DNA of 64,000 nt from Lentisphaerota bacterium (lineage in GTDB: Bacteria > Verrucomicrobiota > Lentisphaeria > Victivallales > Victivallaceae): assembly GCA_015061615.1 (NCBI GenBank), contig SUWE01000001.1:1-64000 (forward strand), in the 5' to 3' direction. A program made the translations under genes and the position numbers. This document shows, piece after piece, positions 1 to 64,000 of this stretch; the first letter of the stretch is position 1; each line of letters starts with the position of its first letter. The notes under the pieces were generated by a model. That model was given only the letters and a program-made list of their open reading frames with translations, ran no database searches and was not told the DNA's origin.

Positions 1-18
1 CGGTTCGCCCTTCGGTAA

Positions 19-315
19 TGGCTTCTGGAACAGGGGCATATCCCCAGTTTCTGTACCGCCTGTTACCGTGAAGGACGAACCGGAGACCGTTTTATGTCGC
101 TGGTAAAGAGCGGTCAGATTGCCAACTGCTGTCAGCCCAATGCGCTGATGACACTCAAGGAGTATCTTGAAGATTACGCCTCTCCGGATACCAAAGTTAT
201 CGGTGATAAAGTTATTCTTGAAGAGTTGCAGAATGTGCCGAATGAGAAAGTCCGTTCAATTGCGGAGCGGAATTTGCAGGATATCGTAAACGGCAAACGG
301 GATTTCCGTTTCTGA
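19..315 (+). CDS. hydG: HydG C-terminal region (partial, frame broken at the edge)
   Basis: This is the last ~98 codons of the [FeFe]-hydrogenase maturase HydG, the radical-SAM tyrosine lyase that makes the Fe(CO)(CN) unit of the H-cluster. The tail shows IPSFCTACYREGRTGDRFM and, 22 residues after the second Cys, a third Cys (NCCQPNA); this matches the CX2CX22C auxiliary cluster site known for HydG. It ends in the family's usual RDFRF. A TAA lies in frame at 16-18, directly before the residues WLLEQGHIP, and fragments of plausible upstream sequence lie in other frames. The break is therefore either an indel near a contig end or a genuine pseudogene. The ATG at 94 is internal. Identity is confident; intactness is unknown. 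Confidence 0.8.
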   Translation, partial: WLLEQGHIPSFCTACYREGRTGDRFMSLVKSGQIANCCQPNALMTLKEYLEDYASPDTKVIGDKVILEELQNVPNEKVRSIAERNLQDIVNGKRDFRF

Positions 316-324
316 CAGAATTTT

Positions 325-2355
325 ATGGGAATATTCAAACTTCATGCGCCTTTTGAACCGGCAGGAGATCAGCCGGAAGCTATCCGTCAGCTCCGGGAAA
401 ATCTCCGTACCGGAAAGCGTTTTCAAACCTTGCACGGGGTGACCGGTTCCGGCAAGACTTATGTGCTTGCCCAAGCTATCGCTCAAGAGAACCGTCCGGT
501 GCTGGTCTTGTCGCACAATAAGACACTTGCCGCTCAGCTTTACAGCGAGTTCAAAAGTTTTTTTCCGGAAAACGCGGTTGAATATTTCATAAGTTACTAT
601 GACTATTATCTGCCGGAGTCATACATTCCGCAGACCGATACCTATATTGCCAAAGATGCTTCGATCAATGAAGATATTGAAAAACTCCGGTTGTCTGCGA
701 CCGCGAGTCTTGTTGAACGCAAAGATGTGATAATCGTTGCCAGTGTGTCGTGTATTTACAGTTTGGGTGCGCCGGAAGAGTTTACCGAAATGTGTGTCCG
801 TCTGGATGCCGGTGATACCGTGGACCGCGATGAACTCCTGCGCCGTCTGATAGAGATCCAGTATAACCGCAACGATACCGCTCCGGGCAAAGGTGAGTTC
901 CGTGTGCGCGGTGATGTGGTCGATATTTTTGAACCGCAGCGGGACGATTTTATCCGTATAAGTTTTTTTGATGATGCCATTGAAAGAATGGAACGGCGCG
1001 ACGCCCTGACCGGAAAACTGAAATCAGTTCTTCCGGAAGGAACACTTTTCCCATGCAAACACTTTGTCATGCCGCCCGACAGAATTGCTTCCGCCGCCGA
1101 ATCCATACGTCAGGAAATGGCGGAACGGGTGAAATTTTTTGAATCTCAGGGGCTGCTTGTCGAGGCGCAGAGATTGAATCAGCGTGTGGAGTATGATCTG
1201 GAAATGATGAAGGAACTTGGCTATTGCAGCGGTATAGAAAACTACACCATGCACTTGTCCAACCGTCAGCCGGGAATGAGACCGTACTGTCTGTTCGACT
1301 TTTTCCGGGATGATTTTCTTACTATCGTCGATGAATCGCATGTGACTCTGCCGCAGGTTCAGGCGATGTATAAAGCAGACCGTCAGCGCAAACAGACTTT
1401 GATCGACCATGGATTCCGTCTGCCTTCAGCATTGGAAAACCGTCCGTTGCGATTTGATGAATTTGACGGATTGACGGGGCAGACGATCTATGTTTCAGCC
1501 ACTCCGGGAGATATGGAAAAAGAGCGCAGTGAGGCTGAAGTTGAATTGATCGTCCGTCCGACAGGATTACTTGATCCGGAAATTGAAGTCCGGCCGCTGG
1601 AAGGTCAGCTGGATGACGTTATTGAAGAAATACGCAAAGTTTCCGCCAACGGTGAACGTACTTTAGTTACCACACTTACCAAAAAGAATGCCGAGCGTCT
1701 TTCGGATTATTTGAGTGATATCGGTGTGAGAACAAGTTATCTGCACTCTGAACTTGATGCTCTTGAACGGGTACGGATACTGAATAAATTGCGGGACGGA
1801 GATTTTGAGTGTGTTATCGGTATCAACCTTCTGCGCGAAGGCATCGACCTGCCGGAAGTGGCACTGGTGGCGATCCTTGATGCGGACAAAGTCGGTTTTC
1901 TCCGTTCCGAAAGAGCTTTGGTGCAGACCGCCGGCCGTGCGGCGCGCAACCGCAACGGCAGAGTGATTTTATATGCAGAAAATATCACTCCGGCAATGAA
2001 AGGTTTGATGGATGAAACTGAGCGGCGCCGTAAAAAACAGCAGGCGTACAACGAAGAACATAAAATCGTTCCCCGGACCATCATTAAGGAAAAACGGCAG
2101 ACCATAAGTGAAATAATCGGCAGTAAACCCCGCAACAAACGGGGAAAAATGCCTGATTTCGGCTGTGAAACTTTTGAAGAAGGAAAAATCGATATCGGCA
2201 AACTTGCCGGAAATGCCGAAGAATTGGCGGCACTTGTTGCAGAGTTGACCGGAGAAATGCTTGCCGCGGCTGAGGCGCTGGAGTTTGAACGTGCCGCAGA
2301 TTTGCGGGATCAGATAAAATTGTTGTCCGGAAATAATCCGGTAAAAAATAAATGA
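325..2355 (+). CDS. uvrB: UvrABC excinuclease subunit B
   Basis: UvrB is the DNA damage-verifying helicase-like subunit of nucleotide excision repair; it receives damage from UvrA and recruits UvrC. At 676 aa it has the usual length. Walker A GVTGSGKT is at residues 38-45, the damage-probing beta-hairpin (YYDYYLPESYIPQTDTYIAKD-like) at about 91-110, a DESH motif near 338, and the helicase motif QTAGRAARN in the second RecA domain. A UVR domain near the C-terminus contacts UvrC. The start lies 9 nt after the hydG stop with no strong ribosome binding site, so it may be read through from hydG. No key residue is missing. Confidence 0.98.
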   Translation: MGIFKLHAPFEPAGDQPEAIRQLRENLRTGKRFQTLHGVTGSGKTYVLAQAIAQENRPVLVLSHNKTLAAQLYSEFKSFFPENAVEYFISYYDYYLPESYIPQTDTYIAKDASINEDIEKLRLSATASLVERKDVIIVASVSCIYSLGAPEEFTEMCVRLDAGDTVDRDELLRRLIEIQYNRNDTAPGKGEFRVRGDVVDIFEPQRDDFIRISFFDDAIERMERRDALTGKLKSVLPEGTLFPCKHFVMPPDRIASAAESIRQEMAERVKFFESQGLLVEAQRLNQRVEYDLEMMKELGYCSGIENYTMHLSNRQPGMRPYCLFDFFRDDFLTIVDESHVTLPQVQAMYKADRQRKQTLIDHGFRLPSALENRPLRFDEFDGLTGQTIYVSATPGDMEKERSEAEVELIVRPTGLLDPEIEVRPLEGQLDDVIEEIRKVSANGERTLVTTLTKKNAERLSDYLSDIGVRTSYLHSELDALERVRILNKLRDGDFECVIGINLLREGIDLPEVALVAILDADKVGFLRSERALVQTAGRAARNRNGRVILYAENITPAMKGLMDETERRRKKQQAYNEEHKIVPRTIIKEKRQTISEIIGSKPRNKRGKMPDFGCETFEEGKIDIGKLAGNAEELAALVAELTGEMLAAAEALEFERAADLRDQIKLLSGNNPVKNK

Positions 2356-2368
2356 AAGGATAAAGATT

Positions 2369-3250
2369 ATGAGAACTCATGCAATGGGGGAAATGACGGT
2401 CAAAGAGATCCGTGAATACCTCAAAACCAACAAGACCATCATCGTGCCTTACGGTGTTGTTGAACAGCACGGCTATCACCTGCCGGTCAGCATGGATATC
2501 CACAATGCGGAAGTTCCCGCCTACGCTCTGGCGGAAAAACTTGACTGCATCGTTGCTCCCCCGTTGAACTACTGTTTTTCCGGCGGTCAGCTCCCCGGTA
2601 CGATCAATATCCGTCCGACAAGTTTCTGTGCAGTTATGTGCGATATCGTTGAAAGTCTGGCATCTCAGGGCTTTGAAAATATTCTCATTTATCCCGGACA
2701 CGGTGGATCTGAAAGTCTTGCCCAGCTCAAAGAAGCTCTGCGTATTTTGAAGTGGCTCAACGCTTCTCTGGAAAAAGTTATGATCATGATCCTGCGCCGC
2801 GGCGATCATTGGAGCGCCCCTGAAGATCCCCGGATGAAAGGTGGAGCAGACTTCCATGCCGGTCGTTCTGAAACTTCTCTTATGCTGGCTTACCGTAACA
2901 ATCTGGTGCAGATGGATCAGATGGAACTTGATGAACCGGCTCTGGCGGAAAGAATGCGCCACGATCAGGATGCTTATCAGATCTGCACCACATTGAGCGG
3001 TCAGCCGCAGGAAATCGCCACCACCCGTCAGCGTCCTGAAATCAAAGTCGGTGTTATGGGATATCCGGAACTTGCTTCTGCCGAGTTTGGTAAATTGGCT
3101 GTTGAAAGTGCCATTGCTCCGATGGCAGAAATGGTCAAAAAAGCCATTGCCGATGCCGATGAGAACCGCAAGAGCGGCAAACGCATCGAGGTGAAATCAC
3201 CCGTGCTGGTCGTCGAAGAAGGTTCTGATGCCATCGCAATCAAAGCGTAA
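2369..3250 (+). CDS. Creatininase-family metal amidohydrolase
   Basis: A 293-aa member of the creatininase fold. Its members are metal-dependent amidohydrolases acting on creatinine, formamide-type or peptide-tail amide bonds. Candidate metal ligands are in VEQHGYHLPVSMDI (E32, H34, D43), GHGG (H111) and the downstream GRSETS glutamate. A good ribosome binding site (GAAAGGATAAAG) precedes the ATG, 13 nt after uvrB, so it is probably cotranscribed. The substrate cannot be told from sequence: the family includes true creatininases, MftE-like peptidases and many uncharacterised paralogues, and the neighbours give no pathway clue. Confidence 0.85.
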   Translation: MRTHAMGEMTVKEIREYLKTNKTIIVPYGVVEQHGYHLPVSMDIHNAEVPAYALAEKLDCIVAPPLNYCFSGGQLPGTINIRPTSFCAVMCDIVESLASQGFENILIYPGHGGSESLAQLKEALRILKWLNASLEKVMIMILRRGDHWSAPEDPRMKGGADFHAGRSETSLMLAYRNNLVQMDQMELDEPALAERMRHDQDAYQICTTLSGQPQEIATTRQRPEIKVGVMGYPELASAEFGKLAVESAIAPMAEMVKKAIADADENRKSGKRIEVKSPVLVVEEGSDAIAIKA

Positions 3251-3285
3251 TTTTCTTTCTTTGCGATTTGAAGCAGGAGCATATT

Positions 3286-3311
3286 CGGGTGTTGCTTGCC
3301 TGCAACACCCG
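3286..3311 (+). terminator. Perfect 10-bp hairpin after the creatininase gene
   Basis: CGGGTGTTGC and GCAACACCCG flank a 6-nt loop, 36 nt after the creatininase stop. No T-run follows, so it may be a 3'-end stabilising hairpin or part of the repeat cluster rather than a classical intrinsic terminator. Confidence 0.35.
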
Positions 3312-3510
3312 TAATACCGTATGCGGCTTGCAGATTATAGGGGCGGCGCGTTTGCAGTCTGAGCGGGGTGTTTGCAGACCCGCAAAGCCAACCGCAGTAT
3401 TCCCAATAATCCCAGCATTCTCAGTCGGGCAAAGCTCCACCCAACGGCTTGCGAACCAGCAACGCTCTTGATACCATCTGAGGCTTGCAAGCTTTAGGGT
3501 GCGGCACTTT

Positions 3511-3546
3511 GTCGGACAAGTCGGACTGGTCGGACAAGTCTGACTG
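3511..3546. repeat. Tandem 9-bp repeat, four copies
   Basis: Four consecutive 9-mers read GTCGGACAA, GTCGGACTG, GTCGGACAA, GTCTGACTG. The array lies about 60 bp beyond the 3' end of the kinase/FGE gene. No function is evident. Confidence 0.8.
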
Positions 3547-3606
3547 ATTTGGTGTGCCGCGTTCTGCATTCACAAAAATCCCAGTTACTTGTGCCCAACC
3601 CCGCTG

Positions 3607-5394
3607 TCACTTAATCGGTACCAGCGCGAGGCGGAAGCCGAGGTCGTTGTTGCAACCGACGGGGCTGCGGGTGAACCGGAACGCAGAGCGGCAGTACCTC
3701 GCGAGACTGCTCCAACTGCCGCCACGGCCCACGCTGAGCGAGCCTTCATTATCACTATAGGAACAGCTGAACTCTGCGCTGGTATCATTGCTTTTTCCAT
3801 TCCAGTTATCCAGACACCATTCCGATACATTACCACTCATATCATATAAACCAAGTTCATTTGGGGATTTCTTGCCAACCTCATGGGTGGTACTTCCGGA
3901 GTTACTTGCATGCCAGCCAACATCTCCGATATCATTACTGCCACTGTACTTATAGCCGCAGCTTTTATTACCGCCTCTGGCGGCATACTCCCACTGAGTT
4001 TCTGTTGGCAGGGTAAAACGCCAACCAGCAGGAGCATATTTATTCATCTTTTCACAGAAACTCATTGCTTCATGCCAGCTTATATATTCTACAGGATAAC
4101 GTGCGCCTTTGTTTTTTAATGATGGAGCTTGGCTGACACCCATTACAGCGCACCACTGTTCATTGGTGACTTCGTATTTCCCAATATAAAATGGTTTGGT
4201 TAAGGTTTTCTGATGCTCAACTTCATCACTATAATTTTCTCCATCCCTTTTGCTCATGGTAAAAGTTCCAGGTTCCACTTTTACCATCTCAAGTTTTATA
4301 CCATCAGGAAGATTGACAGTACCGTCGAACTCTGAAGTCCCAGAATCTGCTCTTCTGCCAGCAAAATAGCCGATAGTGCAACAAATAACAATAATCAGGG
4401 AGACAATACCTAATTTGCCAATTTTATTCAAATCAACATTATTCTGAATATTGGCAGCTTTTACCTTTTTTCCGCCCAATGCGGCGGCAAAGTCGGAACA
4501 GTTTTCAAAACGCTCGGCGGGAGTCTTGCTCATTGCACGCAAAATCGCCGCTTCCGCTGATTTTGGAACATTTGCCAATGGGGGGACTGTACTTTTCAAT
4601 ACCGCTTCGCGCAAAACTGCCGCATCAGTACTTTCAAATGGCGGGTGACCGGCAAGCATTTCATAAGTCATTACTGCCAACGCATACTGGTCAGCTTTGG
4701 CATCCTGCAAGCGACCTTCCCACTGTTCAGGCGCCATGTAAGGCCCGGTACCGCTTGTTCCGTAATATGCCATACTGACACGGGTCATGCTTGTATGGAT
4801 CTGAGCCGCAAGTCCGAAGTCAAGCACCTTGATTTCACCAGCGGCATTTATCATTATGTTGCCTGGCTTGATATCGCGATGAATAATTTTCATCTTATGA
4901 GCATAATCCAGTGCATCGGCGACCTGTTTCACGATTGGGAGGATATCATCAAGGGTAAGTTCCCCCTCTTTGCGTTTGCGGCGCAACCAGCGGCGCAAGT
5001 CTTCCCCCTCACAGCACTCCATAATAAGGTAATAGTTGCCGTTGGAGTTGTCTTTTTCAAGAGTATTTGAACTTGCTATATTCGGGTGATGAAGATTATG
5101 GACCAACTGAAAATTATCTTTGATATCTTCCATCTCAAGGGTGTTATGGGATAATTCCGGCGGCAGTGCTTTGAGGGCGACTTCGATTCCCGCAGTTTCA
5201 TCAAAACATTTGTACACTACCCCCATACCGCCCTGACCGAGTTCGGCAAGAACTTTGTAACGCCTCATTATCAAATCGCCGACGGTAAATCTGCCGTCGG
5301 GCTTTCTGTCGCGTTTGCCCGGCATAGTCACATCATCCGCACCGGAACTTGCATGTTCCCGGCGCGGCGGTATCGTCAAATCCATATCATCCAT
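3607..5394 (-). CDS. Membrane Ser/Thr protein kinase fused to an extracytoplasmic FGE/SUMF1-fold domain
   Basis: A 595-aa two-part protein. Residues ~45-305 form a PknB/Hanks-type kinase with the glycine loop GQGGMGVVY (53-61), lysine K75, HRDIKPGN (172-179) and DFG (192-194), all intact. One membrane helix (~327-346) separates it from an FGE-sulfatase (SUMF1) fold (~368-595) with LPTETQWEYAARGG, NVSEWC and GFRLAL. The kinase would face the cytoplasm and the FGE fold the periplasm. The end reads GGSW..ARYCR; true formylglycine-generating enzymes carry a second Cys upstream of YCxRYR, which I do not see, so this domain is more likely a sensor or ligand-binding module. It lies 26 bp downstream of the OpgB/LtaS-like gene, probably in one operon. 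Confidence 0.9.
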   Translation of the reverse strand: MDDMDLTIPPRREHASSGADDVTMPGKRDRKPDGRFTVGDLIMRRYKVLAELGQGGMGVVYKCFDETAGIEVALKALPPELSHNTLEMEDIKDNFQLVHNLHHPNIASSNTLEKDNSNGNYYLIMECCEGEDLRRWLRRKRKEGELTLDDILPIVKQVADALDYAHKMKIIHRDIKPGNIMINAAGEIKVLDFGLAAQIHTSMTRVSMAYYGTSGTGPYMAPEQWEGRLQDAKADQYALAVMTYEMLAGHPPFESTDAAVLREAVLKSTVPPLANVPKSAEAAILRAMSKTPAERFENCSDFAAALGGKKVKAANIQNNVDLNKIGKLGIVSLIIVICCTIGYFAGRRADSGTSEFDGTVNLPDGIKLEMVKVEPGTFTMSKRDGENYSDEVEHQKTLTKPFYIGKYEVTNEQWCAVMGVSQAPSLKNKGARYPVEYISWHEAMSFCEKMNKYAPAGWRFTLPTETQWEYAARGGNKSCGYKYSGSNDIGDVGWHASNSGSTTHEVGKKSPNELGLYDMSGNVSEWCLDNWNGKSNDTSAEFSCSYSDNEGSLSVGRGGSWSSLARYCRSAFRFTRSPVGCNNDLGFRLALVPIK

Positions 5395-5420
5395 AAAAAA
5401 TCAATCTTTTGTAAATATTA

Positions 5421-8400
5421 TTACTTTTCGTGTTTGAATATTGCCGGAGCAACGGAAATGTTGAGTTTGTCGCTCCAGAAAAATTCCCAGCCGAATCCGC
5501 GGGAAAGTGAGACGTAAAACTTATTCTGATTTTTCTGCTGAAGCACCTGCGGGAATTTGCTCTTTTCGTATCCGATGATCATGAAATCGGTTTTCCACGC
5601 TTTTGCAATATCATTCAGCCATGCCGGATCTGTTACGGTGAAACTTACAAAATCAGCAGGATTATGCTGCTGAAGTTTGATTATTACTTCATGACCTTTG
5701 GCAATATTTGCCTCAAGTTCCTCTTTGGTCATGATAAAAGAGCTGTTGCCCCAGCTTGCAATAAAGGCATTGTCTGCCAGATGGGCGCTTGCTCCGTTGA
5801 GTACATCGAGCGGTTCAAACTCATCCGGAATACGGAAATTGCCGTTGCTGTACTGTATCGAGTGGTGTATCCGGTTCGGTGTGAGGTAAAAAAGAACATT
5901 TTTTTGTGCCAATGCCGGATAGAACTTTTTGAGGAACTCACTGCCTTTGCCGCAGATAATGAATGTTTTTTCTCCCTTGGCGCGGTTGAGCATCAGTTCC
6001 ACCGCGATCCTGCTTTGTTTGAACGATCTTGAGGAAAGGACTTTGCCGGTTTGTGCATCAATGGTCAGGGCATAGCACAAACCGTTTGCAAAGTTCAGCT
6101 GCGGAGCGGGACCGCCGAGTCTGATACTGAAATCGCGCACACCCTCTTTGCAGTAGAGATATTTTCCGTTTGCCTCTTTTCTGATATAATCTTCGCCGTT
6201 TTTGCGCATCGGGATCATTTCGACTTTTTTGCCCTCCGGCGTGATATGCAGACGCAGGATTTGATCTCTCTGCTCCACTGGAACATTGTATTTCTTATGG
6301 AACTCTGAATCCGGCGGAGCTATCAGGGTCATTTTCTCCTTATTTTCCAGCATATCATAAAGATCTTTCATCTCATGATCATCATAAAAATGTTTCCGCA
6401 TGACTGTTTCTTTGCCCTGCTTGTTATCGGCAGTGATAATTATGCACTGAGGAAGGTAGGTGCTGTTTTTGGAAAATAGCGGGAATGTCCAGCCGTTTTT
6501 GTTCAATGTGACGATGTTTTTGCTTACATCAAACTCCGCTTCGGCGATACGGGGCAGTGGAATATCAAGGTTTGTCAGTTTCAAACCGGTAAATTTATCT
6601 GCTGAATAGTATTTGTACCAGCCGCCGACGATTGCGCCAAGAAGCATATTGTCCCAGTTATATTCTCCGAAAATAAAATGGAAAAGTGTTTTGCGGTGAG
6701 TGCAGATTGTATAACACAGATCCCGGTCACGCGGATTGGTCCGGAATACTTTTACGGTGTCTCTTTCAACGTATCCTTTCAAGTCCGTCGGTTTGTTGAA
6801 TTGCGAAAGATATTCTATAATGGTTCCTGTTGATTCGATAAGTGGATCGCATTTTTCCGGATTTGAACCGATATGCATTATCAACTGTTTTTCTTCTCCG
6901 CTGATGTTGATATTGCTTTCAAGAAAAGTGGGCTCACCTTTTTGTTCCGCAAGTTTCTTTTTCTGTTCTTCCATGAATTGAGCGTAACTGAGTTTGTTTC
7001 GCGGCGCGGCATTTTTTTCTGTAATGACGTTTACTCCGCAGGGAAATACCGCATTGTGATCGACTTCAAGCTGATGAAGGATGGTGGGGGCAAGGTCAAC
7101 GGGCCATGTCGTTTCACTTATTTTCCCCTTTTCTTTGCCGTTGAGGATGAATACCAGCAGATTTTTTCTCGGTTTGTATTCAAGCATTGCCTGAACTGAT
7201 TTTCCGTTGGGAACGATACTTTTCATCACCAGATGATCTCCGGCAATAACGACGACAGTATCTTTACCTTCCGGGGATTTTTCAATAAAATCAAGAAACT
7301 TGCCTAATGCATTATCGGTCGTATGCAGTGCTGAAAGCAGGGAGTGTTTTTCGCCGTCCGGCATGGTATAGGTCAGGGATTTTTCCCCGATAACTCCATT
7401 GGGCGCATGACTGTCCACCGTAAAAAGTGTAAAGGCAAAAGGTTTTTTCTGGTCGGCAAGTTTGCGGAACTCATTTTTTGCCATTTCAAAGAGATCGTAA
7501 TCCCTGAATCCCCATTCTCCCAGATAGGTTGCTTGAGGTTTGATTTCAGGGTGCTGCCAATCCATACGTTTTTCGTATTGAACTTTTTCAACGAATGTTC
7601 CCGTACTGGCAAAATCCAGCGTACATGCTTTGAGGAACGAGGTGTTGTATCCGGCTTTTTTCAGAAGCATTGAAAGTGAGACCTGCTTATCTGCATATTC
7701 ACTGTCGGATATGGAGTACATGTAATTGCCCATGTGTGACTGGTAGAGAAAATCGAAAGTGTTTATGGATGCACTTACCATATTTTCAAAGACAAGAGCA
7801 TTTGGGGAATCCATATGCCTTTTTATGTTCGGCAGCAGATTGGGAAAGTGCTTTTCACTCAAGTAGTTCTGTTCAAGGGATTCCACGACGATAAAGACCA
7901 GATTTTTACCGGGTTTTGCGTAGATACTGTTCAAATCACCGGATTGCTTCGGCGCTCCGGATGCCTGAATGTTTTCTGTAATGACGCCCAGAAGGACCGA
8001 AAGCGGAGTATTGGGAATAAAGAGCAATCCCAAAGCAATAAGCATTGCGGGGATCTCTTTTTTGTTGAATTTGTCTGAATTTATTCTGGATGCCAGATAT
8101 CCGGCGGCGGCGATGGCGGCAAAATAGAGCAGCATAACAAAGGTGACCGGTTTCCAGAAAACCTTTATCACTTCACCGGAAACGGCATCGACATTGAAGT
8201 GGAGCAGAAATGACTGATCAAAAGAGTGACCGACAAAGCAGAGCATGAATGCTTCAAACATCACCAGCAGTTCCAGAACTGCCCAGAGTGCGGCTGTCAC
8301 CGGGATGCGTACAGCTTTTTTTCTTATCCACCAAGCTGAGAGCAGAATGACTCCGCTTGCGGCAAGAATGAAGACGATCCTCGGCGGGTAGAAACTGAAG

Positions 8401-8519
8401 GTCGATGCTTCCGAAGAACCGCCTTGTACAAGCGGGGCAATATAGGGCAGAATGAACAGGATGATCGAAAATGTAAAAAGCTGCATCGCGGGTTTTTTCA
8501 ATATGGCGGGGAATTTCAT
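5421..8519 (-). CDS. OpgB/LtaS-like membrane phosphotransferase of the sulfatase superfamily with a long unknown C-terminal region
   Basis: About 1,032 aa. The first ~190 residues contain about five hydrophobic segments. A sulfatase/alkaline-phosphatase-fold domain follows, with VFIVVESLEQNYL (metal-binding Glu), a possible nucleophile Thr in ASINTFDFLY, and AGDHLV (Asp-His). Known relatives transfer phosphoglycerol or phosphoethanolamine to periplasmic glycans or lipids. The ~450 C-terminal residues match no domain I recognise. The start at 8519 is chosen because GGAG lies 6 nt upstream; an upstream GTG at 8531 overlaps that ribosome binding site. It is transcribed divergently from 8651, with its own promoter, and is likely coexpressed with the kinase gene. 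Donor and acceptor are unknown. Confidence 0.8.
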   Translation of the reverse strand: MKFPAILKKPAMQLFTFSIILFILPYIAPLVQGGSSEASTFSFYPPRIVFILAASGVILLSAWWIRKKAVRIPVTAALWAVLELLVMFEAFMLCFVGHSFDQSFLLHFNVDAVSGEVIKVFWKPVTFVMLLYFAAIAAAGYLASRINSDKFNKKEIPAMLIALGLLFIPNTPLSVLLGVITENIQASGAPKQSGDLNSIYAKPGKNLVFIVVESLEQNYLSEKHFPNLLPNIKRHMDSPNALVFENMVSASINTFDFLYQSHMGNYMYSISDSEYADKQVSLSMLLKKAGYNTSFLKACTLDFASTGTFVEKVQYEKRMDWQHPEIKPQATYLGEWGFRDYDLFEMAKNEFRKLADQKKPFAFTLFTVDSHAPNGVIGEKSLTYTMPDGEKHSLLSALHTTDNALGKFLDFIEKSPEGKDTVVVIAGDHLVMKSIVPNGKSVQAMLEYKPRKNLLVFILNGKEKGKISETTWPVDLAPTILHQLEVDHNAVFPCGVNVITEKNAAPRNKLSYAQFMEEQKKKLAEQKGEPTFLESNINISGEEKQLIMHIGSNPEKCDPLIESTGTIIEYLSQFNKPTDLKGYVERDTVKVFRTNPRDRDLCYTICTHRKTLFHFIFGEYNWDNMLLGAIVGGWYKYYSADKFTGLKLTNLDIPLPRIAEAEFDVSKNIVTLNKNGWTFPLFSKNSTYLPQCIIITADNKQGKETVMRKHFYDDHEMKDLYDMLENKEKMTLIAPPDSEFHKKYNVPVEQRDQILRLHITPEGKKVEMIPMRKNGEDYIRKEANGKYLYCKEGVRDFSIRLGGPAPQLNFANGLCYALTIDAQTGKVLSSRSFKQSRIAVELMLNRAKGEKTFIICGKGSEFLKKFYPALAQKNVLFYLTPNRIHHSIQYSNGNFRIPDEFEPLDVLNGASAHLADNAFIASWGNSSFIMTKEELEANIAKGHEVIIKLQQHNPADFVSFTVTDPAWLNDIAKAWKTDFMIIGYEKSKFPQVLQQKNQNKFYVSLSRGFGWEFFWSDKLNISVAPAIFKHEK

Positions 8520-8562
8520 TGTATACTCCACTGTGAATTTTTATAAATAAGAACTTCGGCTT

Positions 8563-8591
8563 AATATACATCAAATTTCCCTCTTTTTCAA
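8563..8591 (-). promoter_or_regulatory. Promoter of the OpgB/LtaS-like gene
   Basis: On the minus strand TTGAAA (8586-8591), a 17-bp spacer and TATATT (8563-8568) precede the start at 8519. This fits the promoter pattern seen at several other genes here. Confidence 0.65.
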
Positions 8592-8600
8592 ATCCCCGTG

Positions 8601-8629
8601 TTGAATTAAACTTGAATCTGTATTATATT
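8601..8629 (+). promoter_or_regulatory. Promoter of the C_GCAxxG_C_C-like gene
   Basis: TTGAAT (8601-8606), 17 bp and TATATT (8624-8629) lie just upstream of GGAGG at 8638 and the start at 8651. The leader would be very short. It diverges from the promoter at 8563-8591. Confidence 0.5.
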
Positions 8630-8650
8630 AAACTCTCGGAGGTTTATTAT

Positions 8651-8968
8651 ATGAATAATGCAGTTGAATTGTTTACTGCCGTGCCGAAATTGCATAATTG
8701 CGCTCAGGCAGTGGCAGAAGGGTGCGGAAATAAGGAATTGGCAAAAGAAATGAGTTCCTGCGGCGGAGGAAAAGCTCCCGAAGGCCGTTGCGGAGCGCTC
8801 CATGCGGCATTGAAAATGACTCCGGAATCGTGCCATGAGGCATTGACCGCAGAATTCGTTGCCGCTGCCAAAGCTCCGGATTGCCGTTCTATAAAAGCTC
8901 AAGTGCCGCCGACACCTTGTGCAGAGTGTGTGCGTATTGCCGCAGAACTGGTTGAAAAATACCGTTAA
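8651..8968 (+). CDS. Small Cys-rich protein of the C_GCAxxG_C_C type
   Basis: A 105-aa soluble protein with NCAQAVAEGC, SSCGGGKAPEGRCGALHAAL, a CHEAL segment and a C-terminal PCAEC. This resembles the C_GCAxxG_C_C family, whose conserved cysteines are thought to bind a metal or act in redox chemistry; the exact role is not established. The ATG at 8651 is preferred because GGAGG lies 8 nt upstream, although the frame stays open 13 codons further. The next gene follows after 19 nt, so the two are probably cotranscribed. Confidence 0.65.
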   Translation: MNNAVELFTAVPKLHNCAQAVAEGCGNKELAKEMSSCGGGKAPEGRCGALHAALKMTPESCHEALTAEFVAAAKAPDCRSIKAQVPPTPCAECVRIAAELVEKYR

Positions 8969-8987
8969 ACAAAAAAAGGATCATATT

Positions 8988-9491
8988 ATGAAACAGGTCA
9001 AAATCCAGCAGCTTTCCCGTGAAAATTTCCACAAATTTGGTTCCTATGCCATGTTGATCGACCCGATGGATTCTCCGGCAACCGGTCCGAAAGATGCGCC
9101 GATTGCATTTTTCCGCGATATGCTTCAGCAGGATCTGGGGGGAGTTGTCCCCTCATTTTCCACCTGTCGTATGCAGTACCGTCCGATGATTGTCACCGAT
9201 GCCGAGTTCCATGATTACACCAGCGAAGTTTCTATGCCGCTGGATCAGGATTGTGTTGTTTGGTGCGCTCCTGCCGGAGCGGGCAAAGAGTGTCCGGTTG
9301 ATGAGATCGAAGCGTTTTTTGTTCCCAAAGGCTGTATGCTTATGCTCCGTCCCGGAGTGTGGCACCATGCGGCTTATGCAGTGAAAAACAAGCCGTTGAA
9401 TGTTATGATCGTGCTTCCTGAAAGAGCTTACGCGACAGATTGTTACTGCGTTTCTCTGGATGCGGATAAACAGGTCGAGCTTGTTTTCTGA
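8988..9491 (+). CDS. Ureidoglycolate lyase-like cupin
   Basis: A 167-aa protein resembling the AllA/ureidoglycolate lyase cupin family, which cleaves ureidoglycolate to glyoxylate and urea in allantoin breakdown. Visible features are a phenylalanine/proline-rich N-terminal half and the cupin-like core PKGCMLMLRPGVWHHAAYAV. The start is set by AAAGGA 8 nt upstream. No other purine-catabolism gene is nearby, so it may be a related DUF4867-type sugar-associated cupin instead. The fold is moderately certain; the substrate is not. Confidence 0.55.
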   Translation: MKQVKIQQLSRENFHKFGSYAMLIDPMDSPATGPKDAPIAFFRDMLQQDLGGVVPSFSTCRMQYRPMIVTDAEFHDYTSEVSMPLDQDCVVWCAPAGAGKECPVDEIEAFFVPKGCMLMLRPGVWHHAAYAVKNKPLNVMIVLPERAYATDCYCVSLDADKQVELVF

Positions 9492-9497
9492 CAAATC

Positions 9498-10343
9498 ATG
9501 GATTTTACAGTTTCTCTGGTGACATATAAACACCGTTTATCAGACATACGCGCGCTTGTTGACGGTGTTTTGCGCAGCAGTTGTACGATTTTTTACATTA
9601 TCGACAACTCCTGTGATGATTTGTTTGCCGGAGAGATTGCGGCTTTGCATGAAAAGAGAATAAAATATATTCCGCTGAAAAATCCCGGCTTCGGTGCTGG
9701 ACACAACGCCGGGATCTCTGCTGCATTGGCAGCGGGGACTTCTTTACACATGATAATCAATCCCGATATATCTTTTGAAGATGGAGTATTGGAAAAAACA
9801 GCTGATTTTATGCAGGCAAATCCTGATATCGGTTTGCTCATGCCGGAAACACTGTCGCCGGATGGAACGTTGCAGTATAACTGTAAGTTGGTTCCGACTC
9901 CGCTGGATTTGATTTTCAAAAGATTTCTGCCGGGATTTCTGAAGCGCCGCCGGATGCACCGTTTTACGATGCAGGATTATGATCACAGCATGATTCTTGA
10001 TGTTCCATATCTGTGCGGATGTTTTTTTGCGGTTTCCTCCGGAGCGTTGAAGAAGTGCGGTCTTTTCGATGAACGTTTTTTTATGTATCCGGAAGATATC
10101 GACCTTACCCGCCGGATTTTTTCTGCCGGATACCGCACTGTGTATTACCCGGAAGTATCTGTTATTCATGCTCATCAGAGAGAATCTTATAAAAATATCC
10201 GGATGCTGTGGATACATATCGTCAATATGATCCGCTACTTCAATAAGTGGGGGTGGATATTTGATGCTGAGCGCAAACGGATAAATAAAAAAGTTGCGGA
10301 ATTGAACAGAAACCGCCTGAAAAAAACTGAAAAAGGTGTATGA
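9498..10343 (+). CDS. Family 2 glycosyltransferase (rhamnosyltransferase-like)
   Basis: A 281-aa GT-A enzyme. It begins directly with the Rossmann-like VSLVTYKHRL, has the acceptor region NPGFGAGHNAGI, the metal-binding INPDISF (a DxD variant), and the FDERFFMYPEDIDLTRRI motif with its ED(I)D catalytic region. A C-terminal basic amphipathic segment (NKWGWIFDAERKR) could sit at the membrane. Such WbbL-type enzymes add a deoxysugar to a lipid-linked glycan in the cytoplasm. It starts 6 nt after the cupin gene and overlaps the next gene by 4 nt, so it belongs to the 8651-11038 operon. The sugar donor is not predictable. Confidence 0.85.
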   Translation: MDFTVSLVTYKHRLSDIRALVDGVLRSSCTIFYIIDNSCDDLFAGEIAALHEKRIKYIPLKNPGFGAGHNAGISAALAAGTSLHMIINPDISFEDGVLEKTADFMQANPDIGLLMPETLSPDGTLQYNCKLVPTPLDLIFKRFLPGFLKRRRMHRFTMQDYDHSMILDVPYLCGCFFAVSSGALKKCGLFDERFFMYPEDIDLTRRIFSAGYRTVYYPEVSVIHAHQRESYKNIRMLWIHIVNMIRYFNKWGWIFDAERKRINKKVAELNRNRLKKTEKGV

Positions 10344-11038
10344 ATATGGAAAAATATCATGAGTTCTGGCAGTTTTCTCTTGATGCAGCGTGGGATCAGC
10401 ACCGCCGTCACCCGGAACTTTCCCGCGGAAAGTGTCTGGCGGAAAGAAGCTATTTCCGCTCGTTGCTCAATGGGGATAACAGCGAAATATTTATTGAAGC
10501 GTGCCGGCTTGCCGATTCAGTTGAAGATAAGGCGGAAATGGAAAAACTTTTCCCCCGTGTTCTGGAACGGGCGATCGCCGCAGCCGCAGAAAGGGCGGAA
10601 AGTTACGCAAATGAGTTTGCTTCCGGCCGCTGTTTCCGTTATGCAACGCTGGAAAACAACTGGTGCTATATCCATATATATAATAGTAAACAGCCGGAAT
10701 CATTTCTTGCAGACAGTGCTTTTGTTGTTGATAATTTCCATTATATAATGGATGAAGCGGAAAAAAATGACGGCTGTGACACCATGTACACTGCATCATG
10801 GCTCAATTCTCTGCCGGCATTTCTGAAATTCTTTCCGGATGAGTACCATCGGAATCTTGTTCCTGCGGGGGAATTTGGTCCGACACTGGGATTTCAGGGG
10901 CAGTTTGTCAACCGCATGGGATGGTTGAATAAAAAAATGGCAGCGCGTTTCCTTGATACCGGAACTTATCCCTGTGCCAGAGTTGAGTCGCACTGTTCCT
11001 TTGAGTCATTGCGAAAGCATCTGGATAAATTCTACTGA
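10340..11038 (+). CDS. Protein of unknown function
   Basis: A 232-aa soluble, acidic, mostly helical-looking protein with no signal peptide. I do not recognise the family. Notable features are an Ala/Glu-rich helix around residues 75-95 and an aromatic-rich stretch with several Cys. The ATGA overlap with the glycosyltransferase stop indicates translational coupling; a second ATG two codons on (10346) is equally plausible. Its place suggests a role with the glycosyltransferase, for instance as a partner, but that is inference. Its last 33 bp may overlap a convergent small gene. Confidence 0.75.
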   Translation: MNMEKYHEFWQFSLDAAWDQHRRHPELSRGKCLAERSYFRSLLNGDNSEIFIEACRLADSVEDKAEMEKLFPRVLERAIAAAAERAESYANEFASGRCFRYATLENNWCYIHIYNSKQPESFLADSAFVVDNFHYIMDEAEKNDGCDTMYTASWLNSLPAFLKFFPDEYHRNLVPAGEFGPTLGFQGQFVNRMGWLNKKMAARFLDTGTYPCARVESHCSFESLRKHLDKFY

Positions 11039-11257
11039 TAAGAAATATTCGCCATCGTGTTCTCTGCCGGGATTGACCATGCCGTTATCAGTGTACTCCA
11101 TAACAAAGTCAAACAGCGGGTCTATGCTCCTGCGGTAGTCGATCGGAGATAACGAGGTGTCGCCGGGGGCGGTGGTCAGAGAAAATGCCGAATCGCCCGA
11201 AGAATTTTCGGGATTTTTTGCAGGTGATGAGGTGATTTTGTCTGTCGCAGACTGCAT
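11006..11257 (-). CDS. Possible small protein, start uncertain
   Basis: The minus strand is open from before 11400 down to a stop at 11006. The last ~45 codons use the codons typical of real genes here (AAC GGC, CCC GGC, GAA, GAT) and encode DPLFDFVMEYTDNGMVN and then GEYFLSVEFIQMLSQ, preceded by a Ser/Pro/Lys-rich low-complexity stretch. The ATG at 11257 (83 aa) is a conservative start; a TTG at 11311 is possible. Any longer version would run through the riboswitch promoter, which argues against it. It could be a degraded gene. Confidence 0.35.
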   Translation of the reverse strand: MQSATDKITSSPAKNPENSSGDSAFSLTTAPGDTSLSPIDYRRSIDPLFDFVMEYTDNGMVNPGREHDGEYFLSVEFIQMLSQ

Positions 11258-11303
11258 TGCCGGCTGTTCTTTTGTTTCAGATTTTTTTTTGACTGACGAT
11301 TGT

Positions 11304-11326
11304 AAAAGCAAATCTTCTTTGCTTTT
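11304..11326. terminator. A/T-rich hairpin between genes
   Basis: AAAAGCAAA and TTTGCTTTT flank TCTTC, a perfect 9-bp stem followed on the plus strand by GAAAAATTTTT. It could end plus-strand transcription from the glycosyltransferase operon before the thiamine promoter. The low GC content makes this weak. Confidence 0.35.
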
Positions 11327-11348
11327 GAAAAATTTTTGATTATGAAAC

Positions 11349-11377
11349 TTGACAACGGCTGAAATCCGTGTTATATT
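11349..11377 (+). promoter_or_regulatory. Promoter of the thiamine operon
   Basis: Consensus TTGACA (11349-11354), a 17-bp spacer and TATATT (11372-11377) place the transcription start about 10 nt before the riboswitch. Confidence 0.85.
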
Positions 11378-11386
11378 ATTTCCATT

Positions 11387-11474
11387 GTAACCTTGGGGTG
11401 CTGCTGTCACGGTGACGGCGGCTGAGATCAAACCCATCGAACCTGAAACGGGTAATGCCGGCGTAGGAAAGTAA
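11387..11474 (+). promoter_or_regulatory. TPP (THI-box) riboswitch
   Basis: Conserved blocks of the thiamine pyrophosphate aptamer appear in order: CCTTGGGGTGC, GGCTGAGAT, AACCCATCGAACCTGA, ACGGGTAATGCCGGCGTAGG and AAAGT, with a paired P3 insert (CTGTCACGGTGACGG). It lies ~95 nt upstream of thi4. Downstream are a GGAGC/GCTCC hairpin (about 11540-11555) and a GGAAA/TTTCC hairpin (11556-11568). The second holds the Shine-Dalgarno GGA of thi4 in its loop, and no T-run follows, so control of translation initiation is more likely than transcription termination. TPP should repress the operon. Confidence 0.95.
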
Positions 11475-11569
11475 AATGAAAAAATTTTTGTTACACTTCT
11501 ATCAATCGTGTGCGTTCCGCACCGACATGCCCAGTACGGGAGCAGATAATGCTCCGGAAAGGATTTCCC

Positions 11570-12349
11570 ATGTCAGCGGAAAACACTATCTCCACTGCAA
11601 TCATCAGCAAATTCAGCCAAAAGCTCATTGACGGGCTGAAACTTGACGTCGCCCTCGTCGGCGGCGGACCTTCTGCCCTTGTCGCCGCCCGCTATCTGGC
11701 TGAGGCAGGATTGAAAACTGCCATTTTTGAACGCAAACTTGCTCCCGGCGGCGGTACTTGGGGCGGCGGTATGCTTTTCAATGAAGTCGTTGTTCAGGAT
11801 GAAGCACTTGATATCCTCGATGACTTCAACATCTCCCACAAAAAGCTCGAAAATGCTGAAGGTTATCACACCCTTGATTCTGTTGAAATGGCAAGCGGTC
11901 TTATCTTCGGAGCTGTGAAGGCAGGAGCAACGATTTTCAATTCCGTGAGTGTCGAAGATCTCGTCTTCAAAAACGGAAAAGTCAACGGTCTGGTTATCAA
12001 CTGGACTTGTGTTGAACGTCTCGGTCTGCATGTCGATCCATTAACTGTTATCGCTGAAAATGTTGTCGATGGAACCGGACACCCCAGCGAGATTCTCAAT
12101 CTCGCCGTGAAAAAAGCCAAAATCCAGCTCGATACTCCGACCGGGGATATCATCGGTGAAAAGCCGATGTGGGTGGAAAACGGCGAAGCATCCACCGTTG
12201 AAAATACCCGCTGCTATTTTCCCGGACTTTATGCCTGCGGCATGAGTGCCAACAACGTTATGGGCGGTTACCGCATGGGACCGATTTTCGGCGGTATGCT
12301 CATGTCCGGCAGAAAAGTTGCCAAACTTATCATTGAAAAAGGGCACTGA
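11570..12349 (+). CDS. thi4: Thi4-type thiazole synthase (His form, sulfide-dependent by analogy)
   Basis: A 259-aa FAD/NAD-binding protein of the Thi4 family, which makes the thiazole half of thiamine from NAD and glycine. [19 protein letters not shown] (Rossmann loop, ~27-45), GGGTWGGGM (~60-68) and the C-terminal [20 protein letters not shown] are typical. The position that supplies sulfur as a suicide Cys in yeast and plants is His154 here (LGLHVDPL), as in archaeal Thi4 enzymes that use free sulfide catalytically. The start is fixed by GGAAAGGA 6 nt upstream. It is the first gene of the riboswitch operon and would replace thiG/thiS/thiF/thiH, none of which is in this window. Confidence 0.95.
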
Positions 12350-12352
12350 AAA

Positions 12353-13012
12353 ATGCGTACTTTATCAGAACGCATTGAATTGTTCAAAAGTTCTGATCTC
12401 TATCCGGTTGTGAGTTCCGAATTCTGCAACGGACGCAATGTCTGCGATATCGTCGCAGGCATTGCCGCTGCCGGAGCGAAAATCGTTCAGATCAGAGAAA
12501 AAAATATTTCCGACTGTGCCATGTTTGAACTGGTGCAGAAGTGCAAACTTATAACCGATCGTTATCCGATGCTTCTGATCGTTGATGACCGTGTGGATAT
12601 CGCAATGGCAGCCGGAGCAGACGGAGTTCATCTCGGGCAGGATGATTTCCCGCTGAGTGAAGCAAAAAAACTTGCTCCTGAGATGATTTTCGGCGTTTCC
12701 ACGCACAATGCTGATGAAATCCGTAAAGCTCTTGCTGATGTCTGCGGATATCTCAATATCGGTCCCATGTTTCCCACCAATACCAAAAGCGTTGCCTGCG
12801 GAGCGCTGGGGATGGAAACGATCTGTGAACTCAAAAAACTTGTCTCATGTCCGTTTTCTGTTATGGGTGGGATCAAGGAGCATCACCTGAAAACATTGTG
12901 TTTCCGGGGATTCCGCCATATTGCAATGGTGACTGAAATCACTCAGGCTCCGGATGTCGAAGCCAGAGTGAAACATTTGCGGAAAATTATGCAGGAGGCA
13001 TCTTATGGGTAA
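12353..13012 (+). CDS. thiE: Thiamine-phosphate synthase
   Basis: A 219-aa TIM-barrel enzyme joining HMP-diphosphate and thiazole phosphate to thiamine monophosphate in the cytoplasm. Typical motifs are present: KIVQIREKN (pyrophosphate/pyrimidine site), VDDRVDIAMAAGADGVHLGQDD, IFGVSTHN, NIGPMFPTNTKS and VMGGI. It follows thi4 by 3 nt and overlaps thiD by 8 nt, so translation is coupled. Length is normal and no motif is missing. Confidence 0.96.
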   Translation: MRTLSERIELFKSSDLYPVVSSEFCNGRNVCDIVAGIAAAGAKIVQIREKNISDCAMFELVQKCKLITDRYPMLLIVDDRVDIAMAAGADGVHLGQDDFPLSEAKKLAPEMIFGVSTHNADEIRKALADVCGYLNIGPMFPTNTKSVACGALGMETICELKKLVSCPFSVMGGIKEHHLKTLCFRGFRHIAMVTEITQAPDVEARVKHLRKIMQEASYG

Positions 13013-13835
13013 GCTATTTCCTTCAGTCCTGACTATCGCCGGCAGTGATTCCGGCGGCGGCGCCGGGATACAGGCTGATTTGCGGACATTCAACGCTTTC
13101 AACGTTTACGGCTGTTCGGTTATTACCGCCGTTACTGCACAGAATCCTTACGAGGTTCGCAAAGTTGAGGTTTTAACTCTTGATACGGTAAAAAGTCAGC
13201 TTGAGTGTGTGCTTGATGCTTTTCCCATCCGCTTTGCTAAAACAGGAATGCTTGCCAAAAGTGAAATCGTTGAGTGTGTTGCCGAAATCGCTCAAAAACA
13301 TGACCTTAAACTTATCGTTGATCCGGTAATGGTTTCAACATCCGGCTCAAGATTGCTTGAGAAGTCGGCAATTTCAGCGATGAAGGAAAAACTTTTTCCG
13401 ATTGCCCGATGGCTTACACCGAATATTCCTGAAGCGGAACTCATTTGTAACAGAAAACTTGCCGTTTTTGATGATCTTGCTGATGCGGCAGCAGATATTT
13501 ACCGGCAATATAAATGCAATGTTGTTTTGAAAAGCGGTCACGCAATATCTTCAAATAAGGTTACAGATGTCATCTGTTATAAAGGGGATATTTTTACTTT
13601 GTCTTCACCGGTTGCGGAAGTTTGCGGCAATACCGCTCACGGAACCGGGTGTACGTTGAGTGCGGCACTGGCGGCGAATTTTGCTTCCGGTAAAAACTGG
13701 CAGGAGTCATTGAAAGAAGCAAAAGCATTTGTTTACGGTTCGCTTTGCGGAAGTGTCAAACTCAGTGATACTCTTTTTCAAATGTATCCGCCTGAAAATA
13801 ACAATTTGAACCCGGTTATTCTGGAGAAATTATGA
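13005..13835 (+). CDS. thiD: Hydroxymethylpyrimidine (phosphate) kinase
   Basis: A 276-aa ribokinase-fold enzyme phosphorylating HMP and HMP-phosphate to the diphosphate used by ThiE. The N-terminus LTIAGSDSGGGAGIQADLRTF, the central VDPVMVSTSGSRLL and the anion-hole/catalytic GNTAHGTGCTLSAALAANFA are all intact. It lies between thiE (8-nt overlap) and thiC (4-nt overlap) in the TPP-controlled operon. Confidence 0.96.
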   Translation: MGKLFPSVLTIAGSDSGGGAGIQADLRTFNAFNVYGCSVITAVTAQNPYEVRKVEVLTLDTVKSQLECVLDAFPIRFAKTGMLAKSEIVECVAEIAQKHDLKLIVDPVMVSTSGSRLLEKSAISAMKEKLFPIARWLTPNIPEAELICNRKLAVFDDLADAAADIYRQYKCNVVLKSGHAISSNKVTDVICYKGDIFTLSSPVAEVCGNTAHGTGCTLSAALAANFASGKNWQESLKEAKAFVYGSLCGSVKLSDTLFQMYPPENNNLNPVILEKL

Positions 13836-15124
13836 CACAAATCGAATATGCCCAAAAGGGGATAATCACCCCGCAGATAAAACATGTTGCAAAATCAGAA
13901 CAGCGTTCCGAACAGTTTATCGCAGAAAAAGTTGCCGCAGGAACTGTTGTGATTCCTGCCAATATCAATCATAAAAATCTGATTCCCTGCGGGATCGGCA
14001 GGGAACTTAAAACAAAAATCAATGCCAATATCGGTAATTCCACTCTTTCCAGCTGTCCGGGAGCGGAAAAGAGCAAACTTGCCATCGCCCTGCATTACGG
14101 CGCTGACACTGTTATGGATTTGAGTACCGGTGGAGGTATTACTGCGATCCGGCAGGCAATGCTTGAACAATGTACTGTTCCTTTGGGAACTGTTCCGGTT
14201 TATGAAATCGTAGCGCGTTACGGTAACCGCGATTTTGCAAAAGAGAAGATACTTGCCGTTATCCGTGAACAGGCGGAGCAGGGAGTTGATTATATGACGA
14301 TCCATGCCGGATTGCTGCAAAAATATGTTCCGCTTGCCCTGAAAAGAAAGCTGGGAATCGTCAGCCGCGGTGGGGCGCTGCTGGCGGCATGGATGCAGGA
14401 AAATAAAAAGGAAAATCCTTTTTATGAAGCATTTGACGATATTCTGGAAATCTGCCGCGAATACGATGTTACTCTTTCTCTTGGAGACGGTCTGCGTCCC
14501 GGTTGTCTGGCGGATGCTTCGGATGAAGCGCAGTTTGCTGAACTTGATACATTGGGGGAACTTGTCTCCCGCTGCCGGGCTGCCAAAGTTCAGGCAATGG
14601 TGGAAGGTCCGGGGCATGTTCCACTGGATCAAATCCGGGAAAATATGGAGCGTGAACGGAAAGTTTGCGGTGATGCCCCGTTTTATATTCTGGGACCGGT
14701 CGTGATCGACTGCGCTCCCGGATACGATCACTTTGTTGCCGGAATGGGCGGTATGATGGGGGCATATTGCGGAGCGGCTATGCTTTGTTACGTTACTCCC
14801 AAGGAGCATTTGGGACTCCCGAATGCCGATGATGTCCGCCGTGGAGTCGTCGCATTCAAAATCGCTGCTCATGCTGCGGATGTTGCTCTGCATAAGCCCG
14901 GAGCCCGTGACCGTGACGATGCGATTTCCGATGCGCGCGCAAAGTTTGACTGGGAAAAACAGTTTGAATCGGCACTTGACCCTCAATGGGCAAGAGATAT
15001 GCGTGCCGAGGCATTGCAGGAAAGTTCCGCCCCTGCTCAGCATGGTTCAGAATACTGTACTATGTGCGGACCGGATTTCTGTTCTGTACGGTTGAGTGCA
15101 AGGCTTAAAAAAGGTATTCAGTAA
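13832..15124 (+). CDS. thiC: Phosphomethylpyrimidine synthase
   Basis: A 430-aa radical-SAM enzyme converting aminoimidazole ribotide to HMP-phosphate. It is the compact form lacking the N-terminal extension of enterobacterial ThiC. NANIGNSTLSS, DTVMDLSTGG, EGPGHVP and the C-terminal CTMCGPDFCS (CX2CX4C [4Fe-4S] site, about residues 410-420) are present. As the last gene of the operon it completes a route from AIR and NAD/glycine to thiamine phosphate; the final kinase ThiL is not in this window. No clear terminator separates it from the convergent gene, which ends 26 nt away. Confidence 0.97.
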   Translation: MTQIEYAQKGIITPQIKHVAKSEQRSEQFIAEKVAAGTVVIPANINHKNLIPCGIGRELKTKINANIGNSTLSSCPGAEKSKLAIALHYGADTVMDLSTGGGITAIRQAMLEQCTVPLGTVPVYEIVARYGNRDFAKEKILAVIREQAEQGVDYMTIHAGLLQKYVPLALKRKLGIVSRGGALLAAWMQENKKENPFYEAFDDILEICREYDVTLSLGDGLRPGCLADASDEAQFAELDTLGELVSRCRAAKVQAMVEGPGHVPLDQIRENMERERKVCGDAPFYILGPVVIDCAPGYDHFVAGMGGMMGAYCGAAMLCYVTPKEHLGLPNADDVRRGVVAFKIAAHAADVALHKPGARDRDDAISDARAKFDWEKQFESALDPQWARDMRAEALQESSAPAQHGSEYCTMCGPDFCSVRLSARLKKGIQ

Positions 15125-15149
15125 TCTTTATGACAGTTACAGTATATTG

Positions 15150-17651
15150 TCAGAGTTCGCCGGGGTACCAGTAGCGTTTTTTTGCGATCATCCACTTTTC
15201 ATCTTCGTGGAATACCTGACATATCTTGCCGGGATGCGTCATGCACCAGATGAAAAACAAACGCTCAAGTGCATGTGCAATGGAACCGTCGGTTCCCAAA
15301 GGTTCCGACGGAAAATCCTCATACTTCAAGTTAAGCGAAAGCATCTCTTTCATCGCCTGAACATCCGCCCAGAACATTGAGCCTTGAGGAAACTCTATGA
15401 CCGGGAACTCTTTTGCCAGATCTGTTTTTTTTCCGTAACGGTCAAGCAGTTGCTGGGAATATCCGATATTGCTGCCCCAACCGGAAGGTTCTTCTTTCAT
15501 CATCAGAAAGTCTCGCGGATAGACCACTGCCGCACCGTTTGCGAGCAGAGTGAAGATTCTGTTCACCCAATCTTTATCAAAGAAAAGATGTTCAAAAATC
15601 ATTTGCGACCATTTCGCATGAGCTTTGGTATGAAGACTCTTTTTCGTGTGGATATGACAGAAATAATCGTAATTCAACAGCTCTTTGCCGAATGTCACGA
15701 TCATCGGAGCAATATCTCTCCCGCGGTTCGGGCAAACCCTGATATCACACTTTTCAACATTCGGTAAAAGTGTGCGGATTTGTGTTTCCAACTCCCCGGG
15801 AGTAACCCCTCTGCCTTCCGGCAAAGATACCAGAAGATCGAATTTTGCCGGTATATTTTTCAGATATCCGGCTATTTCAGGAACCATATCCACATAGTAA
15901 CAGTGAAGATGAATGGCTATGGATTTCCCTTCAAGGGCAATTTTTTCACCGGCGGCATCCGGAACAAGCAGTTCTATTTTCATCTTTTTTCTTGTTTCCG
16001 TCTGCAATGCATCGAATTTTTTGCAGCATTCAGCAAGATAATTCTGCGTAAGTCTCTTTTGTTCAAAATCAATTATAGAATTGACCTCTTTTTTTCTCAC
16101 TTCCGGATTGAAGAACAGATAGAGAGCATTGGGGAATTTTTCTGAAGGAGATCTGCCCTCTTTCCAGCCTGACAGCGTAAAGTGTATAAGCGGATCGATT
16201 CCGCTGGCAGTTATATCCTGATATTGTTCACAATACCATTTGCGGTCAAAATATATTGAATCGGCAATAATTTCCTCAGCTTTTTTTCCGGAATTAAACG
16301 GCAGATCAAACAATGCTCTGGAAGTTGTGTTCAAATTTGTGTAACCGAAAGCCTTATCCGGTTCCAGGTAAGTCCCTTCCGCCCACTCATTCCAGGCGTT
16401 GATAAAGATGAAACGCTCTGACTCCTTATGAGTTCTGCGGGTATAGTCAATGTTGTATCTCAGCCAGCGGTAATAGTATTCCGGAGAAAATCCATACCAG
16501 CCGTGGAATGACTTTCTTCTCGCCGCACAGTCCCAGCCGAGCATTGCTCCGCGATAAACCGGATGATTGAATTTTTCGGTACAACTGTTGCCGGAAACGA
16601 TTTCATCAACATAGTTGCGATAATAAAATACCTGAGCTTTATTTTCGTTTTCTTTGAGCAGAACCGGCGGAACAAGATAGGTCGGCGGGAACTCAACTTC
16701 TCCGTCTGCGCCTTCGATCATTATTGACTCAGCGGTATTGGCACAGCCGCGCACCACCCAGATGCGGATTTTACCGATGCCGTTTTCCATTGCCCATTGA
16801 CGCCACAAACTGAATGTTTTTGCCGGATCCGGCAAAATCCCGGGACGGTAGACCATGACCAGCGGCTCACCGTCTATGCGGATATAGCGCGGATCCATGA
16901 TATATTTTTTAAGGTCTTTAATATAGTCGATATCATAGTTTTCGTGTTTTTGAGAAATCAGAATTTCCCGATCCAATCCATCCCATGTTCTTGTCCAGTT
17001 TTCATTTGCCCAGCAGAGACAGAACTTCAAATCTATTTCGGGGTGTTCAAGGAGCAGATCGACAGGTTTTTCCAGCAGCCGCTTGCCTGAAAACCAGTAG
17101 TGATAGATACACAAGCCGTAAAGCCCGTGTTTTTTTATCTGTTCCGCCTGTCGCTGTAAAGTGCGGTAATCAGATAAATCATAATAGCCGATATCATCAT
17201 GCGGTTCGCGCGGCTGATAGTGTGACGGGTACTGCGGAAGTGCTTTTCTGGTATTGGTCCACTCGGTAAATCCCTTGCCCCACCACTGATCGTTTTCGGG
17301 GAAAGTGTGGAACTGGGGCAGATAAAACGCCAGCGCTTTGATATCGGTAGTGTATCGGCTGAAATCTTCATCTTCTTCGTAATGCGATTCATAAGAATTC
17401 GCGGGGATCCCGCCGTTGCCGAAGTAGATTTGAGCGTCACTGAAAACAGCCGCCTGAGTGTTTGAATTTTTCATGAAACGGTATCTGGATACAACAAAAT
17501 TTTTCACACTTCTGCAAACGGCAGTGATTCCGCCTTCACGATAAATCTGCAACAGGCGCGGCAGTTTGTTTATTGCCTTTTTGATATTGCTCAATTTCAA
17601 AGCATTGAAAAAAAGTTTGCAAATGTTTTTTATCAACCTGAAAATTTTCAT
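15150..17651 (-). CDS. WbsX-like glycan enzyme fused to an RgpF-type domain
   Basis: About 833 aa. Residues ~90-440 form a WbsX (GH99-like) domain with ALAFYLPQFHTFPENDQWWG, GFTEWTN, FCLCWANENWTR and INAWNEWAEGTYLEPD, typical of O-antigen and capsule clusters. The last third resembles RgpF/rhamnan-synthesis proteins (IAIHLHCYYVDMVPEI, CPNRGRDIAPM, CHIHTKKS, SMFWA). A basic, weakly hydrophobic N-terminus may bind the membrane. The ATG at 17651 is preferred over a TTG 12 nt upstream, without certainty. The gene follows the GT2/GT4 fusion by 62 nt on the same strand, so both probably build or trim a surface polysaccharide. Confidence 0.85.
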   Translation of the reverse strand: MKIFRLIKNICKLFFNALKLSNIKKAINKLPRLLQIYREGGITAVCRSVKNFVVSRYRFMKNSNTQAAVFSDAQIYFGNGGIPANSYESHYEEDEDFSRYTTDIKALAFYLPQFHTFPENDQWWGKGFTEWTNTRKALPQYPSHYQPREPHDDIGYYDLSDYRTLQRQAEQIKKHGLYGLCIYHYWFSGKRLLEKPVDLLLEHPEIDLKFCLCWANENWTRTWDGLDREILISQKHENYDIDYIKDLKKYIMDPRYIRIDGEPLVMVYRPGILPDPAKTFSLWRQWAMENGIGKIRIWVVRGCANTAESIMIEGADGEVEFPPTYLVPPVLLKENENKAQVFYYRNYVDEIVSGNSCTEKFNHPVYRGAMLGWDCAARRKSFHGWYGFSPEYYYRWLRYNIDYTRRTHKESERFIFINAWNEWAEGTYLEPDKAFGYTNLNTTSRALFDLPFNSGKKAEEIIADSIYFDRKWYCEQYQDITASGIDPLIHFTLSGWKEGRSPSEKFPNALYLFFNPEVRKKEVNSIIDFEQKRLTQNYLAECCKKFDALQTETRKKMKIELLVPDAAGEKIALEGKSIAIHLHCYYVDMVPEIAGYLKNIPAKFDLLVSLPEGRGVTPGELETQIRTLLPNVEKCDIRVCPNRGRDIAPMIVTFGKELLNYDYFCHIHTKKSLHTKAHAKWSQMIFEHLFFDKDWVNRIFTLLANGAAVVYPRDFLMMKEEPSGWGSNIGYSQQLLDRYGKKTDLAKEFPVIEFPQGSMFWADVQAMKEMLSLNLKYEDFPSEPLGTDGSIAHALERLFFIWCMTHPGKICQVFHEDEKWMIAKKRYWYPGEL

Positions 17652-17713
17652 TACCCCAAACAACTTTCTTCTTTTACGATAACAAATTTTTATTTTGATT
17701 TTTTGTCAGTGTT

Positions 17714-19894
17714 TCAACTGATCGTCGGAGTTGATGCCCAGTTTGAAGTTTTTTCCAAACGGCGTTTTTTTACATCGGCAAAGAGATCATCCATCATTTT
17801 TTCGACCGCTTCGTATGAATAATTATCCTGAATAAATTTGATTCCGCCGTCGGAAATGCGCTGCCAAAGCTCCTGATTGTTCATCAGTTCAATGATATGT
17901 GCGGCGAATTCTTGCGGAGTGTCGGCGATCATGATGTTTTCACCATGCACCATTCCTGTACCTTCAGTACCGAAACTGCTGCTGACACAGGGAACACCAT
18001 GAGCCATTGACGAGGCGACTTTTCCCTTCGTTCCTGCACCGTAACGGAGCGGGGCGATCGTGATTTTTGCATAATCAAGTTTCGTTGCCAATTCCTGAAC
18101 GAAACCGGCAAAATGGAATTGTTTGCAGGCGGTTAAATATTGGTACTGCTCCATTGTCTCAATGGATTTTTGCAGTGCTTCTCCGATGATAGTCAATTCA
18201 AAATCTTCCGGCAGAAGCGGCAGAACTTCGTCATGGAAATATTTCAATCCATCCATGTTGGGAGGATGGGCGCTGCCGATAAAGACTGCTCCGCGCCGTC
18301 TGGTATCTTTTGCCAGTCCGAAAAGTTTCCGTGCCTGCGGAACATGATAGATTCTGGATAAGTTATACTCGTTCTCAAGCATCTTCTTTTCTTCACTGCT
18401 GATAACTATCGTCGCATCGGCGGCGGCGGCTACTGCCAATTCACACTGTTTTGTGTATTTTGCACGCTGTCTGCCGATATCATCGACGCGCAGATCGGCT
18501 TCAAGAAATTCCCGGACAAAGTGGACATCCACTGTGTTGAAAATATAGCCGGCATTTGCGCAATACGGTTTCAAAATCCAGTCAAAACAGCGTGCCTCAT
18601 AGATGCGGGAAATAAACAGATAACTGAAAGTATGACCGTTGTGAGCGATATAATCCCAGATTTTCAGGAACGGGTCATAAATACATTGCACCCCCATACG
18701 CAAAAGGATCCCGGTGTATTTGGGATGGTAACCGGGGGTGTACTCACCGTAAAAAGTAACATGATAACCGCGTTTTATCATGTATTCCATAAAGAAAATC
18801 GCATCCATACCGCCCGAACCCCGGTCTGCCATCGGGAGTTCCGCGTCAATATAGAGAACACGCTCTTTTTCTCCCTTGAAGTTGCAGGTGTCTTCAACAC
18901 TGTCGTAAAGGGCATTTGCCTGCAAATAATTCTGCCAGCGCTCCATGAAAATTTTGCGGTTCCGCTCATTGTAAACTGCCGGAGTGCCGCCGTATGATGC
19001 GAAGTGCATGTGAATCACACGGGAGTGGGGGGCAACATAATTTTTATATCCGGCTTTTTTCAAACGCAGAGCCAGATCTATATCCTCATAATATGCAGGA
19101 ATATAAATTTCATCAAATCCGCCCATTTCCTCAAAAACTTTTTTACGCATGATAATGCTGGCTGCGGAACAGAAGTCAACTTCACGGAAGTAGGAAAATT
19201 GCGGATCGTCAGGATATCCGCCTCCGCCAAGCGGCAGAGTTGTGCCGTTTTTGCAAATGAGTTGACCGCTTTCCTGAAGTCTTGCTGATTTTAGGTGGAT
19301 CAAGTGGGAGCCGATCATACCCGCATCAGGATGGGTGTAAAGTGCGGTGGTCAATTCATCCAGATACCATTTCAATACTTCGGTATCGTTATTGAGAAAG
19401 AGTATATATTCTCCTCCGGCTTCTGCCGCACCGCGGTTGGCAGAACGCAGAAAACCTGAGTTTTCATTGTTGCGTATGACTCTGAGGTTCGGATACTCCC
19501 ACTTCAAATTACCGTAATTTTCGGAACTGCCGTCATCGACGACGATCACCTCAAAAGGGGAAATGCTTTCTATGGCATATACAGAGTCAAGGCACCGTCT
19601 GGTAAGTTCAATGTTGTTGTACGCGGGGATGATGATCGAAGTCAGGGGAAGATTTTTGGGAACGATCAAGCCGGTATCGTAATTTTTTTCGTAGGCATCG
19701 CGTACTGATTTGCGTTGTTTCCACTCCTGACAGCCGGTTTTTTTCTCAAAGAGGGCAGGGAACTTTGAAAAAAGCCACTCTTTGAAACACTCATTTTTAC
19801 GGTGATTGAAAGGAAAAGTGTTGAAAAATTTCCTTTTGACACGGTCGCAAAAAACAGTTTTTTCTGCGGTATCACACTTATCGGTACAACTCAT
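17714..19894 (-). CDS. Bifunctional glycosyltransferase (GT2 plus GT4 domains)
   Basis: About 726 aa. After a ~90-residue Cys/Lys-rich N-terminus, a GT2 domain has SIIIPAYNNIELTRRCLDSV, VVDDGSSENYG, LFLNNDTEVL (DxD-like) and PAYYEDIDLALRLKKAGY. The second half is a GT-B (GT4) transferase with GSGGMDAIFFMEYM, FIGSAHPPNMDGLKYF and IAPLRYGAGTKGKVASSMAHGVPCV. Two linked transferases suggest sequential sugar additions in surface glycan synthesis. The start at 19894 is chosen for the AGGAT 10 nt upstream; the frame is open 24 codons further but that part looks untranslated. It is first in a minus-strand pair with the WbsX/RgpF gene. Confidence 0.88.
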   Translation of the reverse strand: MSCTDKCDTAEKTVFCDRVKRKFFNTFPFNHRKNECFKEWLFSKFPALFEKKTGCQEWKQRKSVRDAYEKNYDTGLIVPKNLPLTSIIIPAYNNIELTRRCLDSVYAIESISPFEVIVVDDGSSENYGNLKWEYPNLRVIRNNENSGFLRSANRGAAEAGGEYILFLNNDTEVLKWYLDELTTALYTHPDAGMIGSHLIHLKSARLQESGQLICKNGTTLPLGGGGYPDDPQFSYFREVDFCSAASIIMRKKVFEEMGGFDEIYIPAYYEDIDLALRLKKAGYKNYVAPHSRVIHMHFASYGGTPAVYNERNRKIFMERWQNYLQANALYDSVEDTCNFKGEKERVLYIDAELPMADRGSGGMDAIFFMEYMIKRGYHVTFYGEYTPGYHPKYTGILLRMGVQCIYDPFLKIWDYIAHNGHTFSYLFISRIYEARCFDWILKPYCANAGYIFNTVDVHFVREFLEADLRVDDIGRQRAKYTKQCELAVAAAADATIVISSEEKKMLENEYNLSRIYHVPQARKLFGLAKDTRRRGAVFIGSAHPPNMDGLKYFHDEVLPLLPEDFELTIIGEALQKSIETMEQYQYLTACKQFHFAGFVQELATKLDYAKITIAPLRYGAGTKGKVASSMAHGVPCVSSSFGTEGTGMVHGENIMIADTPQEFAAHIIELMNNQELWQRISDGGIKFIQDNYSYEAVEKMMDDLFADVKKRRLEKTSNWASTPTIS

Positions 19895-19956
19895 AAAAAA
19901 TTTATCCTGATAACGGTCAATATCCCAAAACAAAAACAGTACAATACACAGTCTAT

Positions 19957-19985
19957 AACTTAGCATTAAAATGCTGATTTATCAA
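19957..19985 (-). promoter_or_regulatory. Promoter of the glycan gene pair with a palindrome in the spacer
   Basis: On the minus strand TTGATA (19980-19985), 17 bp and TAAGTT (19957-19962) fit a sigma-70-type promoter. The palindrome AGCATTAAAATGCT (19962-19975) fills most of the spacer and could be an operator. Confidence 0.5.
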
Positions 19986-20046
19986 GTCGAAAAAAATTTT
20001 TATTCCTGTTTAATCACGGATATACTGTCAAAACAGTTTTTCAAAA

Positions 20047-20075
20047 TTGACAAATCCTGCGACATGCTGTATATT
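20047..20075 (+). promoter_or_regulatory. Promoter of the eight-gene membrane/lipoprotein operon
   Basis: TTGACA (20047-20052), a 17-bp spacer and TATATT (20070-20075) lie 23 nt upstream of the AGGAGGTG ribosome binding site of the gene at 20099. Confidence 0.85.
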
Positions 20076-20098
20076 AGAGTGAGCCAGGAGGTGCGGTT

Positions 20099-21310
20099 AT
20101 GGAAAATGATTTGAATAAAAAAAGCAAAAAAACTGTTGTTATCACGGTTTTGAAAATATTGTTTTTTTGCGCAGTTGCTTTCGGTATGGTTTTGGCGTGG
20201 ATGGTGGGATTGCTGATGATCTCATTTTCCAGTGTGAATCAAACATCAATGGGGATTTTCTATACTCTGCTGCTGCTTTCACTGCTGCTGGTGATTTATT
20301 CGTTGCTCTTGGATAAGGTAAGAAAATTCTGGCGCTTCCCTGCTGTTGCCTCTTTGCTTTTTGCGCTTGCTCTGGCGGCGATCCCCCTGTACCGCTGGTA
20401 TACTGTGGAGCGTTTCAGACAACTCAATGACACTGTTTCATGGTATTACTATAATCCGTGGGGCAGAAATACCAAAGTTGTTGCGGTGGACGCTGAAGAA
20501 AAGTATAAAATTTCAAAGGAACTCCCGAAAATCGACGGAGCATACGCCCTTTATCCGGTATATTCCGGCGTTGTCCGCGCTCTATATGACCGCAAAGAGT
20601 ATGAAACTGATCCGTATGAATATTTGAACACCAATGGTTCGGATGTTACATTCCGCAAGCTGCTCAACGACAAAGTCGATCTTATTTTCAGTGCGCCGCC
20701 GTCAAAAAAACAGATTGCCGATGCCCGGACAAGGGGATTGAGTTACGAAATAACTCCTTTTGCCAAGGAGGCATTTGTATTTTTCGTCAACAGCAAAAAT
20801 CCGGTAAATGATCTGTCATCAGAGCAGATACGCAAAATTTATTCCGGACAAATCACCTATTGGTCGCAAATAGACCGCCGTTTTTCGGGAAAAATCAGAC
20901 CGTTTCAGCGCAATCAGGGCAGCGGCAGTCAGACGATGCTTGAAAAAATCATGGGGTATACCCCAATCATGCCGCCGTTGAAAGAAGACCGTCTCGGCGG
21001 AATGGGCGGAATCATCAACGATGTTGCCGGATACCGCAATTATCAGGAGGCAGTCGGTTTCACCTTCCGTTATTTTTCCACCGAAATGTTCAAAAACGGC
21101 GAAATCAAACTGCTTGCGATAGACGGGATCGAGCCGACTGTGGAAAATATCCGCAACGGCAGTTATCCGTTTATCGCCGATTGCTGTATCATCACCGTCA
21201 AACCGCGGACTGAAAACATCAAAAAAATCGTTGATTTTATGTTTTCCCCTGCGGGAAGGGAACTTGTGGAAAAAACAGGATATGTACCCATTGAAAAAGA
21301 GGAAAAGTGA
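20099..21310 (+). CDS. Membrane-anchored PstS-like substrate-binding protein
   Basis: A 403-aa protein. Three hydrophobic helices (about residues 10-37, 50-67 and 80-97) replace the usual signal peptide. A periplasmic-binding domain of the PstS/PBP-like type follows, with YPVYSGVVRALYDRK, DLIFSAPPSKKQI, the characteristic LSSEQIRKIYSGQITYW and RNQGSGSQTMLEKIMG. In PstS the matching loops bind phosphate. No ABC permease or ATPase lies in the operon, so it may sense an anion rather than feed a transporter. Strong AGGAGGTG ribosome binding site and promoter. It overlaps or abuts the phosphatase gene. Confidence 0.8.
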   Translation: MENDLNKKSKKTVVITVLKILFFCAVAFGMVLAWMVGLLMISFSSVNQTSMGIFYTLLLLSLLLVIYSLLLDKVRKFWRFPAVASLLFALALAAIPLYRWYTVERFRQLNDTVSWYYYNPWGRNTKVVAVDAEEKYKISKELPKIDGAYALYPVYSGVVRALYDRKEYETDPYEYLNTNGSDVTFRKLLNDKVDLIFSAPPSKKQIADARTRGLSYEITPFAKEAFVFFVNSKNPVNDLSSEQIRKIYSGQITYWSQIDRRFSGKIRPFQRNQGSGSQTMLEKIMGYTPIMPPLKEDRLGGMGGIINDVAGYRNYQEAVGFTFRYFSTEMFKNGEIKLLAIDGIEPTVENIRNGSYPFIADCCIITVKPRTENIKKIVDFMFSPAGRELVEKTGYVPIEKEEK

Positions 21311-21312
21311 TT

Positions 21313-21864
21313 ATGAAAAAAGTTTTTGCGCCCATTGTTTTGATGATACTGATCCTTTGCGGATGCAGTACATCGCCGTATCCGGGAAATTTTCATAAAG
21401 TAAATGAAAATCTCTACCGTTCCAATCAGCCGGATGCGGCAGAGTTTGAGTATATGTACAAGACAAACGGTATACGCAGCGTGCTGAATCTGCGGGAAAA
21501 CAACAGCGATAAAGATGCCGTGGATGCTGTAAACCGCAAAATCAAAAACGCTTTGACTCTCTATGAACTGCCGCTTGATACCGGGAATATCACGGAAGAA
21601 GATTTGTATAAAATCCTGACCATCGTCCGCGATGCTCCGAAACCGCTTTTGATCCATTGCTGGCACGGCAGTGACCGCACCGGTTGTGCCGTCGCTGCCA
21701 GCCGTATCACCTTTGAAAATTGGCGTGTTGAAGATGCCATAACTGAATTGATGACTCCTGCTTACGGTCACCACAAGTGGATTTACACCAATATTCCCGC
21801 CTTACTCCGCAAAGCGGACTGGAAAAAGATAAAGGCGGAAATTCTGATTCGAAAGGATAGGTAA
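21313..21864 (+). CDS. Lipoprotein dual-specificity/tyrosine phosphatase-like protein
   Basis: A 183-aa protein. The N-terminus is a lipoprotein signal (hydrophobic stretch then LCGCS, Cys as lipid anchor), followed by a cysteine-dependent phosphatase domain with the complete P-loop HCWHGSDRTG (HCX5R) and an upstream general-acid candidate in PLDTGN. Such DSP-like enzymes (e.g. of the SiP/PTP family) remove phosphate from proteins, inositol phosphates or lipids. Lipidation places it in the periplasm or at the outer membrane. The ATG at 21313 is preferred over a GTG 6 nt upstream. Its position beside a PstS-like protein hints at phosphate-related chemistry; the substrate is unknown. Confidence 0.85.
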   Translation: MKKVFAPIVLMILILCGCSTSPYPGNFHKVNENLYRSNQPDAAEFEYMYKTNGIRSVLNLRENNSDKDAVDAVNRKIKNALTLYELPLDTGNITEEDLYKILTIVRDAPKPLLIHCWHGSDRTGCAVAASRITFENWRVEDAITELMTPAYGHHKWIYTNIPALLRKADWKKIKAEILIRKDR

Positions 21865-21866
21865 CC

Positions 21867-23873
21867 ATGCTGAAAAAATTCTTCCGTAAATTTTTCTTCT
21901 CAGATGATCCGGCTGCAGGAGCAGTTTTCGGTTCTCTTCTGCTCATTGTTTCATCATTCTGTTTTGCAAACCTCATCTGCTTTGACGGCTTTCTTGCGGT
22001 ATTGAAAGCAGGCACCCCGCAACGGGTAACTGCATCATTGGCACTTGTAATACTTATTGTTCAAATATTCATTGCTCTTTACGCCGCCATACTTTTTCTT
22101 TCGTTATTCTTCCATTTGGATAGAACCCGGCTGAAATTATTTTTCTGGAGCATTCTTGCCGTTGATATCGCATTGTTTCCGACACTATCTGAAATGGGGA
22201 TGACATTTACTGGAGTTTCTCTGATTTCCACCGTTTTCATCCTTATATACAATGCGATATGTATCAGAAAAAACAATTATTGGTGGTATATTGCGCTGAT
22301 ACTTTCTTATTTACTGCTTATTCCTGCGGTAGCGGTGCTTGTCGATCTTATCTGTTCATGCGGGGCGATTTTCTTTTTCGGCACTCATGATCCTGTGACA
22401 TTGTTTGATGCAAAATGGAGAATTGCGGCAGCATATTCAGGAGTAATTGTTTTTATCTTTTTTACCTTCTGCAGTTTCAAACTCTGGGCATCGGCATCTG
22501 ATAAACGCCTGCGTGATGTGTGGGGGAACAGCTGTAATATTCTGCTGATAATATTGTTTGTCGCTTATGCAGGATTTGTCGGCGCGGCACTCTGTCAGCA
22601 GACAAAATGTGCCGGCGCATTTGCGGCGCTGGAAGAAAATTTTCAGCGTGAAATTTCTGCCGCCGCACTCAAAAATATCTATTACCGCGACAATCGTAAG
22701 AGTGATGAAAAATTTTATTCGGCTTTCAATGAAATATGGGATGATTTCAACCGTGATGACATTGACTTTTGGAATATATTCTCTGAAGCGCCACGTCTGA
22801 ATAAATTATCGCCGCAACTCAGAAATAAATTTCTTGACACCAATGCTGAAGAACTCGGCAAGTTTTTTGATGCACCGCTTCCCGCAAGAAAACGGGATTA
22901 TTCAGACGGTAAAATTTTTTCGATAATGATGCCTGATTTGAGTTCGATGCGCTTGATTGCAAGATTTTTCTCATGGCAAATACGCATCGCTTGTGAAAAT
23001 AATGATCACGCAAAAGCGATGCAGGCATGGATACGCTCCGGATATATCACAGATTATTTGAAATACAGCACATCTCTGATCGGGACACTGGTTCTGGCAG
23101 CAGTGGAACTTAACCGTCTTGATTCGCTTGAGTTTATGCTTTCAAGCAATATTTTAAGCGATAATGAACTTTCTGAAATTCAGCAATATCTGCAAAAATC
23201 TGCTGATTTGGTACCACAGCTCAACCGTGATGCGCTCTATTTTGAAACGGTCATGTGGCACGATTTATTGCGCAGTATGGCTGACGGCACACTGACAGAG
23301 GCGCCGTCTGATCAGCCCTGCCCGGAAGGCGCAAAACATTACCGTTTCCTTTTACCCGGTTTGTGGTATATGGCTGTCTGCAATTACAATGATTTGATGA
23401 ACCGTTTCAATGTCAAAGATCTCAGTTCGGTCGATGATAAGATCAACTGTTATTCATCCCGGACAATTCTTGCACGACTTTCGACACCGTCTTTGAAGTC
23501 AACAGGGAACAGAATAATTGAACTTCAGACCCGTTATCAAGCGTTTATCGCGCTGATCGAAGCGGAAAAAATCAAACGGAAAACCGGGGCATATCCTGAA
23601 AAACTCCCGCTGAATATTATTGATAACTTTACAGGAAAACCGTTGTGTTATAAAGTCGGTTCCCACACTGTCCGCGAATCAGTTTTGATCAAGTTTGAAC
23701 AACCTGAAGGTGCTGTTTCTGCCGAAGGATCAACTATTGAACACCGTACAAAAACGGTTCAGGGCGTTGCGGTTTGGAGTTTGGGAGTCAATGGAATCGA
23801 CGACAAGGGAATTTACGGCAACACCAGAAGTGAGGGCGATGATCTGCGCGCTTTGCTCAGAATCTCAAAGTAA
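21867..23873 (+). CDS. Large polytopic membrane protein with a pilin-like tail motif, function unknown
   Basis: A 668-aa protein. About seven membrane helices fill residues ~15-255, then a long soluble helical region follows. The end (RYQAFIALIEAEKIKRKTGAYPEKLP, FTGKPLCYK, WSLGVNGIDDKG) resembles a tail common in planctomycete/verrucomicrobial/lentisphaeral proteins of the form 'RxxxGxYPExL...FTGKPLxY...VGPDGxDD', also seen in pseudopilin-like proteins. I do not recognise a catalytic motif. It begins 2 nt after the phosphatase gene, so it is cotranscribed. Confidence 0.75.
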   Translation: MLKKFFRKFFFSDDPAAGAVFGSLLLIVSSFCFANLICFDGFLAVLKAGTPQRVTASLALVILIVQIFIALYAAILFLSLFFHLDRTRLKLFFWSILAVDIALFPTLSEMGMTFTGVSLISTVFILIYNAICIRKNNYWWYIALILSYLLLIPAVAVLVDLICSCGAIFFFGTHDPVTLFDAKWRIAAAYSGVIVFIFFTFCSFKLWASASDKRLRDVWGNSCNILLIILFVAYAGFVGAALCQQTKCAGAFAALEENFQREISAAALKNIYYRDNRKSDEKFYSAFNEIWDDFNRDDIDFWNIFSEAPRLNKLSPQLRNKFLDTNAEELGKFFDAPLPARKRDYSDGKIFSIMMPDLSSMRLIARFFSWQIRIACENNDHAKAMQAWIRSGYITDYLKYSTSLIGTLVLAAVELNRLDSLEFMLSSNILSDNELSEIQQYLQKSADLVPQLNRDALYFETVMWHDLLRSMADGTLTEAPSDQPCPEGAKHYRFLLPGLWYMAVCNYNDLMNRFNVKDLSSVDDKINCYSSRTILARLSTPSLKSTGNRIIELQTRYQAFIALIEAEKIKRKTGAYPEKLPLNIIDNFTGKPLCYKVGSHTVRESVLIKFEQPEGAVSAEGSTIEHRTKTVQGVAVWSLGVNGIDDKGIYGNTRSEGDDLRALLRISK

Positions 23874-23888
23874 TTCCGGGGTGATAGT

Positions 23889-24212
23889 ATGGAAAAATCA
23901 CTGAAACGAAGTATCGTAATAACACTTATATTGATGCTGATTTCAGCATTGAGCGGAGCTGCGTTTATTTCTGTCGCAATCTTGAGTTCAAAGTATTCTG
24001 TCGGTGCAGGAGGAATACTTTTTATCATCTATCTGCTGAGTTTTTTCGTTACTCTCATATACGGCAGCGGACAGGTGATATTTCACCTGCCGTGCAATAA
24101 ATTTCTGCGTACACTCTTTTTTTTCCTGTGGCTGATTTTTTACTCTGCCTTGTCGTATATGCTGTTGTTCTTCTGGTTCTATGTCGCAATGGAACTATCT
24201 GATATATGTTGA
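23889..24212 (+). CDS. Small membrane protein, function unknown
   Basis: A 107-aa protein made of about three hydrophobic helices (residues ~8-32, 40-60 and 75-102) with short polar loops and a basic N-terminus (MEKSLKRS). A modest ribosome binding site (GGGGTG) precedes the ATG, 15 nt after the previous gene. No family recognised. It is part of the 20099-26536 operon. Confidence 0.65.
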   Translation: MEKSLKRSIVITLILMLISALSGAAFISVAILSSKYSVGAGGILFIIYLLSFFVTLIYGSGQVIFHLPCNKFLRTLFFFLWLIFYSALSYMLLFFWFYVAMELSDIC

Positions 24213-24220
24213 GGCGTAAA

Positions 24221-24808
24221 ATGAAAGCACTATTATTAAAAATTTTATTTTCTGCATCACTTTTCCTCTGCGGTTGCATTCCTTACGGTTATAAAACTGT
24301 TTCAAAAGAGGTTATCGGAGTACGCAAAAATGCCGGAGGCAATGTCTGTGAACAAATCGTAAGATACGACAAAAGATTGAATTTTATCGGTATAATCGGT
24401 CACGATGGATTTTTCCGTCCCGGGTATCTTTGTTATTCGCGTTACTCTGCCTTTGTCCAAAGTGAAGAATATGCGATCACGGCGCTGGAACATTTCCCTG
24501 AATTAAAGTGGACAAAAATAACTGAGGCTCTCCCTGTTCCAAACAGTGATATATGGATAACTTGTGAGTACAAAATCGTTGATGCCCATACTGTTGAAGT
24601 TATTCTTACGATATTTTCCATTGAAAAAGGGAAAATCCTCCGTCATAAGTTTGAAAATGTAAAACGGAATCCGCCGCGCAATAAGCGGACTTGTTTCGGT
24701 TTTTACATCGAAGCCGATGCGGATTTGACTGTTTTGCAACTGCATGAACACGATAAAATTTTCAGAATAAATACTCTGTCAGGAAAAATCGTCGCAACGG
24801 AAGGATAA
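24221..24808 (+). CDS. Lipoprotein, function unknown
   Basis: A 195-aa protein with a lipobox signal (ALLLKILFSASLFLCGC, Cys ~20) and a soluble beta-rich body. GAGG lies 6 nt before the ATG; an in-frame TTG five codons earlier would overlap the preceding stop and is less likely. No domain recognised. The adjacent gene product is also exported, so the two may work together in the envelope. Confidence 0.7.
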   Translation: MKALLLKILFSASLFLCGCIPYGYKTVSKEVIGVRKNAGGNVCEQIVRYDKRLNFIGIIGHDGFFRPGYLCYSRYSAFVQSEEYAITALEHFPELKWTKITEALPVPNSDIWITCEYKIVDAHTVEVILTIFSIEKGKILRHKFENVKRNPPRNKRTCFGFYIEADADLTVLQLHEHDKIFRINTLSGKIVATEG

Positions 24809-24813
24809 GGAAA

Positions 24814-25623
24814 ATGCTCAAAAAAGTTTTTCTGCTTTTTATCTGTTACGGATTGTTTTTCAATGTTTATGCCCACGACCCGGGGCTGGTCAGAAAGATT
24901 TTCAAAGTGCTTGGTCTTGAAAAAAGGCTTATGGCGCTTACAGACTCCATAAATGAACTTGCTCAAAAGCCTCAACCTTTGGATGAACATATCATCCGAC
25001 ACGCAAAACAGCACTTCGGTAACTGGAGCAGGTTTGAAAAATTGTACTGGCTCAGTGCTGTGTTCCCTTATACCGATGCTCAATCGGTAAAAGCGCTGGT
25101 AAAAGTTGCTGTGGAGTATGATTTACTGCTTGACTGGGACGAGTTTGCAATAAAAGAAGGGCAAACGAAGATTCGGGAAGCTCTCAGCGGTGAAATTACA
25201 CAGCTGTATTGGCAGTATACATGCAATACAACTCCGGATGGCACGATCACTCTCCTCTTGAAAGATTTACGCAATGGTTCAGCGTGTATATTTTCCGCCC
25301 CGTGCGGCAATATCATAAAAGGGGGACAGCTTGCAATTACAAGGATGGATTCTGACATCATTATCGGTATAAAAAGCGATGGTTACAAAACTCTTTTTAC
25401 TCTCAGGCGTGATGCAAGAACAAACTTGTGGTTTGAAGCGGGCAGTTATCAGGAAGAGTTTGATAAAACTCCGGCAATAACCTCTTATAAAGAGATAAAA
25501 ACAGCACCTGTCTGTGTGAAATTCAATTCACGCGGTATCAGGGAATACCGCAGATTCCGATTGAAAGATTCTGTCCGCAAGTATAAAATCTGGAAACTTA
25601 CTACGGAAGTAATGAAAAAATGA
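24814..25623 (+). CDS. Secreted protein, function unknown
   Basis: A 269-aa protein with a signal peptide (MLKKVFLLFICYGLFFNVYAHD, likely cleaved after YA). The mature part is mixed helical and beta, with many charged residues and no Cys pair or catalytic motif that I recognise. The start is supported by AAGGAAA just upstream, 5 nt after the previous stop. It overlaps the next gene by 4 nt (ATGA), so translation is coupled. Confidence 0.7.
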   Translation: MLKKVFLLFICYGLFFNVYAHDPGLVRKIFKVLGLEKRLMALTDSINELAQKPQPLDEHIIRHAKQHFGNWSRFEKLYWLSAVFPYTDAQSVKALVKVAVEYDLLLDWDEFAIKEGQTKIREALSGEITQLYWQYTCNTTPDGTITLLLKDLRNGSACIFSAPCGNIIKGGQLAITRMDSDIIIGIKSDGYKTLFTLRRDARTNLWFEAGSYQEEFDKTPAITSYKEIKTAPVCVKFNSRGIREYRRFRLKDSVRKYKIWKLTTEVMKK

Positions 25624-25937
25624 GTGATAAATACTTTGACTCCAACGACTCTTCTCCATCGCAAAATGAGCGCCGCGGAATGATTTTTGTACTGATTGCA
25701 GGTTTGCTGCTGCTCGGCGGCAATCTGTTTTTGACATGGAAAATGCGGGCATGGGATTTTGATTCATGGGGTTTTTACATAAGCAGTACATACACATGGT
25801 GGCGTAGTGTTGGAAATTTTTTATTTTTCAATATCCTGCTCCATCTGCCGTGTGTTGCCGGGGGATGGATGATTATTGCCGTGGTAAAATATTTTTTCAG
25901 ACAAAGGAAAAATCAGAAATGTCAAAAGAAACAATAA
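25620..25937 (+). CDS. Small two-helix membrane protein, function unknown
   Basis: A 105-aa protein with an acidic, Ser/Asp-rich N-terminus and two hydrophobic helices (~20-40 and ~66-90), ending in a strongly basic tail (FFRQRKNQKCQKKQ). Overlaps of 4 nt with the upstream gene and 19 nt with the downstream gene show tight coupling. No family recognised. Confidence 0.65.
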   Translation: MSDKYFDSNDSSPSQNERRGMIFVLIAGLLLLGGNLFLTWKMRAWDFDSWGFYISSTYTWWRSVGNFLFFNILLHLPCVAGGWMIIAVVKYFFRQRKNQKCQKKQ

Positions 25938-26536
25938 AATTTTTAGATAATATTGAAATATCCTGTTCTGAAAACACATTGATAATTCAGGAAAAACCGC
26001 TGAAAAATTCAGAATGGATTTTAATGCACCTTGTCTTGATCGGTTCGATACTTCTGGGAATTACTGCACTCTGTATTGCACTGTTTCTGCCATTCGCTGA
26101 AATATCCTTGCTGTCTATTCTTCTGGCACTCATGTTTCTATTATCTGCAATCGCACCATTGAATGGAATATTTTTCAGCAGTATGTTTATATTCGGATAC
26201 CGTGCTGAAATTACATTCAAGGGTGATATGCCCCGATACCGTTTCAGAAGCGGTTTATTTTATTATTCCAAAATACTTGACGGTGAGCGGAATATTGTAA
26301 TTGCGCCGGTGTCCAGCCGCGGAGATTGGGGATTTTGTGCATACATTACAGCAAAAACTTTTCTGAAATATCTGCTGCCGTCTGTGCCATGTCTGACGAT
26401 TTTATCACCCCGTATGGTTGGCAGTAAACGGGCTGCCCGTAAAGAAGCCGATGAATTTTCAGCACTGCTGATACCGTTCAATGTTTCGGTGGAATTTCAC
26501 CGAAACTGGCAGAAATGCTCCTGCACCAAAGGCTGA
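25919..26536 (+). CDS. Membrane protein, function unknown
   Basis: A 205-aa protein with a short polar N-terminus, two adjacent hydrophobic helices (~33-58 and ~63-92) and a ~110-residue soluble C-terminal part. The topology resembles bacterial membrane proteins with a PH-like cytoplasmic domain, but I see no decisive motif. AAAGGA lies 10 nt before the ATG. It is the last gene of the operon and is followed within ~35 nt by an intrinsic terminator. Confidence 0.65.
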   Translation: MSKETIKFLDNIEISCSENTLIIQEKPLKNSEWILMHLVLIGSILLGITALCIALFLPFAEISLLSILLALMFLLSAIAPLNGIFFSSMFIFGYRAEITFKGDMPRYRFRSGLFYYSKILDGERNIVIAPVSSRGDWGFCAYITAKTFLKYLLPSVPCLTILSPRMVGSKRAARKEADEFSALLIPFNVSVEFHRNWQKCSCTKG

Positions 26537-26554
26537 AATATGTTGTTGGAAAAT

Positions 26555-27607
26555 TCACATTGAAGCAAAGAACTCCCTTTTTTCGGGGGAGTTTTTGCGT
26601 TCCATGTAGATTTTAATTGCTTTTACTTTGGCTTTTTCCAGCAAATCATCTTTCAAACTGCCCCAGATATGCTCAGGATTTTCCTGAAGCTGACTGACAG
26701 CAGATTTTATATTTTTTAACCGTTTTTCCGGAGTGGGATGGGTGGAAAGCCACTTCCCCCACTCAGCTTCTTCTGTTGTGTTGAACTTGTTCAATACATT
26801 TATTGCACCCTGAGTGTTGAACCCGGCTTTTGATACATAGTAAATTGCCAGGCGGTCAGCTTCATATTCCTGAGTCCTGCTGTATTTCAGATTGATAAAG
26901 AATGCGGCGATGTGACTGCCGATAAGTTTGAAAGTTTCTTTTTCTTTGTCAATAAAAGTATCAGTTGCCAGTTCCTGAATCATTGATTTTGAAATTTGTT
27001 CGGCAAAGTGGTGTGCTTGACCGTGAGCCAGTTCATGAGCGATTATCCAGGCAATTTCATCATCGTTGAATTGTTTCAGCGTTCCGCTGCATATAACGAT
27101 AGTGCCACCCGGCAGGCAGAATGCGTTTACTTCCGGGGTATCGAGAATATAGATTTTTTGCGGCAGATTTGTTTTAGCCGGAATAACTTCACATAACTGT
27201 TTGAGAATATCATTGCACCGTTTTTCTTCTTTCGGGTCGTGCCGCAATATATCCAATGATTCCATTTTGCCGATAAATTGTTTACCTGTTGCATTCGCCT
27301 GTTGCGGAGTTATCAATATAAAACGTTTGCGCTTGTGCCGCGTGACCTCTTGCCGGTATGAAAGCGGATCCTGTTTGAATTGTTCCAATATTGCTGTTTT
27401 ATCAATTCCGCAAGCGGCAATATCAATGTCTATTGAACAGAATTTATCCCAGTTGCTTTTGCGGTTACAGCTGAAATGAAAGAAGCTGAAAAATATCAAT
27501 ATTACCAACAGTGCGGAAACTGCATGCCAGACAGATTTGATGAGCCAGGTGAAAAATCTGCCGATCAGTTCCAGAATTGTGCCAATAAATTCAAAAACAC
27601 TATCCAT
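26555..27607 (-). CDS. Membrane-anchored M48-family zinc metalloprotease
   Basis: A ~350-aa protein. One N-terminal membrane helix (WHAVSALLVILIFFSFFHF) anchors it; the peptidase domain has the zinc motif IAHELAHGQAHH (HExxH) and a downstream EYEADRLAIYY glutamate as third ligand. Relatives such as BepA and LoiP act in envelope quality control. The ATG at 27607 follows AAAGGA; an ATG 15 nt upstream contains that ribosome binding site and is rejected. Convergent with the plus-strand operon. Confidence 0.9.
   Translation of the reverse strand: MDSVFEFIGTILELIGRFFTWLIKSVWHAVSALLVILIFFSFFHFSCNRKSNWDKFCSIDIDIAACGIDKTAILEQFKQDPLSYRQEVTRHKRKRFILITPQQANATGKQFIGKMESLDILRHDPKEEKRCNDILKQLCEVIPAKTNLPQKIYILDTPEVNAFCLPGGTIVICSGTLKQFNDDEIAWIIAHELAHGQAHHFAEQISKSMIQELATDTFIDKEKETFKLIGSHIAAFFINLKYSRTQEYEADRLAIYYVSKAGFNTQGAINVLNKFNTTEEAEWGKWLSTHPTPEKRLKNIKSAVSQLQENPEHIWGSLKDDLLEKAKVKAIKIYMERKNSPEKREFFASM
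26568..26596 (+). terminator. Intrinsic terminator of the membrane/lipoprotein operon
   Basis: AACTCCC (26571-26577) pairs with GGGAGTT (26587-26593), with extra A-T closing pairs and a T-run to 26596. It lies inside the 3' coding end of the convergent M48 gene, which therefore supplies the hairpin as codons. Confidence 0.65.
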
Positions 27608-27818
27608 AATTTTTCCTTTCATGTCGTTTGGTTGAGTCTCTGTATACTTACTGTATCGAAAAAACTTTTTCTGACAGCATGATGAAAAATGTTTCCAAAA
27701 GGCAATCGGTCAGTTGTTTGATATTGACAGCTCGGTAAGATAAAAACAACAGCCATTCTGTAAGCATTACCAATAAATAGTGCCCCCTCTGATCCTTCGG
27801 GATCATCGGGCGGGGATA

Positions 27819-27995
27819 CTATCCGCGGGCATAAGCAATAATAATTGCAATGACGATAAGAAAAATCACAAATCCGCAGCCGCCCGCGATTATCGGACTT
27901 TTGGTCAAAGGCTGACCGCCCTGCTGGCGCTGGGTCTTTTCCAGATCGTTATAGATCACGACTGCAATTATAATGAAAAAAATTAATCCAAGCAT
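27819..27995 (-). CDS. Two-helix membrane peptide
   Basis: A 58-aa peptide with two hydrophobic helices (LGLIFFIIIAVVIYN and AGGCGFVIFLIVIAIIIAY) joined by a Gln/Gly-rich polar loop. The ATG at 27995 follows GGGAG by 8 nt and lies downstream of a strong promoter, which supports expression despite its size. No family recognised. It could be a toxin-like or stress membrane peptide, or a regulator of a membrane complex. Confidence 0.6.
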   Translation of the reverse strand: MLGLIFFIIIAVVIYNDLEKTQRQQGGQPLTKSPIIAGGCGFVIFLIVIAIIIAYARG

Positions 27996-28014
27996 CAGTG
28001 TTACTCCCTGTTTC

Positions 28015-28065
28015 AATATATCACTGCTTTCATACAATGTCAAATCTGACCAATCAAATTTGACA
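28015..28065 (-). promoter_or_regulatory. Promoter with an inverted-repeat operator
   Basis: Minus-strand TTGACA (28038-28043), 17 bp and TATATT (28015-28020) drive the two-helix peptide. An inverted repeat TGTCAAAT (28038-28045) / ATTTGACA (28058-28065) covers the -35 box, so a repressor or activator site is likely. Confidence 0.7.
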
Positions 28066-28175
28066 GCTAAAACTCACCAGAGTATCTGTACAATTAGTTA
28101 TCAATCAATATTGGGAACAGAGCGTTCCAAAAAACGCGGCAAAAAAACAGGGCAGGGGAGGCTGTAAAAATGGTG

Positions 28176-28216
28176 TTTGTGAAAAAAAATCACAAATCAT
28201 GATAAAAAATCACAAA
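28176..28216 (+). promoter_or_regulatory. Candidate operator of the DeoR-family regulator
   Basis: The inverted repeat TTTGTGA-N7-TCACAAA (28176-28196) is followed by a third TCACAAA half-site at 28210-28216, 20 bp on. It sits immediately upstream of the -35 box of the regulator gene, as expected for autoregulation and control of the dehydrogenase operon. Confidence 0.55.
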
Positions 28217-28221
28217 GGCAT

Positions 28222-28250
28222 TTGCAAAAATGCTGTTTCGTGTATATATT
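28222..28250 (+). promoter_or_regulatory. Promoter of the deoR-dehydrogenase operon
   Basis: TTGCAA (28222-28227), 17 bp and TATATT (28245-28250). The leader to the first ATG is about 30-40 nt. Confidence 0.65.
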
Positions 28251-28296
28251 ATATGTTGTACGGATAAATGTGTAACACATGGGAGTTTTCCGCATC

Positions 28297-29043
28297 ATGA
28301 CGGAAAGACGCGAAGCGATTCTTAATTATATTGAGGATAAGGGGGAGATCTCCATTGGAGAACTCGCCGCTCATTTCGGCTCTTGGTCTGAAATGACCAT
28401 ACGCCGTGACCTCGCCGCCCTTGAGCAGATGCACAAAATCATTCTCACCCGCGGCGGTGCCCGTACTATCCCTTCACGTTACGGTCTGCATGAAGATATT
28501 TACAGCGCACGCGAACAGCTTAACGACGATGCAAAGCAGAAAATAGCCGCGAAAGCTGTCGAACTTGTCGAACCCGATACCGGAATATTTATCGACTCCG
28601 GGACTACCGCAATGGCGTTTGCCCGCCGTCTGCCGGATTGTCACCTTGCGGTCATCACTGCCGCCCCAAATATCGCGTTGGAAGTTGCCATGCGTAAAGC
28701 CAAACCCTCTGTGATCATGCTCGGCGGAACCCTTTGCCGTGATGAGATAGCGGTTGCTGACCCGGAAGTTCTGACCCATCTTGAACACCTGAATATTGAT
28801 ACCGCTTTTATGGCGGCATCGGGTTATGATGAAAAAGGCGGCTTCACCGTCGGCAGTCAGTTGGGGGCGTTGCTCAAACGTGCCGTTGTCAAGCGGGCAA
28901 GAAAAGTCGTGATGATGCTCGACTCATCAAAGATCGGAACACTGCTGCCGTTCACCTTCGCCAGAATGGAGGATGTGGATGTGCTTGTCGGTGACGGTAA
29001 TATTTCTGAAAGTATAGTAAATCAATCATCTAAAGTTTTGTAA
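28297..29043 (+). CDS. DeoR-family transcriptional regulator
   Basis: A ~248-aa regulator. The N-terminal winged helix reads TERREAILNYIEDKGEISIGELAAHFG, then SEMTIRRDLAALEQ, typical of DeoR. The effector domain (DeoRC) has DSGTTAMAFAR, the sugar-phosphate-binding signature of isomerase-like folds, and the C-terminal DSSKIG and VDVLVGDG motifs. Family members are usually repressors relieved by a phosphorylated sugar. The ATG at 28297 gives the standard N-terminus; an ATG at 28279 is also open. It is followed after 26 nt by the E2 gene, so it likely controls the dehydrogenase operon. Confidence 0.9.
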   Translation: MTERREAILNYIEDKGEISIGELAAHFGSWSEMTIRRDLAALEQMHKIILTRGGARTIPSRYGLHEDIYSAREQLNDDAKQKIAAKAVELVEPDTGIFIDSGTTAMAFARRLPDCHLAVITAAPNIALEVAMRKAKPSVIMLGGTLCRDEIAVADPEVLTHLEHLNIDTAFMAASGYDEKGGFTVGSQLGALLKRAVVKRARKVVMMLDSSKIGTLLPFTFARMEDVDVLVGDGNISESIVNQSSKVL

Positions 29044-29069
29044 CCCTTAAAATAGGAGAAAAGGTACAA

Positions 29070-30698
29070 ATGGCTGATTTTATTCTGATGCCCCAGATGG
29101 GTGTCTCCGAAGAGAGCGCTCTGCTCGCTGAATGGAAAGTGAAGGAAGGCGATGTTATCAAACTTGAACAGCCGCTTTTCGGTCTGGAAACCGGTAAGTC
29201 TGCTTTTGAGGAGCTTTCCAAATACGAAGGTACTCTTTTGAAGATTCTCGTTCCCGCCGGCGAAGAAGTCGCTGTCGGTGCCCCCGTTGCCGTTATCGGT
29301 AAACCCGGTGAATCTTATGAAGTTCCCGGCGGTGCCGCTGCTCCCGCTGCCGCTCCTGCGGCCGAAGCGCCTGCCGCTGCTCCGGCTGCTCCTGCCGCCG
29401 CTGCCGCTCCCGCCTGCGACAACAAAGATGTCAACTTTATTCTGATGCCGCAGATGGGCGTTTCCGAAGAAAGCGCACTGCTTTCTGAATGGAAAGTCAA
29501 AGAAGGCGATGTCATTAAAATGGAACAGCCGCTTTTCGGTCTGGAAACCGGTAAATCTTCCTTTGAAGAACTTTCCAAGTACGAAGGTACTCTTTTGAAG
29601 ATCCTCGTTCCCGCCGGTGAAGAAGTTGCTGTCGGAGCCCCCGTTGCAGTTGTCGGCAAACCCGGAGCCGCCTTCTCTGTCCCCGGAGCCGCCGCTCCGG
29701 CTGCCGTTGCTCCTGCCGCTGCCCCCGCCCCCGTTGCTGCTGCTCCGGCTGCCGCTGCTCCTGCCGCCGCTGCTCCTGCGGCTGCCGGTTCTGAAGTTCT
29801 GGCTTCACCCCGCGCCAAAAAACTTGCCGCTGAACTCGGTCTGGATATTTCCAAAGCGATTCCCACCGGTCCGGAAAACCGCATTATTGAGCGCGATGTG
29901 AAAACTCTGAAGTCTGCCGCTCCTGCTGTTGCCGCTCCGGTTGCCGCTGCTGCTGAAGCTCCTGCTGCCGCCGCCCCTGTTGCTGCTGCTCCGGCTGCTC
30001 CTGCGGAATATACCGAAGAAAAAATTTCCCGTATCCGCAAAGTCATCGCCGACAACATGCACAAATCCCTCGCTGATATGGCTCAGCTTACCCTCAACCG
30101 TACTTTTGATGCCACCGCGATCCTTGAGATGCGCAAGCAGATGAAGAACGCTCCGGAGCTTGGGCTGGATAAAGTCACGATCAACGACCTCGTGCTTTTT
30201 GCCGTTGCCAAAACTCTGGTGGAGTTCCCCGATATCAACGCCAATTTCATCGGTGACAAGATGCGCCGTTTTACCCATGCTCAGCTTGGTGTGGCGATCG
30301 ACACTCCCAAAGGTCTGCTTGTTCCCGTTCTCCGTGATGCCGATATGATGAGTCTCAAGGCGATCTCCGCTCAGGTCAAAGAGTATGCCAACGCCTGCAA
30401 AGAGGGAACTCTTGCTTCTGACAAACTTACCGGCGGCAGTTTCACTGTCACCAACCTCGGAAATCTCGGGATCGAGAGCTTCACCCCGATCATCAATCCG
30501 CCCCAGACCGCTATCCTCGGTGTCTGTGGAACGACTCTCCGTCCCCGTCAGAAAGCCGATGGTTCCGTTGAGTTTTATCAGGCAATGGGATTGTCACTGA
30601 CCTTCGACCACCGTGTCGTTGACGGTGCGCCCGCCGCGAAATTCCTGAAGGCTGTCGCGGATAAACTTGAGAAGTTCAATCTGATCCTTGCTCTTTAA
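29070..30698 (+). CDS. 2-oxoacid dehydrogenase E2 (acyltransferase) with two lipoyl domains
   Basis: A 542-aa E2. Two nearly identical lipoyl domains (~1-80 and ~122-200) each carry the lipoyl-lysine motif LETGKS(A/S)FEELSKYEG. They are joined and followed by Ala/Pro linkers typical of E2 swinging arms. An E3/E1-binding domain (SPRAKKLAAELGLDISKAIPTG) and a third linker lead to the catalytic domain, ending in LTFDHRVVDGAPAAKFL with the catalytic His and Asp. The two lipoyl copies are also very similar at DNA level, pointing to a recent internal duplication. Whether pyruvate, acetoin or a branched-chain acid is used cannot be read from the sequence. Confidence 0.95.
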   Translation: MADFILMPQMGVSEESALLAEWKVKEGDVIKLEQPLFGLETGKSAFEELSKYEGTLLKILVPAGEEVAVGAPVAVIGKPGESYEVPGGAAAPAAAPAAEAPAAAPAAPAAAAAPACDNKDVNFILMPQMGVSEESALLSEWKVKEGDVIKMEQPLFGLETGKSSFEELSKYEGTLLKILVPAGEEVAVGAPVAVVGKPGAAFSVPGAAAPAAVAPAAAPAPVAAAPAAAAPAAAAPAAAGSEVLASPRAKKLAAELGLDISKAIPTGPENRIIERDVKTLKSAAPAVAAPVAAAAEAPAAAAPVAAAPAAPAEYTEEKISRIRKVIADNMHKSLADMAQLTLNRTFDATAILEMRKQMKNAPELGLDKVTINDLVLFAVAKTLVEFPDINANFIGDKMRRFTHAQLGVAIDTPKGLLVPVLRDADMMSLKAISAQVKEYANACKEGTLASDKLTGGSFTVTNLGNLGIESFTPIINPPQTAILGVCGTTLRPRQKADGSVEFYQAMGLSLTFDHRVVDGAPAAKFLKAVADKLEKFNLILAL

Positions 30699-30724
30699 TC
30701 AACTAATTATATACAGGTGAAATC

Positions 30725-32092
30725 ATGGTTTATGATGTACTCGTGATCGGCGGCGGTCCTGCCGGCTACAAAGCCGCAGAACGCGCGGGCCACAAAGGTA
30801 TGAGTGTCTGCCTTTTTGAGGGTCGTTCCCTCGGCGGTGTCTGTCTCAACGAAGGTTGTGTTCCGACCAAAACACTGCTTTATTCTGCGAAAATTTTTGA
30901 TTACGCCAACGGCGGCGGTGAACACTACGGTGTCACCGTTTCCGGTGCGAAGATCGACCACGCCAAAGTCGTTGCCCGTAAAGACAAAGTTGTTAAAACT
31001 CTTGTTTCCGGCGTTGCGATGCAGATGAAAGGCGCCAAAGTCAATGTCGTCAAAGCCAACGCCAAAGTCGTTGGCAAAGATGCCGCCGGAATCACCGTTG
31101 AAGCCAACGGCGAAAAATTCACCGGCAAAAAACTTATCATCGCTTCCGGATCTGTTGCCGCGGTTCCCCCCATTCCGGGATTGCGTGAGGCGGTCGCATC
31201 CGGTGATGCGCTGACCAACCGTGAGATCCTCGCTCTGACCGAAGCTCCGAAAAAGCTCATCGTTCTCGGCGGCGGTGTTATCGGTTTGGAAATGGCATCC
31301 TACTTCAACAGCATCGGTACTGAAGTCGTCGTCGTTGAGATGATGGATCGTATCGGCGGTCCCACTGATATCGAAATGTCCGAAATGCTCCGTGGAATCT
31401 ATGAAAAACGCGGCGTGAAATTCATGCTCAAAACCAAAGCTGTCGCGGTCAACGGCAATACTCTGTCTGTGGAAAATGCTGAGGGCAAAGCTGAATTGAA
31501 AGCTGACAAAATCCTTGTCGCGATCGGCCGTCGTGCCAATACCGCTGATATGGGTTATGAAAACATCGGTCTTTACATGGAACGCGGCGCGATCAAAACC
31601 GATGATGAAATGAAAACCAATGTTTCCGATGTCTTTGCTGTCGGCGACGTCAACGGCAAATCCATGCTTGCCCATACCGCTTACCGCGAAGCCGAAGTGG
31701 CTGTCAACGTTATCGCCGGTGAAAAAGATATCATGGATTACAGTGCGATCCCCGCAGTTATCTACACCAATCCGGAAGTTTCCAGTGTCGGTGAAACCGA
31801 AGAGACTGCCAAACAGAAAGGTCTCAAATACCGCGTTGTCAAGATGCCGTTGATGTACAGCGGCCGTTATATTGCTGAAAATGACGGTGGTAACGGATTC
31901 ATCAAAATGATCCTTGATCAGGATGATATCCTTATCGGAGCCTGCATTATCGGCAATCCCGGATCTGAAATGATCTTCGGTCTGGCGATGGCAATCACCC
32001 GCAAACTCAACTGTGCCGAGATCAGCAAAGTGGTCTTCCCGCACCCGACGGTCGGTGAAGTCTTCCGCGAAGCAGCTCTCAATGAAGCATAA
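30725..32092 (+). CDS. lpdA: Dihydrolipoyl dehydrogenase (E3)
   Basis: A 455-aa flavoprotein that reoxidises the E2 lipoyl groups with NAD+. The FAD-binding VIGGGPAGYKAAERAG, the redox-active disulfide GGVCLNEGCVPTK, the NAD-binding VLGGGVIGLEMASYF, a second FAD contact VFAVGDV and the C-terminal HPTVGEVFREAA with its His-Glu pair are all intact. It sits between E2 and E1 genes with gaps of 26 and 39 nt, so it serves this complex. Confidence 0.97.
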   Translation: MVYDVLVIGGGPAGYKAAERAGHKGMSVCLFEGRSLGGVCLNEGCVPTKTLLYSAKIFDYANGGGEHYGVTVSGAKIDHAKVVARKDKVVKTLVSGVAMQMKGAKVNVVKANAKVVGKDAAGITVEANGEKFTGKKLIIASGSVAAVPPIPGLREAVASGDALTNREILALTEAPKKLIVLGGGVIGLEMASYFNSIGTEVVVVEMMDRIGGPTDIEMSEMLRGIYEKRGVKFMLKTKAVAVNGNTLSVENAEGKAELKADKILVAIGRRANTADMGYENIGLYMERGAIKTDDEMKTNVSDVFAVGDVNGKSMLAHTAYREAEVAVNVIAGEKDIMDYSAIPAVIYTNPEVSSVGETEETAKQKGLKYRVVKMPLMYSGRYIAENDGGNGFIKMILDQDDILIGACIIGNPGSEMIFGLAMAITRKLNCAEISKVVFPHPTVGEVFREAALNEA

Positions 32093-32131
32093 TAAACACT
32101 TTTCAAACTATTAAAATAAAGAAAAAGAAAA

Positions 32132-34603
32132 ATGCCGAAAAGTCAATTTATTGACCCGAAAAAGGTCCGTAAGGCCGGGGTCGTCGATCTTGGTAAGATC
32201 GAATTGAACCAGTACAAGAAAAGTTTTGCAGAAGAAAAGAAAATCTTCGGCAAAGATGCTTTGCTGGGTATCTACAAAGATATGCAGTTTATCCGTGAGT
32301 TTGAAACCATGCTTTTCCAGGTTCGTACTCAGAAACATTACAACGGTGTCGATTATCTCTATACCGGTCCTGCTCACCTCTATACCGGTGAAGAAGCTCA
32401 GGCGGTCGGTATGGCTTATACCCTGACCCACGACGATATGATCTTCGGTTCACACCGCAGTCATGGTGAAGTGCTTGCCAAAGGTTTCAACGCCATCCGC
32501 AATCTGCCCGAAAAAGAACTGATGGAGATCATGGAAGGTTTCTTCGGCGGCGATCTGCTCCGTGTTGTTGAAAAACACAACAAGAGCGGCAATGTCCGTG
32601 ACCTTGCTCTTGACTACCTGCTGTACGGCTTTATGGCTGAGCTTTTCGGCCGTGCCAACGGTTTTACCCGCGGTCTGGGTAACTCAATGCACGTCTTCTT
32701 CCTGCCCTTCGGTATCTATCCGAACAACGCTATCGTCGGCGGTTCCGCCGGTATCTGTGCCGGTGCCGGACTTTACAAAAAGGTCAACAAGAAACCCGGT
32801 CTGGTCGTCTGCAACTGCGGTGACGGCTCCATGGCGCGCGGTCCGGTCTGGGAAGCGTTGAACTTCGCTTCAATGGATCAGTATTTCAAACTGTGGGATG
32901 ATGACCACAAAGGCGGTCTGCCGGTGATCTTCCACTGTATCAACAACGGTTACGGAATGGGTGGTCAGACCTGCGGCGAAACCATGGCGTATGAGATCGC
33001 TGCCCGTATCGGTTCCGGTGTCCGTCCTGATTGTCTCCATGCTGAACGTGTTGACGGTTATGATCCGTTGGCTGTTATCGACGCGTTCAAACGCAAACGC
33101 GAGATCATTGAAAACCGTCAGGGACCGGTCATGCTCGAAACTGTCACCTACCGTTACGTCGGTCACAGTGCAACTGACAGCTCCACCTATCGTACCCCGG
33201 AAGAAATCGAAGCATGGCGTGAACAGGATTCCATCGCCGCCTTCCGTGAAAAACTGGTCAAAGGCAAGATCGAATCCGACGGTGCATTCGACGGTTTCAA
33301 CGAAGATATCAAAGAGCGCATCACCCGTATCATGAAGCTGGCGATCGACGAGCAGGTTTCCCCGCGTATCGACCCCGCCAACGAGCCGGATGCAATGCGT
33401 AAATACATGCTTTCCAACGAGCGCGTTGAGAAGTTCGATGACCGCGAACCCGAAGTGAACATGCCGCTGGAAGAGAACTCCAACCTCAAGAAAATCAAAA
33501 CCAAAAAACGTTTCGGTTATGATGAAAACGGCAAAGAAGTTTCCAAACTGGTGGCTTACAACGTCCGTGATGCTCTGTTTGAAGCGATCATCAACAAATT
33601 CTACACTGATCCGACCCTGATCGCCTTCGGTGAAGACAACCGTGACTGGGGCGGTGCTTTCGGTGTTTACCGCGGTTTGACCGAAGCGATCCCGTATCAC
33701 CGTTTCTTCAACGCTCCGATCTCTGAAAGTGCGATCGTTGCGGCGGCTTGCGGTTACGCTCTTTGCGGCGGACGTGCGATTCCGGAACTGATGTACTGCG
33801 ACTTCCTCGGCTGTGCCGGAGATGAAGTGTTCAATCAGCTGGCAAAATGGCAGGCGATGTCTGCCGGTGTTCTCAAGATGCCGGTCGTCCTCCGCGTTTC
33901 CGTCGGTGCCAAATACGGTGCCCAGCATGCTCAGGACTGGACAAGCCTTTGCGCCCATATCCCCGGTCTGAAAGTCTGCTTCCCCGCGACTCCGTATGAT
34001 GCCAAAGGTCTGATGAATGCCGCTTTGAGCGGTACTGACCCGGTCGTCTTCTTCGAGAGTCAGAAACTTTATGACACCGCCGAATTGTTCCACGAAGGCG
34101 GAGTTCCGGAAGAATACTATGAAATTCCTATCGGTGAACCGGATATCAAACGTGCCGGCAGCGATCTGACCATCCTTTCCATCGGTGCTTCACTCTATCC
34201 GGCAATCAGTGCCGCCAAAGAGATGAGTGCAAAATATGGTGTTGAAGCTGAAGTCATTGACGCCCGTTCACTGGTTCCGTTCAACTATGACAAGCTGATC
34301 GAATCCGTGAAAAAGACCGGTCGTCTGATCCTGATTTCCGATGCTTGTGAACGCGGCAGCTTCCTCAACGATGTCGCCGCCAACGTTACCCGTCTGGCGT
34401 TCGATTATCTGGATGCTCCCCCGGTCGTTGTCGGTGCGCCGAACAGCATTTCACCGTGTCCGGAGCTGGAAAGCTTCTACTATCCGCAGGCGTCCTGGAT
34501 CCTCGATGCAGTCAACGAAGCGATCCTTCCGCTGCCCGGTTACAACTCAAAGATGAACTTCACCCGCGTGGAAAAACTTCGCCGCGCCAAATTGGGAATC
34601 TAA
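32132..34603 (+). CDS. Fused alpha-beta E1 component of a 2-oxoacid dehydrogenase
   Basis: An 823-aa protein combining both E1 subunits, which decarboxylate the 2-oxoacid with thiamine diphosphate and reductively acylate E2. The alpha half has the ThDP motif CGDGSMARGPVWEALNFAS ending in NNGYGMGG, and the phosphorylation-loop-like YRYVGHSATD. The beta half (from ~residue 480) has FGEDNRDWGGAFGVY, a PELMYCDFLG core and EVIDARSLVPFNYD. Fused E1 proteins are common in Bacteroidota and the PVC group, often as acetoin or branched-chain/pyruvate enzymes. ThDP dependence links it to the thiamine operon. The ribosome binding site is weak. Confidence 0.93.
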   Translation: MPKSQFIDPKKVRKAGVVDLGKIELNQYKKSFAEEKKIFGKDALLGIYKDMQFIREFETMLFQVRTQKHYNGVDYLYTGPAHLYTGEEAQAVGMAYTLTHDDMIFGSHRSHGEVLAKGFNAIRNLPEKELMEIMEGFFGGDLLRVVEKHNKSGNVRDLALDYLLYGFMAELFGRANGFTRGLGNSMHVFFLPFGIYPNNAIVGGSAGICAGAGLYKKVNKKPGLVVCNCGDGSMARGPVWEALNFASMDQYFKLWDDDHKGGLPVIFHCINNGYGMGGQTCGETMAYEIAARIGSGVRPDCLHAERVDGYDPLAVIDAFKRKREIIENRQGPVMLETVTYRYVGHSATDSSTYRTPEEIEAWREQDSIAAFREKLVKGKIESDGAFDGFNEDIKERITRIMKLAIDEQVSPRIDPANEPDAMRKYMLSNERVEKFDDREPEVNMPLEENSNLKKIKTKKRFGYDENGKEVSKLVAYNVRDALFEAIINKFYTDPTLIAFGEDNRDWGGAFGVYRGLTEAIPYHRFFNAPISESAIVAAACGYALCGGRAIPELMYCDFLGCAGDEVFNQLAKWQAMSAGVLKMPVVLRVSVGAKYGAQHAQDWTSLCAHIPGLKVCFPATPYDAKGLMNAALSGTDPVVFFESQKLYDTAELFHEGGVPEEYYEIPIGEPDIKRAGSDLTILSIGASLYPAISAAKEMSAKYGVEAEVIDARSLVPFNYDKLIESVKKTGRLILISDACERGSFLNDVAANVTRLAFDYLDAPPVVVGAPNSISPCPELESFYYPQASWILDAVNEAILPLPGYNSKMNFTRVEKLRRAKLGI

Positions 34604-34606
34604 GCT

Positions 34607-35863
34607 ATGAAAACTACTGCTGTAAGACTCTACGGCAAGGAAGATCTCCGGCTCGAAACTTTCGAACTGCCGGAGATCACTGAAAACGAGATCCTTGCGA
34701 AAATCACCAGTGACAGTATTTGCATGTCCACATTCAAAGTGGCGGAGCAGGGTGCTGCACATAAACGTGTTCCGAATGACGTGGCTGAAAAGCCCGTCAT
34801 CGTCGGTCACGAATTTTGCGGCGAGATCGTTCAGGTCGGTGCCAAATGGCAGGATCAGTTCAAAGCCGGACAGCGTTTTGCCATCCAGCCGGCGATGAAC
34901 TACAAAGGTTCAATGGCGGCTCCCGGATACAGCTATCAGTACATCGGCGGTGATGCGACTTACATCATCATCCCGGAAGAAGTGATGCTGACCGGCTGCC
35001 TGCTGCCCTACAACGGCGAAGCGTTCTTCCACGGTTCTGTTGCTGAACCGGTTTCCTGCGTTATCGGAGCGTTCCATGCCCAGTATCATACGACCAACGG
35101 CTGCTATGAGCATAAAATGGGTATTGTAGAAGGCGGAAAAATGGCGATCCTCGCCGGAGTCGGTCCGATGGGACTGGGTGCGGTCGATTATGCGATCCAT
35201 GGACCGCGCCGTCCGAAACTGCTGGTTGTCACTGATATCGACAATGACCGTCTTGCCCGCGCGGCAAGTCTGTACACGGTTGAAGATGCCAAAGCCAACG
35301 GAGTTGACCTTGTTTATCTGAACACCGGTTGTGATGATCCGGTTGCCAAACTGATGGAAATTTCCGGTGGAACCGGATATGATGATGTCATGTGCTTTGC
35401 GCCGGTGCGTCCGGTTGTTGAGCAGGGCGACAAAATTCTGGGAAAAGACGGCTGTCTGAACTTCTTCGCCGGTCCGTTGGATCCCCAGTTCAAGGCGGAA
35501 TTCAACTTCTACAATGTCCACTATGCCTCGACCCACATTGTGGGAACTTCCGGCGGCAACACCGATGACATGAAAGAAGCGTTGAGCCTGATGGAGCAGG
35601 GTAAGATCAATCCTGCCTGTATGATCACTCATATCGGCGGTATGGATGCGGTTATCGAAACCACGCTGAACCTGCCCAAAATCAAGGGCGGCAAGAAGCT
35701 GATCTATACCGGAATCAATATGCCGTTGACCGCGATCGCTGATTTTGCGGAAAAAGGCAAAACTGATCCCTTCTTCGCCAAACTGGCGGAGATAGTTTCC
35801 CGTTACAACATGCTGTGGAATGCAGAAGCGGAAAAAGCTCTGCTTGAACACTTCAATGCGTAA
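34607..35863 (+). CDS. Zinc-type alcohol dehydrogenase family, SorE-like sugar-phosphate reductase
   Basis: A 418-aa MDR-family protein. KRVPNDVAEKPVIVGHEFCGEIVQVG is the GHE-containing structural segment; the nucleotide fold has AILAGVGPMGLGAVDYAIHGP. The N-terminus (MKTTAVRLYGKEDLRLETFELPE-like), GHEFCGEI, FHGSVAEPVSCVIGAFHAQYH, CLNFFAGP and THIVGTSGGNTDDM match what I know of L-sorbose-1-phosphate reductase SorE. It starts 3 nt after E1 and is the last gene before a strong terminator, so it shares the DeoR-controlled operon. A sugar-phosphate substrate would suit a DeoR regulator. The exact substrate is inferred. Confidence 0.8.
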   Translation: MKTTAVRLYGKEDLRLETFELPEITENEILAKITSDSICMSTFKVAEQGAAHKRVPNDVAEKPVIVGHEFCGEIVQVGAKWQDQFKAGQRFAIQPAMNYKGSMAAPGYSYQYIGGDATYIIIPEEVMLTGCLLPYNGEAFFHGSVAEPVSCVIGAFHAQYHTTNGCYEHKMGIVEGGKMAILAGVGPMGLGAVDYAIHGPRRPKLLVVTDIDNDRLARAASLYTVEDAKANGVDLVYLNTGCDDPVAKLMEISGGTGYDDVMCFAPVRPVVEQGDKILGKDGCLNFFAGPLDPQFKAEFNFYNVHYASTHIVGTSGGNTDDMKEALSLMEQGKINPACMITHIGGMDAVIETTLNLPKIKGGKKLIYTGINMPLTAIADFAEKGKTDPFFAKLAEIVSRYNMLWNAEAEKALLEHFNA

Positions 35864-35886
35864 TCTGTAACGCGCAGAAATTCCGG

Positions 35887-35922
35887 CAGCTGCAAAACGA
35901 AATGTTTTGCAGCTGTTTTTTT
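35887..35922 (+). terminator. Strong intrinsic terminator of the dehydrogenase operon
   Basis: CAGCTGCAAAAC (35887-35898) pairs perfectly with GTTTTGCAGCTG (35904-35915), followed by seven T residues. It is the clearest terminator in the window. Confidence 0.95.
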
Positions 35923-35925
35923 GGG

Positions 35926-36309
35926 GGGTATGCGCGGCACGCGCATCGACTTGTCGGAGAAAGTCCGATACAGACCTTGTCAGGTTGAGAAGTCAGCAGA
36001 GGTCATAGTCCGCAGAAACGGGGAGGACCGAACAGTAACAGTTCCTTTCTGAAATGAAAGGTGAAGTATGTGCCAAGAGCAGAAAATCACGCAGGCGAAC
36101 TGCCCGGAAAAGGTCAGGCAGAGGGTGAAACTTTGCGACACATGAGTCGAACCACCACCACACGAGCATACAACTTGCCAGTACAAAATCCCGCATACGC
36201 GGGCGCCAGGGGTGCAGGGGGCGTCCGTCTTCGTTACACTACGCCGTGACAAGTCGTTAGCACCCCTGCAAAAAAAACACAGGTTTTGCGCTCAGCCCCC
36301 TGTTTTTTT
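35926..36309 (+). ncRNA. Structured, gene-free stretch: possible RNA or mobile-element relic
   Basis: No plausible protein is encoded here, but short perfect hairpins are dense. They are ATGCGCG/CGCGCAT (35930-35946), TCGGA/TCCGA (35954-35968), ACCT/AGGT enclosed with it by GACTT/AAGTC, CCTTTC/GAAAGG (36044-36061), CTGCC/GGCAG (36100-36121) and CCCGC/GCGGG (36190-36203). CAGGGGTGC (36207-36215) pairs with GCACCCCTG (36260-36268). CAGGGGGC (36215-36222) could pair with GCCCCCTG (36295-36302), and seven Ts follow. The last two stems cross, so they are a pseudoknot or alternative folds. It is not tmRNA, SRP or RNase P RNA as far as I can see. The stretch around 35990-36035 recalls leaders of group II intron proteins, but no domain V is visible. 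Confidence 0.3.
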
Positions 36310-36378
36310 ACATTCAAGCTCCGCCATACATGGCGGAATGATCGTTATGTACGGATATGTACTGATATGAACGGATGG

Positions 36379-36414
36379 GTACGGAGCCGATAAACGGCAG
36401 AATCAGCTCCGTAC
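36379..36414 (-). terminator. Hairpin after the FG-GAP fragment
   Basis: GTACGGAGC (36379-36387) pairs with GCTCCGTAC (36406-36414), 15 nt past the stop of the minus-strand adhesin fragment. An inner GCCG/CGGC offers an alternative stem. There is no T-run, so termination is only suggested. A further CCGCCA/TGGCGG hairpin lies at ~36320-36337. Confidence 0.4.
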
Positions 36415-36429
36415 TTATCTCGTATCAGC

Positions 36430-37388
36430 TTACGAGAGCAGAGCAAAGGAGGTATCCCACTCTTTACCGACACTCTGGAAATATTTCCATGTGGTATCGT
36501 CGGCGCCGTTGACGTAGAGAACGCCGATATCGCCTTTTTCGGTGCGGATACGGAGGTCATCGATTCCGTCACCGTTGAAGTCTGCGATCTGTTCAATGGT
36601 GTTTTTGTTGTTGCAAATACCAATGAAGGAGTCAACTCTGCCGTCTTCAACAAGCCATGCTCCGACCCAGCCGTTGGATTTATTCTGCAAGAGGACATCG
36701 TCCACGCCGTCACCGTTGAAGTCGCCCGTTCCAACGATAGTCATATCACTTTTCAGGGTATCGAGACTTGACCAGGTGATTTTTCCGTTTTCATCAATCA
36801 TGTAAGCGCCGGTGAATCCGGCATCATGACGGACGATCACATCGTCGCATCCGTCGCCGTCAAGGTCGCCGACAGCGGCGATTTTCCACTCTTTGCCAAG
36901 ACCTTTGATATAGTGCCACTTGTTGTCATCTCCGGTGACATAGCCGAGGTCTCCGGCAGTTGAACGCAAGAGATAATCGGTTACACCGTCACCGTCAAAA
37001 TCACCGATGCCGAGCATATTCATGTTGGATTTCAGGGTGTAAAGCTCTTTGTAGCTCTTGACTTTGCCGCCATCAGTGACCCATGCGGCAACGGTGGTAC
37101 CGATCTTCATGATGATATCGGAACCATTGGTAGAAGTGCCTTTGACATTACCCATTCCGACCAGTTCAACTTTGTCATTGACATTGCCGAGATTGCCCCA
37201 CAAAATAACAGATTTAGTTCCAGTGGTCATCCATGCTCCGGAGTATCCCTGTTTGGTATTGACCAGAATGGTATCGGCATAACCGTTACCGTCAAGGTCG
37301 CCGTCAGGGTGAGTATTTCCTGAAACGGTAAGAGTCAGATTGCCGCTGACATTATCCAGTGAGTAAGTTACGCCGTTGTGGACAACGT
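36430..37388 (-). pseudogene. 3' fragment of a large FG-GAP surface protein, 5' end lost
   Basis: About 320 codons survive. They begin inside the end of a passenger-type domain (HNGVTYSLDNVSGNLTLTVSG) and continue through FG-GAP/VCBS-like calcium-binding repeats (GDLDGNGYAD, GDFDGDGVTD, GDLDGDGCDD, GDFNGDGVDD) to a natural-looking C-terminus. The sequence is clearly homologous to the end of the giant protein at 58908-64000 (shared TKQGYSGAW, LDTLKSDMTIVGTGDFNGDGVDDVLLQ, WVGAWLVEDGRVDSFIG). Upstream of ~37388 the DNA abruptly becomes a phage zinc-ribbon gene in the opposite direction; the in-frame ATG at 37440 lies in that phage DNA and is fortuitous. The rest of the adhesin gene is not in the adjacent sequence. 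Confidence 0.8.
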
Positions 37389-37390
37389 GG

Positions 37391-37579
37391 ATATGCGCTG
37401 ATTGCGGCGAAGCGGTCATCATGGGGCGGGAATGCCCCAAGTGCGGAGCGAATTATGCCGACCAGTTGAAAGCCGAACACCGCAAACCGGCAAAACCCCG
37501 GCAGAAGTTCCGGGAACCGGCAGAGGAAAGACAATTTACCGAAAGTTATTATTTCAAAAAGAAAGGAAAAAGAAAATGA
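37391..37579 (+). pseudogene. Phage zinc-ribbon protein, N-terminus missing
   Basis: The frame encodes ICADCGEAVIMGRECPKCGANY (two CxxC knuckles) followed by a basic, Pro/Arg/Lys-rich tail, ending 4 nt into the capsid gene. No good start exists: upstream codons belong to the adhesin fragment, and an ATG at 37421 would discard the first knuckle. The gene was cut at the same junction as the adhesin. Phage head modules often carry such a small Zn-ribbon protein next to the capsid gene. Confidence 0.65.
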
Positions 37580-38715
37580 TTTACAACTACTCTTTCGCGA
37601 ATCGTAAGCGTGACCTCTCTGACATCCTCGGCACAGTTATCAAGGATGAACCTCGGTTTATCTCCAACTTCCGCCACAGCTCCGATGCGGCGAACTCAAA
37701 ACATGAGTATTTTGAAGATAATCTTTACGCAAAGGGCTTTGTTGCAGTAGATGGCAGTGAGGGCAAATTGCTTGTTCCCGACACCGTTGCAAATATGCTT
37801 AAAACCGGTGTGCTGTTGCGCTCCGCAAATGCCCCGGCACTTTTTGAAATCAAAGAGATTGACGGCAATAAAATCACTTTGGAATTGGTTTGCCAAAACG
37901 GTTCGGCGATGAGTACCGCCAGTGATTTGAAGCCGGAAGACAAAACATTTCACTTTGTTTCTCCGCAAAATGGCGATGATGATAACGATGAAATTATCAG
38001 CAGTGTTCAGTGGAATGCCACACAGATCTTCCGCAAAGAGATCGTGCTTTCCGGTGCTGCTCTTACAATGAATCTTTACGGCAGTGTTGATAATCAGCTC
38101 AACCGTCAGACCGCTTGGGCCCTTGCCGACCTCGCCCGTGACCTCAACCGTGTTGCTCTTTTCGGCAGACGGGTAGAGAAAACCGATAAAGTGCGTGGCG
38201 AATCCGGGGGGCTGTACTACTTCGCCGCCGAAACTAACGCTCCGAAAGTGGATGCCAAAGGTGCAATGCTTGACAGTTTTATGATAAATGATGCCAGTTC
38301 ACAAATCGTCTTTAACGGTGGCGAACCTATGCAGATACTTTGCTCTCCCGGTCAGGCAAGAGTGCTGACACAGGAATACAAAGACCTTATCCAGATTTTG
38401 CGTTCCGATGACCGCCGCGGAGCTTACGTCGCGGTGATCGTCAATGAGATCAACGGCAGGGGTATGACCATTATGGCTGACCCGGATGTGCCAGATAATG
38501 ACGTGTGGGTACTTGACACCGGATGCTTTGCCCTTGCCAACCTTCACGGCGGAGCGATCACCGATATGGATGCTACACCCAATGGCTTTGACGGTATTCG
38601 CCGTGTCGCCATCGGCGAACTGACTTTTGAGTTCCGCAATGTGCCGCAGAGGTGTTTCCGGTTTACCAACTTAAAAAGCAGTGCGGAAAGTCTTGCGGTG
38701 TTGCTTTCAAAGTAA
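37576..38715 (+). CDS. Major capsid protein, SU10/DUF5309 family
   Basis: A 379-aa protein beginning MIYNYSFANRKRDLSDILGT after a GAAAGGAAAAAG ribosome binding site. Central segments (SSVQWNATQIFRKEIVLSG, NQLNRQTAWALADLARDLNRVALFGR) and the C-terminal RRVAIGELTFEFRNVPQRC follow the SU10-type HK97-fold capsid pattern (DUF5309). It forms the phage head shell. It lies in the opposite direction to terminase and portal, which is unusual for a head module. Full length and apparently intact. Confidence 0.85.
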   Translation: MIYNYSFANRKRDLSDILGTVIKDEPRFISNFRHSSDAANSKHEYFEDNLYAKGFVAVDGSEGKLLVPDTVANMLKTGVLLRSANAPALFEIKEIDGNKITLELVCQNGSAMSTASDLKPEDKTFHFVSPQNGDDDNDEIISSVQWNATQIFRKEIVLSGAALTMNLYGSVDNQLNRQTAWALADLARDLNRVALFGRRVEKTDKVRGESGGLYYFAAETNAPKVDAKGAMLDSFMINDASSQIVFNGGEPMQILCSPGQARVLTQEYKDLIQILRSDDRRGAYVAVIVNEINGRGMTIMADPDVPDNDVWVLDTGCFALANLHGGAITDMDATPNGFDGIRRVAIGELTFEFRNVPQRCFRFTNLKSSAESLAVLLSK

Positions 38716-38734
38716 AAAATAAAGGTAAGAAAAA

Positions 38735-39259
38735 ATGAAAATTAAAAAGTTGATATTCTGGCTTCGGGAGTTGTTCCGCAGAAAGCCGAAAACGAAAAAA
38801 GCGGAGCCGATGTTTCACGCTCCATTGAATGAGCCGTTTGCGACTATGGAAAAACAACATTTAGCAAATCAGTGCCAGAGTACCGCCGATCAAAGAGAAT
38901 GGATGATATGCCGCAATGCCCAAACACTGACACCGCCGCAACCGCATAAACTCCATGGGCGGATATGGCATGTCCCCAAAAGCACCGTTGGCAGAGTGGA
39001 GATTAAAGAGACAATCCCCTTTGCGATCCATTCCGCCATCATTGATGCGCTGGACCACGCAAAAACCAAACATCCGCACTTTGCCGATACGGATGCGGAA
39101 GCCGGAACGGTCATTGCCGAGGAACTTTTAGAGGTCAATACCGCCGCTTTGAAAGTAATGCAGGGTATCAACGATCAGGCAGACCGAGATAACCTCTTTG
39201 TTGAGCTGGCACAGCTCAATGCAACAACAATCAGAATGATGGAGAAACTGTTGAAATGA
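38735..39259 (+). CDS. Phage protein of unknown function, possibly MazG-like
   Basis: A 174-aa protein with a basic N-terminus (RRKPKTKKAE) and a helical C-terminal half. The segment TVIAEELLEVNTAALKV and then VELAQLNATTIRMMEKLL has the EExxE...ExxxxN spacing of MazG-like/all-alpha NTP pyrophosphatases, although the final Asp is replaced by Asn. That reading is tentative. It follows the capsid gene by 19 nt and overlaps the next gene by 4 nt. Confidence 0.6.
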   Translation: MKIKKLIFWLRELFRRKPKTKKAEPMFHAPLNEPFATMEKQHLANQCQSTADQREWMICRNAQTLTPPQPHKLHGRIWHVPKSTVGRVEIKETIPFAIHSAIIDALDHAKTKHPHFADTDAEAGTVIAEELLEVNTAALKVMQGINDQADRDNLFVELAQLNATTIRMMEKLLK

Positions 39260-39522
39260 CACTCAATACCAAAATCATCAAAAACTCTGCAAAGGAACAC
39301 AAATGTGTGTTCTGCGAGCGGACAATGCCGAAAGGCAGTATGTATGTCTCCGCTCCGCACAAAAGCGATGTGGACGGCAGTTTTCAGGAATTAAAGTTTT
39401 GCGCGGAGTGTGCGTATATCCTACGCAACGCTGACCGCCAGAGTTTCAAACATGGAAACTTTACCGAGCATGACAGGCTGCTTTTTTTGATCATTTTTTT
39501 TTGCATCTTCGGCTGTGTCTGA
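39256..39522 (+). CDS. Phage zinc-finger protein with a probably foreign 3' end
   Basis: The first ~73 codons encode a compact zinc-binding protein (HKCVFCERTMPKGSMYV and KFCAECAYILRN: two CxxC pairs). From about 39480 the frame reads hydrophobic, low-complexity residues (LLFLIIFFCIF) antisense to a minus-strand phage gene. The true C-terminus has therefore probably been lost at a rearrangement junction. Overlap with the upstream gene (ATGA) supports the start. Confidence 0.55.
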   Translation: MTLNTKIIKNSAKEHKCVFCERTMPKGSMYVSAPHKSDVDGSFQELKFCAECAYILRNADRQSFKHGNFTEHDRLLFLIIFFCIFGCV

Positions 39523-39885
39523 ACTCCCAGCTCCCAACTCCAGTGATATCCGTCTCGCCCAATGCTGTTCATTTTTCGCCAGAGAAATCATTTCATGACG
39601 GATCTGTTTCGCTGCATTCGCCCAGCCAATTGCGCGAATGGCTGCAAGTTTTGCACAAAGTTTTTTCAATCGTCCAATACTTCCGGGATCATTTTGCAAG
39701 AAGCGGATTCCGGCAAGCCCTTTCGCGAGTTCGGCGAGATACTTTTTTTCTGTCGCATCGAGAGCGGCGACAGTCATAGCCCACCAGTTGGCAGCGATAA
39801 CTTGGATCCTTGCCTGATGGTCGGCAATCTGCTTGGCAAGGCGGGCGATCTCGCCCCGGTTACTGGTCGGCTTCTTCTTCGCCAT
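39421..39885 (-). pseudogene. Minor head-like phage protein, truncated
   Basis: A 154-codon frame overlapping the portal 3' end by 26 nt, as minor head genes usually do. The first ~135 residues are helical and Ala/Lys-rich (RGEIARLAKQIADHQARI, EKKYLAELAKGLAGIRFL), like the N-terminal part of phage head-assembly proteins. The remaining codons run antisense through the zinc-finger gene and look unrelated (VMLGKVSMFETLAVSVA). Mu gpF-type proteins are about twice this length. I infer truncation at ~39480; family assignment is moderate. Confidence 0.55.
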
Positions 39886-41527
39886 CGGTGAAACCTATTT
39901 TATTTTGGGGAGCGTTCTTGTCTTCTTCGCCGCCGTCAGCGTTTCCGGCATCATCCGTCACCACCGGGGGAAGGTCAAAGCCGGTGCCGATTTCCGACAA
40001 CTCTTTTTCGGCATCCAGTTCCGCTTGAAGCTCCTCCCAGTCTTTGTGTTCAATATCAAAATTCTGCTCCAGCCATTCCCGCAACTCCCGCCGGGTAACG
40101 CTGAATTTTTCAGCGATGTTGGCAAAGGCGGCAAGTTCGGTGAGTGTCGGTTTGACTTTGGCAATATCCGCGGAGGGAGTATACTTGATGATCGCATTGG
40201 CGGCATCCCGGTCGATGCCAAGCAGCCATGATCCGGCACGGCGCAGCTGCTCTTCAATCGCTTTAGCACAGGTCTGATTAACAATCCGGAGTTTGGCAGT
40301 CTGGGCGTTCCGCAGAATTTCCAACGCCACTCCGGAGGTGTTGGCGGCACCATCCATACCGGAGATATTCAGCCCCATCTTTTCGCCCTGTTCAATCATC
40401 TGGGCGATATTCTCCGCCTGCATTTGCAAACCGGCGGTCGGAGCGGAAACAAATTCAAAGTTGGCATCCCCGGAAAGGTTGAGAAATCTTTCCGCAGACA
40501 GCGGAACGGTCTTCCGTTTATCCATCCCGGTAAACTTCGGTATCGGGTCGGTGGTGAGATAAACCGCCTGCTGGTGATCGCAATCGGCATTGAGGACATG
40601 GAGACTTTGAACACACAAATCAAGTATTGGCGGCGGCGAAAACTTCATAAAATTAAGGCTGGTCGGATTGACCACCGTGAAAGGAATCCGGTTTACCGGC
40701 TGTTCAAATTTGGTCGGGTAAACCACCAGAGCCGGATCGGGGTTGTCAATGTCAAAGCGTTCCAGTTCGGCAAAGACCTCATCCATCGTGGCTTTGTAAT
40801 TCCGGGAGTTTTCCCAGACCGGGGAGCCGTTTTTATATGCCGCGATCGGCACTTCACCGGTGCCGAATTTCGCTTGATAATAGAAGCCGTTGCCGTCAAG
40901 GGCAAGGATCGTTATCTGCGGGCAGTAAACGTCTTTGTGCCGCCGGTAGTCAAAGCGGATATTTGAGGTGTCAAGATAGATCACCTTCGCGTAAGAATCG
41001 CCGCCCTCTTCGACCGGAACCACCCGCAGAAGTTTTTCCGGACGGAATTCATTGATGTGAAAAAGGTCACCGTCAGCATCCGGCTCCAAGAGTAAGCAGT
41101 AGCGACCGTATTTCAGAACATTTTCCACCACTCGGGCAAAGAGAGCATCGAGACCGTCACCCTGCGGCGTGGCACGTTCCCGGAAAGATTCAAGACGGCT
41201 GGCTTTGCCCTCAAGCGTGAATACCGGAGGTTTGGCACAGATAGTGCCTTGCATCTTTTCAAGGTTTTCGGCGGCAGTTTTGGGGAGTTTTCCACGGCTT
41301 GTATAGGCTTCCCAGCTCATCCACGCTTCAGCGGTATTCCCCCGCTTCGACATGGGGCGGTAGATATATTTGTCGGCTTTGGCTTTGACTGCCAATTCGC
41401 CATCGACCACATCATCAACCATCTGCCAATATTCGCGGAAGGTCGCCCATTCCGGAGTGGCAAGTTGGCTGATAGTGGTAACGGCAGACTTTTTCCGGCT
41501 TACGGCATCGGTTGATTTTACGATCAT
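39860..41527 (-). CDS. Phage portal protein (DUF4055 type)
   Basis: A 555-aa protein forming the DNA-packaging vertex ring. Features are the early tryptophan-rich YWQMVDDVVDGE, the stem region SLNFMKFSPPPILDLCVQSLHVLNADCDHQQAVYL, AGLQMQAENIAQMIEQGEKMGL and a helical crown (TLTELAAFANIAEKFSVTRRELREWLEQ), with an acidic Gly/Asp/Glu tail. It is full length, on the same strand as the terminase genes, but separated from them by a plus-strand operon. Its start is ~65 nt downstream of a TTGACA-containing phage element. Confidence 0.8.
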   Translation of the reverse strand: MIVKSTDAVSRKKSAVTTISQLATPEWATFREYWQMVDDVVDGELAVKAKADKYIYRPMSKRGNTAEAWMSWEAYTSRGKLPKTAAENLEKMQGTICAKPPVFTLEGKASRLESFRERATPQGDGLDALFARVVENVLKYGRYCLLLEPDADGDLFHINEFRPEKLLRVVPVEEGGDSYAKVIYLDTSNIRFDYRRHKDVYCPQITILALDGNGFYYQAKFGTGEVPIAAYKNGSPVWENSRNYKATMDEVFAELERFDIDNPDPALVVYPTKFEQPVNRIPFTVVNPTSLNFMKFSPPPILDLCVQSLHVLNADCDHQQAVYLTTDPIPKFTGMDKRKTVPLSAERFLNLSGDANFEFVSAPTAGLQMQAENIAQMIEQGEKMGLNISGMDGAANTSGVALEILRNAQTAKLRIVNQTCAKAIEEQLRRAGSWLLGIDRDAANAIIKYTPSADIAKVKPTLTELAAFANIAEKFSVTRRELREWLEQNFDIEHKDWEELQAELDAEKELSEIGTGFDLPPVVTDDAGNADGGEEDKNAPQNKIGFTDGEEEADQ

Positions 41528-41570
41528 AAAACTTTGATCTCCTGCGGTGTTGACTTTTCAATAATTCCTT

Positions 41571-41595
41571 TTTTCAATCAATGAAAAATTGTCAA
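41571..41595 (-). promoter_or_regulatory. Phage TTGACA element upstream of the portal gene
   Basis: On the minus strand TTGACAATTTTTCATTGATT resembles elements upstream of the small terminase (45513-45538) and of the gene at 45681 (45637-45660). No TATATT-like -10 lies at normal spacing, so it may be a phage-specific promoter or protein-binding site. Confidence 0.45.
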
Positions 41596-41606
41596 CCGGC
41601 AGCGGG

Positions 41607-41649
41607 AAAATGTGATAAATTTTGAAAAATAAAAAAATTATCACATTTT
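41607..41649. promoter_or_regulatory. 12-bp inverted repeat, candidate phage operator
   Basis: AAAATGTGATAA (41607-41618) and TTATCACATTTT (41638-41649) are perfect complements 19 bp apart. The core ATGTGATA recurs inside the adjacent promoter at ~41679-41686. It sits between divergent portal and early-type genes, the usual place for a phage repressor site. Confidence 0.55.
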
Positions 41650-41662
41650 TACACTCTTTCAC

Positions 41663-41692
41663 TTGACATAAGCGGATTATGTGATATATTAT
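41663..41692 (+). promoter_or_regulatory. Promoter of the small-gene phage operon
   Basis: TTGACA (41663-41668) is followed by TATATT at 16 bp (41685-41690) or TATTAT at 18 bp. The palindrome ACATAA-N5-TTATGT (41666-41682) fills the spacer and could be an operator. Confidence 0.65.
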
Positions 41693-41732
41693 AGTGTTGA
41701 CAGAAAAATAACTTAAAAACAAGGAGAAAAAA

Positions 41733-42005
41733 ATGACAATCGAAGAATTCAAAAGTTATCTGGAAAACGCAAATGTTGAAATCAGCAACGCCGACTTTGA
41801 TAAAATACACACCGTGTATCAATTTCACCCGGTCACAAAAACAAGATTGGATGTCGCAAAACTGTTTGATATGGGCGGTATGATTCTTATCAATGACATG
41901 TACTCCCGTGCAAAAGCAATCGGTCGGGCTGAACGCGAAATGCTGGCAGCGAAGCGCATGTATGAAGAACTTAATGAAAAGTACATGGAACTGAAAAGAG
42001 CGTAA
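41733..42005 (+). CDS. Small phage protein, function unknown
   Basis: A 90-aa acidic, helical protein ending in a likely coiled-coil stretch (GRAEREMLAAKRMYEELNEKYMELKRA). A good ribosome binding site (AAGGAG) lies 7 nt before the ATG, downstream of a strong promoter with operator repeats. It is first in a plus-strand operon of tiny genes inserted between large terminase and portal. No family recognised. Confidence 0.65.
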   Translation: MTIEEFKSYLENANVEISNADFDKIHTVYQFHPVTKTRLDVAKLFDMGGMILINDMYSRAKAIGRAEREMLAAKRMYEELNEKYMELKRA

Positions 42006-42016
42006 CTCACAACCCC

Positions 42017-42036
42017 GCCCCGGAGCAATCCGGGGC
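42017..42036 (+). terminator. GC-rich hairpin between small phage genes
   Basis: GCCCCGG (42017-42023) pairs with CCGGGGC (42030-42036) across a 6-nt loop, 12 nt after a stop codon. No long T-run follows; it may attenuate or stabilise the transcript. Confidence 0.4.
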
Positions 42037-42057
42037 GTTCAAGTTTTGGAGGTTATT

Positions 42058-42360
42058 ATGAGCGAATGCCAAATGTGCGGAAAACCATTTGCACCAAAGT
42101 TTTCTTATTCACACCCAAAGTATCAAAGGCTTTTAACACCACATCTGTTTTGTGAAAAGTGCAATATGGCTCGATTACTTGCATGTCAGACTTGTGCTTA
42201 TTATAGCCCTGTTGCAAAACCTGATGCGCCTGATGCTTTTGCGTACAGGCGGCGTGGAGCGCATTGCCGACTGACAGAAACTGTAAACCCTCTCAAGAGC
42301 AAGTTGGCTCAATATTGTCCAAATTGGAAAATTAAAAGTAACATAAAGAATAAATTTTGA
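42058..42360 (+). CDS. Small Cys-rich phage protein, probably zinc-binding
   Basis: A 100-aa protein with at least four Cys pairs or knuckles (ECQMCGK, LFCEKCNMARLLACQTCAYY, then HCRL and YCPNW). The pattern suggests one or two structural zinc sites. The ATG at 42058 is set by GGAGG 5 nt upstream. Function unknown; similar small zinc proteins are frequent among phage early genes. Confidence 0.65.
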   Translation: MSECQMCGKPFAPKFSYSHPKYQRLLTPHLFCEKCNMARLLACQTCAYYSPVAKPDAPDAFAYRRRGAHCRLTETVNPLKSKLAQYCPNWKIKSNIKNKF

Positions 42361-42415
42361 CAAAAAAGCAAACTCGAAGTATTTTAAACAAAAAAAGATA
42401 AGGGATAATAAAAAA

Positions 42416-42619
42416 ATGGAAACTTACGAAGATCATAACTCTTGCCATTGCCACACTTGCAAGCATTTTCAAACCGATGTTGCTCTCAGCAACGGCAAAC
42501 CGTGTCGTTTTGTCGGGAATTGCTTGCACCCGAAACGGTTTGGCTTTCGCCGAGATGCTGACGATCAATGCCCTGACCACAAATTTGCAGACTGGACTAA
42601 AGCAGAGGTGGTGGAATGA
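42416..42619 (+). CDS. Small Cys/His-rich phage protein
   Basis: A 67-aa protein with HCHTCKHF, CRFVGNCLHPKRFG and CPDHKF, a Cys/His arrangement typical of small treble-clef or zinc-ribbon proteins. Overlaps the next gene by 4 nt. A ribosome binding site (AAGGGAT) lies ~11 nt upstream. No function assigned. Confidence 0.6.
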   Translation: METYEDHNSCHCHTCKHFQTDVALSNGKPCRFVGNCLHPKRFGFRRDADDQCPDHKFADWTKAEVVE

Positions 42620-42822
42620 TTTATCTTATCAACAAACAGAATTTCCGAACGGAGGGTATTCTGGAAAAGCGTGGCGTTTGTGCTGATCAATGTCCATGGA
42701 ATCCGCTTCCGATATATCGCACCCCACGCCATAGATGCGCGTTGCATCTTGAGGATATTACCGATAACAAGCAATGTAACGCTTGCAAAGAGTACACCAA
42801 AGACCATAAAAAGGCGCAATAA
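42616..42822 (+). CDS. Small Cys-rich phage protein
   Basis: A 68-aa protein with four Cys (GVCADQCPW, HRCALHL, KQCNACKEY) and a basic tail. It starts inside the previous gene's stop (ATGA). A very short frame of 20 codons (42824-42886) follows directly and may also be translated. Function unknown. Confidence 0.55.
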   Translation: MIYLINKQNFRTEGILEKRGVCADQCPWNPLPIYRTPRHRCALHLEDITDNKQCNACKEYTKDHKKAQ

Positions 42823-42879
42823 TATGGATAATTTGCACCGTTTTTTCATGTTTATAGGGGCAGGCAATGCGGAAAAGAG

Positions 42880-43017
42880 ATGCTAACACGCATATTGTAC
42901 GAAGAGCGATTAAAAGCACTGGAGCGATTTGAAAAAGAACACGCTGGCAGTATTGCGATCATTGACAGAGTTATTACTCAATCACAGGAAAACAAACAAT
43001 GGAACTCAAAGAATTAG
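42880..43017 (+). CDS. 45-aa phage protein
   Basis: A 45-codon frame starting MLTRILYEERLKALERF, an amphipathic helix rich in Glu/Arg/Lys. GGAAAAGAG lies directly upstream and the frame overlaps the next gene by 19 nt, in keeping with the tight packing of this operon. Short length makes it less certain. Confidence 0.45.
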   Translation: MLTRILYEERLKALERFEKEHAGSIAIIDRVITQSQENKQWNSKN

Positions 43018-43388
43018 TACCGCCACCTGAAGTGTGCGCGAAGATCCCGATCGGGGAATTTAAGGATAGTTTTGCGGTTTATCTGGTTACAGCGGTCAAT
43101 ATGGATAAACCCCTTGACATATCCAAACAAAGCTTTGAGCTTATGCCACGGGGTACAGCAGAGCGATTGCTCAACAGCGGATGCGAAGCGCAAGTGCTGC
43201 GGGCGATTTGCCCTGCACCGACATTACAGGAGATTATGGCAGAGTTACCAGCGCTGTCCGAAGTGTTTTGGAGCGACTTCAACGATGGCAGTAAATTATG
43301 GATGGTAGCAAATAGCAACTATGAAAGCAACCCAAACACAGCCGCCCTTGAGCAATGGCTGTTTGAGAAAGGATATAATAAGCTATGA
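42999..43388 (+). CDS. Phage protein, function unknown
   Basis: A 129-aa soluble protein with an acidic, Pro-rich N-terminus (KELVPPPEVCAKIPIGEF) and the stretch GFEKGYNKL-like at the C-terminus (LEQWLFEKGYNKL). No domain recognised. Overlaps the neighbours at both ends (4 nt with the next gene), so it belongs to the 41733-43636 operon. Confidence 0.6.
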   Translation: MELKELVPPPEVCAKIPIGEFKDSFAVYLVTAVNMDKPLDISKQSFELMPRGTAERLLNSGCEAQVLRAICPAPTLQEIMAELPALSEVFWSDFNDGSKLWMVANSNYESNPNTAALEQWLFEKGYNKL

Positions 43389-43636
43389 CAAAACCCAAAC
43401 ACATCTGCCCGCATTGCGGAGGTGATCTGTCGGAGTTTGTGTCTGACTTGCAACGCAACCGGGGGAAAGTCGGGGGATCGCAGCGGACAACGGCGAAACT
43501 TGCCGCCCAGCGTGACAACATGGCGAAGTTAAACGCCTTATACACGCTGGAAAAACGCAAAGCCGCCGCTGCCAAACGTGCCGAAACAATGCGAAAGAAA
43601 AAGGAAAATTCTTTTGCCCCGTCGCTCAGTAAGTAA
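43385..43636 (+). CDS. Small phage protein with an N-terminal zinc knuckle
   Basis: An 83-aa protein with CPHCGGDLSEFV near the start and a long basic, Ala/Lys/Arg-rich helix (YTLEKRKAAAAKRAETMRKKK) that could bind nucleic acid. It is the last gene of the plus-strand operon; its 3' end overlaps the 3' end of the convergent large terminase by 11 bp. Confidence 0.6.
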   Translation: MTKPKHICPHCGGDLSEFVSDLQRNRGKVGGSQRTTAKLAAQRDNMAKLNALYTLEKRKAAAAKRAETMRKKKENSFAPSLSK

Positions 43637-44927
43637 ACGCTGCTGCCCCTCCGTCTGATGCTTCGCCGCTGCCGCCGTCAGCAAGTTCGGCCATCGCCCA
43701 AACAAGAGCATCAAGCCGGTCAGGGGATTTTTCGCCGTCCGAGCCGGTAAAGTTGCACATCTGATCTTCGAGCAGCTGAAATTCTCCGGCATGGTGTACT
43801 CTGCCTTTTTCATACAGTGCCGCCACTGGTTCAGCCCTGAGTATCTTGCCTCTGGTTGCCCGGACCGCAGAAAAAGCGACCTGATCATCAATATTGCGAA
43901 TGACCGTTTCAACCATATCGCCGCCGTTGTTGACTTCGGCAATGATCCGGTCGGCAGAGTAGTAATCATATACCTCTATTGCCGTGTTCGCCCATTCAGT
44001 CGGAGATCCTTTCAGTGAAAAATCATCCAGCACATAAAAATGATCGTCCGCTCCGTTTCTGCCATACTTTACCCCGGCGGCAATGATGCCGGTTTCATCG
44101 CTTTGGTCGGTGGAGGTAACAGCCGGGTCAATGGCAACCACGATCCGGTCGAGTTCATCCGGGTTGATATTATGCACCCGGTACGGATTGATCATTGTTG
44201 AGCGTTTCCAGAGAGCATTTGCGCTATCGTCTTGCCAGTCACCGTCAAGGAAACGAGCGCGTTTGCGTGCAGAGAGGGATTGAAGTTGCGCAATGTATGT
44301 ATCGGAAAGGTTGGCAAGGTTATCAATTGGGTTCATCCGCATCGAGCAATAATTCTCCGGGTGAAGCAATGGCGTATTGTCGGCGGGGTTCAAACCTTCG
44401 ACAAAAAGTTTATAAGACCAATGCGTTTTCCCGACGGGGTTTTCATCGTAAAAAAAGCGGTTGCGGATGCGGATGCACTTTTGAGCGTTCCGGCTGTATG
44501 CAGTTTCAACCTGATCGTAACTCAATTCCGATATCTCGTTAAAATACATTGTTGCATATTCGTTGCCGAGAATTTTATCTCCTTCGTCAAGACCGCCAAA
44601 CCATATTTCAGAGTTATTGGGGATTTTTGCGTAAAAAAGCGACTTGTTGAGTGTGTACGGAACTTGAGGAAAACAAACTTTCATCACCTTTGGAAAGGTG
44701 TCGTTGATTATGGATTTATTTGCCATTGCGAAAAATTTCCGCAGAATACAATGACGGCTCTCCGGTTCGAGAATTGCCCGAGCGACGATTGCCCAGATGT
44801 TGATAAAGGTTTTTCCGGATCGTGAACCGCCAAAAAGAAGAGTGTGCAAAGCATCCCCGCCAAGCAAAAGTTTAGCTTGCTGCTGAACCGGGGTCGGTCG
44901 AAACGTACTTTGCGGAGGTGTAATCAT
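43626..44927 (-). CDS. terL: Phage terminase large subunit
   Basis: A 433-aa packaging ATPase/nuclease. Walker A GGSRSGKT is at residues 33-40, a Walker B/coupling region is near MYFNEISELSYDQ, and the RNase H-like nuclease carries its Asp residues in VVAIDPAVTSTDQSDETG and in PDRLDALVWA, with a further acidic residue in IIAEVNNGGD. It cuts concatemers and drives DNA into the head through the portal. Same strand as the small terminase, 3 nt downstream. Full length. Confidence 0.93.
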   Translation of the reverse strand: MITPPQSTFRPTPVQQQAKLLLGGDALHTLLFGGSRSGKTFINIWAIVARAILEPESRHCILRKFFAMANKSIINDTFPKVMKVCFPQVPYTLNKSLFYAKIPNNSEIWFGGLDEGDKILGNEYATMYFNEISELSYDQVETAYSRNAQKCIRIRNRFFYDENPVGKTHWSYKLFVEGLNPADNTPLLHPENYCSMRMNPIDNLANLSDTYIAQLQSLSARKRARFLDGDWQDDSANALWKRSTMINPYRVHNINPDELDRIVVAIDPAVTSTDQSDETGIIAAGVKYGRNGADDHFYVLDDFSLKGSPTEWANTAIEVYDYYSADRIIAEVNNGGDMVETVIRNIDDQVAFSAVRATRGKILRAEPVAALYEKGRVHHAGEFQLLEDQMCNFTGSDGEKSPDRLDALVWAMAELADGGSGEASDGGAAAFTY

Positions 44928-44930
44928 TTG

Positions 44931-45473
44931 TCACCCCCAGCTTTCATCTACTCCCAGATTCACGATAATCGGAGCCGCCAGAGGTGAGCCGTCTTTGCCG
45001 GAGAGTTCCATCGATGCCTTGTCAGAATATTTCCGTGGATGCAGCTTACCGCAAGCCCACTTTCTTGCATCGATTTGCAACCGGGTGCGGTTGCTGTCTT
45101 CGAGTGAGCCGGAGCAGTTGTCGGCAAGTTCGATGACCTCGTCTGCGTAAAAATCTGCTTGCCTTTCCCGCGCCCGCGCGTACCTCTCCGCGAACTCTTC
45201 ATCTTTCGATAACTGCGAATATACCGAAGATTGCACAATCAGGTTATCCCGACAAACAGCAGAAAGGGATTTGCCCTTGGCAATTTCTTCGCAGATAAGG
45301 TCTTTTATTGTTTCAGTAATAATTCCGGAGCAGATTGCACTTTGTCGATGTTTGCGCTGTTTTTTGGCGGGAGTTTTTACAGCCTTTTTTCTCTCTTTCT
45401 TCGGCTGGTATTGGTCGATACCTTCGACTGCTTCGCCGTTGGCAAGGTGCATAGCGGATTGAGCGATTGACAT
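44931..45473 (-). CDS. terS: Phage terminase small subunit-like protein
   Basis: A 180-aa protein with a basic linker (KKERKKAVKTPAKKQRKHR), a helix-turn-helix-like segment (IAKGKSLSAVCRDNLIVQSSVYSQLSKDEEF) and an oligomerisation region (YARARERQADFYADEVIELAD). This fits small terminases that recognise the packaging site and present DNA to TerL. The gene directly precedes terL. The C-terminal GKDGSPL...VNLG tail is also typical. Confidence 0.75.
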   Translation of the reverse strand: MSIAQSAMHLANGEAVEGIDQYQPKKERKKAVKTPAKKQRKHRQSAICSGIITETIKDLICEEIAKGKSLSAVCRDNLIVQSSVYSQLSKDEEFAERYARARERQADFYADEVIELADNCSGSLEDSNRTRLQIDARKWACGKLHPRKYSDKASMELSGKDGSPLAAPIIVNLGVDESWG

Positions 45474-45512
45474 GGTGACGGTGTTCCTTTTTTGGGTGAT
45501 GTTGATTTTTTC

Positions 45513-45538
45513 TTTTCCACCGAATGGAGATTTGTCAA
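45513..45538 (-). promoter_or_regulatory. Phage TTGACA element upstream of terS
   Basis: The minus strand reads TTGACAAATCTCCATTCGGT, sharing TTGACAA-T--CATT with the portal and 45637 elements. It is ~40 nt upstream of the terS start, without a recognisable -10 box. Confidence 0.4.
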
Positions 45539-45557
45539 CCTCCCGCCTGTTTTGTCT

Positions 45558-45591
45558 ATGTGTATTTTAATAACATAACTGTAATACACAT
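45558..45591. promoter_or_regulatory. 9-bp inverted repeat between terS and the gene at 45681
   Basis: ATGTGTATT (45558-45566) and AATACACAT (45583-45591) are perfect complements 16 bp apart. The spacing resembles the operator-like repeat at 41607-41649. Confidence 0.45.
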
Positions 45592-45636
45592 CCCTCACCC
45601 TATATCCCTCTCCCTTGTTTGTTTTGAAATAAAAAG

Positions 45637-45660
45637 TTGACAATTTACCATTGAACGGAA
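45637..45660 (+). promoter_or_regulatory. Phage TTGACA element upstream of the gene at 45681
   Basis: TTGACAATTTACCATTGAAC (from 45637) nearly matches the portal-gene element. It is followed by AAAGGAG and the start, with no -10 box visible. Confidence 0.45.
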
Positions 45661-45680
45661 AGAAAGGAGCAATTTGGATT

Positions 45681-46178
45681 ATGGCGTGTGACGGAAATTG
45701 TGCCAAATGCCCGGTACAATGCGGGGCAAGCAAAATTATGGAAAAGATCAACAGTAAACCGGAAGACGTGAATCCGGATAAACCTCAAATCGCAAAGGAA
45801 CAAAAGACCATGAGTGAAGAGATCGTAAAAGCCGCCGGATGCGGCGCACCGAAAGAGCCGGAAGAAATCAGACAAAATGCCGCAATCTTGCGCCTTGCCG
45901 AAAAGGTTGAAGGGCTTGGTAAAGGAGATGCGTTCACAAACAGCCATAAGGCAACAATGAACATCACGATGGCACTTGCTATTTCAGCGATGGTGCTTGC
46001 CGGAATTGCGATCGGAATATGCTTGTATTTGGCGAAAGGTATCTCCGATGCGGACAAAAACGCCGCCTGTGCGGTCGATCTGGCGACCAAAGCCAGCATC
46101 AGTGCCACCGCCGCCGAGGATCGCGCAAACAAGAACTTTGTTTATCTGCGTGATATGAAGCGTGATTCCCGCCATTGA
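45681..46178 (+). CDS. Single-pass membrane phage protein, Cys-rich N-terminus
   Basis: A 165-aa protein. The N-terminus CDGNCAKCPVQCG holds four Cys, then an acidic linker and a helix precede one membrane segment (ITMALAISAMVLAGIAIGICLYL, ~110-132) and an Ala-rich helical tail. The topology could suit a holin or spanin-like lysis factor, but no lysin gene is nearby and the Cys cluster is unusual for either. The ATG at 45681 follows AAAGGAGC by 11 nt. It stands alone on the plus strand at the right edge of the phage remnant. Confidence 0.6.
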   Translation: MACDGNCAKCPVQCGASKIMEKINSKPEDVNPDKPQIAKEQKTMSEEIVKAAGCGAPKEPEEIRQNAAILRLAEKVEGLGKGDAFTNSHKATMNITMALAISAMVLAGIAIGICLYLAKGISDADKNAACAVDLATKASISATAAEDRANKNFVYLRDMKRDSRH

Positions 46179-46180
46179 TC

Positions 46181-46250
46181 ACGAGATGTCACGTGACGAC
46201 ACGTGATGCCACGTGACCACACAGTGAAAGACAGTGATTCACCGTGCCAC
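46181..46250. repeat. Seven helically phased 10-bp repeats
   Basis: Starting 2 nt after the last phage gene, consecutive 10-mers read ACGAGATGTC, ACGTGACGAC, ACGTGATGCC, ACGTGACCAC, ACAGTGAAAG, ACAGTGATTC and ACCGTGCCAC. The core AC(G/A)(T/G)(G/T)GA recurs once per helical turn, as in iteron arrays or cooperative protein-binding sites. Confidence 0.7.
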
Positions 46251-46255
46251 AAAGC

Positions 46256-46310
46256 ACCCTCCGGGGGCGGAAAACAGGAAAACCAGAAACCTATCTGCTC
46301 CCCGGAGGGT
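46256..46310. repeat. 11-bp inverted repeat
   Basis: ACCCTCCGGGG (46256-46266) and CCCCGGAGGGT (46300-46310) are perfect complements around a 33-nt loop. It could be a hairpin terminator, part of an origin together with the 10-bp array, or a recombination site. Confidence 0.6.
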
Positions 46311-46315
46311 AAATG

Positions 46316-46337
46316 TTACATACAACATTACATACAA
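46316..46337. repeat. Direct repeat TTACATACAA
   Basis: Two perfect 10-bp copies at 46316-46325 and 46328-46337, one helical turn plus 2 bp apart, between the phage remnant and the tRNA genes. Possible attachment or binding site; nothing else supports this. Confidence 0.45.
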
Positions 46338-46395
46338 GCAAGTCAAAATAAATCCCGCTGAAATTTAAGTTTTCAGCGAGAAGTTACAAAAATAT

Positions 46396-46480
46396 TGGTA
46401 CCGGAGGTGGGACTTGAACCCACACGTACTGGGTACACCAGATTTTGAGTCTAGCGCGTCTGCCATTCCGCCACTCCGGC
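46396..46480 (-). tRNA. tRNA-Leu (anticodon CAA)
   Basis: The minus strand reads GCCGGAG at the 5' acceptor arm, pairing with CTCCGGT. The anticodon loop is CTCAAAA within the stem CTAGA/TCTGG, there is a long variable arm (class II) and a T-arm GTTCAAGTC. The CCA end is encoded (46396-46398). It decodes UUG. It flanks the phage remnant, though no duplicated tRNA end is seen at the other side. Confidence 0.95.
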
Positions 46481-46491
46481 AAAAAAAAAGA

Positions 46492-46568
46492 TGGTAGCGG
46501 GTCCCAGACTCGAACTGGGGACCTGCGGATTATGATTCCGACGCTCTAACCAACTGAGCTAACCCGCC
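46492..46568 (-). tRNA. tRNA-Met (anticodon CAT)
   Basis: Minus strand; the acceptor arm GGCGGGT pairs with ACCCGCT, the D-arm is AGCTCAGTTGGTTAGAGC, the anticodon loop ATCATAA, the T-arm GTTCGAGTC and the CCA is encoded. The overall form fits an elongator methionine tRNA; an Ile tRNA with modified CAT cannot be fully excluded. It lies 11 bp upstream of the tRNA-Leu gene, so both are probably cotranscribed. Confidence 0.92.
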
Positions 46569-46597
46569 ACATCATGTGTATAAAATACATGCTTTTT

Positions 46598-46630
46598 TGA
46601 TTTTTTCAAGTTATTTTTTGAAAAAAATCA
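46598..46630. terminator. A/T-rich inverted repeat between tRNA and araC
   Basis: TGATTTTTTCAA (46598-46609) and TTGAAAAAAATCA (46618-46630) form a near-perfect stem just past the regulator stop. T-rich flanks on both sides suggest a weak bidirectional terminator. Confidence 0.4.
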
Positions 46631-46642
46631 GCTTTTTTTCGT

Positions 46643-47428
46643 TCAAACAGTGTTTTTATGCCCTGTACGGTGGAATTTTCTGAACGCAGTCGGGGTTGAA
46701 CCGTACCGGCGGAAAAATATTCTTCTGAAATATGCCGGGTCATTGAATCCGCATTCATTGAGTATTTCTTTTATGGAGCTATTCGTGTTTTGCAGCAGTT
46801 TTGCCGCATGTTCCACCCTTGTCCGGTTTACTTTGGCTGTAAATGTTTCCCCGGTGTGATGCTGAAATATCCTGCCGAGATATTCCGGATTGCAATGCAG
46901 TTTTCCGGCGGCGGCGGCAAGGCTCAACTCCTCCGGAAAATGGAGTTTTATCAACTCTTCCGCCTGCCGTACCAGTTGCGGACAGCGTTTTTCCGGTGAC
47001 AGCGGCTGTGTCGTTTTCGCAAGTTCCCGGAAAATCAGTTCCAGCAGCAGTGAAAGGATTTTTTTATCCACCTCTACCGCATCCTGCTCCGCAAGAAAAC
47101 TTTGAAAATATATTGCCAGCTGTTCCGGATTTGCCGTATGACCGGATGACGGAAGGTTTTCCGGCAACTCCTCTTCTGTGATAAAGTGCAGCCAGTAAAA
47201 AGTCAACCCCGGCGGATAATCTCTCACGCCTCCGTGTTTTCTTCCTTTGCGCAGCAGCAGATAATCACCCGGATGCAGTTCAAAAAGTTTTTCTTCCTCG
47301 AACATTGTCAGCGAACCTTTGATGCAGAATATCAGTTCACTGCTTTCAATGGTGCGCACCTCATGACGGCCTTTGCCGCGGGATATGAAACGTCCGCCGT
47401 TGAGCGGTACAGCGTTAAAATCATTCAT
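46643..47428 (-). CDS. AraC-family transcriptional regulator
   Basis: A 261-aa regulator. The N-terminal cupin (SSELIFCIKGSLTMFEEEKLFELHPGDYLLLRKGRKH) probably senses a sugar. The C-terminal AraC DNA-binding domain has two helix-turn-helix units (LSLAAAAGKLHCNPEYLGRIFQHHTGETF and SIKEILNECGFNDPAYFRRIFFRRYGSTPTAFRK). It is divergent from the GH127 gene, starting ~100 bp away, so it most likely regulates that gene and perhaps the nearby carbohydrate genes. The start MNDFNAV is preferred because an AAGGAG lies upstream, though at a long 13-nt spacing. Confidence 0.9.
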   Translation of the reverse strand: MNDFNAVPLNGGRFISRGKGRHEVRTIESSELIFCIKGSLTMFEEEKLFELHPGDYLLLRKGRKHGGVRDYPPGLTFYWLHFITEEELPENLPSSGHTANPEQLAIYFQSFLAEQDAVEVDKKILSLLLELIFRELAKTTQPLSPEKRCPQLVRQAEELIKLHFPEELSLAAAAGKLHCNPEYLGRIFQHHTGETFTAKVNRTRVEHAAKLLQNTNSSIKEILNECGFNDPAYFRRIFFRRYGSTPTAFRKFHRTGHKNTV

Positions 47429-47466
47429 TGTCGGTTTTTGTCTCCTTTTTATATAAAATAGTCTTC

Positions 47467-47495
47467 TTGCAGAAAAATGCAAGCTGTGCTATGTT
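47467..47495 (+). promoter_or_regulatory. Promoter of the GH127 gene
   Basis: TTGCAG (47467-47472), a 17-bp spacer and TATGTT (47490-47495) lie just upstream of the GGAGGTG ribosome binding site. The weak -35 fits activation by the divergent AraC-type regulator. Confidence 0.55.
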
Positions 47496-47525
47496 AAAAA
47501 TAAGGCAAAAATGGAGGTGCCCGCT

Positions 47526-49376
47526 ATGAGAAAATTCAAAAACGTTCCTATCACCGCTGTCAAACTGCATGATAAATTCCTCGCGCCCCGCGTGGAAACC
47601 TGTATAAAAGTCACCATTCCTTCCGCTTTGGCAAAGTGCCGCGAAACCGGCCGTATCGATGCTTACAAACTCGATTGGAAACCCGGCAAAGGAGACTGCC
47701 CCCATGTTTACTGGGATTCCGATGTGGCAAAAGTTCTTGAAGGTGTTGCTTATTCACTTGCCCAGTCCCCCGATGCGGAACTTGAAAAATATTATGATGA
47801 ACTTGTCGATCTTATCGTTTCCGCCCAGCAGCCCGACGGTTATTTGAATGTCCACTTCACCGTTGCCGATCAGGATAAACGCTGGAAAGATCTCATGCTC
47901 AAACATGAATTGTACTGTGCCGGTCACCTCATGGAAGCCGCTGTCGCCGGTTTTGAAATGCTCGGCAAACGGAAATTCCTCGACGCCATGTGCCGTTTTG
48001 CAGACTATATCGACTCTCTTTTCGGCGAAGGTGAAGGCAAACGCCCCGGAATCCCCGGACACCAGGAAATCGAACTTGCCCTTATCAAACTCTACCGTGT
48101 GACAGGTAATGAGCGGTATTTGAAACTTTCCAAATATTTTATTGACTTCCGCGGGCAGGATCCTGATTTCTTCCAGAAGGAAAACGGGATCGGCGAACCC
48201 CCGGTCATGAAACAGGTGCATCTGCCGGTCCGCGAACAGACCAAAGCCTCCGGTCATGCGGTGCGTATGATGTATATGCTTTGCGGAATGGCGGATGTCG
48301 GTGAGGAAACCGGTGATGAATCTCTGCTTGATGCCTGCAAAACTATCTACAACAATATCGTCAACCGCCAAATGTATATCACCGGCGGGATCGGTTCCAA
48401 CTGGTGGCATGAAAACTTTACTTCAGACTACGATCTGCCCAACGGTTCCAATTCCTACTCCGAAAGCTGTGCAAGCATGGCGTTGGCACTTTTTGCCCGC
48501 AGAATGGCGTATATTACCGGCGAAGGAGCTTATGTCGATACCATTGAAAGAGCGTTGTTCAATACCGTTCTTGCCGGAATCAGCTTGCATGGCGATGATT
48601 ACTTTTACTCCAACTATCACGAAATCAATGATAACTACATTCCGTATCACAGCGGTGCCAGAGTACGTCAGAAGTGGTTCTTCTGTTCCTGCTGTCCGAC
48701 AAGTTACTGCCGTTTTCTCACCCAGATACCGCAATTTATCTGGAACGAAGATAACAATGGCGGTGTTTACCTGAATATCCCCGTTGCCAATACCCTTGAT
48801 TACGGAGATAAACTTATTGAAGTTTCCGGCGGATATCCTGAATCAGGAAATGTTAAGGTCACCGTGAAAAAAGGCGGCGCTTTTGCTCTGAATATCCGTA
48901 TTTCCGGATTTGCAAAATCTGTAAAATTCCGTTTGAACGGAGCAGAGGTTTCTGCACCGGTTCAGAATGGTTACGCTCTTTTTGAACGCAAGTGGCAGAC
49001 TGGCGATACCGTTGATTATGATATGGATATGCCTTTTGAACTTATGCGCAGCAACAGCCGTCTGACGGAAAATCTCGGCAAAGTCGCCATTACCCACGGC
49101 CCTGTTGTTTATTGCTGTGAAAATACCGATAATATTGCCGATGTCCGCGATCTTTGTATCGACAGCGAAACAGAGTTTGTCCTCAAAGAGGTCAACGGTT
49201 TGGGAAAATGTGCAATGGCTGTTGAGTGCGACGGCTTTGCCGCTGAAGATCGCGGAGAAGCTCTTTATGATTCCGCTCCCCGCCGTTTGAATCGTTGCAA
49301 AATCACCGCCATTCCCTACGGATTGTGGCAGAATCGCGGAGAAACGAATATGGCTGTCTGGATGGTTGAAAAGTAA
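47526..49376 (+). CDS. Glycoside hydrolase family 127 (beta-L-arabinofuranosidase-type)
   Basis: A 616-aa cytoplasmic (no signal peptide) GH127/DUF1680 enzyme. Known members release beta-L-arabinofuranose using a zinc-bound Cys nucleophile. The likely ligands and nucleophile are in SYSESCASMALALFAR (E, C) and WFFCSCCPTSYCRFL (Cys pair). Other family marks are LDWKPGKGDCPHVYWDSDVAKVLEG, GHQEIELALIKLYRVTG and a C-terminal beta-sandwich. The start follows GGAGGTG by 6 nt. It is paired with a divergent AraC regulator. A cytoplasmic site means an arabinose-containing oligosaccharide is imported first. Confidence 0.9.
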   Translation: MRKFKNVPITAVKLHDKFLAPRVETCIKVTIPSALAKCRETGRIDAYKLDWKPGKGDCPHVYWDSDVAKVLEGVAYSLAQSPDAELEKYYDELVDLIVSAQQPDGYLNVHFTVADQDKRWKDLMLKHELYCAGHLMEAAVAGFEMLGKRKFLDAMCRFADYIDSLFGEGEGKRPGIPGHQEIELALIKLYRVTGNERYLKLSKYFIDFRGQDPDFFQKENGIGEPPVMKQVHLPVREQTKASGHAVRMMYMLCGMADVGEETGDESLLDACKTIYNNIVNRQMYITGGIGSNWWHENFTSDYDLPNGSNSYSESCASMALALFARRMAYITGEGAYVDTIERALFNTVLAGISLHGDDYFYSNYHEINDNYIPYHSGARVRQKWFFCSCCPTSYCRFLTQIPQFIWNEDNNGGVYLNIPVANTLDYGDKLIEVSGGYPESGNVKVTVKKGGAFALNIRISGFAKSVKFRLNGAEVSAPVQNGYALFERKWQTGDTVDYDMDMPFELMRSNSRLTENLGKVAITHGPVVYCCENTDNIADVRDLCIDSETEFVLKEVNGLGKCAMAVECDGFAAEDRGEALYDSAPRRLNRCKITAIPYGLWQNRGETNMAVWMVEK

Positions 49377-49414
49377 TCAACATTATCCGGCATAATGACT
49401 GCCGCAAACAAAAG

Positions 49415-49448
49415 AAGCGCACCCTGTTGTCGAGAGCGGGGTGCGCTT
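49415..49448. terminator. Bidirectional intrinsic terminator
   Basis: AAGCGCACCC (49415-49424) pairs with GGGTGCGCTT (49439-49448). A T-rich stretch follows on the plus strand (TTTGATTTTT) and on the minus strand (CTTCTTTTGTTTG), so it can end both the GH127 gene and the convergent aldolase gene. Confidence 0.85.
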
Positions 49449-49475
49449 TGATTTTTGCAATTATTTCTTACTTTA

Positions 49476-50342
49476 TTACGCTTTGTTTGCAGAGCCGAAG
49501 AATTTGATTTTCTGACGGATGACTTCGCGCATCGCATTATCCGGTGCCGGACGCAGAATACACGGCCATGCCGCCATGTGCGGCTGTTTCTGCAATTCGG
49601 CAAGCATGTTGCTGTTCCAGGCGTTGAGCAATTCGGAATAAATATTGATTTTGCAGATACCGTTGGCAATAGCTTCAGCAAGTTGATCTTCAGGAGTTCC
49701 CGAACCGCCGTGAAGGACCAGCGGGACATCACTTGCCGCAGTGATTTTCTGCAAACGGTCAATATCCAGTTTCGGAGCTTTGATATATACTCCGTGTGCT
49801 GTTCCGATGGAAACCGCAAGGGCATCGACTTTGGTGCGCTCCACAAATTCTGCGACCTTGTCCGGTTCGGTAAGTGCATCTTCAGCATTGGGATCGCTTT
49901 CGCCCACTCCGGAGCCGACCCAACCGTTGCCGACATGACCGAGTTCCGCTTCAAGAGTTATTCCTTTGGGCAGAACGATGCCTGCCGCTTCGGAGGTGAG
50001 TTTGATATTTTCTTCAAACGGCAGCGCGGAAGCATCCAGCATTACAGAAGAAAATCCGTTGTCTGCCGCCTGTTTTATTTTGTCGACAGTCAATGCGTGG
50101 TCGAGGTGGATGCAGACGGGAACTTTGACCTTTTCTGCCGCAAGACGGGTAAGGGCGATCCAGTAGTCGAAGCGCGCGCCTTCCAAATCCGGAGCGAGAG
50201 CGCCGAGGATGACGGGAGAGTTGAGATTTTCCGCCTCTTCAACGACCGCGCGTATCATTTCGAGATCGGACACATCAAACATACCGATGGCATATTTTCT
50301 TTTTCTTGCATCGGCGAGCATTTCTTTCATATTTACAAGCAT
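49476..50342 (-). CDS. Class II fructose/tagatose-bisphosphate-type aldolase
   Basis: A 288-aa zinc aldolase. CIHLDHALTVDKI (zinc His plus Asp), LEAELGHVG, GTAHGVY (zinc His), PLVLHGGSGTPEDQL (zinc His) and KINIYSELL follow the FbaA/GatY/KbaY pattern. The reaction splits a ketose (bis)phosphate to dihydroxyacetone phosphate and an aldehyde. A very strong ribosome binding site (AGGAGGT) fixes the start. The residue FDYW and context with sugar-degrading genes suggest a catabolic role, but fructose, tagatose and other ketose phosphates cannot be told apart. Confidence 0.85.
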   Translation of the reverse strand: MLVNMKEMLADARKRKYAIGMFDVSDLEMIRAVVEEAENLNSPVILGALAPDLEGARFDYWIALTRLAAEKVKVPVCIHLDHALTVDKIKQAADNGFSSVMLDASALPFEENIKLTSEAAGIVLPKGITLEAELGHVGNGWVGSGVGESDPNAEDALTEPDKVAEFVERTKVDALAVSIGTAHGVYIKAPKLDIDRLQKITAASDVPLVLHGGSGTPEDQLAEAIANGICKINIYSELLNAWNSNMLAELQKQPHMAAWPCILRPAPDNAMREVIRQKIKFFGSANKA

Positions 50343-50377
50343 GATCTACCTCCTGTTCAAGATTGCTGTTCTGTGTA

Positions 50378-50383
50378 TAATAT
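50378..50383 (-). promoter_or_regulatory. -10 box of the aldolase gene
   Basis: Minus-strand TATATT at 50378-50383 lies ~35 nt before the start; the best -35 at 17 bp is the poor TGGCAA. Weak -35 plus the direct repeats upstream suggest control by an activator. Confidence 0.4.
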
Positions 50384-50420
50384 ATCACTCAACGGACGTT
50401 TTTGCCAGTTTTTTGTTTCT

Positions 50421-50461
50421 GGAATCACTTTACCATATTTTTGCATTCTTGGAATCACTTT
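50421..50461. promoter_or_regulatory. Direct-repeat operator between aldolase and esterase genes
   Basis: GGAATCACTTT occurs at 50421-50431 and again at 50451-50461, each preceded by TCT or TCTT, exactly 30 bp (about three helical turns) apart. It lies between divergent promoters; direct repeats on one face of the helix suit an AraC-type regulator. Confidence 0.55.
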
Positions 50462-50475
50462 CCTTTGTTTTTATA

Positions 50476-50504
50476 TTGACAAAGCAATTTGAATGTGCTA
50501 TCTT
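50476..50504 (+). promoter_or_regulatory. Promoter of the CE7 esterase gene
   Basis: TTGACA (50476-50481), 17 bp and TATCTT (50499-50504). The predicted leader is ~240 nt and contains a dispersed repeat copy (50521-50590); the rest of it is GC-rich without a clear gene. Confidence 0.65.
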
Positions 50505-50520
50505 AAAATCAGAGTATCTT

Positions 50521-50590
50521 GAGGCAATTTCAAAAGTTCTCAAAAACTCTTGAAAATTCCCGTTGCGATCTGAAACTGGGGCGTTTTCGG
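50521..50590 (+). repeat. Copy of a dispersed repeat (half of the MITE-like element)
   Basis: Begins GAGGCAATTTCAAAA and, without gaps over 70 bp, matches the complement of 58714-58783 at roughly 80% or better (shared TTGAAAAT, TGCGATCT and GCGTTTTCGG). It lies in the untranslated leader of the esterase gene. Confidence 0.75.
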
Positions 50591-50751
50591 GCGTTACCGC
50601 TTTGGGTAGCGCCCCTTGTCCCGCCATAGCCCGAAGGGCGACGGCGGATCAAACTGCCAGCTTTCATCTCCTCAACGGTCTCTTTTCAATCTTTTTTTGA
50701 TTGACTTTTGCAATCACCTCATCTTCAAAAGAAAAAAAGGAGAGTATCTTT

Positions 50752-52020
50752 ATGAAAATCAAAAAAATGTTTATCTTTGCCGTGCTTTTTGCGGTACTGG
50801 CAGCGATGCCGCTTTGGGCGGTGGACAAAATGACCTTTTCCCATGACCGGAAACTGCCGGTGTACAAGTGCGGAGAAAAAGCTGTGCTTGCTTTGAGCGC
50901 CTGGGAAAAAGGAAAACTTGTTTCTTCCGGGGAATACAAGGTCGAATTTCTTTTCTGCGGAAAAAAATCAATCAAAACTGTTCCCGTTGATTTTTCCAAA
51001 GGAAATCCTGTAAAACTTGAGTGTACTTTGAATGAGCCGGGGTTTGTCCTCATGCGCGTCCGTGATAAAAATAACGGATCGTTTCAGGTCAATAAAAAGA
51101 CGATCCTTGCCGGTGCAGCGTTTGAACCCGAAAAAATCCGCAAAAGTTACGATATGCCTGCCGACTTTATGGCTTTCTGGGAAAACAACCGCCGGCTTCT
51201 TGAAAAAGAAGAGTTGAAACTCATTGAAAACAAAAAGTTTTCCACTGATCAGTATATCGCTTACAATATTTCCCTGAAAAGTTTCAACGACCACGTCATT
51301 TCCGGATATCTGACCGTCCCCCGCAAAAAGGGTAAATATCCTGCTTTTGTCACGGTTCCCGGAGCCGGTCCGGGAATCAGTTCCCCCTCCGGTTACGCAA
51401 AAATGAATGTCATCACTCTTGCGGTTAATGTCCTGAACTTTCCCACGGCTGATAATTCCGCTGAACAGAAGGCGCGTTACATTCAATATGCCAAAGGTGT
51501 TGCCTACTCCCATCGCGGTGCAGGAAATCGCGACACTTATTTTTTCCGCAATGTTTATTCCGCCATTGACCGTATGATAAATTATGTTGCTTCCCTTGAG
51601 GAGTTTGACGGCAAACACATGGTCATCGACGGCAGCAGTCAGGGCGGAGGTTCGGCGCTTATCCTTGCCGGATTGAACAAAAATATCACCGCATTGGCGG
51701 CAAATGTTCCGGCGCTGTGCGACCACGGCGGCTACAAAGCCGGCAGAGCCCCCGGATGGCCGAATCTTGCCAGCCGTCCTGATGTGGATAAGTTTGCTCC
51801 TTACTTTGATGCGGCAAACTTCGCATCTCTGATAAAAGTTCCGGCATTTGTCAGCTGCGGATTTATTGATACTACCTGTTCTCCCTCATCGGTCTATGCT
51901 GCATTCAACGAGCTTAAAGGCGAAAAAGAGATGTATCACATGCCGCTTGAAGGTCACACCGTGACCGGCGGATACAGCAGAGCCAAATCCGCCTTTGTAA
52001 AGAAACATTTGGGGATTTGA
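50752..52020 (+). CDS. Secreted CE7-type acetyl esterase (AXE1-like)
   Basis: A 422-aa alpha/beta hydrolase with a signal peptide (FIFAVLFAVLAAMPLWA). An N-terminal ~130-residue beta-sandwich precedes the AXE1/cephalosporin-C-deacetylase core. VTVPGAGPGISSP carries the oxyanion region, IDGSSQGGGSALI the nucleophile Ser, CGFIDTTCSPSS the Asp and PLEGHTVTGG the His. Such enzymes remove acetyl groups from xylan-type oligosaccharides, here in the periplasm. The start has AAAAGGAGA 8 nt upstream. It ends 1 nt from the convergent oxidoreductase gene, with no room for a separate terminator. Confidence 0.87.
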   Translation: MKIKKMFIFAVLFAVLAAMPLWAVDKMTFSHDRKLPVYKCGEKAVLALSAWEKGKLVSSGEYKVEFLFCGKKSIKTVPVDFSKGNPVKLECTLNEPGFVLMRVRDKNNGSFQVNKKTILAGAAFEPEKIRKSYDMPADFMAFWENNRRLLEKEELKLIENKKFSTDQYIAYNISLKSFNDHVISGYLTVPRKKGKYPAFVTVPGAGPGISSPSGYAKMNVITLAVNVLNFPTADNSAEQKARYIQYAKGVAYSHRGAGNRDTYFFRNVYSAIDRMINYVASLEEFDGKHMVIDGSSQGGGSALILAGLNKNITALAANVPALCDHGGYKAGRAPGWPNLASRPDVDKFAPYFDAANFASLIKVPAFVSCGFIDTTCSPSSVYAAFNELKGEKEMYHMPLEGHTVTGGYSRAKSAFVKKHLGI

Positions 52021-52021
52021 A

Positions 52022-53026
52022 TTATAATTCGATCCAATCGCCGCCGCTGGCTGCACTTTCACAGATCGCAAAACATGCTTTGTGGGAGTTGACCGCCGAG
52101 GCGGCGTTGTGTTCGGAATCTCTGTCTTCTTTCAGACAGTTTACAAAGTGTGTAACTATTGCGGGGAAGGGGTGATCGTAAACATCGCCGCTCTTTTTTA
52201 CTCCCGTGTCGACTTGAAAGAAATCTTTCTGTTCCCTGAAACGCTTCAAAAAGAATCTGTCATTGATGATTGAACCGTTTTCGCCGATAATGCTGAGATT
52301 GGCGGTGTAGGGAACAAATCCGGCAAGTGTGCAGGAAAATACTCCTTTTGCGCCGTTGGCAAAGCGTATTTGTGCCGTTTCTACGGCAGGGTAGTCATAC
52401 CATGAACCGGTTTGCAGACTTTCCCCCCTTACGGCGATAATGTCACTGCCGAGGACAAAACGGGCAAGGTCAACGCTGTGACAGCCGCCGAGGACGAAGG
52501 CGCCGCCGGAGCGTTTACCTTCCTTCATCCAGCCGTTGCGTTCCCTGCCGAACCAGTAATCAACATTGGCAAGCAGAATATTGCCGAGTTCACCTTCGGC
52601 AATCAATCGTTTCTGCATGATGCTCAACGGATTGAAGCGCAGCACCAGTCCCATTACGGTTTTGGTATGATATTCATTGATGACATTTATCAAGTCATCA
52701 AGTTCATTTGAAGATATTGCCGCCGGTTTTTCAAGAAAAATCTGTTTGCCTGCCTTCGCCGCCAGCATCGCTTCTTTTGCATGAAGGTCGTTGGGGGTAC
52801 AGATGGAAACTATATCGACGCGGTCATCGCTCAACAGAGCTTCCAAATCAGGGTAAACGGTTGCGTTATCAAGCTGAAATTCTGCGATTTTCGCCTGTAC
52901 ACTTTCAGTTCTGCGACTGCCGAGTCCTATAAATTCACAATCTCTGTTTTTAAGATAAGCCGCAATATGACCGCTTGCTACCCAGCCGCATCCCCATACG
53001 GCACAACCGAATTTTCCGTTACGCAT
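52022..53026 (-). CDS. Gfo/Idh/MocA-family oxidoreductase
   Basis: A 334-aa NAD(P)-dependent dehydrogenase. The Rossmann motif (FGCAVWGCGWVASGHIAAYL), the conserved EKPAAIS after VDIVSICTPNDLHAKEAMLA, and the C-terminal beta-sheet domain with GGCHSVDLARF (the catalytic-region His) are visible. Family members oxidise sugars, inositols or sugar acids. It has its own promoter, whose -35 lies in a repeat. Position beside GH127, aldolase and esterase genes suggests sugar catabolism; the substrate is open. Confidence 0.88.
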   Translation of the reverse strand: MRNGKFGCAVWGCGWVASGHIAAYLKNRDCEFIGLGSRRTESVQAKIAEFQLDNATVYPDLEALLSDDRVDIVSICTPNDLHAKEAMLAAKAGKQIFLEKPAAISSNELDDLINVINEYHTKTVMGLVLRFNPLSIMQKRLIAEGELGNILLANVDYWFGRERNGWMKEGKRSGGAFVLGGCHSVDLARFVLGSDIIAVRGESLQTGSWYDYPAVETAQIRFANGAKGVFSCTLAGFVPYTANLSIIGENGSIINDRFFLKRFREQKDFFQVDTGVKKSGDVYDHPFPAIVTHFVNCLKEDRDSEHNAASAVNSHKACFAICESAASGGDWIEL

Positions 53027-53070
53027 GGTATATTCCCTTTCCGGATAAGATTTACCTGTTCACACCGGAT

Positions 53071-53099
53071 AATATACTGCACCAAAAAGATAATTTCAA
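53071..53099 (-). promoter_or_regulatory. Promoter of the Gfo/Idh/MocA gene
   Basis: Minus-strand TTGAAA (53094-53099), 17 bp and TATATT (53071-53076). The -35 box is formed by the end of the palindromic repeat 53092-53134. Confidence 0.65.
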
Positions 53100-53134
53100 A
53101 AGCTCTCAAAATAATTTTGAAAACTTTTGAAATT
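53092..53134. repeat. Short palindromic relative of the MITE-like repeat
   Basis: AATTTCAAAAG (53092-53102) and CTTTTGAAATT (53124-53134) are perfect complements, and the centre TCAAAATAATTTTGA is itself palindromic. The arms match the terminal sequence of the 58619-58783 element. Confidence 0.65.
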
Positions 53135-53140
53135 CAGGCA

Positions 53141-53190
53141 AAAAAAGAAACGGGGCGGCGGCTCCGGGGAGAAGCCTTGATGCCGCCCCG
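53141..53190 (-). terminator. Intrinsic terminator of the arginine acid-resistance operon
   Basis: On the minus strand a CGGGGCGGC/GCCGCCCCG stem (arms 53182-53190 and 53151-53159) is followed by TTTCTTTTTTT. It lies just past the decarboxylase stop. Confidence 0.9.
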
Positions 53191-53203
53191 TGGGTGTGGG
53201 GGG

Positions 53204-55480
53204 CTACTCGATTATGCAAGGGACATGATAGACTCCGTCGATCACGGTCGCTCCTTCTGTGACATGTTCAAAACCGGGGAATTGTTTATCCCATGTTTCA
53301 AGAGAGTGCAAATAGGCGATATGCGGATTTTCTCCGTGTCCGAAACGTTCACCTGACATTACCATCGGGATCCCCGGCGGATAGGGGATCACCGCATTTG
53401 CCGCTACCCTTCCGGCAAGTTTTTCCACGGGGATAAGTTCTGTTTTTCCTTTTACACTCAGCATATACGCCTGACGCGGAGTCATCGCCTGTTTGGGCAG
53501 AGTTTCAAACGCATCATTCAAGCGTGCATCCGGGCGGAAGGTTTTAAGGTGTTCAAACATCTCTTCACCCAGATCACGTATTCCGGTCTTTCCGTAACGT
53601 TCCGGCGCAAGAGCAGCAGTCTCCGGAAGAACTTCTGAAACCGGATCATTGTTGTCATAATGTTTTTTGAAACGGAGCAGGGCGTTGAGTAAAGTAACCC
53701 ACTTTCCGCGTGTGATCCCGATGGAAAAGAGGAACATCAACTGGAAATCGGTTGTCCTTGTCGGAACGATTCCTGCATTATATATGAAATTTGAGACCAG
53801 GGCCGCGGGGACTCCGCTGTCAAGGATATCTCCGTCATCTCCCATTCCCGGAGCAAGAATACTCACCTTGATCGGGTCGAGCATTACCCAGCTTTTTTCC
53901 GGCAGATTTTCAAATCCGTGCCAAGTCTCATTCGGGCGCAGCTGCCAGCAGCGTTGATCTTTTATCAGCAATTCCGGGGGAGCAGAGGCAAAGCTGTATG
54001 TTTTCCCTGATTCATGATCGGTAACTTCCTGAGGGTTCCACACCTGAAAGAACCATGAATTTTTCCGGGCAAACTCCTGTTGAAGTTTCGCCATTGCCTG
54101 ACGGAAATCGACCGCTTCTTCGATCACCTGCCGGGTAAGTGCCGGACCGTTATCTGCCATCATCTTTACTGCAACGTCATTTGAACCGCAAATCGCATAT
54201 AACGGAGAGGTCGAGGCGTTGAGCATATATCCCTGATTCAGCTGTTCAAAGGAAACGGGACTTTTGCCGTTGCGCATGTGGATAAAACTTGCCTGTGAAA
54301 GTGCGGCGAGCAGTTTATGTGTGGAGTGGGTCGCAAAGACTGTTGCTCCCCGGTGATCGTCCGGATTGCCGCGCATGGCATAGTGATTTTCATAAAGTCT
54401 GTTGAATCTGGCATAAGCGTACCATGCTTCATCAAAGTGGAGCCGGTCACACGATTCGGCAAGCAGTTTTTCCGCTTTAGCCGCATTGTAACACAATCCG
54501 TCATAGGTACAGTTGGTGACAACTGCGTATGCGCGGTGATTGCCGGAAATTTTCAGCGGACAATCGGCGATCTTGCGGTTTATTGCGCCGTGACTCATTT
54601 CCTGCGGTAAAATCGGACCGATTATCCCGTAGCGGTTGCGGGTGGGCTTCATATAGATCGGAACCGCTCCGGTATTGATAAGTCCCTGTTCAATGGATTT
54701 GTGACAGTTGCGGTCGCAGATGGCAAGATCTCCTTCGGAAAGTACTGCCTGCATTATCGAACGGTTTGAGCCGGAAGTTCCGACGATTCCGGAAAATGCG
54801 ATATGGGAGCCGAAAACTTTTGCGGCAAGTTTTTCACTTTCGCCGAATGCTCCGGTGTGGTCGAGCAGAGAGCCGATGCTTGAGCGTTCTATGCCGGTAT
54901 CGGTGCGGAAAAGATTTTCACCGTAAAAGTCGTAGAAACTTTTGCCGGCCGGGGATTTGGTGAATCCTCTGCCGCCCTGATGTCCCGGTGCCGCCCATGA
55001 GTATTCGTGATTGTGTTCATTGTAGTCCAGTATTGCCTGCATCAATGGCGGCATGAGCTTGCTGCGGTAACGGGCAACTGCGGCGGAGATACGTCCGGCG
55101 ATGAAGGCTGGGGAATCTTCAAAGATCCAGATGAATTCTGTTGAGTTGCTCATCAATTCAATGGATATGTTGTGAGTTGCATTTTCCCTGTCCGCGAGCA
55201 TGAAAAGCGGGATTTCAGCCTGCCATTGCCGGATAAGTTTTATCAGCAGTTTCATTTCCGGCGGCGGCGGGAGTTCCGGAGAAAGGTCAACTGCCATCAA
55301 CACCGCGCAGATATCCATATCCGTTGATGCAAGCGGCATTGCTTCGGAGTACGATGCGGTACGGACAACGGTACATTCATCTTCTTTGAGAAAATTGCAG
55401 AGGTTGTCCAGAGCGTAGCTCATCACTTCGCTTTCACTGACAGCGGGATCTTCGACGATCATGATTTTTTTCCGATTCAT
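53204..55480 (-). CDS. adiA: Arginine decarboxylase, AdiA type
   Basis: A 758-aa fold-type I PLP decarboxylase of the large Orn/Lys/Arg class: N-terminal wing domain (~1-130), PLP core with the lysine in ATHSTHKLLAALSQASFIH, and C-terminal domain (PYPPGIPMVMSGERFG, GFEHVTEG, IDGVYHV). Long segments agree with what I know of E. coli AdiA (SPLYAICGSNDVAVKMM, VDFRQAMAKL, GFENLPEKSWVMLDPIKVSILAPGMG, GIVPTRTTDFQLMFLFSIG), so arginine is the likely substrate. It converts arginine to agmatine with proton consumption. A GGAG ribosome binding site supports the start. It lies 24 nt downstream of the antiporter gene. Confidence 0.93.
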   Translation of the reverse strand: MNRKKIMIVEDPAVSESEVMSYALDNLCNFLKEDECTVVRTASYSEAMPLASTDMDICAVLMAVDLSPELPPPPEMKLLIKLIRQWQAEIPLFMLADRENATHNISIELMSNSTEFIWIFEDSPAFIAGRISAAVARYRSKLMPPLMQAILDYNEHNHEYSWAAPGHQGGRGFTKSPAGKSFYDFYGENLFRTDTGIERSSIGSLLDHTGAFGESEKLAAKVFGSHIAFSGIVGTSGSNRSIMQAVLSEGDLAICDRNCHKSIEQGLINTGAVPIYMKPTRNRYGIIGPILPQEMSHGAINRKIADCPLKISGNHRAYAVVTNCTYDGLCYNAAKAEKLLAESCDRLHFDEAWYAYARFNRLYENHYAMRGNPDDHRGATVFATHSTHKLLAALSQASFIHMRNGKSPVSFEQLNQGYMLNASTSPLYAICGSNDVAVKMMADNGPALTRQVIEEAVDFRQAMAKLQQEFARKNSWFFQVWNPQEVTDHESGKTYSFASAPPELLIKDQRCWQLRPNETWHGFENLPEKSWVMLDPIKVSILAPGMGDDGDILDSGVPAALVSNFIYNAGIVPTRTTDFQLMFLFSIGITRGKWVTLLNALLRFKKHYDNNDPVSEVLPETAALAPERYGKTGIRDLGEEMFEHLKTFRPDARLNDAFETLPKQAMTPRQAYMLSVKGKTELIPVEKLAGRVAANAVIPYPPGIPMVMSGERFGHGENPHIAYLHSLETWDKQFPGFEHVTEGATVIDGVYHVPCIIE

Positions 55481-55504
55481 GCTGAATGCTCCTTTTTTTC
55501 CGGT

Positions 55505-56962
55505 TCAGAGAGTGATTCTGCCATTGATCACTGCGATCATTGAGAATATTGCCACTGCAAAAATCAGTATTGCACAGCCGAGTTCTTTTATGGAAAACGG
55601 TGGTTCTTCCGCGTCGGAGTCTCTTCGCGCCCAAAGGTAGAAGGGAACACCGATTGCGAGAAAGATGAATGCCATTGCCAGATATTTCAAGCCTGCTGCG
55701 TAAATCATCCAGAGGGCGTAGAAACTGCCAGCCAGACCGCAGAGAGAGGCGATTGAAAGTTTTACCGAAGCGTTTGCCGGATATTTTTTTATTGCGCAGA
55801 TCTTCCAGAGATAGAGTGTGCAAGCCAGATATGCAGGCAGGATCATCACACTGGTTATGGAAAGCATTGTGTTCCATGCGTTGTTGGCAAAGTAGACAAG
55901 GATCATTGTCAGCTGCATGATGGCACTGGTGACGAACAGAGAGACATCCGGTGCGCCGTGAGTGTTGACATGGGCAAAAACTCTGGGGAAAGTTCCATCT
56001 TTTGCCGCGGCATAGGGGATTTGTGCGATCATGATAGTGAATGCCAGCCAGCTGGTGAGAAGAGCGATTATTACTCCGAGATTCATCAGCACTCCGCCCC
56101 ATTTTGCGTGTACTGCACTTTGGAGCAGTTCTGCGGTTGATGGATTGCTCAAAGCGGCAAGTTCACCCTGACTTTTGAATCCGAAAGGAAGAATTGAAAG
56201 CAAAACGTAAATTATAAGACAACCGAGAAAACCGATTATTGTGGCACGTCCGACAGAGCGTTGGCTTTCTGCCCCTGAAGATATGACGACCGCACCTTCG
56301 ATACCGATGAATGCCCATAACGTTACCATCATAGTGGATTTTATCTGAGAGAGGAAACTCCCCAGAGGGTGAAGTTTCAATGCCGGTAGAGTTTCAGTAC
56401 CGGACATATCAAGGGTAAACTCTTTCCATTTGAAAACAATGCACATTACGATGATGAACACGGCAAGCGGCAGCAGTTTGCAGATGGTGCCGATGGTGTT
56501 TATTGAAGCCGCCTGATGAGTTCCGCGCAGGACGGCGAAATTCATCAGCCAGATGACGAGTGAACCGCCGATTATCGACCAGAGATTGTTACCTCCGGTG
56601 AAAACTCCGGGGAAGAAGTAATTGAAAGCATCCATGAGCAGTACGGCATAGGCGACGTTGCCGAAAATATTGCAGAGCCAGTAGGACCATGCGATCTGAA
56701 ATCCGGTGAATTTTCCGAATCCCATTCTGGCGTAGGCGTAGATACCGGTTGTGGCATCGGGGCGGACTTCGGAAAGTATCCTGAAGGTACTGGCAAGAAA
56801 CCAAATCCCGATACCGGAAATCACCCACGCAGCGATCACTGCCATTACCGAGGCGCCCTGAGCCATGTTTTGCGGCATACTGAATATACCGCCGCCGATC
56901 ATGGCGCTTACGACGAGAGCGGCAAGAGCCATAGTACCGAGTTTTTTGTTGTTTTGCGACAT
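55505..56962 (-). CDS. APC-family arginine/agmatine (or ornithine) antiporter
   Basis: A 485-aa transporter with about 12 hydrophobic helices. The N-terminal MIGGGIFSMPQNMA holds the APC substrate-binding G-S/G motif, and TLWAFIGIEGAVVIS corresponds to the central helix 6 with its conserved aromatic residue. It resembles ArcD/AaxC more than E. coli AdiC. With the adjacent decarboxylase it would import arginine and export agmatine. The ATG at 56962 follows AGGAAAGGA; the frame continues 12 codons upstream without support. Confidence 0.9.
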   Translation of the reverse strand: MSQNNKKLGTMALAALVVSAMIGGGIFSMPQNMAQGASVMAVIAAWVISGIGIWFLASTFRILSEVRPDATTGIYAYARMGFGKFTGFQIAWSYWLCNIFGNVAYAVLLMDAFNYFFPGVFTGGNNLWSIIGGSLVIWLMNFAVLRGTHQAASINTIGTICKLLPLAVFIIVMCIVFKWKEFTLDMSGTETLPALKLHPLGSFLSQIKSTMMVTLWAFIGIEGAVVISSGAESQRSVGRATIIGFLGCLIIYVLLSILPFGFKSQGELAALSNPSTAELLQSAVHAKWGGVLMNLGVIIALLTSWLAFTIMIAQIPYAAAKDGTFPRVFAHVNTHGAPDVSLFVTSAIMQLTMILVYFANNAWNTMLSITSVMILPAYLACTLYLWKICAIKKYPANASVKLSIASLCGLAGSFYALWMIYAAGLKYLAMAFIFLAIGVPFYLWARRDSDAEEPPFSIKELGCAILIFAVAIFSMIAVINGRITL

Positions 56963-56976
56963 ATTTTTTTCCTTTC

Positions 56977-57444
56977 CTATGAGAGCAGTTGTATGCACTC
57001 TGTTCTGCCGTATTCTCTGGCGAAATCCAGAGCGTTTTTTCCCCGGATATCGGTTTGATCAGGATCAGCTCCGAGCTGGAGCAGTTTTTTTACAAGATCA
57101 GCTTTCCCTCTGAGTGCCGCAAACATCAGGGGGGAACGGTTTGCGAAGTCACTTAAAGTTATATCGGCACCGTGTTCAATAAGGAGCCCTGTTGCAGTTT
57201 TGTTGTCGTAATATATACTGTATATCAATGGAGTCCAGCCGTCCGGCTCATCCTGATGATCTATCGGGGTACCGTCAAGGAGCAGTTTAAGCATTTCCTG
57301 ATTGTCGCCGCGTAAAACAGCCATGCAGAGTTTTGCTCCGTTGACTGCTCCGGGTGGAGCGGAAATATTATCCATTCCGTAATTCCTGGCGGCAAGAATA
57401 GTTGCCAGCGGCAGGCGCTTGAGTTTATCCAGTGCGATATCCAT
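56977..57444 (-). CDS. Ankyrin-repeat protein
   Basis: A 155-aa protein built from about four ankyrin repeats (GDNQEMLKLLLDGTPIDHQDE, DGWTPLIYSIYYDNKTATGLLIEHGAD, RSPLMFAALRGKADLVKKLLQLGAD, KNALDFAREYGRTECIQLL). It has no signal peptide, so it is probably cytoplasmic. GGAG precedes the ATG by 10 nt. It starts the minus-strand operon with the antiporter and decarboxylase, only 14 nt upstream of the antiporter, which suggests a regulator or partner of the acid-resistance pair; the direct function is unknown. Confidence 0.85.
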   Translation of the reverse strand: MDIALDKLKRLPLATILAARNYGMDNISAPPGAVNGAKLCMAVLRGDNQEMLKLLLDGTPIDHQDEPDGWTPLIYSIYYDNKTATGLLIEHGADITLSDFANRSPLMFAALRGKADLVKKLLQLGADPDQTDIRGKNALDFAREYGRTECIQLLS

Positions 57445-57683
57445 ATCGTTTTTTCTCCGTTGAAAGTTATTCTGACATACATTATAAGTCGATGACAGAA
57501 TAAAACAACCGGTAAATTTAAGAAAAATAAAAAATTTTCAGAAATAAAATTCATATATTGCAGCGGTTATATTATCAGAAAAGGTTTTTTTGACTTTTTA
57601 TTCTGCGGCGGCTTGAAAAAATCACATAGAGGAGTTACATTATAAGAATTGCACGGTATTCCGGGCCCCAATTGTTTTGTGGC

Positions 57684-57711
57684 TTGACACCCGGAGTACC
57701 ATAAATAACAT
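57684..57711 (+). promoter_or_regulatory. Promoter of rpsD
   Basis: TTGACA (57684-57689) with TAACAT at 16 bp (57706-57711). It is close to the start, giving a leader of roughly 12 nt. Confidence 0.55.
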
Positions 57712-57729
57712 AATAGAAAGGGATTGGTT

Positions 57730-58332
57730 ATGCCAACCGCAAGTCGAGCAAAACACAAATTCTGCCGCCGGATCGGCCAGTGTCTCTGGGGTGATCCGAA
57801 ATGTCCGAGCGTCAAACGTCCTTACGCCGCTGGTCCTCACGGCAAAGGCCGCCGCAGCAAACTTTCCACCTACGGTGAATTGCTGATGGAAAAACAGAAA
57901 TTGCGCAACTACTATGCGATCAGCGAAAAGCAGCTCCGCATTGCCTTTGCGAAAGCGAAAAGCGGTGAAGGTCAGACCCACGAAAAACTTTTCCGCAGCC
58001 TTGAACAGCGTTTGGATGCGATGGTTTACCGTGCCGGTTTCGCGCCGACCATTTTTGCTGCCAAACAGATGGTCAATCATGGTCACATTTATGTTGACGG
58101 CAAAAGAGTTGACCGTTCCAGTTGTCAGGTGAAAGAAGGTCAGGTCATCACCATCAATGCAGAAAAATCCCCGAAACTGGCGGAAGTTGCGAAAAAGAAC
58201 AACGCGACTGTTCCGGCTTATATGGAAGTCGATCTTGACAACCTGAAAGCCACTCTGGTCCGCGCTCCGCAGGTCGAGGAAATTCCTGTTTCAGTCAAGA
58301 TCATGAGCGTTATCGAATACTACGCCCGCTGA
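57730..58332 (+). CDS. rpsD: 30S ribosomal protein S4
   Basis: A 200-aa S4 with the basic N-terminal domain, then the RNA-binding S4 domain (RLDAMVYRAGFAPTIFAAKQMVNHGHIYVDGKRVD) and the C-terminal IEYYAR. S4 is a primary 16S rRNA-binding assembly protein. Three Cys near the N-terminus (residues 12, 18, 25) partly recall the four-Cys zinc site of some S4 proteins. The gene stands alone, with its own promoter and terminator, not in the alpha operon. The ribosome binding site AAAGGGATTGG is almost the same as that of the giant surface-protein gene. Confidence 0.98.
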   Translation: MPTASRAKHKFCRRIGQCLWGDPKCPSVKRPYAAGPHGKGRRSKLSTYGELLMEKQKLRNYYAISEKQLRIAFAKAKSGEGQTHEKLFRSLEQRLDAMVYRAGFAPTIFAAKQMVNHGHIYVDGKRVDRSSCQVKEGQVITINAEKSPKLAEVAKKNNATVPAYMEVDLDNLKATLVRAPQVEEIPVSVKIMSVIEYYAR

Positions 58333-58354
58333 TTTTTCCGACATCAGGAATCTG

Positions 58355-58397
58355 AAAAGTTCCCGGAATCTTGTAAAGAGGTTCCGGGACTTTTTTT
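58355..58397 (+). terminator. Intrinsic terminator of rpsD
   Basis: AAAGTTCCCGGAA (58355-58367) pairs with TTCCGGGACTTT (one bulged T), followed by a run of seven T residues ending at 58397. Confidence 0.92.
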
Positions 58398-58618
58398 GTG
58401 TCTGCAAAATTGCACACATACTATATTTGTTTTTCTGTCTTTTCTGTAATCTACCGTGTCAATCCGAATCTCTCCATATCTTTTTTGTGTTTTTGACTTT
58501 TGAAATTGCCTCAATAAGGTTTCTGGTACATTTTCTGCGAATTTTTTTGAAAAATAAATTATGTTTGCCTATTTGCTTGTAAGAAATGTGTCAGATTTGA
58601 GAATATAATATATAGAAC

Positions 58619-58783
58619 GAGGTAATTTCAAAACTGATTCAAAAAGAGATTAAAAAATCAGCGTTGATGAGATAAAAGCGGTAGTTTGAGCGTGGCTATT
58701 GAATAAATAACCACCGAAAACGCTCCGCTTTAAGATCGCAGCGATGATTTTCAAGAATTTTTGAGGAGTTTTGAAATTGCCTC
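58619..58783. mobile_element. MITE-like element with 17-bp terminal inverted repeats
   Basis: A 165-bp element opening GAGGTAATTTCAAAACT and closing AGTTTTGAAATTGCCTC (16 of 17 complementary). It encodes nothing and contains internal inverted segments. One end with adjoining sequence recurs at 50521-50590, and shorter relatives at 58496-58512 and 53092-53134. No exact target-site duplication is seen, only AGAA close to each end. No matching transposase is in the window. Confidence 0.65.
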
Positions 58784-58828
58784 AGAATAAGTTTTTAGAA
58801 TTTTTGAAATTGCTTCGAAATTTCAATT

Positions 58829-58856
58829 TTGAAAAATTTTCAGTGGGTAATATATA
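58829..58856 (+). promoter_or_regulatory. Candidate promoter of the giant surface-protein gene
   Basis: TTGAAA (58829-58834), 16 bp and TATATA (58851-58856), ~50 nt before the start. The -35 box lies in a partial repeat end. Confidence 0.45.
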
Positions 58857-58907
58857 AAGTTGATCATATGTAAATGTAACAATATTCAGAAATGAAAGGG
58901 ATTGGCT

Positions 58908-61900
58908 ATGGCAAGGTATGATATTTATTCGGGAATCGTAAGCAGTGGGATAATATTATCATCTTGGGAGCAAATGTATATATCGTCTGGAGGTGTTGCA
59001 AACAATACAACAGTTAATTCAGGTGGCAGTATGCTGATTCTTGCCAATGGTTCTGCTGATAATACAACTGTTAATTCCTATGGCGTCATGTACATTTCCT
59101 CCGGCGGAACGGCGAACAACACCACCGTTAATTCCTATGGCTACATGCGCATCTCCTCCGGCGGGGTGGCAAACAGCACAACTGTTAATTCCATGGGCTC
59201 CATGTTCATCTCCTCCGGCGGGGTGGCAAACAGCACCACCGTTAATTCAAGTGGCGTCATGTACATCTCCGGCGGGGTGGCTAACAGCACCACAGTTAAT
59301 TCCAGAGGCTCCATGTACATCTACTCTGGCGGGACGGCGACAAACATTGTTGCAGAATCGGGAGCTAAACTTACTATAACCGTTGCCTCCAATACCTATA
59401 TTCAGGGAACTTATGCCGGCTCTGCCTTTGAGATGAAAAATGCGTTTATTTCCGGTTACACCGTTAATTCCAGCCGCTGGATGTACATTTCCTCCGGCGG
59501 GGTGGCAAACAGCGCCACTGTTAATTACGATGGCTACATGTTCATCTCCTCCGGCGGCACCGCGAACAGCACCACCGTTAATTCCGTGGGCTTGATGTAC
59601 ATCTACTCCGGCGGAACGGCGAACAACACCACCGTTAATAAATGGGGCAACATGAACATCTCCTCCGGAGGGACGGCAATCAGCACCACCGTTAATTGCA
59701 ACGGTCGCATGTTCATCTATTCCGGCGGAGTACATCGCGGCAGTTTGCAGATTGAAAGCGGAGCTGTCGTTTCGGCATCTCGTTGCAAAATTGACTTTAC
59801 CGTATCTGGCAGAAGTGTAGAGGATAACTACTTGATCAACGATTTGTCTTTGATTAATGGTACGCCGACTTATACCGTCACTGTATCAGCAGAACAGGAA
59901 TTTGGAACTTACAAACTTGCTCAAGGTGCAGGTAATTTGACTGGTACTCTTTCCATTGGTGATGGAACAGTCGATTACGGTTCAATCACCGTCAATGGCA
60001 ATGCTTTAGAGTATAATCAAATACAATATACCCTGACCCAGACAGACGGCAATTTGCTGCTGGATGTGCAAGCCGCGATCGTTCCGGCGGTATTCATTTA
60101 CAGCAGCGGAACTCTCACATCTTCCGGTGCTGAAATAACCGGCGCCACCATTTCAGGCGGCAACAACAGCATGTACATTTCAAACGGCGGAGTGGCTAAC
60201 AGTACTACTCTTTTAAATAAAGGTACTATGATTATTTCCTCCGGCGGTACGGCGAACAGTACAACAATATATTCAAATTGTACAATGACGGTTTCCAACG
60301 GCGGTATAGCGAATCAAACTACCGTCAATTCATTGGGAGCAATGCACATCTCCAGCGGCGGTATTGCAAACTATACAACCATCACCGGTGATCTTTACTG
60401 GGGACTGGGCAGTATGACTGTTTCCAGAGGCGGGGTAGCTAACAATACTACTGTTAAAGGTTTTATGTTCATATCTTCCGGCGGGGTGGCTGACAGTACC
60501 ACAGTTCATTACTTGGGCGACATGTACATCTCCAGCGGCGGCGTAGCGAACAACACTACCGTCAATTCCGACGGCAAAATTGATATAAGAAGCGGCGGTA
60601 CGGCAACAAATATTGTTGCTTCAAATGGAGCAAGACTCTCTATTGATGTAGCTTCCAACACACATATCCAAGGTACTTACAATGGTTCAGCTTTTGAGAT
60701 GAAAGATGCTCATATTTCAGGGTATACCGTCAATTCATGGGGAAATATTTTCATCTCCCGCGGTGGAACAGCTGACAATACTATCGTTAATTCCGGCGGT
60801 TACGTAATTATCTACAGCGGCGGTACTGCAAGCAATACCACTGTTAATTACAGCGGATGTATGAGCATCTCCGGCGGCACACATCGCGGCACTTTGCAGA
60901 TAGAATCTGGAGCAACAGTTAAGGTTTCTGCTTATACCGGCGGCGTTATTGACTTTACAGTTTCTGAACGCACAACAGCCGATGGTTATTTGATCAATGA
61001 TCTTTCTCTGATTTCCGGAACACCTACCTATACGATTACCGTTTCGACGGATCAGGCGTTTGGTACTTACAAGCTCGCTCAAGGCGCAAGCAGCTTTACC
61101 GGCTCGATCTACATTGTTAACGACAGGGGAACTTTCGGTTCAATAACCGTCAACGGCGGAGCATTTATCTACTATGGCATTGGTTATCTGTTAACTCAGG
61201 AAAATGGCAATCTTGAGCTTACCATTGGCGACTTCACCCCGCCTAAAATTCCGACTGCAACGGCAAATATCACCGCGTTGACCAATCAGGATGTGGTTGT
61301 AACCGTACTTTACAGTGAAGATAGTTTCGTAAAACAGTACCGCATCGGTGAAACCGGCGAGTGGCAGAATTATTCTGAAGCATTCACCGTTACAGACAAT
61401 ACCACCATCTATTTCCGTGCTGAAGATGCCGCCGGAAATGAACGCACAAGTCAATTCGTTATTGATTACATCGACAAGGTTGCCCCGACTCTGGAAATTT
61501 CCGGCAACGCTACCATTTGGACCAATCAGGATGTGGTGTTGACTGCCGCCGTCAGTGATGGAGTCGTCGAATACTTCGACGGTGCAAACTGGGGCGCCGG
61601 AAACACCATTACCGCAACCGAAAACGGAACTTACACTTTCCGCGTGACTGACCTTGCCGGTAATGTTACAGAAAAATCCGTCACCGTTGACAAGATCGAC
61701 AAGGTTGCGCCGACTTTGGAGATTTCCGGCAACGCGACCGAACCGACAAACAAAGACGTTATACTTACTGCAATCGCCAGTGACGGTACAATAGAATATA
61801 GGAATGGTGCGGAATGGATTGAAGGTAACAAACTTACCGTTTCTGAAAATGGCACTTACCAGTTCCGTGTCACCGATGCGGCTGGAAATGTCACCGAAAA

Positions 61901-64000
61901 ATCGGTCGTGGTGGATATGATCGACAAGGTCGCTCCCACTCTTGAGATTTCCGGAAATGTGACCGAGCCAACAAACAAAGACGTTGTACTTACCGCAACT
62001 GTCAGTGACGGAACTATCGAATATTATGACGGAAAATCTTGGGTTGAGGGTGATAAACTTACCGTGTCAGACAATGGAACATATAAATTCCGTGTCACTG
62101 ATGCGGCAGGTAATGTCACTGAAAAGTCAGTCACGGTCGATATGATCGACAAAGTTGCGCCGACTCTTGAGATTTCTGGTAACGCAACTGCGCCTACCAA
62201 TCAGGATGTAGTTTTGACTGCAACCGCCAGTGATGGAACTATCGAATACTTTGCAAACGGCATATGGAATATTGGCAATTCTATTACCGTCACAGAAAAC
62301 GGCACTTATCAATTCCGTGTAACTGATGCGGCAGGCAACATTACCGAGAAATCAGTCACCGTTGATATGATAGATAAAGTTGCCCCGATACTTGAGATTT
62401 CAGGTAACGCAACTGCTCCGACCAATAAAGATGTTGTATTGACCGCGACCGCCAGTGACGGTACAGTGGAATACTTTGCCAACGGCAAGTGGAATAAGGG
62501 TAACACTATCACCGCCAGCGAAAATGGAACATTCAATTTCCGTGTTACCGATGCAGCGGGCAATGTTGCCGAGAAATCTGTTGTCGTTAACATGATCGAC
62601 AAAGTTGCGCCGACTTTGGAAATCAACGGCAATATCGATACTCCGACTAATAAAGATGTTGTATTGACTGCAACTGTCAGTGACGGTACAGTGGAATACT
62701 TTAACGGAAAAGATTGGGTTGAAGGTAATTCTATCACCGCAACAGAAAACGGCACTTACCAGTTCCGTGTTACCGATGCGGCGGGTAATGTCACAGAGAA
62801 ATCTGTCACGGTCGATATGATCGACAAAGTCGCTCCGATACTTGAGATTTCAGGTAACGCAACTGCGCCGACCAATCAGGAGGTGGTGTTGACTGCAACC
62901 GCCAGTGACGGTACGGTTGAATACTTTGCAAACGGCAAATGGAATATAGGCAGTTCGTTGACCGCCACCGACAATGGCACTTATCAATTCCGTGTAACTG
63001 ATGCGGCAGGAAATGTTACCGAAAAATCGGTCATTGTCGATATGATCGACAAAGTCGCTCCCAGTAAGCCTGTTGCTTCTGCAGATGTGACTTCTGAAAC
63101 AAAAGATCCAGTTACCGTCAGTGCCGCATTCAGTAACGATTCCGCTGTAAAACAGTACAGCTTGGATAATAAAACCTGGTATAATTACACTTCTGGTGTG
63201 GTTATGGAAAGCAACGGAACGGTATATTTCAGGGGTATTGATGCCGCCGGAAACGTTTCTCAAGTTGCGGTTTACGAAGTGAATAACATTATTGCGGCTC
63301 CGGATGTCATTGACGGCGACCTTGACGGTAACGGCTTGGCGGATGTGATTTTGCGCCACACCAAGCAGGGATATTCTGGCGCATGGTTGACTACAGGAGA
63401 TAAAAAGATTATCAAGTGGGGAAGTCTCTCTGATATCAAGTCTGGAACTGAAATCCTCGGAACTGGTAAACTTGTCGGCTCTGCCGATGATGGGCAGGAT
63501 ATTTTCTTTGCTGACAGCAAAACTGTCGGAGCATGGAATGTCGTTGACGGTAAAGTCACTGGTTACAAGAGCATTATGAGTGTCAATGCGACTACTAATG
63601 TTATCGGTCTTGGAGACTTTAACGGAGACGGAGCAACCGATCTTCTGCTCCGCTCAACTTCAGGTGACCTCGGATTCTATGGAACCGATGGCACTGGCTG
63701 GGAATACCTCATCGGTCTTGGTAAAGAGTGGAGTGTTGCCGCTATCGGCGACCTCAACGGTGACGGGCTTGCTGATACCATTGTCCGCCATGATGCTGGC
63801 TTTGCTGGAACTTTCCTAACTCAAACTGATGGAACTGTCAAATGGGCTAACCTTGACACTTTGAAAAGTGATATGACCATTGTCGGAACAGGTGATTTCA
63901 ACGGCGATGGTGTCGATGATGTCCTCTTGCAGAAAGATGACGGCTGGGTCGGAGCTTGGCTCGTTGAAGACGGCAGAGTTGACAGCTTCATTGGTCTTTG
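58908..64000 (+). CDS. Giant surface/adhesin-like protein (5' part; continues past the window)
   Basis: At least 1,697 codons without a stop. There is no clear signal peptide. Residues ~20-780 hold about 23 strand-loop-strand repeats of ~19-20 aa of the type MYISSGGVANSTTVNSxG, the AIDA/autotransporter passenger pattern. They form two blocks, each closed by HRG(S/T)LQIESGA and a LINDLSLI...GTYKLAQGA module. Then come about nine Ig-like repeats of 75 aa (DKVAPTLEISGNAT, PTNKDVVLTA, NGTYQFRVTDAAGNVTEKSV), and from ~63300 FG-GAP/VCBS-like calcium-binding repeats (DGDLDGNGLAD, GDFNGDGATD). The final part is homologous to the broken gene at 36430-37388, which shows what the missing C-terminus should look like. 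Start supported by GAAAGGGATTGG. Likely surface exposed; ligand and export route unknown. Confidence 0.88.
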   Translation, partial: MARYDIYSGIVSSGIILSSWEQMYISSGGVANNTTVNSGGSMLILANGSADNTTVNSYGVMYISSGGTANNTTVNSYGYMRISSGGVANSTTVNSMGSMFISSGGVANSTTVNSSGVMYISGGVANSTTVNSRGSMYIYSGGTATNIVAESGAKLTITVASNTYIQGTYAGSAFEMKNAFISGYTVNSSRWMYISSGGVANSATVNYDGYMFISSGGTANSTTVNSVGLMYIYSGGTANNTTVNKWGNMNISSGGTAISTTVNCNGRMFIYSGGVHRGSLQIESGAVVSASRCKIDFTVSGRSVEDNYLINDLSLINGTPTYTVTVSAEQEFGTYKLAQGAGNLTGTLSIGDGTVDYGSITVNGNALEYNQIQYTLTQTDGNLLLDVQAAIVPAVFIYSSGTLTSSGAEITGATISGGNNSMYISNGGVANSTTLLNKGTMIISSGGTANSTTIYSNCTMTVSNGGIANQTTVNSLGAMHISSGGIANYTTITGDLYWGLGSMTVSRGGVANNTTVKGFMFISSGGVADSTTVHYLGDMYISSGGVANNTTVNSDGKIDIRSGGTATNIVASNGARLSIDVASNTHIQGTYNGSAFEMKDAHISGYTVNSWGNIFISRGGTADNTIVNSGGYVIIYSGGTASNTTVNYSGCMSISGGTHRGTLQIESGATVKVSAYTGGVIDFTVSERTTADGYLINDLSLISGTPTYTITVSTDQAFGTYKLAQGASSFTGSIYIVNDRGTFGSITVNGGAFIYYGIGYLLTQENGNLELTIGDFTPPKIPTATANITALTNQDVVVTVLYSEDSFVKQYRIGETGEWQNYSEAFTVTDNTTIYFRAEDAAGNERTSQFVIDYIDKVAPTLEISGNATIWTNQDVVLTAAVSDGVVEYFDGANWGAGNTITATENGTYTFRVTDLAGNVTEKSVTVDKIDKVAPTLEISGNATEPTNKDVILTAIASDGTIEYRNGAEWIEGNKLTVSENGTYQFRVTDAAGNVTEKSVVVDMIDKVAPTLEISGNVTEPTNKDVVLTATVSDGTIEYYDGKSWVEGDKLTVSDNGTYKFRVTDAAGNVTEKSVTVDMIDKVAPTLEISGNATAPTNQDVVLTATASDGTIEYFANGIWNIGNSITVTENGTYQFRVTDAAGNITEKSVTVDMIDKVAPILEISGNATAPTNKDVVLTATASDGTVEYFANGKWNKGNTITASENGTFNFRVTDAAGNVAEKSVVVNMIDKVAPTLEINGNIDTPTNKDVVLTATVSDGTVEYFNGKDWVEGNSITATENGTYQFRVTDAAGNVTEKSVTVDMIDKVAPILEISGNATAPTNQEVVLTATASDGTVEYFANGKWNIGSSLTATDNGTYQFRVTDAAGNVTEKSVIVDMIDKVAPSKPVASADVTSETKDPVTVSAAFSNDSAVKQYSLDNKTWYNYTSGVVMESNGTVYFRGIDAAGNVSQVAVYEVNNIIAAPDVIDGDLDGNGLADVILRHTKQGYSGAWLTTGDKKIIKWGSLSDIKSGTEILGTGKLVGSADDGQDIFFADSKTVGAWNVVDGKVTGYKSIMSVNATTNVIGLGDFNGDGATDLLLRSTSGDLGFYGTDGTGWEYLIGLGKEWSVAAIGDLNGDGLADTIVRHDAGFAGTFLTQTDGTVKWANLDTLKSDMTIVGTGDFNGDGVDDVLLQKDDGWVGAWLVEDGRVDSFIGL
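61470..63269 (+). repeat. 225-bp tandem repeats (Ig-like units), eight in exact register
   Basis: The segment starting ATCGACAAGGTTGC recurs at 61470, 61695, 61920, 62145, 62370, 62595, 62820 and 63045, always exactly 225 bp (75 codons) apart. The first and last units diverge; the inner ones are very similar, so copy number could change by recombination. Confidence 0.93.

Follow-up and report, generated by a model that had tools for sequence, protein, structure and literature searches.

A one-turn repeat array at the tRNA-Leu end of a truncated Lentisphaerota prophage as a candidate phage replication origin

A short array of 10-bp direct repeats in a Lentisphaerota genome carries a DNA motif which recurs, at 10- or 11-bp spacing, mostly in viral open-reading frames matching initiator-type protein families, and we tentatively read the array as a group of iterons from a phage replication origin (probability roughly 0.46). 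Within the window (the whole 64-kb stretch of DNA that was analysed) we read the array as terminating a truncated prophage of ~9 kb, about 37386–46395, on its tRNA-Leu(CAA) side. A one-turn TCACGTGA unit common to several initiator families is unusual, as is an extragenic copy at an attachment (att) site.

Sequence and register of the array

The array starts at position 46180, one base after the stop codon of the open-reading frame at 45681–46178, and in a 10-bp register reads CACGAGATGT, CACGTGACGA, CACGTGATGC, CACGTGACCA (strong units), then CACAGTGAAA, GACAGTGATT, CACCGTGCCA (weaker units):

46180..46219, + strand: four strong units of 10 bp with the consensus CACGTGA-NNN, proposed as iterons of an origin (self-match, motif search, stop in each forward frame)
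46220..46249, + strand: three weaker units in register (self-match, core positions)

A first-pass annotation made from the sequence had described seven repeats in perfect phase; four good units stand, but the other three are degenerate and the exact GTGA cores (46193, 46203, 46213, 46224 and 46234) follow one another at steps of 10, 10, 11 and 10, with GAGA in the first unit and GTGC in the last. Only one of the four strong units holds a perfect TCACGTGA, and CACGTG occurs three times in the 64 kb, every copy inside the array. At lag 10 no other stretch of the window self-matches as well as the array (39/60, runner-up 32), and in 60 windows simulated from a first-order Markov chain the maximum was 33 at lag 10 and 36 over lags 6–20. 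Other lags score higher in the real window, up to 45/60 at lag 15, with all scores above 39 confined to a repetitive coding stretch near 29.3–30 kb. Tandem direct repeats are what is expected of a phage iteron origin, and protein binding to these is predicted.

The array is intergenic. Each of the three forward frames is stopped within the four strong units, so this stretch is not coding, and the remnant of a longer gene, which the first-pass annotation had named as a refuting outcome, is rejected. The frame of the gene at 45681–46178 continues through the array with two stops (by eye), but the protein from that frame bears no resemblance to the array-bearing initiators described below (best blastp E 0.22).

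Distribution among relatives and the adjoining inverted repeat

Of 148 genomes searched with a tolerance of two mismatches, only its own contains the array, and at 20 terminase loci of the family no lag-10 score exceeded 31/60. Conservation, the lack of which the first-pass annotation had named as a refuting outcome, is thus not seen among the relatives searched, and the array was rejected as a conserved host feature. Two features lie between it and the tRNA-Leu(CAA) gene:

46256..46310, no strand: inverted repeat with arms of 11 bp separated by 33 nt; it belongs to an att-end block common to genomes G021 and G117 (fold, sequence comparison)
46311..46395, no strand: A+T-rich stretch between hairpin and tRNA, with arm sites and a terminator-like hairpin (base composition, fold)

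The long inverted repeat previously noted after the array is confirmed, its arms (46256–46266 and 46300–46310) pairing at 11 of 11 positions across 33 nt, and its fold as DNA is more stable than that of any of 200 shuffles (z −5.06). It separates the array from the A+T-rich stretch, which has a G+C content of 28% against 47% in the window and also contains the arm sites and the terminator-like hairpin. The hairpin and arm-site region is shared with G021 at 86% over 183 bp, and G117 also has the block; in both genomes it adjoins a tRNA-Leu(UAA) and the array is missing. Hairpin and array are thus separable, and the proposal that iterons and hairpin form one layout is not supported as it stands, a single array-plus-hairpin unit being rejected on the evidence of these two genomes.

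Downstream of the tRNA-Leu(UAA) we noticed, by eye, units of ~180 bp, several in tandem in G021 (locus L002, 1501–2294) and one in G117 (locus L124); each ends in a tRNA 3′-end fragment, as if small elements had inserted serially.

Similarity of the G021 flank to the window begins at 46236, within the weaker units, and the lack of an array beside this common flank is one of the observations that would suit a short tandem repeat which is neutral, arose by slippage and is decaying, as would the absence of the array from the 147 other genomes and the degeneracy of units 5–7. We consider such an origin quite unlikely, however, as the changes in units 1–4 fall on the three spacer positions rather than the seven core positions, where 27 of 28 letters fit the consensus (by eye), and other phages also have this core at this spacing.

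The prophage remnant

The genes around the array are as follows:

36430..37385, − strand: FG-GAP protein gene, 5′ end truncated; we place the left edge of the remnant at the ~37385 junction
37402..38715, + strand: major capsid protein, SU10 type (ORF family scan)
39860..41527, − strand: portal protein (ORF family scan)
43626..44927, − strand: terminase large subunit (ORF family scan)
44931..45473, − strand: terminase small subunit, Sf6 type (ORF family scan)
45681..46178, + strand: open-reading frame of 165 aa, one membrane-like stretch (by eye)
46396..46480, − strand: tRNA-Leu(CAA), inferred integration target

The remnant thus holds capsid, portal and terminase genes and is without an integrase. 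At its left edge the FG-GAP gene matches, at the DNA level, a 940-aa copy from another part of the genome only as far as ~37385; this junction may be a misassembly. The 165-aa frame has no relatives in 77 other genomes of the family, nor any by a peptide-pattern scan of IMG/VR. Three matches to the integrase family PF00589 are present in the genome itself (85% complete), one of them (at C108) adjoining a tRNA-Ala; all three lie on other contigs and were rejected as the integrase of this prophage. Rfam gave two tRNAs as the sole matches above gathering score in 45600–46650.

The cognate initiator or ParB-like protein which the first-pass annotation proposed to look for was not recognised among the ten window open-reading frames scanned.

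Two side observations concern the wider genome and family. Counting the window's own genome, 86 of 148 genomes have a homologue of the large terminase subunit (43626–44927), as do 30 of the 33 other members of the genus, and almost every genome with a homologue has just one; at locus L109 the homologue sits in a compact head cassette of portal, small open-reading frames, SU10-like capsid and terminase, with tail genes not obvious (by eye), and such cassettes in family genomes (for example L109 and L100) might be domesticated capsid or gene-transfer-agent cassettes. Elsewhere in the window, long tandem arrays at 59064–59729 and 61662–63061, which repeat every 57/114 bp and 225 bp, may encode repeat-rich surface proteins.

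A putative tRNA attachment site

Within the A+T-rich stretch lies a direct repeat:

46316..46337, + strand: TTACATACAA-CA-TTACATACAA, putative integrase arm-type sites (recurrence at tRNA loci in relatives)

At no more than two mismatches this 22-mer occurs in seven of 148 genomes (its own included), and in six of these a tRNA gene or tRNA-like fragment has its 3′ end no more than ~120 bp away. The neighbouring tRNAs differ (Leu(CAA), Glu, Cys, Leu(UAG), Pro and, in G117, a Leu-like fragment), and the exception is G107, where an annotated tRNA-Arg is further away. In G057 the 22-mer is present on two contigs (L188 and L189): on one it stands beside an intact tRNA-Glu followed by phage genes, on the other beside a 50-bp tRNA-Glu fragment followed directly by the gene for a 356-aa tyrosine integrase. 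To judge from the common 50-bp tRNA-Glu core, these two regions are probably the ends of one prophage. Because the 22-mer recurs at tRNA 3′ ends, including in G057 beside an integrase, we read the TTACATACAA repeats as putative integrase arm sites and this end of the remnant as an att junction.

Eight other genomes of the genus share a long match to the tRNA pair of the window, which ends ~10 bp or less from the 3′ end of the tRNA-Leu. The flank beyond is visible in seven, each different and none matching that of the window; in the eighth (G001) the contig stops at the tRNA. A search for a clean empty site gave no gene order around the tRNA pair common to the window and its relatives, and the 64-kb window contains no second att core.

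The position of the array, 66–136 bp inside the putative arm sites, invites comparison with excisionases (recombination directionality factors, RDFs), where a Cox- or Apl-like protein would bind one-turn repeats head to tail, bend the att DNA and drive excision. RDFs generally bind repeats one turn apart, and Apl of phage 186 binds cooperatively to direct repeats 10–11 bp apart, five at attP and seven at pR–pL (PMC7498355; a related RDF paper is PMC11963761). The window array shares with the Apl and P2 Cox sites its one-turn direct repeats near an inferred att site. It differs in that it stands on the far side of the putative arm sites instead of between arm and core, and in that no RDF gene was recognised among the ten frames scanned, most of the phage being gone. 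Moreover, comparable arrays are absent from the eight other ends with the same arm sites (600 bp on the phage side; both ends in G057 and one each in G042, G095, G034, G107, G117 and G021), where the best lag-10 score is 25/50 (G117) against 34 in the window and other lags reach up to 28. On balance we regard an excisionase array as unlikely.

The motif in viral and cellular genomes

A three-unit pattern of the motif was found in three IMG/VR contigs, and a shorter pattern (GTGA-N3-CACGTGA-N3-CACGTGA) in 24, the previous three included. In 21 of these 24 the array lies inside a frame encoding a basic stretch followed by HVTSRDVT-like residues, which follow from the DNA pattern itself. All 21 frames were scanned against PHROGs (E ≤ 0.01), and 15 match replication-initiation, O-like, primosomal or DnaD-like-loader families: 10/10, 3/6 (L285, L292 and L293) and 2/5 (L289 and L296) in successive batches, with weak matches in L278 (E 0.009) and L292 (E 0.002). 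Four of the six frames without a match (L282, L284, L286, L290, L291 and L295) are 110 aa or shorter, and three of them (L282, L284 and L286) are cut short where the contig stops; L282 moreover shares at least 70% identity with L285, a frame with an initiator-type PHROG match. At 11-bp spacing the motif occurs in 15 viral contigs, in 12 of which a long frame covers the array, and 11 of these 12 frames match initiator-type PHROGs; several of the array-bearing proteins match replisome organizer PHROGs. A control at 9-bp spacing, which keeps the codon phase, gave three matches, two in frames without a PHROG match and one in a DNA primase gene, hence none of the three in an initiator family, although so few matches, one of them in a primase, make this a small and imperfect control. 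When the 32 array-bearing proteins were compared by blastp at 1e-3, 30 were linked into a single cluster, and the counts thus do not imply independent origins.

The longest array, at 6110–6199 of contig L283, strings together nine 10-bp units of the TCACGTGA type, and the frame around them matches a replication-initiation family. At every third position in the series TCACGGGA replaces TCACGTGA, which removes the in-frame stop that a TCACGTGA array brings, and it therefore seems that the DNA array has been kept despite the coding frame, rather than the peptide. Compared by blast with annotated phages, this array matched 15 records at E 0.08 to 4, values that are weak alone. Eleven are Gordonia records, where the annotation names a replication initiation protein or RepA-like initiator in four cases and a hypothetical protein in the others; two are wine phages, at a place also matched by a replisome organizer homologue; and two are Streptomyces phage Bmoc records, outside annotated genes. 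The two Gordonia phages examined have only two units, 12 bp apart, and proteins of the Gordonia phages EdmundFerry and Frokostdame match initiation PHROGs. The window array itself matched one phage (two records) in the same collection, at E 4. We found no mention of four array strings or of a TCACGTGA phage origin in the literature covered, most subscription journals lying outside that coverage.

Of the three viral arrays outside frames with HVTSRDVT-like residues (L005, L006 and L007), two bear on DNA packaging, which would start where a small terminase subunit binds direct repeats at a pac or cos site. These two of the three matches to the first pattern stand close upstream of a small terminase gene: in L005 the array precedes the probable ATG of an Sf6-type gene, of the same Pfam family as that of the window, by ~40–75 bp, and in L007 it is ~300 bp upstream of another; in L006 neither the frame over the array nor the next open-reading frame has a PHROG match, and the frame in L007 likewise has none. 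In the window the Sf6-type small terminase gene starts 707 bp from the array, but a divergent gene lies between them. When 62 stretches upstream of small terminase genes (out of 67 loci) were scored, only L005, brought in by the array itself, reached at least 26/40, and the mean was not above that of 878 control segments (18.9 vs. 19.3). A packaging site is accordingly rather unlikely.

In cellular genomes the three-unit pattern was found on 10 contigs, and none of the eight frames scanned over or next to it matches an initiator. One of these contigs (L268) is the Methylobacterium prophage of L006, with a frame that has no match. Another, from Amycolatopsis (L269), has no frame over its CACGTGATTT array, which precedes a gene resembling a helix-turn-helix (HTH) regulator (by eye). 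This last arrangement would fit an operator array for some other cooperative regulator, a function we hold to be improbable for the window array, beside which no regulator gene is evident and where the neighbouring gene ends at the array instead of starting from it.

A partition-type site had also been suggested at first pass. Some partition sites contain short repeats in helical phase. TCACGTGA is moreover the eight-base core of the chromosomal parS consensus TGTTTCACGTGAAACA (PMC10197239), and a ParB protein of the host would also explain the motif in unrelated phages. However, the GTTT/AAAC flanks of parS are missing in every window unit, no TGTTTCACGTGAAACA-like 16-mer is present, a 10-bp spacing is too tight for 16-bp parS sites and no par gene was recognised among the ten frames scanned with Pfam. 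A ParB-read site is hence a very remote prospect.

Discussion

The origin reading takes up the earlier suggestion of an origin or cooperative binding array. Viral copies of the motif, mostly in initiator-type frames, speak for it; against it, the window array is neither in nor beside a recognised initiator (ten frames scanned) and stands in a truncated prophage at a tRNA. A location inside or beside an initiator gene is found in 15 of 21 viral frames at 10-bp and 11 of 12 at 11-bp spacing, but not in the window. Under this reading, TCACGTGA-type sites one helical turn apart would allow cooperative binding on one face of the DNA by a phage initiator, either O-like or of the replisome organizer/DnaD-like type; the bound initiator would melt the neighbouring A+T-rich stretch and the helicase would then be loaded. 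The window copy would once have been such an origin, and would no longer work, its initiator having been lost with the rest of the prophage.

Known phage origins offer partial parallels. Lambda iterons are ~18–20 bp, longer than the 10-bp window units and of other sequence than their TCACGTGA-like core, and the window copy is intergenic. The lambdoid origin, with initiator-bound direct repeats beside an A+T-rich tract inside the initiator gene O (PMC7466680), is alike in that many viral copies of the window motif also lie within an initiator gene. The replisome organizers ORF13 of TP901-1 and Rep2009 of Tuc2009 bind repeat-rich regions in their own genes, which serve as ori (PMC8965321); no gene of this kind was recognised next to the window copy, and the likeness to these lactococcal origins is not based on the repeat sequences.

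More broadly, TCACGTGA at one-turn spacing (10 or 11 bp) could be a widespread, little-described origin code of phage initiators in several PHROG families, embedded in the DNA of the initiator gene, where one unit in three of the longest array is altered in a way that avoids a stop, and in the window phage placed extragenically beside the attachment site, with replication start and excision side by side. We hold this wider proposal to be doubtful. A conserved host protein may read the common TCACGTGA word, because it is also the parS core.

For the window itself, the array would mark the end of a dead prophage and its putative tRNA attachment site. If the origin reading is true, one short, one-turn motif could be enough to locate, from the sequence only, where replication starts in many uncharacterised phages, and it would have to be asked why a single palindromic word serves initiators from several families.
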